The notes under the pieces are model-generated. The model did no database searches. It worked only from the letters and a program-made list of their open reading frames with translations, and was not told where the DNA came from. A program made the position numbers and the translations under genes. Of a stretch of 64,000 nt of DNA, positions 1 through 64,000 are shown piece by piece (positions within the stretch are counted from its first letter, which is position 1; every line of letters begins with the position of its first letter). Origin of the DNA: Amphibalanus amphitrite (taxonomy: Eukaryota > Arthropoda > Thecostraca > Balanomorpha > Balanidae). The stretch spans positions 868,001 through 932,000 of the forward strand of contig NW_024881518.1 in NCBI RefSeq assembly GCF_019059575.1. Reading direction: 5' to 3'.

Positions 1-1034
1 CTCCACGGCAGACGATCCCCGTGATTGGTGCAATGACAAAGGGGAAACCTGGTTGTGATAGGTGACCCTGCTTGTTTATTTGAATTAGGATTTGTGATGA
101 GCTGGGAGTGGGACATCCCCTAGTGCATCCGAGCAACTGACTGAAGCGAAGTCACATGGATTGGAACGCTTTTCGAAATGTGCGCTTCATGCTTTATTAG
201 TCAGTCATATGCTCATGACTGACTTCGTGCTTTGTTCAGGCATCTAAAACATTTCGTCGGTATAGTAGCAGTTGTGCTTTGTGGTCAATAGCCCGATGTT
301 GATCTTCAGTGTGCTGCCTACATATGCGTATTTACGGTGACGAGTGTGCTAAAGGGTGCACCCTCGCCTCCGTGGGATAATTATCCTATCCAACGGTGAG
401 ACATTACTTATCAACGCTATTCAACAAATCCGCTGGCCGCAGCACAGCCCGGAACGTGACCTTGCAATCTGAACTGCCATTGAGCATGGCTATCCCCCTC
501 CCCAACACTTGGAGCAACGCCGGCCGCTTGGTGACCGGACCTGCTGGCATCAGCGCCATCTGTTGTTCCGATTCTAGCTGCGCGCGCTTGCCCGCAGGCG
601 CAGATGTACCCTAGGTGCCACGCGGTAGGAGGTGTCGCTTTCAGCTCACGGCGTCGCTTTCAGCTCACGGCGGTCGGCCCCAAGCGATCCGAACGCTGAC
701 TCAGTTGGGAGCGGACGTATCAGTCGTCAGGCCGAGACGGTTCGAGTGTGAGCTACACCGGCGAGCTGCGTCGGACGTGAACGTGACAGCAACGTCGGAC
801 AGTGTCCGCAGCGGTGTGAGGTATTGGTGAGAATCCCGAGCGTGGATGTGAGGAGTGTGAGAGTGTGTGAGTTAGAATCCGTGGAGTTATTGAGTCTGCC
901 TGCCGGGGAAGAGGCTGGAAACTCTACCTGCAGCCTTACGGGAGCTGATAGAACTTGCCCGGGTCCCCGTCAATCGACGCTACCTGCTGGCTGTAAGGAG
1001 GCTCTACGAAGACTGGTGATCTCTGGTGACAGTC
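1..1034. other. Unassigned sequence
   Basis: I see no convincing exon here. Short open stretches occur on the + strand but have no recognisable domain. The last part, from about 840, may be 5' untranslated sequence of the putative signal-peptide exon that follows. Confidence 0.4.
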
Positions 1035-1104
1035 ATGGCTCGGCTGATGCCGGTGGTGACGCTGGTGCTGGTGCTGGTGTTGCTGGTGACTGGAGGCTCC
1101 CCGG
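1035..1104 (+). CDS. Putative first exon encoding a signal peptide
   Basis: An ATG at 1035 opens a short stretch reading MARLMPVVTLVLVLVLLVTG, a basic start followed by a strongly hydrophobic core. It ends at a good splice donor (CCGG|GTACGT, exon end 1104). This is what a signal-peptide exon of a secreted or membrane protein looks like. The next recognisable exons on this strand are the hemopexin exons from 2825, so it could be exon 1 of that gene. However, no protease exons are visible between the two, so the link is inference. Chance occurrence in a GTG-rich stretch is the main alternative. Confidence 0.35.
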
Positions 1105-2010
1105 GTACGTACTGCGTGTTCTGGCCATCAGTCAGGTGATTGATAAATATAATCACTCATAGGCATGACGGTAAATGGTCCGAGCGTACCGACTTATTTG
1201 GGTGTAATACAATGTAGTGTTTCAGCATATTTTACAGCTGACACTGTAAGGTAGGCACACAGAAGATAACTTAGGCCAGCGAATCGTCCATGCGTTACAA
1301 AATTATCAGCATTTTAACGCCGATGGGTAACTGCGTAAATAGGCCTTTGATGCTTGACTGGGGCACGATTCAATATGGCGCCGTCCGCTGCGATGCATTC
1401 TGTCTGTGTGGGTTAGCACCATCACTGTGCAGAGAGCTGGAGGTCGGCGAATTCATCGCCTCATTGACTCCTGATGTCGAATTGTTCCTTGGTATCGCCT
1501 TGTTCGCTCCTCATGTCGAATTGTTCCTTGTTTCCTGTTATGCCTAGTCGGCTTGTCCGATACGGCTACGGTGCCCCCAAAACATGCAGCTAAAACATAC
1601 AAACTGTTACACCTAATCGATCAGCACTTGCATCATTCCTCTATGAAAGCGACCGTGCTATTTAAAATTATATCTGACAAACATCGGTTGAAGTGGATGA
1701 TCTACACAGTACACTCCTTGATAAAATTAAATACCAAGGTAAGGGTAAAGGCCGTCCGGGGCAGCGCCGAAACCTGCACCTCCATCCGCACTGATAAGAT
1801 ATCGGCCTCAAACACAGATGACGCATGGACGATAAGACCGGAGGCGGATTCTCTGAATGTCATGGTCCCCATGCGGCCATGCCAATGACAATAGTCGCTG
1901 GAACGTGCACTAGGTTTATGGAACCACTGACTCAATTGTACCTATACATTCGATTACAGGCCACCTTATAGGTACCGCGGTATGCGACGCCGGACGCCTA
2001 TGATCCAGCC
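1105..2010. other. Intergenic or intronic sequence without recognised genes
   Basis: Two short open stretches (1290-1547 and 1553-1888, +) show no known domain. I did not see an HExxHxxGxxH zinc-protease motif. If the signal-peptide exon belongs to the hemopexin gene, this is intron. Confidence 0.4.
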
Positions 2011-2170
2011 CAGTAGCGGCGGAACACCTTCAATTAAGGGGGGGGGGGGGGGGGGCACTGCCAACCTTTGGTCCCATTCTTTCCATGCAACGCCCATAGA
2101 GCTAATGTTAAAATGTCAAAATCAAAGGGGGGCACGGTGCCCCGGTGCCCTGTCTGTTCCGCCGCCTATG
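2011..2170 (+). mobile_element. Short TIR element (MITE), copy 1
   Basis: A 160 bp element starts CAGTAGCGGCGGAAC and ends GTTCCGCCGCCTATG, giving imperfect terminal inverted repeats around GGCGGAAC. ATCCAGCC occurs directly on both sides (2003-2010 and 2171-2178), an 8 bp duplication of the hAT type. It contains a 17 bp G run. An inverted, diverged copy lies at 29977-30125. The GCCTATG before the left duplication equals the right end of the element, so a tandem or nested remnant is possible. Confidence 0.55.
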
Positions 2171-2419
2171 ATCCAGCCCATTCCAGCCTTTAGACATCTT
2201 AGTTATAACGTAATTGGTTCATTATTCGCAATTACCTACCCACCATCGTTGCAAAATTGGTGTGCTCTACCCCAGTGCGGATAGGTAGTTGGTACCTACC
2301 CATGTCTACGTGGTTATTCTCTCATTTGCATGTGCCCTATATATTTGAGCATATAGGTACGGTCCTTTCCGTCTGTCCTTACCTGGTGACTGGTGCTAAC
2401 TGCTAACGCCCTCGTTACG

Positions 2420-2824
2420 ACGCCGTATTGTCTGTCTGTCTGCACCGACAGCGCCGTCTCTGCCACAGACCTGTCGCAGACAATGTGACGGTGTATTGTA
2501 TGTCTGTCTGCACCGACAGCACGGTCCCAGCCTCCACACCTGTCGCAGACAATCACTGCATTCTCTGCAGTGTCTGGCTGTCTGTCTGCCGCCACCACGG
2601 TCCCAGTCTCAGACCCGTCGTAGAAAGTGCGACATTTACCTTCCTATCACCTGTCTTTTGAAGCACGGTCCGTCGCAGACCTGTCGTAGACAATGTGATT
2701 CTGTATTGTCTGTTTAGTGTCTGTCTGTCTGTCTGCGTTACCTCCACCTCAGACGTGTCGCAGACAGTGTGACATTTATCACCTGTCTGTCGACAGCACG
2801 ATCTCCGCCACAGACGTGTCGCAG
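2420..2824 (+). repeat. Degenerate tandem repeat abutting a splice acceptor
   Basis: About five degraded units of roughly 70-90 bp share TGTCTGTCTGC, CACGGTC and CCTGTCGCAGACA. The last GTGTCGCAG forms the splice acceptor of the hemopexin exon at 2825, so several decoy acceptors of the same sequence lie upstream. Confidence 0.6.
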
Positions 2825-4887
2825 CACGTTCGATGCCGTGGCACGTATCCGGGGCGAGCTGTTCTTCTTCAATGATGACGTAAGTCATGCCTATGTTCAT
2901 GCCTCCGGAATGAGGAAGTCAGAGTGAGTCGACTCGCCTCTTATTTATATAATTGCACGCCAATATCACAATGCGTTACACTATTCGCCTGGACAGTCAC
3001 AAAAGTGACCCGGTCCCTTACCGCTCCGTTCCTGGCTCCAAAGGAAAATCTCTCGTCTGCCACTCCCCCTTACTAAGACGCGGTCTGAAGCGCCGTCTCC
3101 CCGCACTTTTGCAGCACTTTTGGCGTGTGAGTCGCGCGGGTCACCTGATGACCCGTGACCCGGTGGAAGTGGACACCTTCTGGGAAGGTCTGCCGCACCA
3201 CAGTGACGTCAGCGCCGCCTACGAGCGACCGGACGGGTCGGTCGTCTTCTTCTGCGGTGAGATAAATGCACTCCACGCCTAAAGGTTTGACTATTTCAAG
3301 GCGTTTTAAGACGTAACTTAGATCCGAATGGGCCGTTTTGCGAGCGAATTTTTACTTTTTTGCGGGTTTTGCAAGTTAATGTCATCATCCAGTGTTCTAG
3401 CTCGGATAAGGGATTTCCCTATAGCTGACATGACATATGCTCGTGTTTAGTCAATAAGAAGCAAAATTGCACCAGGTCATACACCACTCAGTCCTGACCT
3501 CACTCTGACTGTGACCTGACGCCGCTGCTGACCTCAGGTCGTCATTTCTGGGTGTTCTGGGAGCGCCGCACCAAGCCGGGCTACCCACGGCCGCTCTCCG
3601 ATCTCGGTCTTCCTGAGGAGCTGAGCTCTGTGGACGCCGCCTTTGTGAATAGGCACACCGAGGTCACCTATCTGATCACCGGCGATAAGTACTGGAGGTG
3701 AGTGCCGAGCTTGTGAGAGACGAGCTGGTGAGAGCCAAGCGGGAACGCGAATAGTCCTACCTTCTCCCTTCTCTCCGAACCAGATTATGCACTCAGTGGC
3801 GAAGCTTCATAAATACAATCTACTAACAATTGGAGTAGTTTTAGCGATTCCCCATGTCATTGCGCCAGTTAGTTCTTGTAATTCATTTCAAATGAAATAA
3901 ACCCGATGCATTTTGCTGACACCAACACCGCCCAAACACACTTCTGAGCATTGACATCACATACCTATTCCGTTTAAAAGTACATCACCGACACCAACCA
4001 ACTCTGCGCAGAGGCTGCTCTGATCCCGCCCTGCCTCTGCGGTACCTCCAGGTTCAACGAGCGCACGGAGCGGGTGGACTCTGACTCCCCACAGCCACTC
4101 AACCGCATGTGCCGCGGCCTGCCCAAGCGAGTCGACGCCGCATTCTCCGACACTAAAGGTAAAACGCACGGTTAAAATAAATAGGTGAAAACACACGGCT
4201 AGTGCAATGTGAACGCACGATCGGAAAAGATAGTCCTATTACATTCGGCTGGATATGGCGATGTGTGTGGGTATGCAAGGTCCTTCTATAGTGAAGATCC
4301 GATGGTGCTTAATTACGATTGGTGCCAAACTTCTCTTCAAACATCTTGTTGTAGTTTGACCTCAGAGTCAGATCGTTCACTCGTATACCTATGGAAACAT
4401 ATGAAAAATATTATGTTTAATGATGTCCTGTATGAATCTAACTGTGTTTGAATTTCAGTCTTCAATGTTTCCGATCTGGCTCATCTGCCTGCTGCCGCTT
4501 TAAATCTTCCCTCGCCGACCCTACCCACCAACTCGGACCTTTGCTACCCCCCGCCCCGCCCTGACCCGACCCGTCCCGTGTGTCGCAGGTCACACGTACT
4601 TCCTTCAGGGCAAGCACTACTGGCGGTGTGACCTCGGCCAGGGTCGGGTACAGAACTACGCTCCTCACCTGGTAGCGCCACGCTGGCTCGGCTGTACCCT
4701 GGCAGAGTGCTGTCTGGACGACCACATCGAGACAGAGGTCTGGCCCAAGACGTACGAATATAAGGAAAAACTGAGTGAGGAGGGAAGGAGGAACGCCCGA
4801 GAAAACGCAGCTGCGAGAGGAGGTGTGGGGTCTCAGGTGGCGGTGGTGGTGCTGGCCGCCGCGGCGGTGATGTGGAGAGGATTGTGA
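2825..4887 (+). CDS. Hemopexin-domain region of a matrix metalloproteinase-type protein (3' exons)
   Basis: Five exons join in frame with GT-AG introns: 2825-2879, 3115-3256, 3538-3697, 4052-4158 and 4589-4887, about 253 residues to a TGA. The product has four hemopexin repeats. Visible motifs are TFDAVARIRGELFFF...FWRV, SDVSAAYERPDG, VDAAFVNRHTEVTYLITGDKYWRF and VDAAFSDTKGHTYFLQGKHYWRC. The RIRGELFFF opening is typical of the first MMP hemopexin blade, and such domains mediate substrate and inhibitor binding outside the cell. After the last blade come a Cys-rich stretch (LGCTLAECC), a charged linker and a hydrophobic C-terminal tail (SQVAVVVLAAAAVMW). That tail suggests a GPI signal or a membrane anchor, as in membrane-type MMPs and insect Mmp2. 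Exon 2825 starts in phase, so at least one exon lies upstream. No catalytic domain was found in the window; it may lie left of position 1 or be absent. Confidence 0.8.
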
Positions 4888-6424
4888 GGTTAGGAAGGTG
4901 CTATTGTGAGGTTAGGAGGGTGCCATTGTGAGGATAGCTGAGGGTGCTATTGTGAAGTTAAGAAGGTGGTAGGAACACTAGGAACCCAGGCGCAGCTATA
5001 ACACGGGTTATCAGGTTGTGAAGTTACTTTGACTGAAGAAAAGAAACACTGTGATGGGTAAAGTAGCTAATTTTATGCAGGGACTGGAATGACTGGGGGC
5101 TAACAAAACAGCAGTCACTGTAAATATGGTCAGACACTGGTTAGAACCATGAGGACACAAAGTGTCATGAGCGCCAAATATAGTGTAACTGTATTCTACT
5201 TAGGGCACTTTTTTGATAGTTTTTGATTAACCTTTGATAAGAAAAGTGTTCTTAGCTAAGCATCAGCCATTCCTTAATTATTTGCCGCCGATTGTACATG
5301 TCCATGTGCATAGACACGTGACTGATGAGCTTAAACAATAACATGTATCAATATTCGATCGCAGCGATGCATTCGATGCATTTAAGGGCTCAGTGTCATG
5401 AACGTCGTTGTCAGGGAAAACTATTGAACGATGGTAACGCTCCCATGTGAATGGCGAGTGGCGACCGACCGAGTCGTTCCCACCACGAACAGTCTTAGCT
5501 ATGTAAAATCACATATCTTGTGCTGATACATAGCTTCAGCACTACTGCCTTAACTGTACTGCCGTGACTGCGTAGCTCGATGTCTGCCAGCCGAAGTATG
5601 TAATGTAGTATTTATGCTGGTTTTCCCGGTGACTTGGTTCCGCCCGGCGCCGCAGCCGTTCTCGGCAATAAAGCTCCAGTTGCTGTTTGAACCTCTCCTG
5701 CTTTATGAAAACATTGGCTTTTGTCTTGCAATTTTAATCATCACCGTGATTTTAACCCCCAACTGTTATGTGATCATAGCTGCTGAGTACCTACCTATAC
5801 ATCATTAAGTGTCCTGAGAGTTGTAGCATCTCACGTCTTACGGTAGGTATATATCTATATGTCAATTTTCTACAACATTGGCCAAGTCATTGCCAAGTCA
5901 GTCATTGCAATCTCTACATGACATAAACAACTGGCGATTGGCATGAATTTGCTCGCGATTGTCTTTGTGAACCGTAAGTAATTATATAGGTACTAAGTAT
6001 TGCTAAAAGTAGTTGTAGTAGAAGTTGTAGTTAGTAGTTGTATTCCCACTGTCTATAATTTAGGCACTCGTCGCTGGCTCCCAGATATTCACGCGTCGTG
6101 TTCGTCGTCCATTTTACCATAAAAATACCATGAACTTTCCCTCGCTAGTCGCTTCAGCAAATCTGTTGATGCCTACTCATTAATTATTTTCGAGCACTGA
6201 AGAACGTCTTTTCTGTACCAATCATTATTTAGAAAGTCCGATCCTCAAAGCTTGTAGCTACCTAATGCTTTAACAACTTCCGGCACTACCATCAACCTTT
6301 TACCTTACATTAATAAGTTATGCCTTCTGGGCTCCGGTTGTATTGCGATCAAATTGTCAAATGTCTCATGTCTGTCTGCAATATACAGTAAGATACAGTC
6401 CAGCGTCATACCAACGCCTTTTAG
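4888..6424. other. 3' UTR of the hemopexin gene and intergenic spacer
   Basis: Just after the stop there are short direct repeats of GTGAGGTTAGGA and GGTGCTATTGTGAGG. No further exon is recognised. The sequence becomes AT-rich toward 6300. Confidence 0.4.
5667..5672 (+). terminator. Possible polyadenylation signal (AATAAA)
   Basis: AATAAA lies 780 bp past the hemopexin stop codon and is followed by T/GT-rich sequence (CAGTTGCTGTTTG). It is a candidate 3' end of that gene. Confidence 0.35.
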
Positions 6425-6484
6425 ACGGTCGGTGGCTCGGTCGATGGACGCACCTCCCTCCGCAGTTGGTCTCCAACCCCCGCC

Positions 6485-8137
6485 ATGGTCAGACGTATAG
6501 GACGGCACCATCACCTCCCGGAGGCCGTGAACCTGCCGTCGACGATCATGATGATGCTGCTTCTGATGTTGATAGTGACCGACCCGACGCTGCTTCTAGC
6601 AGAAGGTCTGACAACTAATACTACCTATGAAAATACAATAACTGTGAACAATACCTATGAAAAGGATGTTGCCAGAGGCGAAAATACATTATCTCACCTA
6701 CCGACGGAGGCGCTGGACATGCTGAAGAGCAGGGAGATGACGTTGCCGCCCTCGTTCTACCAGTTTGCCGGCATCGCCACCGGTCGGCAGCTGCTCCCGG
6801 AGGCGGCGCGTTTCGCCACGTTTCCGGCCGACTCGACCTGTCAGTGCCAGCACCGATGTCTGGCCGAGCTGCGGTGTCTGGGCTTCGAGTTCGACTGGGC
6901 GGCCGGCAGCTGCGCCCTCACCGACGGGCTGCTGTGGGCCGGTGAGAGCCGGCTGAGTGTGGACGGCTGGAGCGGCGGCCGGCGGCGCGGCGTCAGCTGG
7001 CTGGGCCAGCCGTGCGCCTCAGACGCCGAGTGCCGTCTGCTGGTGGCCGGCGGCGCGCACTGCAGCCACCAGGAGGCCGCTCTGTCGGGCAGCTGCCAGT
7101 GCGGGCCCGGCTGGCGGCCGGACGGACCGCTGGTCTGCCAGCGCGACGGCGGCCGCTGGGTGCCGCTGACCAGCACGCTGCTGGTCGGCCAGCCGCTGCG
7201 CCGGCAGCAGCAGCCCACGCTGGCCGAGTGTCAGCGGGCGTGCAGCCGCGCCGTCGACTGCTGGGCGGTGGAGTTCAGCGCCGGCCAGTGCGTCCAGTGG
7301 CCGGCCGCCGAGCAGCAGCCCAGTGCCGAGCCGCTCCCCGCCGTCACCAGCTACGTGTGGCAGTTTGACCGCGACGACGGTAGCCCGCCGGCCGACTACA
7401 CCAACCTGGCCGGATCCTGGCTGAGGCTCACCGAGACTGCAGTTCCGGGCACGGATGCCGCCACTGCATGTCTCCAGGGTCGTGGCATACCATACGTTCC
7501 CAGACAGACCGACGAGCTGCAGGTCGTTTTTGAGACGTTTGAAGCTCAGGAAGTCACCAGCTTTGGGGTTGGCATCAGCATGCATGCGGAAGAGGGTCGT
7601 TTCGTCACTGTGGATGGCGACGAGTTCAACACCTCATCAGCATTTTGGTACCCCACTCAGCCAAATAACGAAAATGAGGATTGCGTGGCGTCCGGCTTTG
7701 GCGGCTGGACACTCCACGACGTCGGCTGCGAGCTCGCCATGCCCCAGCTGTGTGAGTTTGTTGGCGACGACCTGCTGGCGGGGGCGCCGGCGCCGCTGCA
7801 GCACCCGGCCGGCTCCAGCGGCGAGCAGACGGCCTGGTGGAGCTACGACCTGGGCGCCCGGCGGCTGGTCACGCGCCTGCTCTACGTGGCCGGCGCGCAG
7901 ACGGGAGACGTGCTGTGGACAGAGCTGCGCGTCGGCTCTCGGCCCGACGACTGGGCCGACGCGCCGCTCTGTCACCGCCAGCTGGGCACCTTCGTGGCGG
8001 CCGGCTTCTCGCGCCGGTTCACGTGCCACGTGCCACTGGCCGGCCGCTACGTACACGTGCGCCAGGTGAACAATCTCGACCAGCCGCAGTGGCGAAATAT
8101 CTCCGCGTTCGGAACCCGCTACGAGGACTGGATGTGA
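6485..8137 (+). CDS. Secreted multidomain lectin (apple/PAN-like, C-type lectin, fucolectin-like), lectin-1
   Basis: This single uninterrupted frame of 550 codons starts with a basic, His-rich n-region and a hydrophobic core (about residues 21-39), a signal peptide. It then has an N-glycosylation-rich linker (NTTY, NNTY), an apple/PAN-like Cys module (about 91-160), an EGF/EB-like Cys-rich segment (about 175-218) and a second apple-like module (about 225-275). A C-type lectin domain follows at about 304-425 (FWYPTQPNN, EDCV, GCELAMPQLCEF). The last part, about 448-548 (WWSYDLGARRLVTRLLYVAG, LCHRQLG, FTCHVPLAGRYVHV), resembles the galactose-binding fold of fucolectin/F5-8C proteins. It probably binds glycans outside the cell, in immunity, clotting or adhesion. 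The QPN triplet instead of EPN or QPD makes the sugar specificity uncertain. The start at 6485 is chosen because it and the flanking residues are shared with lectin-2. No intron is present. Confidence 0.85.
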   Translation: MVRRIGRHHHLPEAVNLPSTIMMMLLLMLIVTDPTLLLAEGLTTNTTYENTITVNNTYEKDVARGENTLSHLPTEALDMLKSREMTLPPSFYQFAGIATGRQLLPEAARFATFPADSTCQCQHRCLAELRCLGFEFDWAAGSCALTDGLLWAGESRLSVDGWSGGRRRGVSWLGQPCASDAECRLLVAGGAHCSHQEAALSGSCQCGPGWRPDGPLVCQRDGGRWVPLTSTLLVGQPLRRQQQPTLAECQRACSRAVDCWAVEFSAGQCVQWPAAEQQPSAEPLPAVTSYVWQFDRDDGSPPADYTNLAGSWLRLTETAVPGTDAATACLQGRGIPYVPRQTDELQVVFETFEAQEVTSFGVGISMHAEEGRFVTVDGDEFNTSSAFWYPTQPNNENEDCVASGFGGWTLHDVGCELAMPQLCEFVGDDLLAGAPAPLQHPAGSSGEQTAWWSYDLGARRLVTRLLYVAGAQTGDVLWTELRVGSRPDDWADAPLCHRQLGTFVAAGFSRRFTCHVPLAGRYVHVRQVNNLDQPQWRNISAFGTRYEDWM

Positions 8138-8234
8138 GAGGTCGAAAGAGTCTCACAGAAAATGTACGTCACTGGAGGAGACTGAAAGCCCTGTGGTCTC
8201 GAATCCTAAACTTCTAAAAGGACGACTAAGAGAC

Positions 8235-8240
8235 AATAAA
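8235..8240 (+). terminator. Polyadenylation signal of lectin-1
   Basis: AATAAA about 100 bp after the TGA, the nearest candidate for lectin-1. Confidence 0.5.
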
Positions 8241-8801
8241 TGAGGAGTCATGAGGAAGCACTGCATTTGATTAAGTGAGTGAAAATGTGGTAAGACAGGG
8301 TTGATAAGCTGGACAGCGGGCACTAACACAGTGATGCGTTCAGAGACCCTGATCAGAGCGTCATTCAGTTACCTGCTCACTGCTCAGAGGATCCCGTTAC
8401 GAGCACTGAGGAGTGAGGCCCGCCACGCATAAGCTGAGTTTGTTCGGTGGTAGCTTAGACGTAGCTTCTGTGCCAGGCAAAAATATTTACCCTCACCATG
8501 AACAATTTGCACATGGATGCATATGGATAATGTCATACCTATCCAACGTCCATGGGCAGCGAGTCCATTTTTGGGTAGAGGCTGTTTGGAACATCAGCAG
8601 TTTTGCATGTTTTTACAGGAATGCTGAGGCCTGAAAATCGGTATAAAAACTGTAAGTACCCGCGTAAAAATATATCAAATTTTCGCTTATTTAAGATGTA
8701 TTTTAACATTTCAAAAGAAATAAACCACTTGGTCGTCCTGGTACGTTTTGCCATCACTCTAACTAGCATATTCTGGCACAGCCCACCATCATCTTGATCC
8801 A
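8241..8801. other. Spacer between convergent lectin-1 and zinc-finger genes
   Basis: The two genes point toward each other here. I see no exon; the sequence should hold the 3' UTR of the zinc-finger gene. Confidence 0.5.
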
Positions 8802-10550
8802 CTACCTACTTTTCTTGGCGATAGCGGCGCGTCCCGCCATCTTCGGGCACGTGCTGGCATGGCCGCGCAGGCCGGAGCGGTGCGCGTACGACCGGCCACA
8901 GTGCAGACACCGGAACGGACGTGAACCCGTGTGCTTGCGCTCGTGCACCTTGAGCGCATCACGTCGCGCAAACTCGCGCCCGCACTGCTGGCACTTGTGC
9001 GGCCGCTCGCCCGTGTGCGTGAGCAGGTGCGACTTGAGGTGACCGTTCTGGGAGAAGGTGCGGCCGCACTGTTCGCACATGAAGGGCCGCTGGGCCTCGT
9101 GCACGATGCGCGTGTGCGTATCAAGCTGCGACGCCAGCGCGAACCGTTTGCCGCAGCCGTCGCACTGGAAGTTCCGGTTACCGTGCGTCGTTCGCTCGTG
9201 GTTGTGCAGCGCGGAAGCGCGCTTGAACCATGCACCACACGTGGAGCACGTGTACGTGCCGGGTACGCGGGAGCTCGCCGAGCTCACCACGTGTTGCGTG
9301 CGCTGGTGCGCCTGCAAGTGGCCGCTCTGGGTGAAGGTGCGCTCACAGACAACGCAACGAAAGGGGCGCTCGCCCGTGTGGATGCGCTGGTGGACGTGCA
9401 GTGCCTGCGGCTCCTTGAAGGCACGGCCGCATTGCTCGCAGGTGTACGGCCGCTCGTTGGTGTGAGTACGCAGGTGGCTGGTCAGGTACTTGGAGAGTCG
9501 GAACACACTGCCGCAGTATGGACACATGTACGGTTTCTCGCCAGTGTGCACACGTTGATGCGCGGTCAGCTGAGAGAGCTTTTTGAAGCGCTTGCCACAG
9601 TAGCATTGTAGTTCGTCGTCAGCGGTTTGCGATGGCTCCTGGCTGGAGCTGGGGCCGTCCAGAGATTTCTGCGTCGACTGGGTCGCTCCACGACCGGTTG
9701 CAGTTGAGCTTGATGGTGTTTTGGGCTTCCCATGGTCAGATTGGCCAGCTGTCAGGTGCATGCCTTCCAGAGCAATGGCAGAATTTCTGGCTGCAGCCGA
9801 ATCGGAACCACCCTGCTGTGAATCTCGCGGTGTCTCCTCCGTTGGTGTCTCAGTGACTGTGGGTTGAGACGCACGGCCTCTGCTCCGGCCAGCTCGACAG
9901 CGTTGAGGCGGTGGTGTGGTGTCACTTTCGGCCGTGCTGGCGATGACGCTGACTTGCTCGGCTGGCTCTACAGTCGGGCTTCGCTCGGGAACTGCGACTG
10001 CGTCACCTCGTCCGCCACCCTCGCCACCCGTGACGCCACTCTGTCCATTGTCCTTCTTCAATTCCATTGGTGTCGTGCCTCCGTACTCGCCACCTCCCTG
10101 CGGTCCGCACTGTCGGTCGGTTGGGAACTTCACACTTCCATCAAACGGCTCTTCGGCTGAGGCCTCCTGATCAGTCCAGGAGCACACCAGTCCCCGAGAT
10201 CCGACCCGCAGGATCAGTGCCCCCACATAGCGCATGGCCAGCGAAAAGTGTCGGTGGTAGTTGTTGAGAAGGTCCGCGCATTTGTCGCAGACGAGTCGGG
10301 GTGCTGCCATCACCTGGGCGGCAGCAGGTCCGCCCAGCCGCAGCCGGCGCGCCACCTCCGACAGCGGGGTGGGTTCCGAGGAAGTGGAGGTCTTCTCCAT
10401 GTCCCAGTACTCGGTACCGGGAAGACGGCCGCTGCACACACAGCACGGTGGTGGCGGCGGCGCGGCGGCGGTCGGCGGCGCGCCGGAGACGGACATGACG
10501 CACCCGGAGGGAGGCCTCGGAGGGCTGCTGGTTACCGCACCAGCGGACAA
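8802..10550 (-). CDS. C2H2 zinc-finger transcription factor with ZAD-like N-terminus
   Basis: This intronless frame of 582 codons is a nuclear DNA-binding protein. Residues 36-39 (CCVC) and 88-91 (CDKC) give the paired CxxC arrangement of a ZAD, a dimerisation zinc domain found mainly in arthropods. Residues about 130-310 are a low-complexity, Ser/Thr/Pro-rich linker. From about residue 316 come nine C2H2 fingers (CYCG, CPYCG, CEQCG, CVVCE, CSTCG, CDGCG, CEQCG, CQQCG, CLHCG), most joined by TGEKP-type linkers. Fingers 4 and 5 are separated by a longer linker (HVVSSASSRVPGT). The last finger ends HxxxC rather than HxxxH. A short basic tail (IAKKSR) could act as nuclear localisation signal. DNA target and role cannot be read from sequence. 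Confidence 0.9.
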   Translation of the reverse strand: MSAGAVTSSPPRPPSGCVMSVSGAPPTAAAPPPPPCCVCSGRLPGTEYWDMEKTSTSSEPTPLSEVARRLRLGGPAAAQVMAAPRLVCDKCADLLNNYHRHFSLAMRYVGALILRVGSRGLVCSWTDQEASAEEPFDGSVKFPTDRQCGPQGGGEYGGTTPMELKKDNGQSGVTGGEGGGRGDAVAVPERSPTVEPAEQVSVIASTAESDTTPPPQRCRAGRSRGRASQPTVTETPTEETPRDSQQGGSDSAAARNSAIALEGMHLTAGQSDHGKPKTPSSSTATGRGATQSTQKSLDGPSSSQEPSQTADDELQCYCGKRFKKLSQLTAHQRVHTGEKPYMCPYCGSVFRLSKYLTSHLRTHTNERPYTCEQCGRAFKEPQALHVHQRIHTGERPFRCVVCERTFTQSGHLQAHQRTQHVVSSASSRVPGTYTCSTCGAWFKRASALHNHERTTHGNRNFQCDGCGKRFALASQLDTHTRIVHEAQRPFMCEQCGRTFSQNGHLKSHLLTHTGERPHKCQQCGREFARRDALKVHERKHTGSRPFRCLHCGRSYAHRSGLRGHASTCPKMAGRAAIAKKSR

Positions 10551-11162
10551 GGCCTGCAGGCTACGGGAAATGTTGCCCAGCCGGCCGGCCCTACTCCTCC
10601 CTTCAGCGATCTAACACCGAGGGTTCACTCTGGCACTGACGTCCGACACTGGTTGTCGCAGCAGACCGACTGATGTGAAACACGCGCGGACTGCTCTCTA
10701 CGTCCCGTCTGTTTACATATTCGACCTCCGCCCCTCCCCCCATCCTCGTTATATTTATGTAAACACATTGGTCTGCCAGGACCCACGTAAGTCAACACAT
10801 CGCAGCTGAGGCACGGCAGGCACAGGGGGTCTTAGTACAGAATAGATAATATTCCTAAAATTGGTACGGGGACCCGCAGTTGCTACTGTACACGAACCCC
10901 AACTCTAGCCGTCTGTCCTGTCCAGTAACAACCGATAACATTGATATCGACTGCCGGTCCCTGTACCTACAAGAGCAGCTGAGGTTTTCTGTGCGTGCCC
11001 TCTGACATTGTACCCTGTGAGGGTGTTGGGACAATTTACTCAGGGTCGCTGTACAGTAGCAACTGCGGGTCCCCGTACCTGCATAAAGCAACTTTGTGTA
11101 GGTGTGTGTACCGATGCCATGCCAAAACCAATAAGCTGTTTGAGTTTTTAAACTTATTGGTA
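10551..11162. promoter_or_regulatory. Upstream region of the zinc-finger gene
   Basis: Sequence 5' of the minus-strand zinc-finger gene, GC-rich near the gene and AT-richer outward. No clear TATA box or exon seen. It ends at the TA duplication of the outer MITE. Confidence 0.35.
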
Positions 11163-11349
11163 CACACAAAAAATATTAACACCGTTAGCGGTGTAATTGC
11201 ACAGTACATATCTGAGCACTTGAGGAAAGTTAATTTAGTCCCTTCCCCGCTTAAATTACTCGCGCTTCTAAATGAACACCAGGAAGAAGGTAATAGAACA
11301 CTGTTAGGAGGGTTGGGTGTTTTACTACATGTACTACATGTACTACATG
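11163..11349 (+). mobile_element. Left arm of outer foldback MITE
   Basis: Starts after TA at 11161-11162 with CACACAAAAAATATTAACAC and ends in TACATG repeats. Its near-perfect inverted counterpart is 31839-32049, which ends GTGTG followed by TA. The two arms look like one palindromic MITE split at its centre by mariner-A. Confidence 0.75.
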
Positions 11350-11351
11350 TA

Positions 11352-11808
11352 CAGGGTGTCCCATAAGTTCGTTCGCACCTTATATTTGCATGTAAAGCAG
11401 AGTACATTGCGTGTTGATATGTTTATAATCCCTCAATGTGCTCCCCATTTCATAGGCAAACACATGAATACATGCTGCGACATGCCAACCGGCATGTTTG
11501 GCAGCATAGCAGGCTTGAAGTTAGCCCAGACTGACTTGGCATGGGCCGTGAGCTCCTCAATGCTGGAACACCGCTTCGCTTCGACGAGCCTCGATTTCAA
11601 TATTCCCAACACATTTTTATGAAATTTGGATCCGATGAGTTGCCTGGGATGTGAACTTGCCACAGACGCCTATCACAGTCTCCTGGCACTGCTTCTAAGC
11701 TTTGCTTGACCTGTGCACTGATGCACTGTCTTGCTTGAAGATGGGCCTACGACCTCCCGGATGCCATTTTCTCCTAAAAAAATGTGGTCATACTTGCGGT
11801 TCGAGTTA
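11352..11808 (-). mobile_element. Mariner-A, 3' part of transposase plus TIR
   Basis: The TIR CAGGGTGTCCCATAAGTTC starts at 11352, next to a TA. On the minus strand a broken transposase C-terminal half is readable. It has an IFKQDSAPVH motif (around 11710-11725), the usual surroundings of the second catalytic Asp. About 32 codons later comes a GNSSDPN...NVLGILKSRL stretch matching the SPDLNP-type third-Asp region, then SSIEEL...WGAH. Frameshifts and stops are present, so it is a pseudogene. The 5' half is at 30937-31836; together they make about 1.36 kb, a normal mariner size. Confidence 0.7.
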
Positions 11809-12462
11809 AGGCCGGAACACAGCACACGCTTGCAAATCGCGTCGAACTCGCGTCAAGCGCGGAAATCGCTTCGTCCGCTGTGTTTTCACTTGCAGTTCAG
11901 CTCACAACCCGCGTCGAAAACGCGTCCCGCTTGGAAAACGCTTTGCGCTCCCAAATCGCGGCTGAAACGCGTTGATTATTGATTGCACTTGACCTTTGCA
12001 CGTGACATCTTAGCATACCAATGCGTCTGCTTCATGACAAAATTTTATGCGGCGTTCTTTCGATGGAAACTTTTTAGCTTTGGTATTTTAAATGACCTTC
12101 TCCTCGATCATTGATTAAAATCAGCACAGGTTAAAAGTTACTTTCTTTTGTAGGAAATCCCTTAAAAACAGCTGATGCCTTGCCACACAGGTAGTTCATC
12201 ATGCCACATTGGAACTTAACTATAATTTGTTCAGTCAATTTTAGTATTTTAGTCAGTTTTTGTTTGCCACGTATCATGGTCACAATCGGTTGTTCAGAAG
12301 TTTTTTTTTCAAACGAATACAACACCGCTCTTGCAAATCTAACAACTGCTATCGTTCAATCTAATCGAGCAATTCATTCAACCTAATAATCCAACGATTA
12401 CCATCCGTTAGTAAACTACATGTTTCTCCTTTTGCGTTATGCAAATCACAGGATATGCTTAA

Positions 12463-14514
12463 CCCTCGCCCGCACATGTCATTTTCCTATCCTAGAACGC
12501 ACATGGAGGGGGGGGGGGTGCCATCCTCCCGCGCCATTTCGTTCCTGTTGGAGATAGAGCTTCGTGGTAGGGACCAAAAAGATTCTTTGGGAAGAGACAA
12601 ATCCATGATACCCAGTTTTACCTTCTCAGGTCAGTCATTGACCTTCCAGGTCAGGTCAAACTAAAAAATGTTGCTGTTTTGGGTCACCGTTGGATATCAA
12701 GTGCGCTGCTCATCATATAGGTACCGATGACGATGCCGTTTTGTGGTGCCAAGCCAGTTAGAACCTCTTTGTCACACTATCCGACCAGGGTTTTGCTGCT
12801 GAGGTCCTTTCAGGTCAAGTTAGGTCAAGGTCAATGATATGTGTTTGCATGTCTGTGAGTGTACAGGGTGGGGCAGCATAATCGGGAATGCTTTTTGGGC
12901 TCTGGTCATGAGTAGGCATGGCATTATTTTGATAAATTATATCATGGCAATGAAACGCCCAAAAGTTGTGCATCATCTGACAGGACTACATCCATGAGCA
13001 TGCAACTTCCTGGAAAAGAGCAGCAAAATAGTTCGACGGTGCTCCAAGTGCTTTGCGCGCGCCCATAGACACTAATGTTAAACGAGTAAAACAAGAACAT
13101 TTTGTTTAAAACAATGCCATTCCACGTAAAGGTTGCTGGACAGGTCAACGTGTTATCACGGACGATAAGGATTGTGTGGGGATACTTAGGACAAAAAGTT
13201 AACGTAATCGTCGTAAAATAACTCTTAGCAGAGGACATACAAGATGACTCACTTGAATATAAGGAAGAAGCTCTTGAGCATATAAAAAGAAACAATGTTC
13301 AAAACTTCAGCGACCAAAAATCTTATCACCGACTGGAATACGATAAAAAAGAATGGCATGCCATATGGGGGATTGTATCGAGAATATTGCAGCGGTCATG
13401 CAAAGTAAACATCCTGTTGAGGTGATGGACCTATGGGTGGTCTTCAAGGGAGGTGCACGAGGTGCACCCTACTTCATCGAGCCCGGATAAAACGAGCACC
13501 TCTGGTAAATACATCCACACTCTGGCAGACACACGTGGAGTCGTCGGAAGAGAGGATCACTGACGGTCCAGATCACGTCTTACGAGGACTCTGTCCGTGC
13601 TGGTACTGCAGTGAGGACGACATGTTATTGTGTAGGGCACCTCCACCTGAGATGAACCAAAAACTTCTGGTCCTTCAACTCCGCCGATTTAAATCCGACC
13701 AAATTCTTTATATGGAGCGTTTTTTGGTAGAAGTTTAATGAACAACTTATCATCAGTAAAAACGGTCTTCAGTGCAAGGTACGAAGCTGATGGGCGATCA
13801 TGGACAAGCAGGAGGTTGCACGTGCATGCGCGTGCTTTTGGACCCGCCTTGAGAAGGTCATCGACGCGAAGGGCGGTCAAATAGGATGAGGGATAGGTAA
13901 AAGGTGACCGATTGATGGGATGTTGTTAAAATAGTGCTTGGAGCTATATTTTTAAATTAATGACCAAATAATCCCGTTTGATATTTATTCCCGATTATGC
14001 TGCCCCACCCTGTATGTGTGTATAATGATGTGTGCACCGATTGTTTATGTGTCCATATTAAATGAGATCATTAAATGAGAAGGTTTTACCAAAAATACAG
14101 TCAAAGAAACTTCACGAAAAGTAAATTCAGCTTGCCTATATCGCAATGATTTGGTTGACCTTGACCCTGACCTTGACATATGTACATCGTCGAACAACAT
14201 GTTCCATGATAGGTGGAAGGTAAGACTGGCGAAACAGGTCAAAATCAAGGTGTCAAAAGCTCACAAGACCCATAGCCAACGCAACATATTAAGTATTTGT
14301 CATTTGGGTTATGACATGACCTGAAGAACAAGGTCAGTATCTCCTAAACCAAAAACCACAGGAACTTAAAATTTTCAGTGGACATCAAGAAAGGATAGAG
14401 GAGCAGCTATACGAAATCAGGCTTTTAGCTCTAAAAATGTTGAGTGCAGAGCAGAAAAACTACCTGGGGGGAGGGTGGCAACCACCTCCCCCCCCCCCCA
14501 TGTGCGGGCGAGGG
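12463..14514. mobile_element. PiggyBac-type MITE (CCCTCGCCCGCACATG family), split by mariner-B
   Basis: TIRs CCCTCGCCCGCACATG lie at both ends, each flanked by TTAA (12459-12462 and 14515-14518), with G-rich/C-rich tracts just inside. TTAA duplication and a CCC start match piggyBac-like elements. Without the internal mariner it is about 0.9 kb. It encodes no transposase. Confidence 0.75.
12864..14012 (+). mobile_element. Mariner-B, degenerate
   Basis: TIRs CAGGGTGGGGCAGCATAATC at both ends and TA on each side (12862-12863, 14013-14014) define a 1149 bp element. On the + strand near 13670-13720 a frame-disrupted stretch resembles the DLNP...LW region of mariner transposases. No intact ORF remains. 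It sits inside the MITE 12463-14514. Confidence 0.75.
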
Positions 14515-14518
14515 TTAA

Positions 14519-15004
14519 CCATGACAATGCAGTCTTGTTTAACTTTCGAGTAAACCTGTTGCTCATGATATTTTCATTATTTTGTCAAATATGGAGAACA
14601 GCCTATAAATTTACAAACGCAAAGTGTTTAAATGCCTACAGAATAAAAAATTAAGTGGGAGATTCAACAACAGGATTGAATTGTAGCTAAATCACGGCAT
14701 AATTTGGAAGTTGGATGAAATTCCTCTCGGTTTTCTACGAAACCACTTAGCCCTCGCCCGCACATGGCGGGTGGTTACTAGGGTGGTCCATTTTGCAAAA
14801 GTTTCTAGGATCTTTCGGGCCGGGTCGGAATTCTTGTCGATACCATGACACAAGGTTGTGTGCAAAATTTTATTCCGATCGGATAAATTTATCCCGTCCC
14901 GCAAAGCGACCAAAGTTTTCCCTATGTTAACAATAACGGGATGAGCGATAATACGAATTCTCCCACTCGGTCCACATTTTTCGCTCAATACGCACTGACA
15001 GTCA
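14519..15004. repeat. Solo piggyBac-type end and flanking sequence
   Basis: TTAGCCCTCGCCCGCACATG at about 14748 matches the TIR of the MITE at 12463 with one base changed in the TTAA. No partner end is close by. The rest shows nothing recognisable. Confidence 0.45.
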
Positions 15005-15430
15005 CTGGCGGATCCAGGGCTTCAGCGCGGGGGGGGGGCATACCAGGTCACGGAGCCAAACCTAAGGTACCCAAAATCCTGTTTTCTCATCGGATTTAGG
15101 CCACTTATTTTTCGTCATAGCCCTGATACGATAGTTTTTTTTTTTCTTAAAAAAGAAAAACAAAAATGGTAGGCCACCTGACCCCATTGGCGGATCCAGG
15201 AGGAGGGGCTTTGGGACAAATACCCCGGCAGCGCCAGAAATCGACGGAAATTTACGTTTTTGTTTCAGGAATAAGACGAAAACTTACTTTTTATTACAAA
15301 AAGTTTGCTTTAAAGTGCACGGCATCGCATAAGGGAATACAAATTCGATCATTTTTTTTTTTTGGATTTCGGAGACTTTTTGAGTCTATGCATTTCCCGC
15401 AGCGTCGCCTTTCTGGATCCGCAGTGCCTG
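15005..15430. mobile_element. hAT-like fragment (CACTGGCGGATCCAGG ends)
   Basis: Starts CACTGGCGGATCCAGGG; a second TTGGCGGATCCAGG lies at about 15188 and an inverted CTGGATCCGCAGTG at about 15413-15426. A related copy starts at about 22498 and continues into the minisatellite block there, so this is probably the left edge of duplication copy A. Confidence 0.45.
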
Positions 15431-18196
15431 ACCCATGTTTTTGTATTAGTTTGTTGCCCCCTCACATTGCCCTACTAGACGATTTAAAAAAAAATCGAAA
15501 ATACAAGCCTCCAGCCTCAGTGCTACCTAGCACAAAATTTTGCGCTGAACCTGAGTCTTTTTCTAGCATTTGGCATAAGTCGAGTCAGGTCTGGTCAGGT
15601 CAACCAGTAAGTGTTACGCCAGCTATAGCCAAAGTAGGTGTTAACCACCAGTGGCAGCTTCATAGTTCGTAACATGTTGTGTTGCATTGGCACCAAAATT
15701 ACTTCTCAAATGTTCAAATAGGTTCTAGATTCGACAACTTGAGATCATCTCCAAAAAGTGACCCAAAGTAATCTAAAGTCAATGCCCTAAGGTACAGGTA
15801 AGGTCTCAACAAACAGGTTAGGTACAGGGAAAGGGTTATGAGTGGCAGGGCCATGATATTTTTAGGAAATGTGTAGAATTTATTATCTCGAAATTACTTA
15901 AAGTTTCGCCCCTATGGACCACTTATTACCCGAATTATTTGCCAAAAACGAGGGGTGGGTCTATCCGACCCCCTAATAAGTGCGACGGTTAATCTCTCCC
16001 AAACACCGGAAACAAACAGCTTCTCTCCAATAGCTCCGATCCAATAGCTCTGCGATATTCTTATTTGACCGAAACAAAGTTTCCTCTAAAACAATGAACA
16101 CGCTTACCCGAAAGAATAATCACACCTCTCCGTGTTGAGCGTTTGATTGATTGAGGGGACGACCCACCGAAACGCTTCCTTCTCAAAGGGATGAACTTTG
16201 TCCCTTTGGGGTGTCAGTCGGTGTTCGATTACACTTACACTATGCAACAAAAAATGAAACATTTTCTGTTCCTGGAAAGCGACCGAATTTTTCTTATTCA
16301 TTGGGTCCTATTATAACCGAAATGGGCATTAGTTTTGATCTGAAAATGCTTTTCCGGTTTTCAGAGACGAATTTCGATTTTTGGCCCCGAAATTCGGTTT
16401 TTGGCCCACCGTGTCCGATGTAATTGAGTAATCGACTCGCGGTAACTTTCATCGCCTTTCCTATGCCACAAGCTTTCGAATGATATCTGGTTTTGCATAT
16501 TTGCGTGCAAAAATAACGTCATAAATCTATGTTAAAGTAAGAAAATGTTGAAATTTTGTAAAAATTTGACATTTTTTTTCGATTTCATTTCAAAATAGAG
16601 GAAAAACTAAAGGCCCCATCCACATTTGTTCACACTCGAGTGAACAGAACACTTCCTCTCATTGGAGCAAAGATGAATTACTTCAGTTCCGATTCACACT
16701 TCCGACATTCACTCTCCACCGAATGCCCAACTTAGCTACGATCGGTGGCTGGGATAAGTCCTATGCATTTCACTAAAACCTCTGCATGCATGCGTGAATG
16801 GAGGTTTTAGCAGGGTGATCCGATTAAATGGAGCGTTTTTCACCTTTTTCTGGGTAATGATCACGAGCGTCGAGCGTCTACACAGGGGCCCTCTGCAGTG
16901 CGTCGGCAATCGCAGCCACTATATACTATAATTCCACCAGTCGTTTTTGTCATGAAATTTCAAAATTTCGAATTTTTCTGTAAAAAATTACATGTCATAG
17001 CTAGAAGAAAACCTTTGTCACCATCGGATTCCTCGCACCATTGCGCGTCGAATGATCTGTAAACGAGTGAGTAAAGACTGGGGAAAAGCAAGTTTTAACA
17101 CAAAAATTGATTTTGCCCCCCCAACCGAAAATCTCTGGCGACGCCTATGCCTAGCCCCCTTGGTGACGTCACAGGGTCGATTTTTCTAGACCGCTGCACG
17201 GCAAACTTCAGCGTCACAGACGCAAACTTCGAATAGCTGCTAAAAATAGAGTTTTAGAGATAAAGACAAATTCCGAGCACGGTTGTGTAGCGTTTGACCT
17301 AGGAAAAAAAATAGAAAAATAGTTTTGGTGACCTGAGGTCAGAGGTCAGGTCAACGACCCCGAAATGTGGTTTTAGTTTTTCGCAAATAACTTCGACAAA
17401 AATGGTCCTAAAGCTACGGCAGTGGTACCATCGCATTCGTCTTGTCAAGCCGCGTCGAATGATATATATTTTGTTTGGAAAAGGTCAGGTTTTATGTTGA
17501 CCTAATGTGACCCCGAATGACCTTTGGTTGACCTTGACACATGAAAGGTCGCCTATGATGTATTTGTACCCGCTGATCACGAATATGGCATCTATTTTCC
17601 CGTGAGCCTTCATTTAGAGCTTCCAGATGGCAAAATTGTCTTATTTATTATTACTAACTTGAATCAGTGAAATAGCCTCTAGCAAGGATACTCTTCTGTG
17701 ACCTTGACCATTGAGCAGCCTTGTATCGTAAGATGAACCACAAACAGGGACCTGATAAGCCTCAAAACATTTCAAAACATCTTGGAAGTTAGTACGCAAG
17801 ATGTATGAAAAAGTGCAAAGTTTGAGGTCAGTTTTGAGCGTGACCTTGACCGTGACCTTTGATTTTGAGTCCAGTTTCGGAATCTTCAGATTCTCTTCTT
17901 TCGTTTCACACCCAATTTTGCCGGTTTGATGCATCCTGCCGTCCTCTAGAACGCTTACTTTGAGATCACTACACATGTGCCGGTTTTTGCCTTTGACCTT
18001 GACCTCTGACCTTGATAATTGACCTGAGGTCAAAATTTTGGGTGCTTTAGAATCGTCTCGTAGGGACCTTTCGTTTGGTATCTTTTTTGTTTCCGTTACT
18101 CCCTTATTTACGGAGTTAGACAGGGGGGGGGGGGGCGAAAAACGCCCCTCCCCGGCTGCGGTGGTTGGGATTACCCCCCGGGCCCGGCCGGGTTAA
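15431..18196. repeat. Decayed repeats and the right end of a piggyBac-type MITE
   Basis: 15590-15850 is related to the body of the MITE at 27221-27819. From 16430 on the sequence is AT-rich with many GACCT/AGGTC words. The right end (about 18121-18192) is a G-run/GAAAAAC/C-run palindrome then GGGCCCGGCCGGG and TTAA (18193-18196). The left end was not identified. Block B of the minisatellite continues through the corresponding site uninterrupted (about 22781). Confidence 0.5.
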
Positions 18197-20545
18197 GAGG
18201 TACTGGCGTGGCACCCTCAAAGGTATCGGTGTGTGTCCATCAGAGGCACTGTGCAGGAACCACAAAGGAGCCGGTGTGGACCCTCAGAGGTGCTGGTGTG
18301 AGGCCCTCACATGGACGCCGTTGTGGTGATCTTCTAGACACTGGTGTGGCCCTGAGCCCACACCCGTCACAGATGACTGTGTGTGGGGCCCCTGGAGTTG
18401 TTGTTGCGACTGCTTGATATTAATAACCCAGTAGGGCCTCTCAGAGACCGGCAAAGGGCCCTCAGAGGCCGTTAACCCGCGCATGACTGGGGTATTTTCC
18501 ATAACGCGAGTGACTGCAGGGGGGCTCTCCAGAGCCCCCCTGGAGAGCCCCCCCCCCTCCTATCTCCGAAACTACTGTGCCGATCGTCAAAATTCAAACG
18601 GCGTCTGATAGCCCTGGAAAAACTGTCGAGCGAAACCTATTTTCATTGACCTCGAGGTCACCGATGACGTCACAGGTCAGGTCAAAGTAAAAATTATCGA
18701 CATTTTTGTTAGTTCACAATTTAGGCTCTGACCGCCGGACCGCCGGTCTGATCAGGCTCATTTTTGTTTTACGCACTCCTTGTCGGATGCCTTAGATACC
18801 CTGAGGGTACCGAACTTTTACTTCGAATTTTTAAGGTCAAGGCCAGGTCATCCTAGGTAACGAAAATTATATATCATGTATCGGTCACGTGACGCATGTT
18901 TTATGGTCCATTTTACTCGTAGATTTCGAAAATAGTGTCGTCTGTGTCATTTGAGGTCATTGTCAGCTGAATTTGCCGGAGGTCAGGTCACTTTCAGGTC
19001 AGAAAAGGTCAAATTTTGAAAATGAAATTTTTCAACAAAAAAGGTACCTATCAGAAGCAGTTTGAGCTCCGGAACACGATGGTGCCATTTATATTGCTGT
19101 TCGACGTCAAAATTGTAGTGAAAAATTGTAAAATTTTGACAATAATGCGAATAACTTGGCTATTTTTGAAGATATTGAGCCAAAACTTGCAAATGTAGTT
19201 CATCAGTGTGTTTTCTATCACATATATTCCGGTTTTTGCGAAAAGTCAAAAACTATCTGAAAAAAAAATCAAAAAATATATTTTTGTAATTGTCAATAAA
19301 TATTTTCAAACTTTTCAAAATTTCGAAAATTCGAGATGGCAGTTCGATAGCTACGTGTGTTTGTAGTCCACTCATGCAAAGTAAATCGATCTAGCTTTAA
19401 AACTGAGCTCTTGAGAGCGTTTGCCGTATTTCAGTATTTTGCATGAAAATCGGCCGACATGACGTCACTCTAACGTCATTTCAGGCTACACTATGGTAGC
19501 TAAAAAGTTGAAATTTTAAGACAAGGTGTCAAATTGATGCTTCTGAGGGTACCGCAAGTTTCGTGTTGATCCGTTAAGCGGTTTAGAAGATATTGCTGAA
19601 AAACATGAGGGGGGGCTCTGTAGAGCCCCCCCCCCCAGTCATGCGCGGGTTAACGGGAAATATGATGCCAACGAGTCTTCACAGGCCGACAAATGAGGGC
19701 CGGCACTATCTTCAGGAGCCCTGTGGAGCCCGTAGAGATCGGCATGGGCCTCTCAGACGCCGGTTGGGCCCTCGAGAGTCACCGGTGTAGGACCTACAGT
19801 TACCGGTGGGTGTCTGCCAGAGACACCGATGTGGGGCCCCAGAAGCGCCGGTGTGGGACTCTCAGAGTCGTCGATGTGGGGCCTAAATAGACACCGGTGT
19901 CTCAGAGTAGAGAGAGTAGGTGTAGGGCCCTCAGAGGTGTCTGTGTGGAGCCCTCACAGTCGCCGGTGGACTTTCATTTTTCAAAGGCACCGTTGTGTGG
20001 GTCCTCACTCCTCAGAGACACAGACATGGGGGCAAGGGGCCTTCGAGAGGCCAGCAAGGGATCGGTAGAGGCCTTCAGGAGCCCTGTGGGATCCTGGAGA
20101 CCGGCGTGGTACTCTCAGGCGTCGCTGGGAGCCCTCAGAGTCACCGGTGTGGGGCCCACAGAGTTGCAGGTAGGTAGCCGTCAGATGCGCTTGTGTAAGA
20201 CCTTCAGAGGCGCCATTGTGGGGCCCTCAGAGCCGCCGCCGATGTAGGGCCAAGAAACATTGTTGTTAGTCCCTCAGATTGGTGGTGTTGGGCTCTGAGA
20301 GGCGCCGGTGTGAGGCCCTCACAGGCGCCGTTATGGGCCCTCAGAGACACTGGTGTGAAGCCGTTCCATGCGGGTGTGGGTCAGGACCCTAATTAAAGCT
20401 GACGCTTAATAGGTCAGCAAGGGCACTCAGAGGCCAGCACAGGGCCCTCAGAAGCCGGAGTGGGGCCCTTATGGAGATATGTGATGTGTGGCGACTCAGG
20501 AGCCCGTGACTCCGTGAGGTGCTCTCACGAGTCCTGTGGGTCTTT
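18197..20545 (+). repeat. Degenerate minisatellite block A
   Basis: Runs of roughly 25-30 bp units of the type GGTGTGGGGCCCTCAGAGGC with much variation, 18197-18471 and 19654-20545. A 1174 bp MITE interrupts it at 18476-19649. Block B at about 22690-24170 is the same sequence without that insertion. Open frames in it are by-products of a GC-rich repeat. Confidence 0.75.
18476..19649. mobile_element. PiggyBac-type MITE (CCCGCGCATGACTGGGG family)
   Basis: TIRs CCCGCGCATGACTGGGG at both ends, TTAA on both sides (18472-18475, 19650-19653), and G-tract/CTCT/C-tract palindromes just inside each end. The body is non-coding and has GACCTCGAGGTCA and AGGTCAGGTCA words. The empty site is visible in block B at 23077-23081 (GTAAC). 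Confidence 0.85.
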
Positions 20546-21224
20546 CAGGCATCGGTAAAATCCTTTTTTAAAGGATTGCATTCCCAATCCATATTCCTAG
20601 TGCCGAAGTGGATTGCATTCCTACCCGCTATCCCCTTTTTTCACTTGGATTGTGATCAAATCCGCAATCCTTTTTTTGCAATCCTGTTGTATTATTATGT
20701 GCACTAGTGGATCTGGGGGAGGGATGGGGGCATAGGACCGTGCCTCCATCCCCAAATTACCCATTTCTTGTACCTAGTCTTGCGAGTGATTCCTATCTAA
20801 GGCACAGGCATTTTATGGGAAATATTTTTTGCCTCAAGCGCCCCCACATTTAAACTTCTACCCAACCAGTGTTTTATATTTCTAAAACTAGCCCTCAAAT
20901 AGGTAATTTTGCCCTTCCTATGTAGTTCATCAGCGTATATTATTTTGAGCGTTTAAATTAAAAGCAGTTTTGATGTAAAGCCCTTGATAGCAAATTACAT
21001 TAAGCCGATGAAGCCGATCTCATAATTTTCAATCGCAACAAACCATTTCAAAGCACTAATCAAACACAATCCGGATTGGATTGCAAAAATTGGAAGTATG
21101 ATGCAATCCAATCCGCAATCAAATCCTGTTTTTTTGGAATGGATTTCAAATCCAGGTGCAATCCACCAAAAAGGGATGCAATCGGGATTTTGCAATCCTG
21201 CAATCACAATCCTACCGATGCCTA
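20546..21224. mobile_element. hAT-like non-autonomous element
   Basis: Begins CAGGCATCGGTAAAATCC and ends ATCCTACCGATGCCTA. It is flanked by GGTCTTT on the left and GGTCTTA on the right, and the uninterrupted counterpart in block B reads GGTCTTATC (about 24164). The interior has many direct and inverted copies of GCAATCC. Size 679 bp, no coding sequence. Confidence 0.65.
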
Positions 21225-22690
21225 GGTCTTATCTTGCAGTCGAAATAAGGCGCGCTTGGACCCTGAGCGGCCAATTGGCACTGCAGGACTGGCACCTCTC
21301 GGGCCCATAGGGCACCATGCATCTAATGAGGCGGCACGCGCCCCTTGTGCCCCCCCCCCCCCACACCCGGTTATGCTGCGCTGGCCGCGGCCATACAGGT
21401 AAATCGTATTCTAACCGTCCCTATTCCCAAGCATAGGCGGCGGCCGATTCCTGGTTTGCGAAATATAACTGCCGTGGTTAGACAATACGGTCAGTAGGGG
21501 TGAAGCGGCATTGCTCCCCTGTGGTAAGAAGCAACATATTTCAAGACAAAATAAAGAGAAGGTCAACTAAATTGAGGTTACTAAAACGACTCTGATCACA
21601 GAGGTAGTTACTAGGAAGGCTTTCTAATCCATTTTTATTTAGTTCCTCGTTATAGGCGTAAGAAGTTAAAAGGGGGCATACTTGTCTAAGTCTGAATGGG
21701 GGGGGGGCATGCTTGTACTGAATGCCCTCCCCAGGCTCCTGTCCGGGGGGCATATGCCCCTAATGCCCCCTTGAATCCACCAGTGCCACCGGATGTTTTT
21801 TTTACATTGCAACTTATTTCATAACGTGAAGAGTGTCCTATCGTTCATAAAAACGTATATGAGATAGACTCGCAGCCGCCCACCCGATCAGCAGCGACTT
21901 TGAGATGGCGATCCGGACAGCACCGCCAGTGTTCTTGGAGTGTAGGCGATAGACACAGTTATATAAGCGCCAATATGGTCAGCTAGAAGCGAAGGGAGAC
22001 GTCCGACGACAATAGATATTGTCCAGTGCTTGGTCAGTCGGCAATGAAATGTTAAAATTGGATGAGCTAAATGACCAGAGAAAATGTCGCACTCGCATCG
22101 CGTCCAATAGCTGTGATGAAAAGGTTGCTGACAATAATGCTCAAAGAACCCTCAACAGCGATCAGTAAAAACAATCAATGGACCATGATGCAGTCACCAT
22201 CTACCTACCGAACCTCATTGACAAAATGTCCCATTTTATTGCAATGTGCCACAGCCTTATTATTACAATGTCGTCTGTTGTGTGCCTTTTTTCGCTGTAC
22301 TTTGTGAATGAGCGCGCAGCCCAACTCGGCGCTGTCGGGTCTGATCGATTGGCGGTGCCGGCGCGCGTGCGCCCGGCGCCCCGGCAGCGCCCCGAGCCGG
22401 CGCGGCGCAGACTCGCTGGCCGGCAGCTGACCCCGCTGACCTGACTGACAGCGGGATCAGTGGAAACAGCAGACGGCGACACGACTGAGGTCGGACTCAC
22501 TGGCGGATCCAGGGTTTCAGCGCGGGGGGCATACCAGGTCACGGAGCCAAACCTAGGGTACCCCCAAATACCCCCAAATCCATAGCCCTGACACGAGTTT
22601 TTTTCTATTAAAAAAAAAATGATAGGACACCTGACCCCCATTGGCAGATCCAGGAGGAGGAGGCTTTTGGGACAAATACCCCGGCAGCGC
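21225..22690. repeat. Right flank of block A and hAT-like fragments
   Basis: 21225-21620 is duplicated at 24165-24545 (CGAAATAAGGC, GGCGGCACGCGCC, a C run, ACAATACGGTCA). 21740-21795 ends GAATCCACCAGTG, an inverted CACTGG-type end; 22498-22680 holds the direct form. Nothing coding is recognised. Confidence 0.5.
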
Positions 22691-24170
22691 CAGAAATCGA
22701 CGAAAATTGGTGGGGCCGGTGGGGCCCTCAGAATGACTCGTGTATAGAGCCGACCCAGGGCCGCCGGTGTGGAACCTTAAGAGGTACTGGCGTGGGACCA
22801 TCAAAGGTATCGGTGTGGGTTCCCCAGAGGCAGTGGTGTGGGGCCCTCAGAGGCACTGGTGCAGGAACCACAAAGGAGCCGGTGTGAGCCCTCTAAGGTG
22901 CTGGTGTGAGGCCCTCACATGGACGCCATTGTGGTGCCTCAGACACTGGTGTGGCGCTAAGCCCACACCATTCACAATGGCTGTGTGTGGGGCCCTTGGA
23001 GTTGTTTATGCGAAATGCGAATGCTTAATAACCCAGTAGGACCTCTCAGAGACCGACAAAGGGCCCTCAGAGGTCGGTAACGGGCCGTATCATGCCAACA
23101 ATGGGCCTTCACAGGCCGGCAAGTGAGGGCCGGCACTATCTTCAGGAGCCATGTGGATTGTGGAGTCCTTAGAGATCGGCATGGTACTCTCAGACGCCGG
23201 TGGGGCCCTCAGAGTCACCGGTGTAGGACCTACAGAGTTACCGGTGGCTGGCTGCCAGAGGGAGCGCACCCCGTAGCCGGGTGCAGTGAGTGCATTGGGG
23301 CTGGGTGGCCTGTCCTCTGGACGGGTTCAGCCTCGGCGACTCACTAGGGTGCCTGCCCAGACCAATGTCTCCCCCTAATTCCTATCATCCTTCCGGCTCT
23401 GCAATGGTCTTGTCAGACCGAAAGGGCCTAACCCAACAAAAAAAGGCTGCCAGAGGCACTGGTGTGGGGCCCCAGAGGCGCCTGTGTGGGACCCTTAGAG
23501 TCGCCGATGTGGGGCCTCAGGAGACACTGGTGTCTCAGAGGTGGCGGTGTAGGGCCCTCAGACGTGTCTGTGTGGTGCCCTCACAGTCGCCGGTGAAGAC
23601 TTTCAAAGGCATCCGTTGTGGGAGTCCTCACTCCTCAGAGACACATGCATGGGGGCAAGGGGTCTGCAAGAGACCAGCAAGGGTCAGCAGAGGCCTTCAG
23701 GAGCCCTGTGGGATCCTGGAGACCGGCGTGGTACTCTCAGGCGTCACTGGGAGCCCTCAGAGTCACCAGTATGGGGCTCACAGAGTTGCAGGTAGGTAGC
23801 CGTCAGATGCACCTGTGTAAGACCTTCAGAGGCGCCAGTGTGGGGCCTTCAGAGCCGCCGCCGATGTAGGGCCTTAAGAAATATTGGTGTTAGTCCCTTA
23901 GATTGGCGGTGTTGGGCCCTCAAAGGCGCCGGTGTGAGACCCTCACAGGCGCCGTTATGGGCCCTCAGAGACACTGGTGTGGAGCCGTTCCATGCGGGTA
24001 TGGGCCAGGACCCTAATTAGAGCTGACGCTTAATAGGTCAGCAAGGTCACTCAGAAGCCAGCACAGGGCCCTCAGAAGCAGGAGTGGGGCCCTTATGGAG
24101 ATGTGTGATGTGTGGCGACTCAGGAGCCCGTGACTCCGTGAGGTGATCTCACGAGTCCTGCGGGTCTTAT
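22691..24170 (+). repeat. Degenerate minisatellite block B
   Basis: Second copy of the GGTGTGGGGCCCTCAGAGGC-type array. It lacks the MITE and the hAT-like element present in block A and so preserves both empty sites. Confidence 0.75.
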
Positions 24171-24552
24171 CTCAGTCGAAATAAGGCACGCTTGGACCCT
24201 GAGCGGCCAATTGGCACTGCAGGGCCTCTCGGGCCCATAGGGCACCATGCATCTAATAAGGCGGCACGCGCCCCTTGTGTCCCCCCCCCCCCCCCGGTTT
24301 CGCTGCACTGGCTGCGGCCATACAGGTAAATCATATTCTAACCGTCCCTATTCCCATGAGCATAGGCGGCGGCCGATTCGGTTTGCGCAATATGAGTGCC
24401 ATCGTTAGACAATACGGTCAAAAGGGTTGAAGCGGCATGACTCCCTGTGGTAAGAACTAAGAAGCAACATATTTTTAGACAAAATAAAGCAATGACAACT
24501 AAATTGAGGCTACTAAAACGACTCTGATCACATAAGTAGTTATGTGATCACC

Positions 24553-24759
24553 CCCAGGTAGTTTTTACTGCTCTGAACTAAATATTTTAAAAGCTAGAAC
24601 CCTGATTTTACGTATAGCTGCTTCTCTATCCTTTCTCAGCGTCCAATTAAAATTGCAAGTTTCTGTGGTTTTTGGTTTCGGATATATGACATTGTTTTTC
24701 AGGTCATGTCATGACCCAAATGACCAATACCAAATATCTTGCGTTGGCTATGGGTCTTT
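24553..24759 (-). mobile_element. Fragment of the CCCTCGCCC MITE family
   Basis: Inverted and diverged relative to 14265-14480: it shares the CCAGGTAG end, the GCTGCTTCTCTATCCTTTCT stretch and CATGACCCAAATGAC. It is cut off by the TTAA insertion at 24760. Confidence 0.6.
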
Positions 24760-24763
24760 TTAA

Positions 24764-25999
24764 CCCGCGACCGCCTGGGGGTGGGGGTCGGATCCGACCC
24801 CCCCTCCGTTTTTCTTGAATAACTCATGAACCACTTTCGCTATCTACTTGAAACTTGGCATACCTTCTTCCCCATCAATTTGACGTCTCCTGTGCAATTT
24901 TTAAGAAAAAAAATTCCAAAAAAAATTTGAGATATATCGATTTTAATGATGTAACTACATGTTTTCAGGTTTTGTTTTTTGTTTTTAGTCAAGTGGTAAA
25001 TGTTTAAAAAATCGCCAAAAATCAGGGTTTAAAGCAAATTGCAAATTAAGGACATGAAAAGACGTAGCTCAACGAGTTCTTTAAAATGGCTATCTCGGAT
25101 TTTCCATAAAATGCGTTTTTCACCCCTAAAAATTCAAAAAACTATATTTTTTGGAAAACAGCTAATAAAATCCAAAATTTTAGGAATTTCCAAAAAACCG
25201 GAATATATATTGTAGAGCTCTATTAGAACATTAGACGCCCCAAATTTCAACTTTCTATCTTGATTTTGGACCCCCAAATTGTAAAAAATAGCTCCAACAT
25301 GCATAAGGCATGGTGACGTCATAAGCATTTTCGCGAATTAGAGGCACTTCTGAACATCGCATGTGAAAACAAATGGCACTACTAGATTCCTGGGACAAAG
25401 CTCGTCTAGAAAAGTGCATTTTTATGTCAAAAATAAAAAGTTGAAAAATTGACTTTTTTTCTTAGCCCTCGTTTAGTTATGTATGGTATAAACGATTTTT
25501 TATGCTTTCAATGCACACTTATCACCTGCACAGTGACTTGGGGTCACATATAACCATTACCATCGGATTCGGCGTGAAAAATAAGCCACAAAACATGCGT
25601 CACACGCCCATGTAGCAGAAATTGAAAACCGTGACCTTTCGTGACCTGACCTGACCTTGACCTGTACTTATTATGACCCCTATACGCACATGGTACCTTC
25701 AATAGGCCTTTGAGGTTATTTTTGGTGAGTTTCGAGCAGCAGCTATCGATTCCGCTGTCCGTAAGCCTAATCATGCAAAACCCCTGAATTAGACCTTTGA
25801 CCTGACCTTGACCCGAAAGTTGACCTCAATCTTAAAATCTTAAGAGTGCTTTGGGAAGGTCTCGTAGAGACCTTTCGAACGCCGCCTCGCGGGGCTCGAT
25901 ACGACCATTGGTTCTCGAGATAACAGGGGGGGGTCGGATCCGACCCCCCCCCCCCCCCCAGGCTGTCGTGGATACGGAAATAGCCCAGGCGGTGCCGGG
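24764..25999. mobile_element. PiggyBac-type MITE (CCCGCGACCGCCTGGG family), copy 1
   Basis: TTAA flanks at 24760-24763 and 26000-26003, ends CCCGCGACCGCCTGGG and CCCAGGCGGTGCCGGG. A GGGGGTCGGATCCGACCCCC palindrome lies just inside each end. The body is AT-rich then GACCT-rich and non-coding. A highly similar copy is at 39767-40985. Confidence 0.85.
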
Positions 26000-26003
26000 T
26001 TAA

Positions 26004-27216
26004 GCTTATTTCCAAAATGCCTTGAAATATTTTTGAAGCTTACCACGCCTCTATTTGTGGTTCAGCCTACGAAACAAGGCTGGCCCCAAGTCAAGTTAAC
26101 GCAAGAGTATCTTTGCTAAAACGAGCGTGTGCGCCATTACGAGACGCAGCGATTGGTACCCGATTTCAAGGTCCCAAGACAACCGGTGACCTCTGAGGCA
26201 GGTCAAGTGGCCCAAGAAGCGGGTTTGGTTTTTTGGTAGGGGAGGATGGGGTAATTTAGCCGCTTTTTTAGGAAGCGCTGTAGCTCGAAACTGGCGACAT
26301 ACTTTTGCACTCTCTCAAGGCTGGCAGGTGTAGCATTCATGTTACTTTCTTATACAGTAAGCTGAAAATGATAGAGCTACTTATGGCTGAATTTTGTCGT
26401 TCTACAAAGGTCTGCAAAGCAGCTAAATTGCCTCGCTAGCAGGGTTATTTGGCCGGTGCACAGTGTGGCCAAACACCAGTTTAGCGCGAATTAAATCCCA
26501 GCGCTGCTCGGATCCGTTGAAAATGGTTCCCTGGTTTCATAATTGACACTTAAACCTATGTGAGACCTTTTACGATGCCTTATAAATGCTTGCTGACATA
26601 TAATGGCATAGTTTCGCCTCTAAAAGTAAGGAGAACTAGCTTACGACGGGTGATGTGCTTACCATGCCAGGGCTGTGAAGTCGATGGAGTTACTCCGACT
26701 CCGACTACGGCTTTCAAAAGTCAATTTCAACTCTGACTCCGGGCAAAACTGTCGACTTATACGATCGACTCGGACTCTGACTCCGCAGCCATGGCAAGTC
26801 CACGCAGTCGATGGATTTTCGGTGACTCAGACTACGAGTCTTGGTCCGGATTCAAAATCGATTCCGATTCCGACTCTGACTGCAGGGTCAGAACTGTTGA
26901 CTCCGAACGACTCCGACTCTGATTACGAAATCCTGAATTTTACCGCAAATAAGAGGCATAAAATTGTGGGTCCCAGCAATAATGGGCATGTTAGGAGGAG
27001 GAATCGTTTACGAAATTCCCATCATTTCTCTGGTAAATTCTTATGATTGTCCAAAGTTTGTTTGAAAAAAATCAACATCTAATTATGTTTCTATGTGAGT
27101 GTTCCTGGTGAAGCACATGAATCGGTAGATGGTTGCTGAAATACACGCGCCGATAGGACTGAACCTCAGCAATTGGAGTAAAAACAAAGACTTACACCAT
27201 AAGCACCTTCATGTCA
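26004..27216. repeat. Non-coding sequence with an inverted repeat arm and a GACTCC-type repeat
   Basis: 26446-26496 (TTTGGCCGGTGCACAGTGTGG) is inverted at 29383-29443, framing an older element. 26675-26935 is a hexamer-like GACTCC/GATTCC repeat that reads as Ser-Asp rich by chance. No gene seen. Confidence 0.5.
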
Positions 27217-27220
27217 TTAA

Positions 27221-27819
27221 CCCTCGCCCGTATTGGTGTTCTGCTAGCCGCTAACGTAGGTCGGGTCACGTCAGGTCAGGCCAACCAGTCCTGCCGGGTA
27301 TTCATAATTAATAGGTGTCAACCGCCAGTGACAGCTTCGTTGCATGTTACGAAGGCACCAAAACTTCTTCCTAAATGTTCAAATGGTTACTTAATTCGAA
27401 ATCAGCTCCAAAGACTAGCCTGGAAGCATGTAAAACTAAAAAAAGTGAACCGAGGTCGTCAAAGGTCATTGAACTGACCTGACCTTCAAGTGATCTTGAC
27501 ACCGACCATAATGCATGGGACCAACATCATAATATCACATGTTTAGACGCTTGAAACCACGAAAAGACTGCAAACGCGCGGCCAATGCAAGCAAACATAC
27601 GCCCAATCGCGCTTCCGGCCAAACATGGTCTCGAGAAATAGGTCACAGGTCAAAGGTCATTGGGGTCAGGGTCGTGAAATTTAATGGGTAGGTGTAAAAT
27701 TGATAAACTCGAGGGTACTGAAAGTTTCGTCGCGATCGGCCGCTTTTTACATGAGCTTTTTGCGAAAAACCGAGAGGGGTCCTTTCGACCCCCACCCTCA
27801 CCCCCTATATGGGCGAGGG
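27221..27819. mobile_element. Short piggyBac-type MITE
   Basis: Left end CCCTCGCCCGTATTGG after TTAA (27217-27220); right end CCTATATGGGCGAGGG before TTGA, a one-base-decayed TTAA. About 600 bp, with GGTCAGGTCAGGCC-type words, non-coding. Confidence 0.65.
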
Positions 27820-28248
27820 TTGAAAAATTGTCAAGATGTATTCATTGGCGACCGTATTCTGCAATATAACAAGTCAGAAATACAGCGGTTGAGCCATCTA
27901 CGTAACGTTACGGAGCCGCCGCCGCGCCCACCCTGTAGCCGGACCTCCCCGGGCGGGCCAACCCGATACGTTCAAAGCTGAGCCAAATGCCGGGGGGCAA
28001 GTTGGGGCAGGGTTTCTTGAATGGATCATGTCAAGAAAAGTGTGGCGAATCTTCTCATGGTAGATTTGGCGTGGAGTTTTTTGGCCATTTTCTTATATCT
28101 CTACGTTTTTAAGATGGACAGTGTTTTCAGGGGATGTTTGAAAAGGTCATTTTCAAATGAGTATAACTCATCGGTTAGTCCAAGGATACCTATAGAATTC
28201 GGGTATGCTATCAAATATAGGCTCAGTAGTCATATGCCACTCCAATTA

Positions 28249-29152
28249 GGGGAAAGTGGGGTAAGACGGGCGGGGTAGGAAAGACGGGCACCGGCCCTCT
28301 AGCCCAAACCGTTGGCGCTAGCAACCTCTTGTTGTGGTTGGTAATCGGCCGTGTGGTTCTTTGCTGTGAGGTGAAGGCAGAGGTACGCATCTTAAATAGT
28401 TTTTGAAAAATTGTGGAAAAGCTAAAAACGTGCCTTGCACTCTAAGCAGAACTATCGTGTTTCGTAGTGTTTTCTGACCTCGCTGTTTCATATTTTGTTT
28501 TGGAAATTTGATGAGAGTTTCGTCTTAGGGTGTCATCCAAATGTGTATGCTGGCGAATGAATCCTTTAATTTGGTGCCCGGAGGCGGTGTGATATCCTTA
28601 TTGGCAGCCGAATGGGGTAAGACGGGCAACAATGATGAAAGGAATGCAAACCATCTGATATTGTTATTTTAAGCTAACTTACGCTGTTCTACATCATTTG
28701 CAACGCATTTCCATCGAAATTATTTAAATAGACAGCTTTGAATTTGTTTAATTTTTTCATTACATCGATCAATACCATTACGCCTATAAGTAGCCGTGCG
28801 ATGCTACGAACCTTACAATATTGACTGTAAGATCAAAAGCCAGATGTGTAAGATGTATTAGCATAATTATTCGGCAGTAAATATGTAAAGAAGTTCAAAC
28901 TAACGTTGTGCCCGTCTTGCCCCAACATCAGTGCCCGTCTTACCCTCCCCGGTGGGGTAAGACGGGTTTTTGCAGGGTCTTGCTAAAAACACTCTCAATT
29001 GAAAAGTATTGGATTTAGACCTTAGGTGTCAAAGGGGCACTGAAAGAAAAATGCCTGAAGATGGTTGTGCTAAATTGGTGAAGCAATCGAAGAAAAGACT
29101 TCAGAGGTACAGACCCGCAAAACTAACATGCCCGTCATACCCCACTTTCCCC
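28249..29152. mobile_element. MITE with GGGGAAAGTGGGGTAAGACG ends
   Basis: TIRs GGGGAAAGTGGGGTAAGACG (left) and its inverse at 29130-29152, TA on both sides (28247-28248, 29153-29154), suggesting the Tc1/mariner type. Further copies of the GTGGGGTAAGACGGG motif lie at about 28615 and 28940. Non-coding. Confidence 0.7.
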
Positions 29153-29154
29153 TA

Positions 29155-29976
29155 TTTCCAAACCTTTCCGACAATTACCCCGAAATGTGTTGTAAACATG
29201 ACGCGGGTTTTCGACGATTTCAGCACAGCCGCGACCGGCACTGCGTATGTCCACTTTAGCTAGCTTTTTGGACACCGAAAGGAAGACATTGAACCAAAGT
29301 ATTGTGATATTAACATACTTTGGACAATTTCCTATCGACTGATCGTTATAAAAAGTCAAAATTCCAAAATTCATTTTTTGATTAAATTCGCGCTAATCTG
29401 GCGTTTGGCCACACTGTGCGGTGGGGTAGAGCAATTTGGCCGGTGTTAATTTGAGGCCTGGGTTTTATGCTACGGGCAAGTCAGCTTCAGCGCCAGCAAT
29501 GACATGTGTCTTTTACGCATTTTTAGGCTGACTCAATGTCGAGACTTATCTTCGAATGATTTTGACTCAGGTCTTATTTCAGCATTTTCCTGCACAACTG
29601 AAAATGTGCTTCCTTAGCATAGGTACACTGCTAAATCAAACATTTGCATTTTTTGTGGTGAGAAAAACGTTAACTGTTTATTCTAGTAAGGAAATAATCG
29701 ACTAATTTCAATTAAAAAATTCTTAGCAATCAAAGAAATAACTCAACTCAGTCTCAAATCCTCACATCTCATAGGCCTCCGATGTCTGCAACCGAGTTGT
29801 TAATAGTGTTTACTAGCTGGAGATGTGACTATCAGTTTGGTTTGAGCAGAGCCCTAGCAACTTCGTCGTGCTGCTTTGCGCAGTGTCTTGATGAGCCCCT
29901 AGGAGACAGACTGTGCCGCAATGCCACCGCCAACGGCTATAAACCCAACCAGCTCGGTACGACGACCTTATCGTTA
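29155..29976. other. Non-coding sequence
   Basis: Holds the right arm of the inverted repeat paired with 26446-26496 (29383-29443). Otherwise nothing recognised. Confidence 0.4.
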
Positions 29977-30125
29977 CATAGGTGGCGGAACCGGGGACGG
30001 GGGGGGGGGGCACCGGGGCACCGTGCCCCCTTGATTTTGCCATTTTAACATTAGCCCTATGGGTGTTGCATGGAAAGAATGGGCAGTGCCCCCCCCCCTT
30101 AATTGAAGGTGTTTCGCCGCTACTC
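29977..30125 (-). mobile_element. Short TIR element (MITE), copy 2
   Basis: Inverted, diverged copy of 2011-2170: CATAGGTGGCGGAAC at one end, GTTTCGCCGCTACTC at the other. It has the same G run and GCATGGAAAGAATGGG interior. No clear target duplication. Confidence 0.6.
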
Positions 30126-30933
30126 TTATCAAGTCGGCCGTTCCAGCTTAGCAATCTTGAGAGCACCGTCAAAGCTGTTCCACTAGCACCGGCAAAATTA
30201 CCCCGCATTGCCACTCTGAAAAGTTTTGTCTACAAAGTCGTTATGGTTTTACGGAAATACATGAAATTACTATTTGAAACGCTGAACATCCTAAGCAATG
30301 GGACCACAATGTCAAAATTTGTCTACAGCCGGAATTCTACATGCCAGGCATATAATTTTTCGAACGGAAGTAAAAGTTACCATTTTCTAATCAAATTTAG
30401 GTATGTTTTACTGATTTTGAAGAAAATTACGAAGGGGAGATTTTTGAGAAAAAAAAAATTCCTACGGATTCCTCATTTTATGTTGACCGCAGTACAATAT
30501 ACCTACGTGTTAAGATTTCTTTAAACATCGAAATATAAAAACTAAACAATTTTATACGTTGTACGTATCAAATTGTCAATCAAATGAATACCGATGTGCT
30601 GGAAGCAGGAGGCCACGCCGGTATTTAGTTAAAATTGCCGTAAGCCAAGGTGCTTTATTTGGTTTCCATGGTTACTGACGCTATTTCGCTTGCATTTCGC
30701 GAGCAGAGAAGCTGAAAAGTTGAAACAGATTCAACTTTTCAGCTTGCAACTCGCGCCGGACTGATTTTGCTTGCGTTTCGCTCGCGTTTCGCTCGCGTTT
30801 TCCGAGCAGGATCCGGCGTGATTTCGCGGCGTAAAAGCGAGACGACCTGCGTGTTGGGAGCTGAAAATATGCCATGCATTGCAATGGGAGAAGCGAGACG
30901 CGATTTGCGAGCTGAAAAGCTGTGTTCCGGCCT
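30126..30933. repeat. Right subterminal part of the 19.1 kb insertion
   Basis: From about 30680 it carries CGCTCGCGTTTCGCTCGCG repeats, and a GTTGAAACAGATTCAAC hairpin at about 30720. It ends with the TIR. Confidence 0.5.
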
Positions 30934-30936
30934 TTA

Positions 30937-31836
30937 AGCTAGAAAGCTGAAACTCCTCCTAGATCTTCTTGGAGAAGCATTCTGCGTCCCAAGACTGTTT
31001 CTGGAGTATCAATCGCAACGTGATCAGTGTCTGGACGCATATTACCCCACATTACCGTGACCATGGCCTTTTGTATAGGAATAAAGCGGGATGACACAAA
31101 GGCCTTTTCCGTCGCCCATATGGGACCGTTTTGGGATTTGGACGGGTGTTTTATCTCGAGCACGGACTAGGTAGTCCAGATGACCACATTGATGTCATCG
31201 GCCCTCCAGTTTTGTTAGCCTCAGGCATAACGAAACACATGTTTGGCCATTTTAAGACGTTTTTGACTGTTTTGAGCCCTCCGGTAAGTAGAGCTTAAGT
31301 CACCTTGAGTTAGGTACCCTGAAATGATACTCTTAGACAGCTGGTAATGCATCCTGAAAAGCATGTTTACCAACTTTCTAACGCTAAGACCCTTTTGACG
31401 GCCATTTTAGCGCCACACAGTTTTGGCCACATGGCTCACTCGTGAAAGCTGACAAAAAAAGAGCATAAACTTGCAGCGATTGACTCCCGACAAATCATCG
31501 ACGTCACTTGTTGACTGTGCGTCCAGTTAGCGACAGACATTGGCTACATACTGGATGGTCTCAATCACCCTCAGCCGTTGTGAATGGCCCAGTGCGGACT
31601 AAATACCGAGACGTTCCCGTATCGGAGACCTCTATGTTGCGGCGTAAGCCGTCTCCACAGGAAGTGAACTCTCTGGCAAAAAATATTTTGTCTAGACGAA
31701 TTAGTTACCGTGGAGCACATTCACAGTTGCCATGGCAACCCCAAAAGCTCAGTTACAAAATAAATTAAGCGTGGCTTTAAATAAGAGAGCCTCTAAAAGA
31801 AAAATTTAGGTGAGAAGGAACTTATGGGACACCCTG
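30937..31836 (-). mobile_element. Mariner-A, 5' part of transposase plus TIR
   Basis: The TIR at 31818-31836 is the inverse of CAGGGTGTCCCATAAGTTC, followed by TA (31837-31838). Minus-strand fragments look like the N-terminal half of a Tc1/mariner transposase: LSVRKLVNMLF...YRRAQNSQKRLKMAKHVF (helix-turn-helix to linker), then WATEKAFVSS...MVTVMWGNM, the region before the second catalytic Asp. Stops and frameshifts make it a pseudogene. It continues in register at 11808 after removal of the 19.1 kb insertion. Confidence 0.65.
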
Positions 31837-31838
31837 TA

Positions 31839-32049
31839 CTACATGTACTACATGTAGTACATGTACTACATGTAGTACATGTAGTAAAACATCCAACCCT
31901 CCTAACAGTGTTCTATTACCTTCTTCCTGGTGTTCATTTAGAAGCGCGAGTAATTTAAGCGGGGAAGGGACTAAATTAACTTTCCTCAAGTGCTCAGATA
32001 TGTACTGTGCAATTACACCGCTAACGGTGTTAATATTTTTTTTTGTGTG
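31839..32049 (-). mobile_element. Right arm of outer foldback MITE
   Basis: Inverse of 11163-11349, ending GTGTGTA at 32051. Contains a longer CTACATGTAGTACATG tract than the left arm. Confidence 0.75.
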
Positions 32050-32051
32050 TA

Positions 32052-35000
32052 CAGGCACTTATGCGGCGGACAATTGTTTGCTTTGGTTGGTTAGATCCAC
32101 TGGTTTATTGAGAACGTATGGTGCTGACTGCTGAGAGGATGGGGATTGGTAGAATAGTATCAATCGGCTATCGAATGTGGCGTCTCAATGACTAGGCCCA
32201 CCTGTTTGGGACGGAAGTTTGTTTGTTTCCAAGGCCAAATGCCGCGAATAAGAATTGATAAGAGACAGTATTTCCACGGTACTTTTATAAATGAAACTGT
32301 CGTTCATGTCTATTTCTTTTAATGGCATTTGTCATTGGGCGATAAGGAAATTGTAGCATTTTTCTATTTAGGCGATGATACCTATTTTGGAAGAAGGAAA
32401 CTGCCGTCTGCCATACCTTCTTTCCAATTTACGGCCTCTAGTAAATGGGCAATAATCTAATAATCTAATTATCTTAATACCTTATCCTATAAAGACAATC
32501 CTAATCTACCACTGAAGAGGCAAATACCTACCTATACTTACATACGAAATACCCCGAAAAGTAATGTTGAATACGATCAGAACGAGTGCCCTGAAAAGCG
32601 GGTGAAACAAAAGGGCCCTTAGTTATATGAAATAGGAATAGAAGTACGGAAGTCTGTAAGATTCCTCGAGTGGGAATTTATATTTGTCACACGCGACATG
32701 ATAATCACTGGCAAGAATCAGTCAGTCATGTTTTATCAACATTCACGATCACATACACGCGCACGCGCACGCACACATGGACGCACATACACTCATACGA
32801 AAGGGGGCGGTCGGGGTCGGTCCACCGCCGGTGCCGCTCAGAAGTCAGAGCCTGGCGCGGCGGTCACAGCGACCCGCCGGCTCCCTCTACGCTGACCACT
32901 TGGTTGCATAGGTCTTTGTAGAGGTAGAAGAAAATGTGGCCGGTTTTCTGGTGTCCCTCGCCCAGAACGTCGGCCTCGTCGACACAGCTGACTCGGCGAT
33001 CGTCATAGTGGTACCATGATATAGTGGTAGTGGCAGCAAAGTCATAGTGGTACCGTCATAGTGGTATAAACGGTCGTGTAAACGTCGTATACCGTTTACC
33101 AATCCTATGTTTATAAGATTAGACGATTCGGATGTGTCTGTTTTAAAGACAAGTGTCTTACGGATGTCTTATGTCTCAGAGTGTCGAGGGAAGAGGCAAG
33201 ATGGGTTGAGTGCCGTCAAGTTGCACCTACCTTAACCTTGCCGTACATGATCATCCCAAACCTCATCTCCCATTTGGACGGAGCCCGCAGAGCCGTGTAG
33301 TTACGCTGCCTCCCGCCAGAGGCGCTGGCGGCGCGTTCGATCGGCCGGCGCTTTAGAGCGGGACCATCAGAGGGGGAGCGGCGGAGATGTCGGGTCGGAG
33401 GACCGCCGCCCAGTCACTCAGCTGTTGCGCCGGGGAGAGTGCGGTAGCAGAGCCTCTGGTCTAGCACTGGGTACACGTCTGGGTGACACCAGTGTCCCAC
33501 GTCTGGGGTGGCGTGTAGTGTGGTGAAAAAGTGGTGCAGAACGGTGGTCAACATTGGTGACTGCGCTAGTGAGGGCGTGGAACTGGTGACCATGTGGTGA
33601 CTGAGCCACAGGCTGTGCTCCGCTCTGGTGACGGAGCTGGTGATCTTACTGGTACTGGTGACGGTGGCAGCGGGAGCAATCGACACAAGGCCAAACACGC
33701 ACACGGTGAGATGCTTATGAATCGCAGCATGATGCGATTGCTGATAAGATACCAAAAAGGTTTTCAATTTTCATCTCATATTTCCTCCCATACGCCAGAC
33801 AGATGGTTACTTATGTAGTCCTGGTACGCCTCGGGGCCTAAAACGTCGGATCTTATCGAGGTCCTTGTAGTTTTATCCATTCTGTCTTAGTCTTTGGAGT
33901 GGAGTTTTTCAGGGCCCGGCTCTCTGTTTCCTGAGGCATCCTTCGTGACCTTCTTGAAGATTCTAACTATAACAATGTGAAAACAAAATAGGTAATCAAC
34001 TCTCTTTTTCTTATTCGGTGCTATCCCAAACTACACGCATCTAGACTATTAAAACTCATACTCATACTCTTAATGTATATGTAATATGAATGAATGAGGA
34101 CATTCGCAATATACTTACCGGCTATTACTGCCTCTCAGTCTCGTCAAGAGATAAAACAAATGAACGTCAATCGGCGAATCGGGGAAATTACCTACTCTCA
34201 TTGAAGGCATTCATTTTATCATTCAGCGAGGATTCATACCCATCCAGCATGAGCGTTATTCAGCATATTTCACACCACGTTAAGTGCTGACATGACTATT
34301 GTTGCAATATCTGGTCCTGACATCTAGTCTACATTTAATGCGCAGCCTGCAGCAATATTGAACCAGTATCGCAGTGCTGATCACCTGCATGCATGTTAAG
34401 TTCATGAATCATACATCATTTTTCTTTAGATTCGTAGTGTCTAATGCACTTGGAAGGTCGACTGACGGCTATAGCTTAGCTGCCCATTAAAGATGCGACC
34501 AAGGAGACCTAGCCTAGCTATACCCTTACAGCTTACTTCCCTTATTTCTGCATGAACACTAACAGATGATTGAATTTATGGCACAATGAACCGCATCCGA
34601 ACGATGAGTTACACCCACATAACTACACGGTATTGACTGTCCAACAAACTGCAGGAGGTCAGCGTAAATACTGAGCCTTGACGGCACATTATAAACGGTC
34701 AAGGGCGGAGCAGGATACGTCGTCGACAGCTGAGGACACGCCCCATGAGGAGGACAAGTCCACAGGGTAGTGCGCTGCAATGTTACGCTGAAATTTGCGC
34801 TGAAATTCATCACAATCTCGGCGCTAGGTTGGAAATATTGAAGCAGCCTAGCCGCATATCGTCGTCTGTAAGGCGGTTAAAATTGTTCAGGTGATGGCCC
34901 CAGATGCTTCCTCGGACCTCCTGAAAGTTTGCCACCAGAACGGATTCCCTAGGTTAAACTATTGCGGCTTAGGTCAAACGCGTATTGAAAGGTCTAATCT

Positions 35001-35885
35001 AGGTACATATGTGCAATTCACTCAAGACACCCGAACATGACGCCACTTTCGCTGTGCCCAGTTGTGAGCTATACACGCAATATTGATCTAAGACGACTTC
35101 TCTAACATCAGTCCAGCATCGACGAAGGATTTTCGAAAGTGGACTGGAATGTTCACTCGTAATTCACCACTGCATTCACTCACCAGTGTAATTAACATTT
35201 TCCCGAGTCCGAATACGCAAAGGTCGCATAATCACTGTGTCAAACGTTGGAGGAAAAGAAAAATAAACATTAAAAATCTAAATTAAAGGTTTGGAACGGT
35301 TACGCCAAGTACGTGGGGGGGGGGGGGGGACAAAACTTAAGTCGGATGCTTTTGTACTTGTTATCCAATAACTGCGTAAACGTGCCTGCCTACGTTTTTC
35401 TCGATCGATTAGGCAAGTAATAAGCTATAGATAAAGTTAATGTGCGGAACTGAGAAATGCTAGTCTTTCGACCCGCTTAGGTATGTTCTAGCTCGCCTTT
35501 GTCTACTGACATTGTATTCCGTGTTTCTCGATCGGTCGGTATTGGCTAAAAGATAGGTCACCGAAACGTTTCAGTGTAATTTTTGTGACCGTGTCTCAGT
35601 GTCCAGGTGGGTCCGTGTTAAAATAATTACGCTGATAATTACGCCTGCCTATTATCAATAATATGGTTGGACGATAAAAGTAGGTGCATACAGCAGCTAT
35701 TATCATAAAAGTGTACAGCAATAAGATAAAAGTGATAAAAGCGTATACAGCAATAAAAGTGTATGTGTTGCTTGAAAACGTGATAGATTGAAGAGAACTC
35801 TGCCTCTACGCTTTGTTTGTGCTGCTAAAATTGTTTTTATGCATAGGAGGTGCGGATCTTTCTTTACGATCTTCGTGGGTTCGCC
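32052..35885. other. Non-coding stretch without firm genes
   Basis: Contains a CA/CG dinucleotide tract (about 32750-32790), GGTACCACTATGAC-type short repeats (about 33000-33065) and a 15-base G run (about 35316). GC-rich open stretches on the minus strand (32887-33102, 33246-33767) were examined and not accepted as exons. Nothing else recognised. Confidence 0.4.
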
Positions 35886-36435
35886 TTTAAAGGTAGTGTG
35901 CCACCTTTGAAAGATTTCCCATTTTATTTTTCCTAGGATAAGAAGCTTCTGTTTTTACCTAATATCGCAAAAAAATCAAAAATGGGCCTGGAATAGTGCC
36001 TTTTTCGCCTAAAAGTTTATCGGTTTTTAGATATGTATAACAACTGTAGTGGGCTCACCTGCAAACAGGCGTCGGCAACAATCGCAAATGCGGCGCACAT
36101 GTGACAATAAGCAAAGGTCATTATAGTGTTACGACCATACGACGTACGGGAATGAGTTATCAGCTGTCTAATCGTAGACAACACAATGTCGAGCCTTAAA
36201 CTGTAAGCCTGTATTGGTATTGTTTCTTTTATTTGGCTGTCGAACATTATTTATGGTTTGAAATATGATTTTATGTAAAATAATTGATATGAAAAAGCCG
36301 TCTCATAAGTTATGACCCCATTTCACCACACGCAAGTGGCAGAAATGACAATGATCAGCTGACGCATTTTTCTTGGCCGAAGTCAGAGCGCGCAGCCCGA
36401 CGCACCACCACCGCACCACAAAGTATGAGCAGAAG

Positions 36436-36657
36436 CCGCGCCCAAAGCCAGGGCCCCGGTAACGTGAGGTAGCCGAGTCGGGGCAGCGTGCGCTGACCCA
36501 AGCCGGGGCCGCAGCTTTGGGCGCGGTCTACCGCATCCCCGCGGGCAGCCCCGGGCTATCACATGACACCGGGAGGGCGCGCGGCTCCGGCTTGGGTCAG
36601 CGCACGCTGCCCTGACTCGGCTACCTCACGTTACCGGGGCCCTGGCTTTGGGCGCGG
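36436..36657. repeat. 71 bp inverted repeat (long hairpin)
   Basis: Arms 36436-36506 and 36587-36657 are inverted copies with one mismatch in 71 bases and an 80 bp spacer. CTTTGGGCGCGGTCTACCGC also occurs directly in the spacer (about 36515) and across the right arm end (about 36645). GC-rich, unlike the AT-rich flanks. Confidence 0.85.
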
Positions 36658-36768
36658 TCTACCGCACCACCTAACAGGCGTGTTCGAAACCGCAGGAGCT
36701 GATGATGAACGGGTTTATCGAAACTTGATTGGATGAGCATATCGGTAATAGCGATTTCAGTGTGTGCA

Positions 36769-36774
36769 TTTATT
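36769..36774 (-). terminator. Polyadenylation signal of lectin-2
   Basis: AATAAA on the minus strand, 225 bp past the lectin-2 stop, inside the MITE 35892-36967. Confidence 0.45.
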
Positions 36775-36998
36775 GTTCATAGTGGTGTGAAATGTGGTTG
36801 GGGTACGACCGACAACCCGTCGGGGCGAATTTCGCACTGGGGTACTCAAAATTTGAAGAATTTAAGACGTTTCCACGAGTTTTGAAGGTATGGATAAGTT
36901 CTAAAAATCCGGTTCTCCTTATCTGGGCCATTAACTCCATACGGTCCAGGAAAGCTGGCACACTACCTTTAAAGAACAATCTCCCGGCAACCGACGGC

Positions 36999-38654
36999 TC
37001 ACATCCAGTCCTCGTAGCGCGTTCCGAACGCGGCGATACTCTGCCACTGGGGATGGGTGAGGTTGTTCTCCTGACGCACGTGCACGTAGCGGCCGGCCAG
37101 CGGCACGTGGCACGTGAACCGGCGCGAGAACCCGGCCGCCACGAAGGTGCCCAGCTGGCGGTGACAGAGCGGCGCGTCGGCCCAGTCGTCGGGCCGAGAG
37201 CCGACGCGCAGCTCTGTCCACAGCACGTCTCCCGTCTGCGCGCCGGCCACGTAGAGCAGGCGCGTGACCAGCCGCCGGGCGCCCAGGTCGTAGCTCCACC
37301 AGGCCGTCTGCTCGCCGCTGGAGGTGGCCGGATGCTGCAGCGGCTCCGGAGCCTCCGCCAGCAGATCGTCGCCCACAAACTCGCACAGCTGGGGCAGGGC
37401 GAGCTCGCAGCCGACGTCGTGGAGTGTCCAGCCGCCAAAGCCGGACGCCACGCAATCCTCATCGTTTCCGTTATCCGGCTGAGAGGGGTACCAAAACGCC
37501 GATGAGGTGTTGAACTCGTCGCCATCCACAGTGACGAAATAACCCTCCTCGGCGCGTTCGTTGATGCCGATTCCAAACTTATAAACACCCTGGATACTGT
37601 AAGTTTCAAAGACGGTCTTAAGAGCGTCTGTCTGCCTGGGAACGTAGGTTATTCCACCCAGGTGGAGACAGGCATTGGCAGCGTCAGTGGCGAATGCGTA
37701 AGTGTCGGTGAGCCTCAGCCAGGATCCGGCCAGGTCGTCGTAGCCTTCCGGAGGGCTACCGTCGTCGCGGTCAAACTGCCACACGTAGCTGATGACGGCG
37801 GGGAGCGGCTCGGCACTGGGCTGCTGCTCGGCGGCCGGCCACTGGACGCACTGGCCGGCGCTGAACTCCACCGCCCAGCAGTCGACGGCGCGGCTGCACG
37901 CCCGCTGACACTCGGCCAGCGTGGGCTGCTGCTGCCGGCGCAGCGGCTGGCCGACCAGCAGCGTGCTGGTCAGCGGCACCCAGCGGCCGCCGTCGCGATG
38001 GCAGACCAGCGGTCCGTCCGGCCGCCAGCCGGGCCCGCACTGGCAGCTGCCCGGCAGAGCGGCCTCCTGGTGGCTGCAGTGCGCGCCGCCGGCCACCAGC
38101 AGGCGGCACTCGGCGTCTGAGGCGCACGGCTGGCCCAGCCAGCTGACGCCGCGCCGCCGGCCGCCGCTCCAGCCGTCCACACTCAGCCGGCTCTCACCGG
38201 CCCACAGCAGCACGTCGGTGAGGGCGCAGCTGCCGGCCGCCCAGTCGAACTCGAAGCCCAGACACCGCAGCTCGGCCAGACATCGGTGCTGGCACTGACA
38301 GGTCGAGTCGGCCGGAAACGTGGCGAAACGCGCCGCCTCCGGGAGCAGCTGCTGACCGGTGGCAATACCGGCGAACTGGTAGAACGAGGACGGCAGCGTC
38401 ATCTCCCTGCTCTTCAACATGTCCAGCGCCTCCGTCGGTAGGTGAGATAATGTATTTTCGCCTCTGGCAACATCCTTTTCATAGGTATTGTTCACAGTTA
38501 TTGTATTTTCATAGGTAATGTTTGTTGTCAGACCTTCTGCTAAAAGCAGCGTCGGGTCGGTCACTATCAACATCAGAAGCGGCATCATCATGATCGTCGA
38601 CAGCAGGCTCACGGCCTCCGGGAGGTGACGGTGCCGTCCGGGGCGTCTGACCAT
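36999..38654 (-). CDS. Secreted multidomain lectin, lectin-2 (inverted paralog of lectin-1)
   Basis: The 551-residue product has the same order as lectin-1: signal peptide, glycosylated linker, apple-like module, EGF/EB-like segment, second apple-like module, C-type lectin domain, fucolectin-like domain. I use the ATG at 38654, homologous to the lectin-1 start; the frame is open 43 codons further but those are not shared. Residues 1-302 differ from lectin-1 at about 12 positions. By contrast about 28 of the next 70 residues differ (first half of the C-type lectin domain), and one residue is inserted (QPDNGNDEDC versus QPNNENEDC). QPD is the triplet classically linked to galactose-type binding, while lectin-1 has QPN. 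Homology to lectin-1 spans about 38713 to the stop and ends there. The gene is intronless. A MITE cluster begins about 210 bp upstream of the start. Confidence 0.85.
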   Translation of the reverse strand: MVRRPGRHRHLPEAVSLLSTIMMMPLLMLIVTDPTLLLAEGLTTNITYENTITVNNTYEKDVARGENTLSHLPTEALDMLKSREMTLPSSFYQFAGIATGQQLLPEAARFATFPADSTCQCQHRCLAELRCLGFEFDWAAGSCALTDVLLWAGESRLSVDGWSGGRRRGVSWLGQPCASDAECRLLVAGGAHCSHQEAALPGSCQCGPGWRPDGPLVCHRDGGRWVPLTSTLLVGQPLRRQQQPTLAECQRACSRAVDCWAVEFSAGQCVQWPAAEQQPSAEPLPAVISYVWQFDRDDGSPPEGYDDLAGSWLRLTDTYAFATDAANACLHLGGITYVPRQTDALKTVFETYSIQGVYKFGIGINERAEEGYFVTVDGDEFNTSSAFWYPSQPDNGNDEDCVASGFGGWTLHDVGCELALPQLCEFVGDDLLAEAPEPLQHPATSSGEQTAWWSYDLGARRLVTRLLYVAGAQTGDVLWTELRVGSRPDDWADAPLCHRQLGTFVAAGFSRRFTCHVPLAGRYVHVRQENNLTHPQWQSIAAFGTRYEDWM

Positions 38655-39689
38655 GACGGCGGTCGGAGACCAACTGCTCAGGGAGGTGCGTCCATCGACC
38701 GAGCGACCGACCGTGTTCTGTAGCGTTGGGCTGGCGTTAGAGAGGCAGAACGGTAGCCTGGATACGAGCAGCCTTGTGACCAATGGTAGACGGTGCAGTC
38801 TTCAAATACGAGTATACACAGAGAGTTGGGAGGGGAGACGGCTCTTTGCGCTTTTGGCATCTTAACCCGCGCCCGGCTGGGGGTCCTGGATTTCCACGCC
38901 CTGCTGGGGGTGTTTGAACACCCCCTTCTAACTCGGCTCCTGGGCCACCTAGCGATACGCGGAAGGCGGCGTTCGAAAGAGCGCCAAAAATAATGACGAA
39001 ATCACTTCGGTCAATTTTTTGGTCAGGTCAAAGGTCAGGTCACCAGAGGTCATTGAAGGCAAAATTTCGCCGATTTCCAGGTCAAATGTCGACAATTTCC
39101 AGGAAGCCAACGCATAACTCGGGAACCAATAGAGCTACAGCGCCGCGGAAAAGCGCATTCGATAGCCCTATTAACGCCCTTTCTGAGTAATTCTCTCAGA
39201 TTTGACCTAACGTCAACGGTTTTGCCTGCAGGGGGCAAAAACTGCAAAAATAGCCGATTTTTTTCGAAAACAGTTTTCTGCAATAACTTTTGACCCAAGC
39301 CTTGTACGAGCTTACTTTTACCGGCATCGTGTTCCTCTCGTCAAGACGCATCGAATGAACTATAACTTTACCTTGAAAGGTCAATTTGAAAATTTGACCT
39401 TAGGTCAAGGCCATGACCTGACCGTTAAGGGTCATGTTGCATATCAGTCGATCCGTATCGTCGAGCTGAAGACATCTAAGGCGTTTTCACCGCTCTAGCA
39501 TGCCTCTATCAAAAGTTATTTGCGAAAAACTGCTAGACACCATTCGTGACCTGAGATGATCTCAGGGGCATAAACAGGGGTCACGGACACCATTTTCATG
39601 TTCAGTGTGTCTAAACCACTTGTAATTCAGTGTTTGGGAGTGTTTATAATGTCTTTCGTCCAAAAGAGGCCCATTTCAATTTTCTCCCA

Positions 39690-41050
39690 TTGATATGTTT
39701 TCAAATATAGCCTTATGTTCAATGATTGCGGAATGCAAAAGGTAACAAAATTAATTTTGTAATTAACCCGCGACCGCCTGGGGGGGGGGTCGGATCCGAC
39801 CCCCCCCCCTCCGTTTTTCTCGAATAACTCATGAACCGCTTGCGCTATCAACTTGAAACTTCGCATACCTTCTCCCCCATCAATTTGACGTCTCCTGTGC
39901 AATTTTTAAGAAAAAATTTTCAAAAATTTCTGAGCTATATCGATTTTAGTGATGTAACTACATGGCGTTTTCAGTCAAAAAATGGTAAATGTTTAAAAAA
40001 TCGCCAAAAATCGAGGTTTTAAGCAAATTGCAAATTAAGGACATGAAAAGACGCAGCTCAACGAGTTCTTTAAAATGGCTATCTCGGATTTTCCATAAAA
40101 TGCGTTTTTCACCCCTAAAAATTCAAAAAACTATATTTTTTAGAAAACAGCTAATAAAATCCAAAATTTTGAGAATTTCCAAAAAACCGGAATATATGTT
40201 ATAGAGCTCTATTAGAACATTAGATGTCCCAAATTTCAACTTTCTATCTTGATTTTTGACCCCCAAATTGTAAAAAATAGCTCCAACATGCATAGGGCAC
40301 GGTGACGTCATCAGCATTTTCGCGAATTAGAGGCTTTTCTGAACATCGCATGTGAAAACAAATGGCACCACTAGATTCCTGGGACAAAGCTAGTCTAGAA
40401 AAGTGCATTTTTATGTCAAAAATAAAAAGTTGAAAAATTGACGTTTTTTCTTAGCCCTCGTTTAGTTATGTATGGTATAAACGATTTTTTATGCTTTCAA
40501 TGCACACTTATCACCAGCACAGTGACTTGGGGTCACATATAACCATTACCATCGGATTTGGCGTCAAAAATAAGCCATAAAACATGTGTCGCACGCCCAT
40601 GTAGCAGAAAGTGAAAACCGTGACCTTTCGTGACCTGACCTGACCTTGACCCGTACTTAGTATGACCCCTATACGCACATGGTACCTTCACTAGGTCTTT
40701 GAGGTCATTTGTGGTGAGTTTCGAGCAGCAGCTATCGATTCCGCTGTCCGTAAGCCTAATCATGCAAAACCCCTGAATTTGACCTTTGACCTGACCTTGA
40801 CCCGAAAGTTGACCTCAATCTTAAAATCTTAAGAGTGCTTTGGGAAGGTCTCGTAGAGACCTTTCGAACGCCGCCTCGCGGGGCTCGATACGACCATTGG
40901 TTCTCGAGATAACAGGGGGGGGGGGGTCGGATCCGACCCCCCCCCAGGCTGATGTGGGTACGGAAATAGCCCAGGCGGTGCCGGGTTAATTTTGGAACCT
41001 TTTGCATTCCGCAATCATTGAACATAAGGTTATATTTGAAAACATATATA
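39690..41050. repeat. Foldback arms around the nested MITE
   Basis: ATATGTTTTCAAATATAGCC...GATTGCGGAATGCAAAAGG (39692-39745) is inverted at about 40995-41048. The two arms frame the TTAA insertion 39767-40985 and are absent from the sister MITE at 41466, so they are a separate insertion. Confidence 0.7.
39767..40985. mobile_element. PiggyBac-type MITE (CCCGCGACCGCCTGGG family), copy 2
   Basis: Flanked by TTAA (39763-39766, 40986-40989). Very similar over its whole length to 24764-25999, including the GTCGGATCCGAC palindromes. Main differences are homopolymer lengths and scattered substitutions. Confidence 0.85.
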
Positions 41051-41465
41051 TGTCATAGTGCTGTTCATACAAGTACTTCGCCATTTACTTGCCATTCTCC
41101 CATTGACTTATATGGGGAGGTCGCAAAACTGACCTGACCTTAGGTCACCAATATTAAAATTCCGAGATATACATTTTATAGGTACCGTTACCCTCATCAA
41201 TCGCTGAAAGTTTTAAAGCGATCGGTCACTCGGTGTAGCTATGGCAGACATTGAAACTTTTTATGAGGTGAGGTCACTTCAAGTGACCTGGTGACCTGAC
41301 CTTGAATGACCTTGGTCTGAAATTTTTACAACATGTGTAGAATTGATGTATGATAAGGTGTACCAAAAACGGCGGCGCTCCGCGCCGCCGTTTTTGAGAT
41401 ATTAGTGAAAAACCACAAGGGAGGTGTTCAAACACCCCCCCCCCCCCCAGCAGGGCGCGGGTTAA

Positions 41466-42642
41466 CCCGCGCCGTGCTGGTGGCCTGAACTTTCCGCCGA
41501 GTGCTGGGGGGGGGGGCGTTTTCACGCCCCCCCATCTAACTCGGCTCCTGGGCCACGTAGCGACACGCGGTAAGCGGCAATCGAAAGAGCGTCAAAAATA
41601 AAGACGAAAACACTTCGGTCATTTTTTGGGTCAGGTCAAAGGTCAGGTCACCAGAGGTCACCAAAGGTAAAATGTTGACTATTTCAACATTTTGGAAACT
41701 GCCAACGGCTATCTCGGGAACCGATAGAGCTACAGCGCCGCGGAAAAGCGCATTCGATAGCCCTTTTACAGACCTTTCTGAGTAATGTTCTCAGATTTGA
41801 CCTCAGGTCAACGGTTTAGCCTCCAGAGGGCAAAAACTCCAAAAATAGCCGTTTTTACAAAAAACGTTTTTTCGTCAATATCTTTTGACTCATAAGCGCC
41901 ATGACATTACTTTTGCCAGCATCGTGTTCCTCTCGTCGAGACGCGTCGAATGAACTATTCGTTGACCTTGAAAGGTCATTTTGAAAATTTGACCTCAGGT
42001 CAAGGTCATGACCTGACCGAAAAGGGTCATGTTGCATATCAGTCGATCCGTATCGTCGAGCTGAACACATCTGACGTGTTTTCACCGCTCTAGCACGTCT
42101 CTATCAAAAGTTATAGCCAAAAAACTGCTGGCGACCGTTCATGACCTGAGATGACCTCAGGGGCACACAGAGGGGTCACAGGTGCATTTTTCCTATTCAG
42201 TGTGTCATGTTTACCTATGAACCGATGTTTGAGAGCGTTTTGAACGATATTCGTCCAAAAGAGGCGCATTTCAATTTTCTCCCATTGACTTATAATGGAG
42301 AGGTCGCAAAATTGACCTGACCTTAGGTCACAGATATCAAAAATCCGAGATATACATTTTATACATACTGTTACTCATATCAATCGCTGAAAGTTTCAAA
42401 GTGATCGTTCAGTCGGTGTAGCTATAGCGAGCCTTTGAACTTTTTCTGAGGTAAGGTCACTTGACGTGACCTGGTGACCTGACCTTGAACGGCCTAGGTC
42501 TGAAATTTTCACAACATGTGCGGAAATGATGTAGGAACACGTGTACCAAAAACGGCGGCGCTGCGCGCCGCCGTTTTTGAGATATTCGCGAAAAACCTGA
42601 GGGGGGGGGCGTAAAAACGCCCCCCCCCCAGCACGGCGCGGG
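41466..42642. mobile_element. PiggyBac-type MITE (CCCGCGCCGTGCTGG family)
   Basis: Shares the single TTAA at 41462-41465 with the element to its left; right TTAA at 42643-42646. G-tract/CGTTTTCACG/C-tract palindromes sit inside the ends. Has AGGTCAAAGGTCAGGTCA words near 41640 and a GGCGGCGC...GCGCCGCC hairpin near the right end. Non-coding. Confidence 0.85.
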
Positions 42643-42843
42643 TTAATGAAGATAGCGTGGGAAAATAGAAAATCGAGCATGCTGATTTCCACGAGAGAGT
42701 AGAATTAATGCCAAAGAGTAATGTCATACACGGTTACAATAGGCAAATATCCCCTAAGTCGGCTTTAATTTTTTTTTGCAAAACAAAGTTTTTAAGCAAA
42801 TAAGTGCCAGCACGTTTGTATGGTGAAGGCGAGTGGAAATTAA

Positions 42844-43452
42844 GGGTGCGTTCGGAGAGCGCGGAATATTCCCCGTCATCGTGAAAATTCCCCGTGTTGC
42901 GTTCGGAGAGGGACATTCCATACCGCCAATTTCAAGGATCGCCGCTACTGCGCCAAGTTGAGTTCGTGGGATTTTGTTTGGGTTATTTGGTTATTTAGAA
43001 CGCTACATCTATGGCAAGATGTAATAAGAATGAAGCTCTTGAAGAAAGAACAACTAAGAAAAATCACAATTATTTTCAAAAAGTCCCATCTGTACTGTGC
43101 CCCCCCCCCCCCCCCCACCCCAAACACACACAACACAACACTTAAAATTATCGTTTTCATTGCTTCCGCAACTGAGTAAGCATTATCAATTGTTGGATTT
43201 GCAATAAAACTGATCAGGGTGGAAACAAACGCAAGAAATATCCATTTATATTCAATAATATACTCACTCGAGCATACCGATGGGCGCCGCCATCTTGACG
43301 GGAACGACGCGTGAGATGCTTTTTAGATTCCGCGCTTTCCGCGTCCATTCCGCGGAACTTTCCCCGGGAATCGCTCTCCGAACGGCACATTCGGCGGAAA
43401 TTTCATGCCGGCGTGGAATATTCCCCGGGAATCTGCCTCTCCGAACGCACCC
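42844..43452. mobile_element. PIF/Harbinger-type MITE
   Basis: TIRs GGGTGCGTTCGGAGAG at both ends with TAA duplicated (42841-42843, 43453-43455). The TWA duplication and the TIR are typical of Harbinger MITEs. Subterminal ATTCCCCG/CGGGGAAT repeats. 609 bp, non-coding; includes a 16-base C run. Confidence 0.8.
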
Positions 43453-43493
43453 TAAATGAACCGGCTTGGAATATATATTACTGACCGGGCCGA

Positions 43494-43976
43494 CGAAATT
43501 ATTTGGAAACGAGGTTTGCAAAATTGACGGAGGCCCGAGTGCGGAGCACGAGGGCCGGAGTCAAATTTTGCAAGCCGAGTTTCCAAATAATTTCGTACGG
43601 CTGAGGCAAGGCTGAGGTCAGTAAGATTTTTCCCATACCTGCTACATTGCATGATTAAATCGAGACATCCAGGCATTTAAACGGCACGTGCACTGTACCA
43701 CACTTTTCAAAGTTTAATGCAATGCTTTAATATTACCAGCCGTGTGGTTCAAGGGGTGTGGTTAAACACGTTGAACCACACGGCTGCTGACGTCGCTATC
43801 ATATAGTTGTGAGCTTTTTGGCAGGTATGGGAAACACCTTCCAGCCCTAAGGCCGGGAATTCAATAAATGTCACCTCGCTTTTTTTTAGCAAAATCACCT
43901 CGGGCCTAACGGCCCTCGGAGTTTTCGCTAAAAAACCTCGGTGACATTTATTGAATCATCCCGGCCCCGGGCAGGA
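43494..43976. repeat. Three consecutive palindromes
   Basis: 43494-43595 (CGAAATTATTTGGAAAC inverted), 43629-43834 (TTTCCCATACCTGC ends, with an inner CAGCCGTGTGGTTCAA hairpin at 43737-43786), and 43851-43976 (GGCCGGGAATTCAATAAATG inverted). All look like foldback MITEs. Confidence 0.65.
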
Positions 43977-45232
43977 ATATATTTTCCTACATGCCGCAGG
44001 CTGCATACCTGCTAATTAGTTTCGACAGGTTTTGGTGACACTTTTATACGATTGTTTTGTCCATAATTTCCTAACAGTGATTGCGCTACTGCTGTGGATA
44101 AAGCTTTAAAGAAAATTTATAGAAGAAAATGCATCAAAACTCCTTACTTCAAAAAGAATCGCGTCTGAAAACATCAACTCAGAATGGCACAACAAGTGAA
44201 TATCCAAAGAACATAGGTAATACATGAATGATTTGCCAAGACATAAGAACAAGAAGAAAGTATAATATTCCTAGTGATTAAACGTGAATTTTTCAGTGCT
44301 TTTGCAAGAATCTTTACTTTATTCATGTAGTCGTACGTTGTTGATACCCTTTGGCTAAACTTCGTGAAATACATTATATTTTACCATATTTTACATGTTT
44401 GTTTCGAGGAAAGGACTACAAACTTTTGTACGAAATATTTCAAAACCCTTGATGAGCAGAGCAGATATTGTTTACCAAAAAAATGTTAGTTTTTTAATTT
44501 TACGAGGCAAATATCATGCAATAATGATGTCAATTATACACTCCCTATCAATTATACCACTGGGCTAATGCGATAAACAATAGTTTAGAGGTCATTGCCC
44601 TGGGCAGTAAACCCGGGCAGTAAACTTTGTTTACTGCCCGGCCTATCAAATAACATGGCGCATTTTGACACCGACAGTTTCTTGGTCATAGTTTTACTGC
44701 CCGGCTCGTGCTGTGCTTAAGACATACCCCGGCATGTAGGAAATGGTCAAGCTCAAGGCCATTACATAAGCTCAGGTAGCCTCAGATGACTCTGAAAGGA
44801 GTGATTATATTGTATTTGTTAGGAGTTATATTGTATTTATAAGGAGTGATTATATTGAGTGATTATAGATGTATTTGCTGACAACAATCTGAAATTTAGC
44901 CTCCACCATGGTCTTAACAATAATAGGTACTGTGGCGAAGATAACTGGTTAGAGTAAAATGATTACGGAGCGAGCGTAGTCTTTCCTTAGATTAACGGAA
45001 ATTAATACATACTTTACGGTGCGTTCACTGGGGATTAACCGTGCGTTAATTCGAAGGTAGCCGTGCACCAATTTAAATTGGTGCACGCGCGTGCAGTGAT
45101 GACTTTCTCGACTGAAGTTTTTCGGAAGGGTCATTGACTTTATTCTAAGAATTCCATAAAAGGCCCTTTTAGTGTCATGGACTAAGTTTAATTTTAATTC
45201 AAATTCGCACCGTTAAGCATGTATTAATTAGT
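43977..45232. repeat. AT-rich spacer with MITE ends
   Basis: TTTCCTACATGCCG (about 43990) is inverted as CGGCATGTAGGAAA (about 44730), suggesting an element of about 0.75 kb. A perfect 24 bp palindrome GTGCACCAATTTAAATTGGT continues to 45086 from 45063. No gene. Confidence 0.5.
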
Positions 45233-45395
45233 TTAACACATGGTTTCCGTGCATAAATGGTTTTAACGCACTCGTGGATGGAATGGAGCACTCGTGCGTT
45301 AATGCACTCTTTTCACTCGTGCATTAACGCACTCGTGCTCCAACCCATCCACGTCGTGCGTTAAAACCATTTACACACGGGAAACCATGTGTTAA
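45233..45395. repeat. 163 bp foldback
   Basis: TTAACACATGGTTTCCGTGC at the left is inverted at the right end. The arms continue through AATGGTTTTAACGCACTCGTG and GTGCGTTAATGCA to a loop near 45310. Confidence 0.75.
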
Positions 45396-45414
45396 TATAT
45401 ATTTCTGAGTATGA

Positions 45415-46010
45415 GCGGCCGGCCGGCCGGCCGGCCGTGCGGACGCTTTTGCGAGGCTTATATCTCAGCAACCACTTGACCGATTTACACGGGGTAATTT
45501 TTGTAGGGTAGCTTCATTCCTTCTACCAAGTATTGGACTATTCCCGATGCATGTGGGTGACCCCTTATGCACGTGCCACGCGCAAAACGAAGAGGTGTCA
45601 GTTTTGTAATTGTTGCAATATCTCGGTAACTACTTGGCCGATTGCGCTGAAAGTTGGCATGTAGGTAGGCACCCACTAGGCACTGCATATCCATGTGCCA
45701 CAGTTGGGGTGCTGCTGCACGTGCGCACGTGCAGGGGTCGATTCCAGATCTCGAGAACGGCTGGACCGATGGCGCTCAAATTTGGTACACGATTAGGGAC
45801 CAGTTAGTAAGGTGCCGTGCACAAGTCAGTTGGGACCTATTCTGCACGTGCGCACGTGCAGGGTGCCGCTTCCAGATCTCGAGAACGGCTGGGCCGATTG
45901 TGCTCAAATTTGGCACATCGCTAGAGACCGGTTAGTAGGGTGCCGTGCACAAGTCAGTTGGAGGTACCCCCTCGAAATTTCGCACGCGCAAGGCTCACCC
46001 TCTCGCTCGC
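45415..46010 (+). repeat. GGCC tract and about 129 bp tandem repeats
   Basis: GGCCGGCC runs at 45418-45437, then roughly four degenerate units of about 130 bp carrying CTCGAGAACGGCTGG and GCTCAAATTTGG. The last two are close copies (45750 and 45879). Each unit carries the perfect palindrome GCACGTGCGCACGTGC. Confidence 0.7.
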
Positions 46011-46219
46011 TCCGTTAGTCGCCCCAAAAGGCGCTATACTGGTACTCTGTTCCGTTTCAAGCTTGCAGGCCGAAGTGACCTGCTAAAAGCAGTACGTGAT
46101 TTATGTATATACAGCTCTTACATTTTAAGACGCAAATTCTTGAGCGGAGGAGCGACCTGCCGAAGAAACTCCGACTGCAAGCTTGATATGGATCAGACTT
46201 TAGTGATTCGGAAGGATAA

Positions 46220-46497
46220 TAGCCGTTTTCACGACGGGCTTTCCGGCGAGTGCACCTGATTTGACCAAATCTGCACCTAATTTCTTTAACAGCAAATATC
46301 TTTATTTTATGAATTTATTTCAGTGTTTTGATCGATGATACTCTCTGATAATATGACAACGCAGGCATATAAGCAAATAGTGCAACCCTAGCTGATAGCT
46401 ACTAAGAGACACACTGAACCTGATTTGACCAAATCTGCACCTGTCTGCACCAGATGTGCACCAAATGTGTACCAGATGGCCGTCGTGAAAACGGCTA
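46220..46497. mobile_element. Small MITE with AGCCGTTTTCACGACGG ends
   Basis: AGCCGTTTTCACGACGG at 46221 and its inverse ending at 46496, TA at both edges. Interior rich in TGCACC words. 278 bp. Confidence 0.65.
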
Positions 46498-47591
46498 ATA
46501 GGATTTAAGGGGAGACATTGACCTGGGCTCGACTCTGGGCGGTCACCGTGGTGTGCCGTTGAATATGAACCCGTCTATGTAGTTTCACGGTCGCGCCACC
46601 AAACAGGGGCATAGCCCAATGGGGGTTACTAAAGTCGGGTGATGGTGAGTGGTGACCGTCCAGCCCGGCTGAAGGCCTCAAGGATCAATGTGATTCCTGA
46701 GGATTGATCAGAGGAATCGGACGGCACGGACCTAAATTAATTGAATGCTTAGGATATTCGATATTGCTTAGGATACCTACTTATGAAATGGAAAACTTTT
46801 TTAATCGGTACTTATTTTTTAAATTGTTTTCTGTTATTTTTGGCGATGTGTTTTACTGTTTTTCGGCTCTTTTTCCTGCTCTCAGGACCTAGTCGCACCA
46901 CATGTTTGCAAGTTTCGCAATGCAAACCCAATCTCTTCCAATATGGTCTGTTCATCAGTGGTTGGTGCCACAGCCCACAGGGCTCAATTTCAGTGCGGCC
47001 CCAGAAGGAGTTCATTTCAGCCGCACGACCCGAAACCATTTCAGCGTTACTATTGTTACTCTGTAAATGTTATTCGGTAAATTGGGGAAAAACAACGACG
47101 CACAGCGCTCTTGGAAATGGAAATAAGTGTCATGTTGTTACTTTTGTTCGCATTGGCTGGCCGTAACATTCACATCGATATGCATATCGATGTGGATTGT
47201 AGAGGCTACTCGTTGGTCGTAGCTTGCGCCTCTCCGAATTTACGTAATCCAGGATTTCTGGATTACCGCTGGATTCCTTGACATCCAGCGATATGTTCAC
47301 GTTGGGAGAGCAGGGTCTGTCTTGACAGGTCTGCTTTTTCCAATCGTAGCTCGTAAGAAAAACAGAACTGTACGAAGCTTGAGGGATTAGCAGCTGATTG
47401 ATTAGACTCTGTTCAAGCCAAAATACGACTTGGATGTGTGCATACTGTGTTCGGGTGTATGTCCAATATGTTAGAAATGCGTCGGACGTCGTTACCTACA
47501 TCTTTCTTCATCGTCCTGATGTGCTAAATGCAAGCGGTAGGCGGTCGTACTTTTCAGCCCGGTATTTTGTTACACGAGTACTTAGACTTTT
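46498..47591. other. Non-coding spacer
   Basis: No gene recognised. A perfect palindrome CACATCGATATGCATATCGA(TGTG) lies at 47171-47194. Confidence 0.4.
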
Positions 47592-48263
47592 TTAACCCGC
47601 GCCCCGATGGGGGGGGCAGAATCTGCCCCCCCTCCCGTTTTTCGCCAATAACTTCTAAACGCGTTACGCCAGCGACGTCAAACTTTCAGTACCTTATCAT
47701 ACATCAATTTGACACGTTCCCTGAAAATTTGAGCGAAATCCGTCGGAAAGTTTTTGAGAAATTGACGTTTTAGTGACGTCATGTTCGCCATTTTCGCCTC
47801 AAAAACGGCAAAATTTCAAACACCGCTAACATCTTCATTTTTAAAGGAATCAAGACGTAACAAAAAAGGTTATACGTGATTCTACTTTGTCTATCAAATG
47901 GCTATCTCGATTTTTTGAAAATTTGGATTTTGGCCAAAATTTTTAAATTTTTCCAAAAAACTGACTTTTTTTGGGAAAATATTTATAAAATCCAAAATTT
48001 TGAGTTTATCGAAAAAACCGGAATATATGTCAAAGAAGTGGTCTATGTGCACCTACATACCAATTTTTAGAAGAATCGGTTTAAAAATGTGGGAGTTATT
48101 CAAAATTTTATGACGTCACGACACACAAAATTTTTGAAAAATGATTTTTTTTGGAAGTTCTAGACCTCGTACGGAAACAAAATAGCACCATTCGATTCGC
48201 CGTGAAAAACTGCATCGGATAGACACCTTTTTAGGCCTTAACAACCAACTTCAAAATTTGACC

Positions 48264-48529
48264 TGTGGCGGCCGAGACGAATCGATAAAATATGATAAAA
48301 TTATATTGAGAGATGAAAATAAAGAACATGGCAGTTTGAAAGTAGGCCGCACACTGAACTAAAAACAATTTCCAACATCCACGTTGACTCGGTTTTCTGA
48401 GCAAAAAAAAAACTATTGTTTTTCACGCGCGCAGCAACAATGACAAAAAAATAAACATGAATCAAATAAGACGTGATAAAATAAGAACAAAGACCTCTAA
48501 TAAAAGGAAGTATGTACGAACTCGCCACA
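48264..48529 (-). repeat. Gypsy-1 3' LTR
   Basis: 266 bp, TGTGGCGG...CGCCACA. Followed at 48530-48550 by ACACTCCCCGCCCCAGAG, which on the minus strand is a purine-rich tract just before the LTR. Confidence 0.9.
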
Positions 48530-49195
48530 ACACTCCCCGCCCCAGAGCGGAGCTAGAAAGTAAGGTATAGTAAATTGCTAAAAAAAAAAAATCGATCACA
48601 AATTGTCAGCCAGAATGGGCGCAGACCAGCTCTTATTAATGGCGGCACAGCGCCTGCCGCGTCGGACGGGAGCGGCGATAAAACGGCGCAGCCCGGAAAC
48701 TCCGGCGACGGCGACTTGCGACTCGCTGACTTGTGTTCTGCGTTTCGCGGCGACGTATAGGTTCATGTCGTTGACGAACGCTTGGGTATGTAGATAGGTA
48801 GGCATGAAGATAAGAAGCACCGCGGTGGAGTAGGCGGCGTGGCTCAGCGCGGCCTGGATCCACCTTGGTTAGGCCACAAGTCAGCGGAGCCGCTCTTGGG
48901 AGAAGCGAGCTTGAGGTCGGTGCGCTGATATCAGCCGGTGCGGAGGGAGGCGGCGCGGCATGGGTGCGGCGCGGCTCGAAACCACCGGCGATTCTTCAGG
49001 TGATCGTTTGATAATGGTTCTTGTTGCTTGAGAAAATATCGTATTTCGCTTTCGTTTCGATGATTGACATTTCCTCATTCTTATTCTTGATGTCGCGTCG
49101 AAGGACAGACGTCGACATTGAATAAAGAAATAAAATCTTGAAGATCAATAATTTACTGTTATAAGATAAAGAACGATCACGTCGGGGTCACCAAT
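48530..49195 (-). other. Residual internal segment with its own primer-binding site
   Basis: On the minus strand this begins with a tRNA-Trp-type primer site (49176-49193), then a short gag-like start, a GC-rich stretch, and ends at a polypurine tract. It resembles a retroelement interior with most of gag and all of pol deleted. No intact ORF. Confidence 0.6.
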
Positions 49196-49540
49196 TGTGG
49201 CAGGCAAGGGTCGATAAAAGTAATTGTTTGTTGATGATGAGAAATTATATTGTAAGTTATGATCAACGCAAGTTCTTGGACATACTATTATAGACAGACA
49301 ACTCAAAAACATTCACAACAAAAGCAACCTCAATTTTCAAGGCAAATAAAAATTCGTGACATAAAAGTAATGCGCGTGGTTGCTAAGGTTACAGGCGGGA
49401 AAATAAAAGTGAATCATACAAAGCGCAATTAATCAATAATAATTAAACAAGATAGAATGATATATCGATAATTCGCGAAACTTAAACAATAATTATGTTT
49501 CTGTAAAATATACATAAAAATATACATAAGATGCGCCACA
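49196..49540 (-). repeat. Second, different LTR inside Gypsy-1
   Basis: 345 bp, starts TGTGGCAGGCAAGGG and ends ATGCGCCACA. It shares only its ends and scattered words with the outer LTRs. A primer site lies to its left (49176-49193) and a polypurine-type tract to its right (49541-49560), the positions expected if it serves as 3' LTR of the gag-pol part and 5' LTR of the short segment. Confidence 0.8.
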
Positions 49541-49690
49541 ATACTTCCCGCCCCAGAGCGGAGCTATATGACATATATACAGACATGAGGCATACAAAAA
49601 CCAGTTAACACTGTTCGTCACGTAAAACGTTCGCCCGGTGGCCAAAGTTCATCCCGGCGCGGCGGCAAGTTCGTCGCTGTTCAGTGTTCA

Positions 49691-52600
49691 TCACTGTATC
49701 GCCCCGTTCCGCCCCCGCGGCTCGCGCAGCAGGCCCCCTCGACGGGTCGGAACCGCTACGGAGTTGGGGCGGAGCGAGGCAGATGGTGGCAATCGAAAGC
49801 GCACTCGTCTTGGTGTTCGCGTCGGGGTACTGCCGCTGTCTAGCCTGGTCGTCATCGTCGCTCGGCTGCTACGCGAGTCGGCTGTCGGCTCCTCTCGTGC
49901 AGCTTCCCTGTAGGCACGGGCAGAGAACTCGGCAGCAGAGGGCAGTCGTGCAGGCTTTAGGCGATTGATGGACACCGAATCAGTTTCACCAGAGGCTAGT
50001 TCGACAATGAAGAACTTGGTGAACCGTTTTACAACGCGCATTGGACCTATGTAGGGGGACTCAAGGGGGCGACGCACTCTATCTACACGTATCCAGACAT
50101 GCGAACAATTTGCTAGGTCCTTCGGAATATATACATCTTTTGCACTGCTGCCGTGGCAATGTCCTTCCGACATAGTACAGAAATCAATCTCATTCATTCG
50201 TCTGGCCAATTCACGGATAAAGTCATGACGGGAAGAACTCGATTCTCCGTCCACTGCGACTCTGGGGAACAGAAGCTGACTACCCGTAACGGCCGTAAAA
50301 GAAGACAAGCCCGAATCGTTCGGTAGGGCGCGAATCCCAAGCATTACAACCGGAAGAGCCTGGAGCCACTCCTGTTTTCGTGCCATTATCGCTGCCTTCA
50401 GCGTCCTGTGGCTCCTTTCGACTAACCCGTTCGAGCGTGGCGTATATGCAGTCGTTCGCAAACGGTGGAAACCTATCAAGGCTGAAAGGTGACTGAAAAG
50501 CTCGGACTCGAATTGACTTCCTCTGTCAGTCACCACATATAAAGGAACGCCGAAACGAGATATCCATACGTCAAGAAACGCCGCGGCTATACTCGCAGCT
50601 GAGATGTCAGTTAGCGGGGTCGCCTCCATCCAGCGCGTTGCCCTGTCAATGCATGTCAATAGGTATCGGTACGGAGACGAAAAGGGCTGGCCATTTTGGA
50701 AAGACGGCGGGAGAGGACCGACGATATCGATGTGAACGATTTCAAAACGACCGCAAGGAACGTCAAAAAGACCGTTTGCCGACTTCGTGTGGCGGTGTAC
50801 CTTGGCTTCCTGGCAAGATGTACACTCACGCACCCAGTCCTTGATCTGTTTGTTCATGTCGGGCCAAAAATAGCGAGCAGTTATGAGACGCTGAGACGCT
50901 CCCTGACCGGGATGTGACAAACCGTGCAGTTTGTCGAATACGGCACGACGGGACGCGCGCGGCACAAAAGGCCTGGGATGAGCGGTCGAGCAGTCACACC
51001 AAATCTCTCGACCATCGCCGAGCGGAAATGCCTTAAGCCGATGCCTGAAATCAGCTGTTTCGGGGTCATCCGTTTGCTGTTCGGCGAGAGAGGTCAGGTC
51101 ATGCGTATCGACTCGAATAGCGTTTACTGGACGAGACAAACAATCGGCTACCACATTGTCCACCCCTCTGACGTATTCTACTTCAGCAACATATTCAGTG
51201 ATCACGCACCAGTGGCGCTGCTGTCTGTCAGACTTTGCTGGTTTCTGACTATGAAAAGCGGTGGTCAGTGGCTTATGATCTGTGAATAAGATCACATGTC
51301 GCCCGTCGATGATATTTTTGAAATGTAAGGTCGCCAGGTAGGCTGCTAGCAATTCCCTATCGTATGTGGAGTATTTCTGTTGGGCGCTGTTCAGCTTCTT
51401 GGAAAAGAATGCTACTGGTACTGGCTGTCCATCAACCACCTGATGAAGAGCAGCTCCCACAGCTACTAGAGATGCGTCGGTAACTAAATGATATGACTGG
51501 CCGACTGGTAACGGATGCTTTAGCATGGTAGCATTTACTAGCGCTGTCTTTGCGTTATCAAATGCCTCTGTTTCTTCATCTCCCCATGGAAGTTGCTTGT
51601 TTTTTGGATGAAGTCTGATAAGTTCCGTCAGCGGGAACACAAGCTCGGCGAAGTGAGGTATCATCCGCCGATAAAAACCGATCATGCCCAGGAATCGACG
51701 AAGTCCGTTCGAATCAGTCGGCTGCACGAATTCAGCGACTGCTGACACCTTGTGTGGGGCTGGCTGGACTCCCTGAGCGGTGATACGATGGCCCAGGAAA
51801 TCGATCTCCGTCTGGAAAAATGAGCATTTGTCCAGCGACACCCTCAGTTGATGCTCGTGGAGTATCTTGAATACTGCATCGAGATCTCGCTGGTGGGTTT
51901 CGTCGTCAGGTGAGAAGACAAGGATATCGTCCAAGTAGTTGAAAACACAATCTAAATCTCTAAACAGACTATCCATGAATCTCTGGAAACTCGCGCCGCT
52001 ATTGCGGAGACCCATCGGCATATAAAGCCACTCATATTTGCCGAAGGGAGTTGTCACGGCGGTTTTCTGAATGTCGTCCTGGTTCATGGGTATTTGATGA
52101 TACGCGCGGAGCAAATCTATCTTTGAAAATCTGCCCTTACCGTGTAGGTTAGAGGAGAAGGTCTGAATGTGTGGTAACGGGTACCTGTCAGGTTTCGTCA
52201 AAGAATTAAGAGCTCGGTAATCGCCTGTCACACGCCAGTGTCCGGGACTGTTCTTCGGCACCATGTGCAAAGGAGAAGACCACGGTGAGTTGGAGGGCCG
52301 GATAATGCCAGCCTGTAGAAGTGTTGAAAAAGATTCCTTGGCTGCTTTCAGTTTATCAGGAGGCAGTGGACGCGGACTGGAAAAGGTCGGCGGAGCACTA
52401 CCCGTGTATATAGTGTGCCTGGTATGAATAGGAGTCTGCTGCAAATCAGCAGCCTTCTGCGGATTGAGGACGGCGGGATACTTGTGAAAGAGCGCCTGGG
52501 CCGGCGCCGCTAAATGCGATAGATCATTTGCGATCAGATTCGCGCTCGTGCTGGACGCTGTCAGGACCGAGCAGCGAATCGAAGTTACTGAATCTGTCAG

Positions 52601-52951
52601 TGTTTGTGACCCACAGTCTACAATCAGTTTGAATGTCGCGAGAAAATCGTTCCCAAGGATAGGATCTGTCACATCAGCGACAACGAACGTCCAAGGGAAA
52701 GTTCGACGCAAGGAGGGTATTTCGACATCGATAAGGATTTCACCGTAAATTCGAAGGGGCTGTCCTGTGGCAGTCGATACATGTACGGCTGAAGGAGAAA
52801 GATGCTTACGAGTTACCAAGTCGCGTGGTAAAAGTGAAATGCCGGCGCCAGTGTCAACAAGAAATGACAACTTAGTTGACCCGACATTGGCTGCGACCTT
52901 GAGTAGTGGCAGACCCTGCGCAGCATTTACAGCCTGCCGTTGTAGTTTCCC
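49691..52951 (-). CDS. pol: Gypsy-1 Pol polyprotein
   Basis: The frame encodes retropepsin (FLVDTGAG), reverse transcriptase ([18 protein letters not shown], catalytic YLDD at about residues 312-315 counted from the TTG at 52870), and RNase H ([26 protein letters not shown]). The integrase follows, with a zinc-binding HHCC region (HGLSHPGQ...CTSCQ) and DDE core ([23 protein letters not shown]). About 1060 residues from the protease. There is no proper ATG: the frame is open back into gag and is reached by a -1 shift at GGGAAAC (52945-52951). Acts in reverse transcription and integration within virus-like particles. It appears intact. Confidence 0.9.
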
Positions 52952-53751
52952 GGTTCTGATTGTTCGGCTGCTGGGGTAGAGTCCCTATATCTAACTGGCG
53001 TCCTGCCCCTCACACTTTTACCAGGCCACGTACACCAGGGGCGGCACGTGCGGGCATGGGGACCGTAAAAGATGTGAGCCCGGCACACTTTAGGTGGCTG
53101 TCCGTCATGGTATGGCTCGAGGTCCCTTCCCTGGCCGCGTCGATCAGCTGATCGGGGTCGTTGACCCCTAGCAGCCGGTGAGATGCCTCTTTGAGGGGAA
53201 CGTGAACTGCCGTGAGATTCTACCGGGTGAGCGGCTACTACGGTCTGCTTTTGAACGAGAGGAACGAGCTCGTCGGCTAGCTTCCCCATCTGTGACAGGG
53301 TAAGGTCTCGTTGAGCAGCCAGGACCGTGCTCATGGCAGAAGGAAGAGACTGAATGAATTTGTGCCTGACCAGGTCATCTCCGACTCCTACCTTCGAAGC
53401 AATCTCCCTCAGCTCTCCCAAAAACTCTGAAGGACGTCCGGTCATGACATTTTTGGAGATGAGTTTTTCGAAGAGTTCGGGCTTAGTTTTCTCAAACATC
53501 TCTACCACGACACATTTTAGGTTAGAAAAGTTTTGACCAGCAATCACAGAAGGATCGACCCTAGCTACCACATCCGCGGGAAGAGATGCCAAGACATGAA
53601 AGAACTTCGTGGTATCACAAGTAACATTCGCAAGATGGAATTGGGCGTCAAGAATCGCGAACCAACCTGATACAGCAGTCTCCATAAACGGTGGCGGTCG
53701 AACAGACATCTTTGTTTCATTCTGGTCTCCTCTCTCTCGGTTTCTTGACAT
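52927..53751 (-). CDS. gag: Gypsy-1 Gag
   Basis: The 274-residue protein begins [10 protein letters not shown], with [20 protein letters not shown] typical of the matrix/capsid start in this group of gypsy elements. It has a leucine- and helix-rich capsid middle and a basic Arg/Ser-rich C-terminus. A zinc-knuckle-like motif, [18 protein letters not shown], is of the CxxH...C...C type rather than the classical CCHC knuckle. Packages element RNA. Overlaps pol in the -1 frame. Confidence 0.85.
52945..52951 (-). promoter_or_regulatory. -1 ribosomal frameshift site GGGAAAC
   Basis: The minus strand reads G GGA AAC in the gag frame, the canonical X XXY YYZ pattern, eight codons before the gag stop at 52927-52929. 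The pol frame is the -1 frame. Confidence 0.75.
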
Positions 53752-53884
53752 TTTGACAAACAGATAAAAACAATCAAATTAAATAGAAAAGAATCAAATA
53801 GGCTAAGCAAAAGTTACGTTACTTGTCTTCAATGTTTTTCGTGGCCAATGATCTTCAGTCTTGTTTATGTTTTCATTTCGTTAT

Positions 53885-53905
53885 CAAATCACGTCGGGGT
53901 CACCA
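53885..53905 (-). promoter_or_regulatory. Primer-binding site for tRNA-Trp
   Basis: The + strand reads ATCACGTCGGGGTCACCA (extending left through CAA), equal to the 3' end of animal tRNA-Trp with CCA. The element strand therefore reads TGGTGACCCCGACGTGAT, one base inside the 5' LTR. Confidence 0.85.
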
Positions 53906-53906
53906 A

Positions 53907-54173
53907 TGTGGCGGCCGAGACGAATCGATAAAATATGATAAAATTATATTGAGAGATGAAAATAAAGAACATGGCAGTTTGAAAGTAGGCCGCACACTAA
54001 ACTAAAAACAATTTCCAACATCCACGTTGACTCGGTTTTCTGAGCAAAAAAAAAAACTATTGTTTTTCACGCGCGCAGCAACAATGACAAAAAAATAAAC
54101 ATGAATCAAATAAGACGTGATAAAATAAGAACAAAGACCTCTAATAAAAGGAAGTATGTACGAACTCGCCACA
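53907..54173 (-). repeat. Gypsy-1 5' LTR
   Basis: 267 bp, near-identical to 48264-48529; differs by a base in a poly-A run and one or two substitutions. Confidence 0.9.
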
Positions 54174-54701
54174 GACCTCACTTGACCTGACCTTGACCTG
54201 ACCTCGACCTGAAATTCATCCAGAGGTGGTCCATATCACTTATTGAGTGTGCCTATTGAATTCCATGAGTAAAATGACCCATAAAACATGTGTCGCACAT
54301 GCCCTTTTCTATATTTTGTTTTTGGTGACCTGACCTGACCTGACCTGACCTTGACCTTGACCTTTGAATGACATTGTGTGCAACGAATATTGTCTTGGTA
54401 GTCTAAGAACACGTTTTGGGCAATCAGTCTCAGTCCATTCTTCGGCAACTACGGTGCAAGGCCGATACTGTAGAAACTTGCATTTTGTACCCTTGACCTG
54501 ACCTTGACCTGACCTCTGACCTACTTAAGCAAAAAAAATTGGGCTCTTAAGATCCGCCTTGTTGAGAGCTTTCGATTGCCGTTTTCCCCGTCTTTCTACG
54601 ACCATCGGTTCGGAAGTTAGACAGGGGGGGGGGGGGCAGAATCTGCCCCCCCCCCCCAGCAGGGCGCGTATGGCTGAATAGCCCAGCGGGGCGCGGGTTA
54701 A

Positions 54702-55114
54702 CTTTCAGGTATGAACGTCGACTGGTCTGCGGCTATGAATGCAATGTACTTATCGTCAAGCATACATGCCTAAAACGGTATACGTTTTCAAGGCTAAAAT
54801 CCAAAACTCTGCATGTTCTCGCGTACAAAGTGCTACTTACATGAATTACGTTCCTGAGATGCATCCCTACCACATCCCTCCTGAACTTTTGCCATATGTC
54901 AACCTGCTAATACCAGTGGTGCCTGCTTATGCAAGCGGCTGTTCTTAGTCGGGTCAGACCCTAATCAAGTCGCTCCACTGCGGCAGATAAGCAGCGCATT
55001 GCGGCACAGCATAGCCTGCAGGCGTGACGACGTTTTGAGACGAGGTTTGCGTCTCGATTGACGGACCGAAAACCCCGAAATAAGCGGCACATTCACTGTT
55101 GGTTCAGTCTTTAA
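54702..55114. other. Non-coding spacer
   Basis: No recognised gene or repeat apart from the short TTAA flanks. Confidence 0.4.
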
Positions 55115-55611
55115 AGGGACTATCCCACCTTTAACATGGGGTTTGAGTTGAGATAGCCAAGTTTGCGGCGAGGTTCAGAAACCACTATCTATCTAGGTTG
55201 CAATCCCCGCGGCCTCTTGGTGTTGAAGAAATTCGTTCCCTTCATTTGAAAATGGGCCTTGTACAAGGCCCTATCTTCAACATGGAGCGACCGTTAGTGT
55301 GACGTCACCTCGTTTAGTCATTATGATTTAAATGGGTTTGTTTGTTGAAAAATCGCTTAAAACTTGGTCTGAACTTTGTTGTGGTGCCTACAGAGTAAAA
55401 AGAATCAGCTTTATGACAGTAATGTGGCCTGGGGAAGGAGGTAATTTTGGGCTGTGACGTCACATATTTGAAAGTTTATGTTTGGAATATGGGAAGCCTA
55501 AGATGTTAAATGAAAAATAAATGCCAGAACCGTGTTCCTGGTCATCCAATCTATACAGTCGGGCACAATTTAACTGGTTTTAACAACATTTTAGAAGGTG
55601 GGATAGTCCCT
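55115..55611. mobile_element. MITE with AGGGACTATCCCACC ends
   Basis: AGGGACTATCCCACCTTTAA at the left and its inverse at the right, with TTAA at 55111-55114 and 55612-55615. About 0.5 kb, AT-rich, non-coding. Confidence 0.7.
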
Positions 55612-55652
55612 TTAATCCATCGGGGTCGAAATGCTCCTGATGCCAGTGCTAT

Positions 55653-55870
55653 TGTTACGGGCCGCCCCTGGGCGGGCGCCCGGCGCCGCCCGTGGCGCGG
55701 GCCGCCCCTGGGCGAGCGCCTGGCGCCGCCCGTGGCGCGGCCCGGCGAGTGGTCGCGGCGCCGCCGCCCGGCTGGCGGCGGCTGGGGAGTGGGCGCGCCG
55801 CGGCGAGCGGGCAGTCGGTCGCGGGACGCGGAACGGGGTGTTGTGCCTGTAATATATGTGCCTGTAATAT
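55653..55870 (+). repeat. Candidate Gypsy-2 5' LTR
   Basis: Starts TGTTACGG and ends TGTAATAT immediately before TGGCGCGGTCGGTAGGAC, which is placed like a primer-binding site. Contains a GC-rich 41 bp unit repeated twice (55659-55741). No 3' copy is present in the window, so the assignment is tentative. Confidence 0.4.
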
Positions 55871-55898
55871 TGGCGCGGTCGGTAGGACACCACTAGAG

Positions 55899-55904
55899 GT
55901 AAGC
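55899..55904 (+). promoter_or_regulatory. Candidate splice donor in the Gypsy-2 leader
   Basis: CACTAGAG|GTAAGCC is close to the consensus AG|GTAAG and lies upstream of gag, as for subgenomic env mRNAs of retroviruses. Confidence 0.55.
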
Positions 55905-55929
55905 CACATGAATTCAGGATTGGTGATAT

Positions 55930-56125
55930 TATTTTTTTATTTGAATTGCCGTTATTGGTATTGCGTGTCTGTTGATGAGCGGCTCGCTCAGCATATTTTT
56001 TTTCTCGCCTTGTGGATCACACGGCGGATGTTATCAATGACTTATTTTGGTTAAGTGGCATCGACGAGCGGTTTGCTCGGCGTGATTTTTTGTCGCCGTG
56101 TGGTCCACACGGCAGTCGACATTAA
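55930..56125 (+). repeat. Leader repeats of Gypsy-2
   Basis: Two diverged units of about 90 bp: GAGCGGCTCGCTCAGCAT...CACACGGCGG and GAGCGGTTTGCTCGGCGT...CACACGGCAG. Each can form a GCCGTGTGG/CCACACGGC hairpin. Confidence 0.55.
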
Positions 56126-56217
56126 ATACAAGGCCACATCACAATTGCACTGCGTGGAAGGGTCAGCTGTAATATTTTTTTTTGCATATATTTCGGGGCC
56201 CCAGGGACAGTCCGGCG

Positions 56218-57306
56218 ATGGACTTTAATGACACCATCCTGGTATCACGCACTCCGCGGTTCGCGGGGCTGTACACGGATGACTGGGAGGGATGGATAGC
56301 ACGGTTCGAGGCGCTGACGTCTGAGCACGAGGACGAGGGACGGTTAAAACGTCTCCTGCCGTTGTTGGACGGTCTGGCCTCGGATTGTGCGCAATCACAG
56401 TTGAAACTTAACAAATCGTACTGCGAGGTACGGAAGCACCTGGGTGAGCGTTTCGGTAGATCCGTCGATCCACTGGAGGCGCGGGCAGCGCTCGGTGGGG
56501 TGCGTCAAGCACCAGGAGAGACGGTGGCAAATTTTGCAGACCGCATCGGGAAACTCGGCCGAGCCGCATTTCCATCACAGGCGGCAGCGCCCGGGTCGAA
56601 AGGGTCCGGCTCGACTGAACCGAGAAAGTTTCTAGATGAGGATTTGGCGAGCCGACTCATCTGTGGGCTGCGGGATGAGTGGCTTCAGGCCAAATTGTGT
56701 CACCGGAGGCCAGGGTCCCTGTCCGAAGCAGTGTCTATCGTGAACGAGCTGAACAAGCGCCAGGAGGTGGTCCAGGCGGTGCGGGCGGCTGGCCGGTCAC
56801 CTGTGACTCAGCAAGGCTGTTCAGGCGTTCGGTCGGCGGTGGCGGCGGTTGACGCTGAGCCAGACCGGGTCGACGCAAGCTGCAGCGACGGCCGGGTAGC
56901 TCAGTTGGAACAGGAGATAGCCAATCTCAGGTATTCGATGGAGACACTAGTAGCTGCTGCCAGCTCCCGAACAGGTTCAGAGCTGTCGAGAGACATATCT
57001 TGTTACAGGTGTGGAGCGCCAGGGCATATGCGACGAGACTGCCCGGCGGCTCGCCGCGCTCAGCCGAGGTCTGGTACCGGTGACGTCATTTGTTTCTGCT
57101 GTGGAGAAAGGGGACACATTCGGATTGACTGTCCGTTCAAGGAGCCTGGGAGGGGTCCACGTCACCCGTTCTGTCTAGCCTGTGGTCGCAGCGGTCACTG
57201 GATGGCGGCTTGCCGTTCTCTCACGGACCACGTGACCCGTTCAGCGCAGGGCAGACGGCAGACTGCACCAACGAAGTCCACTGACAACAGGCAGCCGGAA
57301 AACTAG
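56218..57306 (+). CDS. gag: Gypsy-2 Gag
   Basis: 362 residues from the ATG at 56218 (MDFNDT; an earlier in-frame ATG at 56182 adds 12 residues in a weak context). The capsid region (WEGWIARFEAL, LASRLICGLRDEWLQAKL) has the look of Ty3/gypsy Gag. Three CCHC zinc knuckles follow near the C-terminus: CYRCGAPGHMRRDC, CFCCGERGHIRIDC and CLACGRSGHWMAAC, for RNA packaging. The ORF ends GAA AAC TAG; pol is in the -1 frame, and the GGAAAAC at the stop may serve as a non-canonical shift site. Confidence 0.85.
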   Translation: MDFNDTILVSRTPRFAGLYTDDWEGWIARFEALTSEHEDEGRLKRLLPLLDGLASDCAQSQLKLNKSYCEVRKHLGERFGRSVDPLEARAALGGVRQAPGETVANFADRIGKLGRAAFPSQAAAPGSKGSGSTEPRKFLDEDLASRLICGLRDEWLQAKLCHRRPGSLSEAVSIVNELNKRQEVVQAVRAAGRSPVTQQGCSGVRSAVAAVDAEPDRVDASCSDGRVAQLEQEIANLRYSMETLVAAASSRTGSELSRDISCYRCGAPGHMRRDCPAARRAQPRSGTGDVICFCCGERGHIRIDCPFKEPGRGPRHPFCLACGRSGHWMAACRSLTDHVTRSAQGRRQTAPTKSTDNRQPEN

Positions 57307-57320
57307 GGGCAGCTGGTTCA

Positions 57321-60300
57321 GTGGGGCGAGAGTCAGCTGCTTCTCACCAGTCCCGGTTCACCGCAGCCGCCGTCAGGGTGAAAATCGGTAGTCTTGAGGC
57401 GTGGGCACTCATTGATTCTGGCGCAGATTTCTCGATGGTGAGGTGCGGCTTACATCAGCGCATCAAGGTGGAGTTGGGCTGTAAGTCAACCACCCCTTCG
57501 CGGTCTGCGAAGGGAGCGGGTGGGAGTCCGCTGGTGATCACGGAGGTACTCTGTGATGTCCCGATGTCGATCTCCGGAGAGACATTCGGATGTTCTCGAC
57601 TGGCAGCGGTGGCTGGTCTGGTGTATGACGTGATTCTCGGTCGAGATTTCTGTTGTCAGCATCGCACCATCATCGATGACGAAGAGGGAGTTTTTCGTAT
57701 CAAAGGGTTGAAAATTTCCCTTCCCACGTACCCAGAGATTCGAGCTTCCCGAGCTAAGGTTGTTCTGGCAGGGACGGTGACTATTCCGGGTCGCTCGATC
57801 CTGACAGCTGCAGCGGTGGTTGAACCGCTGGATGGATCCGGCGTAGCTGTGGCAGAGACGCCCATGACCGGGATGGTGGAGCCGAGCCCTGCAGCCGACT
57901 GGGACTCACTGTTGATACCGAGAGCTGTTGTTGCTGTCGCGACCGACGGCACAGTGCCCATTCAATTTTCGAACGTCGGGACAGAAGACGTTCGACTGCT
58001 GAAAGGCTCAGACGTGGGAACATTCTTCTCGATGGGAGACTCGTTGGGAGACATGTGTGAACTGTGTCCAGAGCCGGACGACGTGGTTGACGCGGTGGCG
58101 AGCTGCGAAGGTGGAGGTTTTCCACCGGAGGCAGCTGAAGATATCGATCCGGACGTGAAGCAGGCGCTGGAACCCGGTCTGACTGATCTCGGGGAACATG
58201 GTCAGGGGAGGCTGCGCGGCTTGTTCGAGAAATATGCCGATGTCTTCAGCTGGCGTCCCGGAGATATTGGTCAGACGAATCTAACCAGACACAAGATCGA
58301 TACTGGTGATGCTAGTCCCATCAAACAAAGACCACGGCGGGTGCCGCTGAAGGTGCGTGACCAGGTGGAGAAGCAGAAGAAGAAGATGCTACAGGATGGG
58401 ATCATCGAAGAAAGCGAAAGTCCCTGGTGCTCTCCAGTGGTACTGGTTCGCAAGAAGGACGGAACCTTCCGCTTCTGTGTTGACCTGAGAGCAGTGAACA
58501 GAGTGACGAAAGGCTTCGCGATGCCACTCCCTCGAATTGACGACTCTCTCGACACCCTGGCTAAAGCGAGGTGGTTCACCACGCTGGATATGGCCACGGG
58601 ATATTGGCAGGTGGAGTTGGCACCTGAGGATCGAGAAAAGACGGCGTTTTCGACGGGCAAGGGGCTACATCACTTCAGAGTGATGGCAATGGGCCTGAAG
58701 AATGCGAGCGGCACGTTCCAGAAGTTGATGGAAATGATCCTGGCGGGTCTGGACACAAAAAGTTGCCTAGTGTACCTGGATGACGTCATCCTGTTCAACA
58801 GGACGGAGGAAGAGCATCTGGCCACTTTACAAGAGGTGTTCGAGCGGATCCGAGCGGCGGGACTGAAGCTCAAGGCGCAAAAATGTCGCTTCGCTCGCAA
58901 AGAAGTGACGTTCCTCGGCCACCTAGTCTCCGAAGAGGGAATCCGGCCAGATCCACGTAACGTGGAAAAGGTACTGGCATGGCCACATCCATCATCCGAC
59001 GAAGAGATGAGGAGTTTTCTCGGTCTGTGCGGGTACTACGCACGCTTCATCCAAGGATATGCGGCAATCACAAAGCCTCTGCGAGACGCCACGGTGGCGG
59101 ACGGTCAAATCAGGTGGACGGAAGCGATGCGAGGAGCCTTCGAGCAGCTTAAGTCCGTCCTGGCCACGCCGCCGATCCTGACGCTACCAACTGGCAAGGG
59201 GACGTTTGTCCTGTACACCGATGCCTGCAACTTCGCGGTTGGCGTTGTCTTGACTGAGAAGACAGGGGAGTATGAGCGGGTGGTCGCCTATGAGAGTAAG
59301 GCGCTGTCGAAGCAGCAGGTGAAATGGCCCACCTACGACAAAGAGCTCTGGGCTGTGGTCCACGGCATCAGACATTTCCGGCAATATACAGTTGGAGCCA
59401 AGTTCGAGGTAGTGACTGACCACGAACCTCTGGCAAACATCCCTGATTCGATCTCGGTGGAACGTGATGGCACAGGACGTCGAGGACGCTGGGCGGTCGA
59501 GCTAAGCTCCTTCGACTTCATGGTTCGGGTCCGCAGTGGGGTGAGGCATGGCAATGCGGATGCACTATCGAGGAGGCCATCTGGGGTGTCCGTCGATGAG
59601 GGCAATGGTGGTCTGGCTGGGGATGCCGGCATGTCGCGAGCAATGGGCGGATCAGTCCCGACGGCTGGCGGTTCGCCAACACCGTCACGGTCCACGGCGG
59701 CTTCGCCGACAGGGAATGCGGCGATCTCTGGGGTAGGAGGGTCACCATATTCCGTGATCACCTCTGTAGCACCCGCCACATTATCGTCAGGGCCGACAGA
59801 CAGGGTGAACCCGGCGACAAAGACGTTGACGCCCCCCTCCGCAGTCGGGGAGAAACGATCAACCGAGTCGCTGCTGCTGGAGGCCCAACAAGACGATCCA
59901 ACGTTATCGGCGTTGTGTCGGGCAAGGGAGGAGGGGAGGATGCCTAAATCCACAGAGACGAGCGGTTGGGCCGTCTTGAAGAAGCACTGGGGACAAGTAG
60001 AGGTTCGCTCAGGAGTGTTAGGAATTGCCAGCAAGCAACGTTTCCAGGCGGCCGTGCCCAAGGCAATTCAAGCTGAAATCATCAGACTCGCCCACGATGA
60101 CAAATCCAGTGGTCACATGGGTCGGAGGCGGACCATCGCTCGGGTAAAAGCCCGGTTCGTGTGGCCGGGGATGAACGAGGACGTCCGCAGCTACTGCGCC
60201 TCGTGCACACAATGTCAGCGACGCTGTAGGCCTGCCCCGAGCAGGCGTGCACCATTGGTGACTGAGGTGACGTCTCGCCCCTTTGAGAGGGTTGCCATGG

Positions 60301-61394
60301 ACATCACGGAGATGCCTCTTTCCTCAAAAGGAAACAAATACGCACTCGTGATCATGGATTACTTTTCAAAGTACGTGAGAATTTACCCAATGCCAAATCA
60401 GAAGACGGAGACAGTCATGGATGCCTTCCTAGACTGGGTCCAAGAGCTTGGTGTCCCGGAGAGGCTACACACTGATCAGGGCGCACAGTTTGAGTCTCTG
60501 ATGATGAAGGAGATGTATACGAGACTCGGTATCCACAAGACTAGGACAACACCCTATCACCCGCAGAGCGACGGCATGGTCGAGCGCTTCATGCGTACAC
60601 TAAAGGACATGGTTTCGAAATACGTCGATGGCCAAGGCTTGAGCTGGGATGAGGGAGTCATGTCCTACGCCATGGCGTACAACTCGTCCCTCCACGAAAC
60701 TACCGGGTACACCCCATTCTATTTGATTCATGGCTTCGAGCCTCGGGTACCGCTGGACGTGGTGTATGGCCCCGAAACTGACCCAATCCCGACCAGGACG
60801 TTCCTTAACAGTCGGCTGAAGACAATGAAACGGGCATATGCTCGTGTCAAAGAAGCCACGTCCAAAGCAGCTGCTCGGATGGCGGTTCGCCACGATAGCA
60901 GAGTCAATCACACTGCCTATCCTACAGGAACGAAAGTGTGGGTGCGAGATCACACGGCCGCCGTCGGCGGGAAGCCGAAACTGGGTCTGCCGTATAAGGG
61001 ACCGGTGACCATCATCGGTAACCGTGGGGGGCGAGATGAAACAACATATAAAATTCAGGACGAGCGCGGCAAAGTACGTCAGGTTCACTACAATGACCTG
61101 AAGGAGTTTGTGCCACGGGTGTCTGGCATTCAGGAAGGGACTACCAAGCGCCACACTCAGGGACCAGATATGACTAAGGAAATGACTCAGGAACATGACA
61201 CGGGGATCCGGGAGTGGATACCCAATGAGGATCACACAACTGGCTTACAAGTACCATTCATGCCATTCGTAAGGGCCGGCGGGTCCGCCGGAGGGACCCA
61301 TCGGGAGCAGCAGGGTGGGACACCCCAAGGGTACTACATAACGCGAACCGGGCGGGTGTCAAGGCCGCCCGCATACTATCAGGCGGGACGATGA
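57321..61394 (+). CDS. pol: Gypsy-2 Pol polyprotein
   Basis: About 1357 residues from the first usable codon (a GTG; the frame is open into gag and is probably entered by a -1 shift). It contains a protease with DSGAD (about 32-36), reverse transcriptase with YLDD (about 486-489), and RNase H (YTDACNFAVG, TYDKELWAVVHG). The integrase has an HHCC zinc region (about 925-965) and D...D35E core (DITEMP about 993, TDQGAQF about 1052, VERFMRTLKD about 1087). The C-terminal GPY/F-like module reads LPYKGPVTIIGNRGG. The 3' end is a Gly/Arg-rich tail. All catalytic motifs are present. Ends TGA, followed in frame by a TAG and then the ORF3 ATG. Confidence 0.92.
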   Translation: MGRESAASHQSRFTAAAVRVKIGSLEAWALIDSGADFSMVRCGLHQRIKVELGCKSTTPSRSAKGAGGSPLVITEVLCDVPMSISGETFGCSRLAAVAGLVYDVILGRDFCCQHRTIIDDEEGVFRIKGLKISLPTYPEIRASRAKVVLAGTVTIPGRSILTAAAVVEPLDGSGVAVAETPMTGMVEPSPAADWDSLLIPRAVVAVATDGTVPIQFSNVGTEDVRLLKGSDVGTFFSMGDSLGDMCELCPEPDDVVDAVASCEGGGFPPEAAEDIDPDVKQALEPGLTDLGEHGQGRLRGLFEKYADVFSWRPGDIGQTNLTRHKIDTGDASPIKQRPRRVPLKVRDQVEKQKKKMLQDGIIEESESPWCSPVVLVRKKDGTFRFCVDLRAVNRVTKGFAMPLPRIDDSLDTLAKARWFTTLDMATGYWQVELAPEDREKTAFSTGKGLHHFRVMAMGLKNASGTFQKLMEMILAGLDTKSCLVYLDDVILFNRTEEEHLATLQEVFERIRAAGLKLKAQKCRFARKEVTFLGHLVSEEGIRPDPRNVEKVLAWPHPSSDEEMRSFLGLCGYYARFIQGYAAITKPLRDATVADGQIRWTEAMRGAFEQLKSVLATPPILTLPTGKGTFVLYTDACNFAVGVVLTEKTGEYERVVAYESKALSKQQVKWPTYDKELWAVVHGIRHFRQYTVGAKFEVVTDHEPLANIPDSISVERDGTGRRGRWAVELSSFDFMVRVRSGVRHGNADALSRRPSGVSVDEGNGGLAGDAGMSRAMGGSVPTAGGSPTPSRSTAASPTGNAAISGVGGSPYSVITSVAPATLSSGPTDRVNPATKTLTPPSAVGEKRSTESLLLEAQQDDPTLSALCRAREEGRMPKSTETSGWAVLKKHWGQVEVRSGVLGIASKQRFQAAVPKAIQAEIIRLAHDDKSSGHMGRRRTIARVKARFVWPGMNEDVRSYCASCTQCQRRCRPAPSRRAPLVTEVTSRPFERVAMDITEMPLSSKGNKYALVIMDYFSKYVRIYPMPNQKTETVMDAFLDWVQELGVPERLHTDQGAQFESLMMKEMYTRLGIHKTRTTPYHPQSDGMVERFMRTLKDMVSKYVDGQGLSWDEGVMSYAMAYNSSLHETTGYTPFYLIHGFEPRVPLDVVYGPETDPIPTRTFLNSRLKTMKRAYARVKEATSKAAARMAVRHDSRVNHTAYPTGTKVWVRDHTAAVGGKPKLGLPYKGPVTIIGNRGGRDETTYKIQDERGKVRQVHYNDLKEFVPRVSGIQEGTTKRHTQGPDMTKEMTQEHDTGIREWIPNEDHTTGLQVPFMPFVRAGGSAGGTHREQQGGTPQGYYITRTGRVSRPPAYYQAGR

Positions 61395-61404
61395 ATGAGT
61401 CCAG

Positions 61405-61418
61405 CTTTCTAGTTTCAG
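61405..61418 (+). promoter_or_regulatory. Candidate splice acceptor directly before ORF3
   Basis: CTTTCTAGTTTCAG|ATGGAG: a pyrimidine-rich stretch and AG exactly before the ORF3 start codon, fitting a subgenomic mRNA that joins the leader donor at 55899 to ORF3. Confidence 0.55.
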
Positions 61419-62537
61419 ATGGAGCGCATGCGGCAGGAGATCGATCGCCTATGGTCGGCCCTCGAAGAGGAGAGGGAGCAGAGGCGGCGGGAAGTGGCCG
61501 AAGTACGTGCCGCCCTGGAGGCTGTCCAGCAGCAGGAGGACATCGCGCTCCCCATCGGCGCCGGAGCGGTTGGTGGACCATCGACGACGACCGGCTTGCT
61601 CACGGGTGATGCGCAGCGGTCTGTAGAGTATCTGCCGCCGCTGTCTCCGACGTCCGCCGTGTTAGCCGGTGTCTCCACACCCCCGTTCGTGACTACCCTG
61701 CTAGAGGCGGGCGCAGGAGATCCTGTGCGTGACCATCTGTCTCCGCTGGCGGTCGACCTGGTGGAGACTGACACAACGGACCTGCTAAGTGAGCTGCTGG
61801 GTGTCGAGGCGCAAGAGTTCGAGGAGTTTTCGAACATGGAGCTGCAGGACGAGAAGCCGCGGGAGGAGACGCCCACAGACGGGTCGCCGGAGGAGGTGGT
61901 AGTTGGTGAGGCCGACGGGGCGTCCGGCGGTTCGCCGGAGGCTGGTCGCGCGGAAGCCGTCCTTCTCATCGGGGACTCGATCCTGCACAGAACAGACGTC
62001 CGTTGCGACCCACCCCGAAGCCTCACCATCCGGGCCATACCGGGGTACACACTGCGCCGCTGGGTGGCTGAGGGGGTCATGGAGGTGCGGAGGTGGTTGG
62101 ATGGCCTTCATCCTGACACCTCCAGTGCCCAAGTAATCCTGTGGGTAGGAGGAAACGATGTGTACCCGAAGGACGCCATCAAACTACCAGAGGGGATGAA
62201 GACGCGGTTGATGAAAGAAGTTCAGGACCGGATCGGAGAAATACAGAGGATGGGAGTGCACGTCACACTCGTGGGCACCCAGCCGCGGCTGTCCCGGGAT
62301 CGGGGCCGACAATGGGAAGAGACGCAAGCCTATGAACTCGAGAAGTCTCTCCGCCAAATCAAGAAGGCTACGGGAGCTGCCGTCATCCCGCTGGGGCGGC
62401 GACTCTGTTGCCGCCACGGCAAGCGACGGGTGTATAAGGTGGCAGAGGGGCTCCATCTCGCGGACGGCGTACATCTGAACAAGAGGGGCTACGGGTGCAT
62501 CAGTTTGTCATTCCCCAAGTGGCTCCGCATGCGTTAA
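61419..62537 (+). CDS. Gypsy-2 ORF3: coiled coil plus SGNH/GDSL hydrolase domain
   Basis: This 372-residue protein sits in the env position. Residues 1-40 form a charged heptad-rich coiled coil (MERMRQEIDRLWSALEEERE). Residues 41-178 are low-complexity and acidic. Residues 180-360 carry the SGNH-hydrolase blocks in order: block I LLIGDSIL (Ser187 nucleophile), block II IPGYTLRRW (Gly209), block III VGGNDVY (Asn246) and block V ADGVHLNKRGY (Asp349, His352). All catalytic residues are present, so it may be an active esterase or acetylhydrolase. No signal peptide or transmembrane segment is visible, so it is not a normal envelope glycoprotein. It is in the pol frame, separated by two stops, and starts right after a splice-acceptor-like sequence. 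Similar esterase domains are known in ORF1 of CR1-type LINEs and in some tyrosine-recombinase retroelements. How common they are in gypsy elements I cannot check. Confidence 0.85.
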   Translation: MERMRQEIDRLWSALEEEREQRRREVAEVRAALEAVQQQEDIALPIGAGAVGGPSTTTGLLTGDAQRSVEYLPPLSPTSAVLAGVSTPPFVTTLLEAGAGDPVRDHLSPLAVDLVETDTTDLLSELLGVEAQEFEEFSNMELQDEKPREETPTDGSPEEVVVGEADGASGGSPEAGRAEAVLLIGDSILHRTDVRCDPPRSLTIRAIPGYTLRRWVAEGVMEVRRWLDGLHPDTSSAQVILWVGGNDVYPKDAIKLPEGMKTRLMKEVQDRIGEIQRMGVHVTLVGTQPRLSRDRGRQWEETQAYELEKSLRQIKKATGAAVIPLGRRLCCRHGKRRVYKVAEGLHLADGVHLNKRGYGCISLSFPKWLRMR

Positions 62538-62560
62538 CGGGTGTAGGGCAGGTGGTGAAG

Positions 62561-62936
62561 GCGGTCGTTCGGGTGGCGGCCCGTGCATCCGTACATGTAT
62601 GTAGCAGCGGCTGAATGTGTGTGTTCTTTTGGTGTTGAGGTGTCTCACTTTCGTTCTGGGGCGGCGCAAGTACCTTTTTTTTTTGTTTCGTTAAGCGAGC
62701 AAGGAGCGGCTCGACTCAGTAGTAGTATGGAGGCTGTGGTGTCGCGAGCTGCTCCCCCCCTGCCCCGGGGCCTGGCGACGCCATTGGCGGCGCCGGCGCG
62801 CAGACGCGGGGTTCGAGAGCAGTCGGCCGCCGGCCCGCGCGGGGTGCGGTTGCGGTAGTAGCGATCGGTGTTTGGCGCTCAGGGAAGTTTAACGCAATGC
62901 AGCTTTGGTTGTGAATAAAGAACTCACGTTATAACA
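62561..62936 (+). repeat. Probable Gypsy-3 5' LTR (left end unresolved)
   Basis: The right end is placed at ATAACA (62936), three bases before TGGCGACAAGGATGAG, which looks like a primer-binding site. AATAAA at 62914-62919 sits where an LTR poly-A signal should. The LTR start was not located with confidence. Confidence 0.4.
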
Positions 62937-62939
62937 TCC

Positions 62940-63792
62940 TGGCGACAAGGATGAGATCAAGGTGAAGCCTTGGAGCTGTGATTGCGAGTGATGGCGAAAC
63001 GGGCCAGTGATCAGTGCGCGGTGGTCAGCGAGAGCGGACAGGCCACGGACGGTGAGGGCGCAAACGTTGCTTAGTACGAATGCTTAGTGCTTAGTATTGC
63101 TTAGTATTTTTATTTTCGCGCTGCTGCTGGTAGTGTGCCTGTCGCGCGGCGGCCGTTGTCCTGGTCCTGGCAGGGTTTTCCATGTGATCGCCGAAATTCG
63201 TGGCGGCCATGATGCCTCGGCAGTGTGGTGTGCGTGCGTGGCGCATGCGTCGGCGTGCTGCACGCTGATTGGTCGGCCGGGGGTGACGCGCAGCTGTGGC
63301 AGCGCGTGTGATTGGCCGATCGGTGCGGCGGAGAGGGCCTCAATGCGGTTTGAGGTGCCTGGTCCCCGAAGCGGGTAATTTCGGCGGGAAGCTGGCGCGC
63401 GGCCGGGCGGTGCGGGACGAGTGCGCATGCGCGCGCGGTGACGTGCGTGTGACGTCACTACCACGTGACGCCCCCGTCGAGAAAAGCGCGGGAAACCGCA
63501 GCTGCAGCGCCAAGTACAGGCGCAGGGCGGCGCGGTGAGCGGTGGCCGACCGGCGTGTGCGGTGACCGACCGGCGTGTGCGGTGACCGGCCGGTGTGAGC
63601 GGTGACCGGCCGGTGTGAGCGGTGACGCCCGGCTGCGGGCCGACCGGTGGAGCGGCTGCGGGCCGCCGGTGGAGCGGCTGCGGGCCGACGGTGGAGCGGC
63701 CGCGGGCCGACGGTGGAGCGGCTGCGGGCCGACGGTGGAGCGGCGGCGAGCCGACCGGAGAAACGACGTGCTGGTGAGAGGGCGGCGGCACG
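62940..63792 (+). other. Gypsy-3 leader with tandem repeats
   Basis: GC-rich leader between the primer site and gag. 63536-63625 repeats a 20 bp unit like GGTGTGAGCGGTGACCGGCC. 63630-63750 repeats a 20-21 bp unit like GCTGCGGGCCGACGGTGGAG about five to six times. Confidence 0.6.
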
Positions 63793-64000
63793 ATGGATCC
63801 AACGGGGATGCAGATAGTGTCTGCGGTGCCGTACCGTCCAGGCACGGACTTTGAAAAGTGGCTCCGGGCATTGGAGCGGTATATGATCGCTGTTGACATT
63901 CAAGGGCCTGCGAGACGGTGTGCAGTCCTGTTGCACCTGGTGGGCCCGGACCTCGCCGATGTCAGCGATTCACTGCCTGAGGAGGACGCCGAGAGACAGG
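63793..64000 (+). CDS. gag: Gypsy-3 Gag, N-terminal part (cut by window end)
   Basis: An ATG at 63793 opens a frame running off the window: MDPTGMQIVSAVPYRPGTDF, then EKWLRALERYMIAVDI and RRCAVLLHLVGPDLADV. This is the usual start of a Ty3/gypsy Gag capsid region. It is a different family from Gypsy-1 and Gypsy-2. No stop in the 69 visible codons. Confidence 0.75.
   Translation, partial: MDPTGMQIVSAVPYRPGTDFEKWLRALERYMIAVDIQGPARRCAVLLHLVGPDLADVSDSLPEEDAERQ

Follow-up and report, generated by a model that had tools for sequence, protein, structure and literature searches.

A young three-gene gypsy retrotransposon of Amphibalanus amphitrite with an SGNH hydrolase ORF behind pol, and a sister lineage in which ORF3 and gag-pol lie on separate elements

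Introduction

Why should a gypsy retrotransposon carry a gene for an esterase-like enzyme behind pol, and by what route would such a gene be expressed? The question is raised by a 64,000-nucleotide stretch of the Amphibalanus amphitrite genome, referred to here as the window (C21:868001-932000), in which pol is followed by an ORF resembling SGNH/GDSL hydrolases (ORF3). SGNH enzymes, which are membrane- or ester-active, recur in unrelated retroelements, namely LINEs, Penelope-like elements and LTR elements. The genome searched for relatives is the 807.6-Mb assembly of 2644 contigs. On balance we favour, with moderate confidence, a joint reading in which the element is a young three-gene gypsy retrotransposon, ORF3 encodes a cytosolic esterase that is made from a spliced RNA and serves as an accessory factor, the ORF is old in its clade, and a sister lineage has split it from gag and pol.

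Anatomy and age of the element

The element starts at 55653 and is of the Ty3/gypsy type, with a 217-bp LTR, a presumed primer site, a leader, gag, pol and ORF3. In window coordinates its features are:

55649-55652: target-site duplication CTAT; its partner lies past the 3' LTR, outside the window
55653-55869, + strand: 5' LTR, TGTTAC...GTAATA, matching the 3' LTR (C21:936749-936965) in 217 of 217 bases
55871-55888, + strand: presumed primer binding site TGGCGCGGTCGGTAGGAC; in L021, L030 and L032, too, the LTR is followed by this sequence
55896-55904, + strand: splice-donor-like GAG/GTAAGC, first of 429 GT sites by score; the intron would begin at 55899
56218-57306, + strand: gag, with zinc knuckles (zf-CCHC in Pfam, two stretches)
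57285-61394, + strand: pol, with protease, RT, RNase H and integrase in this order; frame open from 57285
61405-61418, + strand: splice-acceptor-like CTTTCTAGTTTCAG, adjoining the ORF3 ATG; second of 477 AG sites by score
61419-62537, + strand: ORF3, 372 aa, with a coiled-coil helix (61422-61544), a disordered linker (about 61545-61940) and an SGNH hydrolase domain (about 61941-62534)
62730-64000, + strand: GAGGC duplication (62730-62734) and, from 62735, the start of a different, nested LTR element

The beginning of the pol frame overlaps the end of gag in a different reading frame. The preliminary description had recognised a gypsy element, and the order of protease, RT, RNase H and integrase, the zinc-knuckle gag, the paired LTRs, the presumed primer site and the 4-bp duplications bear this out. 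It had also placed the end of the element within the window, which has to be corrected. Another LTR element is inserted into the 3' untranslated region at 62734/62735, with duplication of GAGGC, and extends to C21:936513; the remaining 3' region and the 3' LTR occupy C21:936514-936965 and are followed by the matching CTAT. Because the 3' LTR sits beyond this nested element, a first repeat scan found no LTRs, and the reading of the element as one without LTRs was dropped once the 3' LTR had been located.

Seven further long copies of the family (L009-L015) and two fragments (L016, L017) were read. The family's LTR terminates in TA, not CA. Leaving aside L011, whose 3' LTR is rearranged, all seven copies in which both LTRs were compared have 4-bp target-site duplications, and the LTR pair is identical in six of them, with one mismatch in 263 in the seventh. 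Among the eight long copies, gag and ORF3 are open in every one and pol is full length and open in six, the other two having suffered one deletion and one insertion, respectively. That ORF3 might be a chance ORF or a misassembly is ruled out by its being open in 8/8 long copies. Since identical LTR pairs and 4-bp duplications mark the family as recent, the window element is, judged by sequence, a recently active three-gene Ty3/gypsy retrotransposon.

The window holds other ORFs as well. A different gypsy element lies at 49691-53751 (- strand), whose pol measures 1059 aa (RT, RNase H, integrase) and whose gag-side ORF contains DUF7041; none of the scored ORF3 matches falls on it. Two ORFs of 550 and 594 aa, at 6485-8137 (+) and 36999-38783 (-), contain PAN and C-type lectin domains and perhaps represent another repeated family. 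An ORF of 582 aa at 8802-10550 (-) encodes a C2H2 zinc-finger protein with six zinc-finger stretches.

ORF3 encodes a putative SGNH hydrolase with a coiled coil

ORF3 is open from its ATG over 372 codons and begins 24 bases past the pol stop (61392-61394). In Pfam it matches Lipase_GDSL_2 (PF13472) with an E value of 8.3e-9 and 36.6 bits, above the curated cutoff of 32.9; four of seven related ORF3s fall under the cutoff (E 2e-6 to 0.06), and one more is at 5e-7. The catalytic assignment made earlier (Ser187, Gly209, Asn246, Asp349, His352) is confirmed: these residues are invariant in six aligned ORF3s, and the corresponding columns are invariant in 10/10 ORF3s with identities of about 26-52 %. 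The predicted structure has the three-layer SGNH fold. The coiled coil that had been noticed corresponds to a predicted helix at residues 2-42 (pLDDT 71-92 in blocks of ten), with hydrophobic residues at 8 of 12 a/d positions in the best register. On these predictions, the window ORF3 combines an intact SGNH hydrolase with a coiled coil at its N-terminus, and a putatively disordered linker connects the two.

A PDB search with ORF3 gave no match at E<=1, and a search with the ORF3 profile A1 gave two matches, both insignificant. Protein database searches with ORF3s returned 5, 5 and 6 matches, which are too few for a phylogeny over hosts and include no rotifer-named protein. The ORF3 of a related element is identical in 399 of 403 residues to a database protein from Amphibalanus amphitrite.

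According to the preliminary description, a captured esterase had replaced env. This claim is not supported. Hydropathy, the sole basis used here for such signals, reveals neither a signal peptide nor a transmembrane anchor in ORF3 (window maximum 1.15 over 19 residues), and among the relatives only L022 and L026 have 19-residue averages above 1.6, in both cases inside the catalytic domain. The window ORF3 has no furin-like site, no env precursor was seen, and the association of the SGNH ORF with these elements is old, as described below.

Within the linker a motif, D-x-(I/L/V)-L-x-x-(I/L)-L-G, recurs at the same place in relatives (TDLLSELLG at 61779-61808 in the window) and twice in the short family of ORF3-only elements, in a region that is otherwise unconserved; a short helix is predicted at residues 121-126. 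The motif could bind a partner protein.

Age and distribution of ORF3 in the gypsy clade

A genome search with ORF3 gave at least 110 matches (110 scored of 247 candidates). The comparison with other gypsy elements that the preliminary description had proposed showed that pol is followed by an SGNH ORF in five further families of this genome (L023, L024, L025, L033 and L026). Their pol proteins are 54-60 % identical to that of the window in L023, L024, L025 and L033 (only a piece being available for L024) and 33-34 % identical in L026, so the association must be old. A search for integrase (85 scored of 4794 candidates) was paired with 71 of the 110 ORF3 matches. Among these scored matches, ORF3 lies downstream of integrase in 7/7 cases of the window type and 11/13 of the 51 % type, and in none of the 69 % type (0/38), the 52 % type (0/19) or the others (0/8). 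Comparison by eye of the other 39 ORF3 matches with the integrase matches gave no further pair. Elements of the L030 and L032 types, which have no ORF3 themselves, have multiplied, from which it follows that ORF3 is not needed in cis.

Trees of pol and ORF3, built with relatives from this genome only, both support a group of the window family with its sister lineage and a group of L023 with L024, which L022 joins in the ORF3 tree. Well-supported groups agree between the trees; the remaining branches are left open, and L026 sits on a long branch. Between the SGNH domains of the window and sister-lineage (short) ORF3s, 87 of 191 residues are shared, and identities at codon positions 1, 2 and 3 are 104, 132 and 72 of 191 (54/69/38 %), a pattern that points to amino-acid constraint on ORF3 between families. 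Among the eight young copies, ORF3 shows 14 nonsynonymous and 7 synonymous-only codons (pN/pS 0.69), too little change to show selection; the figures are 15 and 5 codons for gag (pN/pS 1.02) and 24 and 28 codons for pol in six copies (pN/pS 0.28). In these alignments, constraint on ORF3 is visible only between families and not among near-identical copies. We infer that ORF3 has long belonged to this gypsy clade and descended along with pol, and that certain lineages have lost or lack it.

At 27-35 % identity there are numerous other SGNH ORF families, several of which have 2-4 open copies that are nearly identical (the groups C61/C284/C1704/C1528 and C972/C174/C163/C2118 are examples). One locus, L034 (C749:40300-48700), has an SGNH-like frame that runs into an assembly gap. 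It was dropped as a family member since it matches neither gag nor pol of the window, and it possibly belongs to another class of retroelement with an SGNH gene.

A sister lineage with ORF3 on a separate element

New here is a sister lineage whose genes are split between a gag-pol-only element and an ORF3-only element. In the 69 % lineage, as read in L030, gag and pol are present and about 110 bp separate the pol stop from the 3' LTR, which leaves no ORF3. The other half is represented by L021, a 2.8-kb element with identical 246-bp LTRs, the same primer site as the window element, a donor, an acceptor and an intact SGNH ORF3 of 403 aa. Its interior also contains gag remnants with stops and a scrap resembling the end of pol, and in their first 150 bp the LTRs of L021 and L030 share 94 % identity. 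The ORF3 of this short family is present in 16 full-length copies in the genome, 99-100 % identical and open in 16/16 (DNA search, 28 of 28 candidates scored). The window family itself comes next among the DNA matches, at 70-71 % over about 150 bp, so the genome DNA search found no three-gene element carrying the short-family ORF3 type.

A second ORF3-only element, L022, is one match among the 110 scored and groups with L023. Its LTRs are 88 % identical (about 12 % different) and its duplication is alike in three of four bases; it is either an old copy that was kept open or an element with LTRs of different parents. The SGNH ORF of L022, 504 aa at 3204-4715 (- strand) of the locus, is open and has internal repeats of 126 bp. 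At L032 (C765:242500-251300), a tandem of two ORF3-less elements has its three LTRs at positions 823, 6431 and 6674 when the locus is read in reverse.

Splice-like signals and ORF3 expression

A donor AGAG/GTAAGC in the leader (55895-55904) and an acceptor-like sequence ending at 61418, directly before the ATG, had been pointed out in the preliminary description, and both are indeed present. They were ranked with matrices of approximate frequencies, unfitted to the host. By the same matrices the donor of the short element ranks 1/169 and its acceptor 3/138. An AG lies 0-2 nt upstream of the ORF3 ATG in all seven families first read, and within the surrounding 3 kb the acceptors of these families rank 1/219, 4/161, 2/201, 3/253, 3/242, 16/222 and 1/226. 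With L033 added, an acceptor score of at least 1.5 within 0-2 nt of the ORF3 ATG is seen in 6/8 families against 4/599 other ATGs from the same stretches, a comparison in which the cutoff was chosen after the scores had been seen and the binomial P assumes independence. The two exceptions are L025 (score -1.17, rank 16/222) and L033, where TTTCAG is found 37 nt upstream of the ATG.

On the donor side, a good site is found no more than 80 nt from the primer site in 6/8 mapped families (window, short, L030, L022, L023's family and L033), or in 5/6 mapped families that have ORF3; it is missing from L025's family and from the ORF3-less L032. L030 retains the donor though it has no ORF3. The count covers families with a mapped LTR and a read 5' end, so that L029, the 5' side of L026, whose LTR is unmapped and in which no TGGCGCGG primer site occurs, and L024, whose 5' end is unread, stand outside it. 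Probes for the splice junctions of two families were absent from the 37 loci examined, which is a weak negative. The comparison supports conservation of the donor and acceptor layout in the relatives of the window element, and production of ORF3 from a spliced subgenomic RNA, although inferred, is well supported by it.

LTR exchange between the two elements

Three loci combine the parts of the two sister-lineage elements; they come from a genome search in which 40 of 174 candidates were scored. L035 and L036 have an ORF3-only interior (99.1-99.5 %) between L030-type LTRs (57/58 and 55/58 diagnostic columns). Conversely, L037 has a gag-pol interior, 99.7 % identical to L030, between hybrid LTRs whose diagnostic columns are of the L030 type in the first 7 and of the short type in the remaining 51, a pattern common to both LTRs. 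In each of the three the LTR pair is identical and flanked by a 4-bp duplication (TAAA, TATC and CTTA, respectively). Both LTRs of an insertion are synthesised afresh in one reverse transcription. Template exchange between two RNAs in one particle is thus the simplest explanation for these identical, fresh LTRs, and the LTRs of L037 suggest that the short RNA supplied the strong-stop piece. Gene conversion could alternatively have altered both LTRs, but this would take two matching events. On this simplest explanation, exchange in both directions implies that gag-pol and ORF3-only RNAs share particles. Because the ORF3-only element has no pol, it is likely moved in trans by the gag-pol element or a relative.

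Another locus, L031 (C474:11000-20000), reads in the order long LTR, short ORF3 body, short LTR, long pol end, long LTR, with CATG on both sides. It was rejected as a product of co-packaging and not counted, since its inner short LTR is complete including U5, which fits a nested insertion followed by an LTR-LTR deletion better. At C22:1197368-1198780, two short-family LTRs face each other about 0.9 kb apart.

Proposed mechanism and alternatives

In the scheme that we favour, the full-length RNA would be translated into Gag and Pol, and joining of the donor just past the primer binding site to the acceptor at the start of ORF3 would yield a subgenomic ORF3 mRNA, much as retroviral env is produced. 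The protein would be a cytosolic, self-associating enzyme acting at particle assembly or exit as an accessory factor rather than as a fusion glycoprotein. Its substrates may be membrane lipid esters or, less likely, acetylated glycans; lipids are the first guess because ZfL2-1, a LINE protein with the same layout of coiled coil and SGNH domain, binds phospholipids. In the sister lineage, ORF3 would reside on an element of its own, and the RNAs of this element and of its gag-pol-only partner would be packaged into shared particles.

Other readings of ORF3 differ in how it is made, where it acts and whether it acts at all. Translation of ORF3 on the full-length RNA, whether through internal entry or by reinitiation downstream of pol, would make the splice-like sites incidental. 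The 24 bases between pol and ORF3 in the window family would suit it, as would L025's family, which has ORF3 together with a weak acceptor and no good donor by the primer site. We nevertheless regard it as improbable given the concentration of acceptor-like sites at ORF3 ATGs, the donor's first rank among the element's GT sites in the window and short families alike, and the position of the short-family ATG some 950 bases behind the LTR, past broken gag remnants with stops. Slightly less credible still is an extracellular role as an env substitute, in which a receptor-destroying or membrane-opening esterase would serve cell-to-cell spread; the hydropathy profile and the missing furin-like site speak against export, and a coiled coil at the extreme N-terminus suggests a cytosolic multimer. 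Least probable of all is a functionless passenger that is open merely because its copies are young. The near-identity of the LTR pairs and the pN/pS among window-family copies would be expected of it, as would the similarity of the 16 short-family copies, and in simulations a neutral 403-codon ORF stays open with a chance of 0.31 (1 % divergence, 10 % indels). For the bdelloid ORFs, likewise, the text available of PMC5408684 reports that evolution within a genome did not deviate significantly from neutrality. However, catalytic residues that are invariant at such low identities, together with the codon-position pattern, need long-term constraint, and the ORF3-only elements retained ORF3 while losing gag and pol.

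For the sister lineage the choice is closer. The ORF3-only element may be a mere non-autonomous parasite of the gag-pol element, with an ORF3 that is intact through recency and of no benefit to the partner, and we give this reading nearly an even chance. Non-autonomous derivatives of LTR elements are common, the short family is recent, and L032-type elements amplify with no recognised ORF3-only partner. Against it, L022 kept its long ORF despite the divergence of its LTRs, and the short-family ORF type is on no other element in the genome DNA search. The bolder reading, which we put forward tentatively and consider the less probable, is a two-component retrotransposon in which both RNAs share particles and exchange LTRs while the esterase serves both in trans, like a two-segment genome. 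If the LTR-exchanging pair is in truth mutually dependent, it would clearly exemplify the division of a retroelement genome into two parts. With families that have ORF3, lack it or consist of it alone, a single genome makes the role of the esterase testable by comparison.

Comparison with known systems

GDSL ORF3s in LTR retrotransposons of bdelloid rotifers were already published in 2017, and ORF3s in general are typically expressed from spliced messages, according to the available text (Rodriguez et al., PMC5408684). The bdelloid Vesta is, as far as that text goes, the closest likeness: it has gag, a PR-RT-RH-IN pol and, after pol, an SGNH/GDSL ORF with intact catalytic residues, a resemblance in described features. 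As described there, however, Vesta GDSL ORF3s have no coiled coils, in contrast to the helix 2-42 with heptads of the window ORF3, and members of Juno, Vesta and TelKA carry a dUTPase (PMC5408684), for which the window pol gives no Pfam match. TelKA2n, a non-autonomous bdelloid family, bears some similarity to the short family; its ORF is env-like and not SGNH, and the available text describes neither an ORF-less gag-pol partner nor LTR exchange (PMC5408684).

The arrangement of a coiled coil followed by an SGNH esterase is otherwise that of ORF1p in CR1/L2-type LINEs, such as ZfL2-1, which is reported in the accessible part of its description to be active and to bind negatively charged phospholipids (PMC3905857). 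There, the ORF is upstream of pol in a non-LTR element, whereas the window ORF3 is downstream of pol in an LTR element and is probably spliced. The OSK domain of Drosophila Oskar (5a4a) is described, in the source as available, as a non-catalytic SGNH domain, while ORF3 keeps its catalytic residues. The open-licence papers searched, in the portions accessible, mention no SGNH ORF3 in arthropod gypsy elements and no pair of ORF3-only and gag-pol-only elements. The esterase described here would be a long-lived, catalytically conserved third gene in a young arthropod gypsy clade. In view of the bdelloid precedent its novelty is smaller than the preliminary description had implied, and it is larger through the unforeseen pair of an ORF3-only and a gag-pol-only element.
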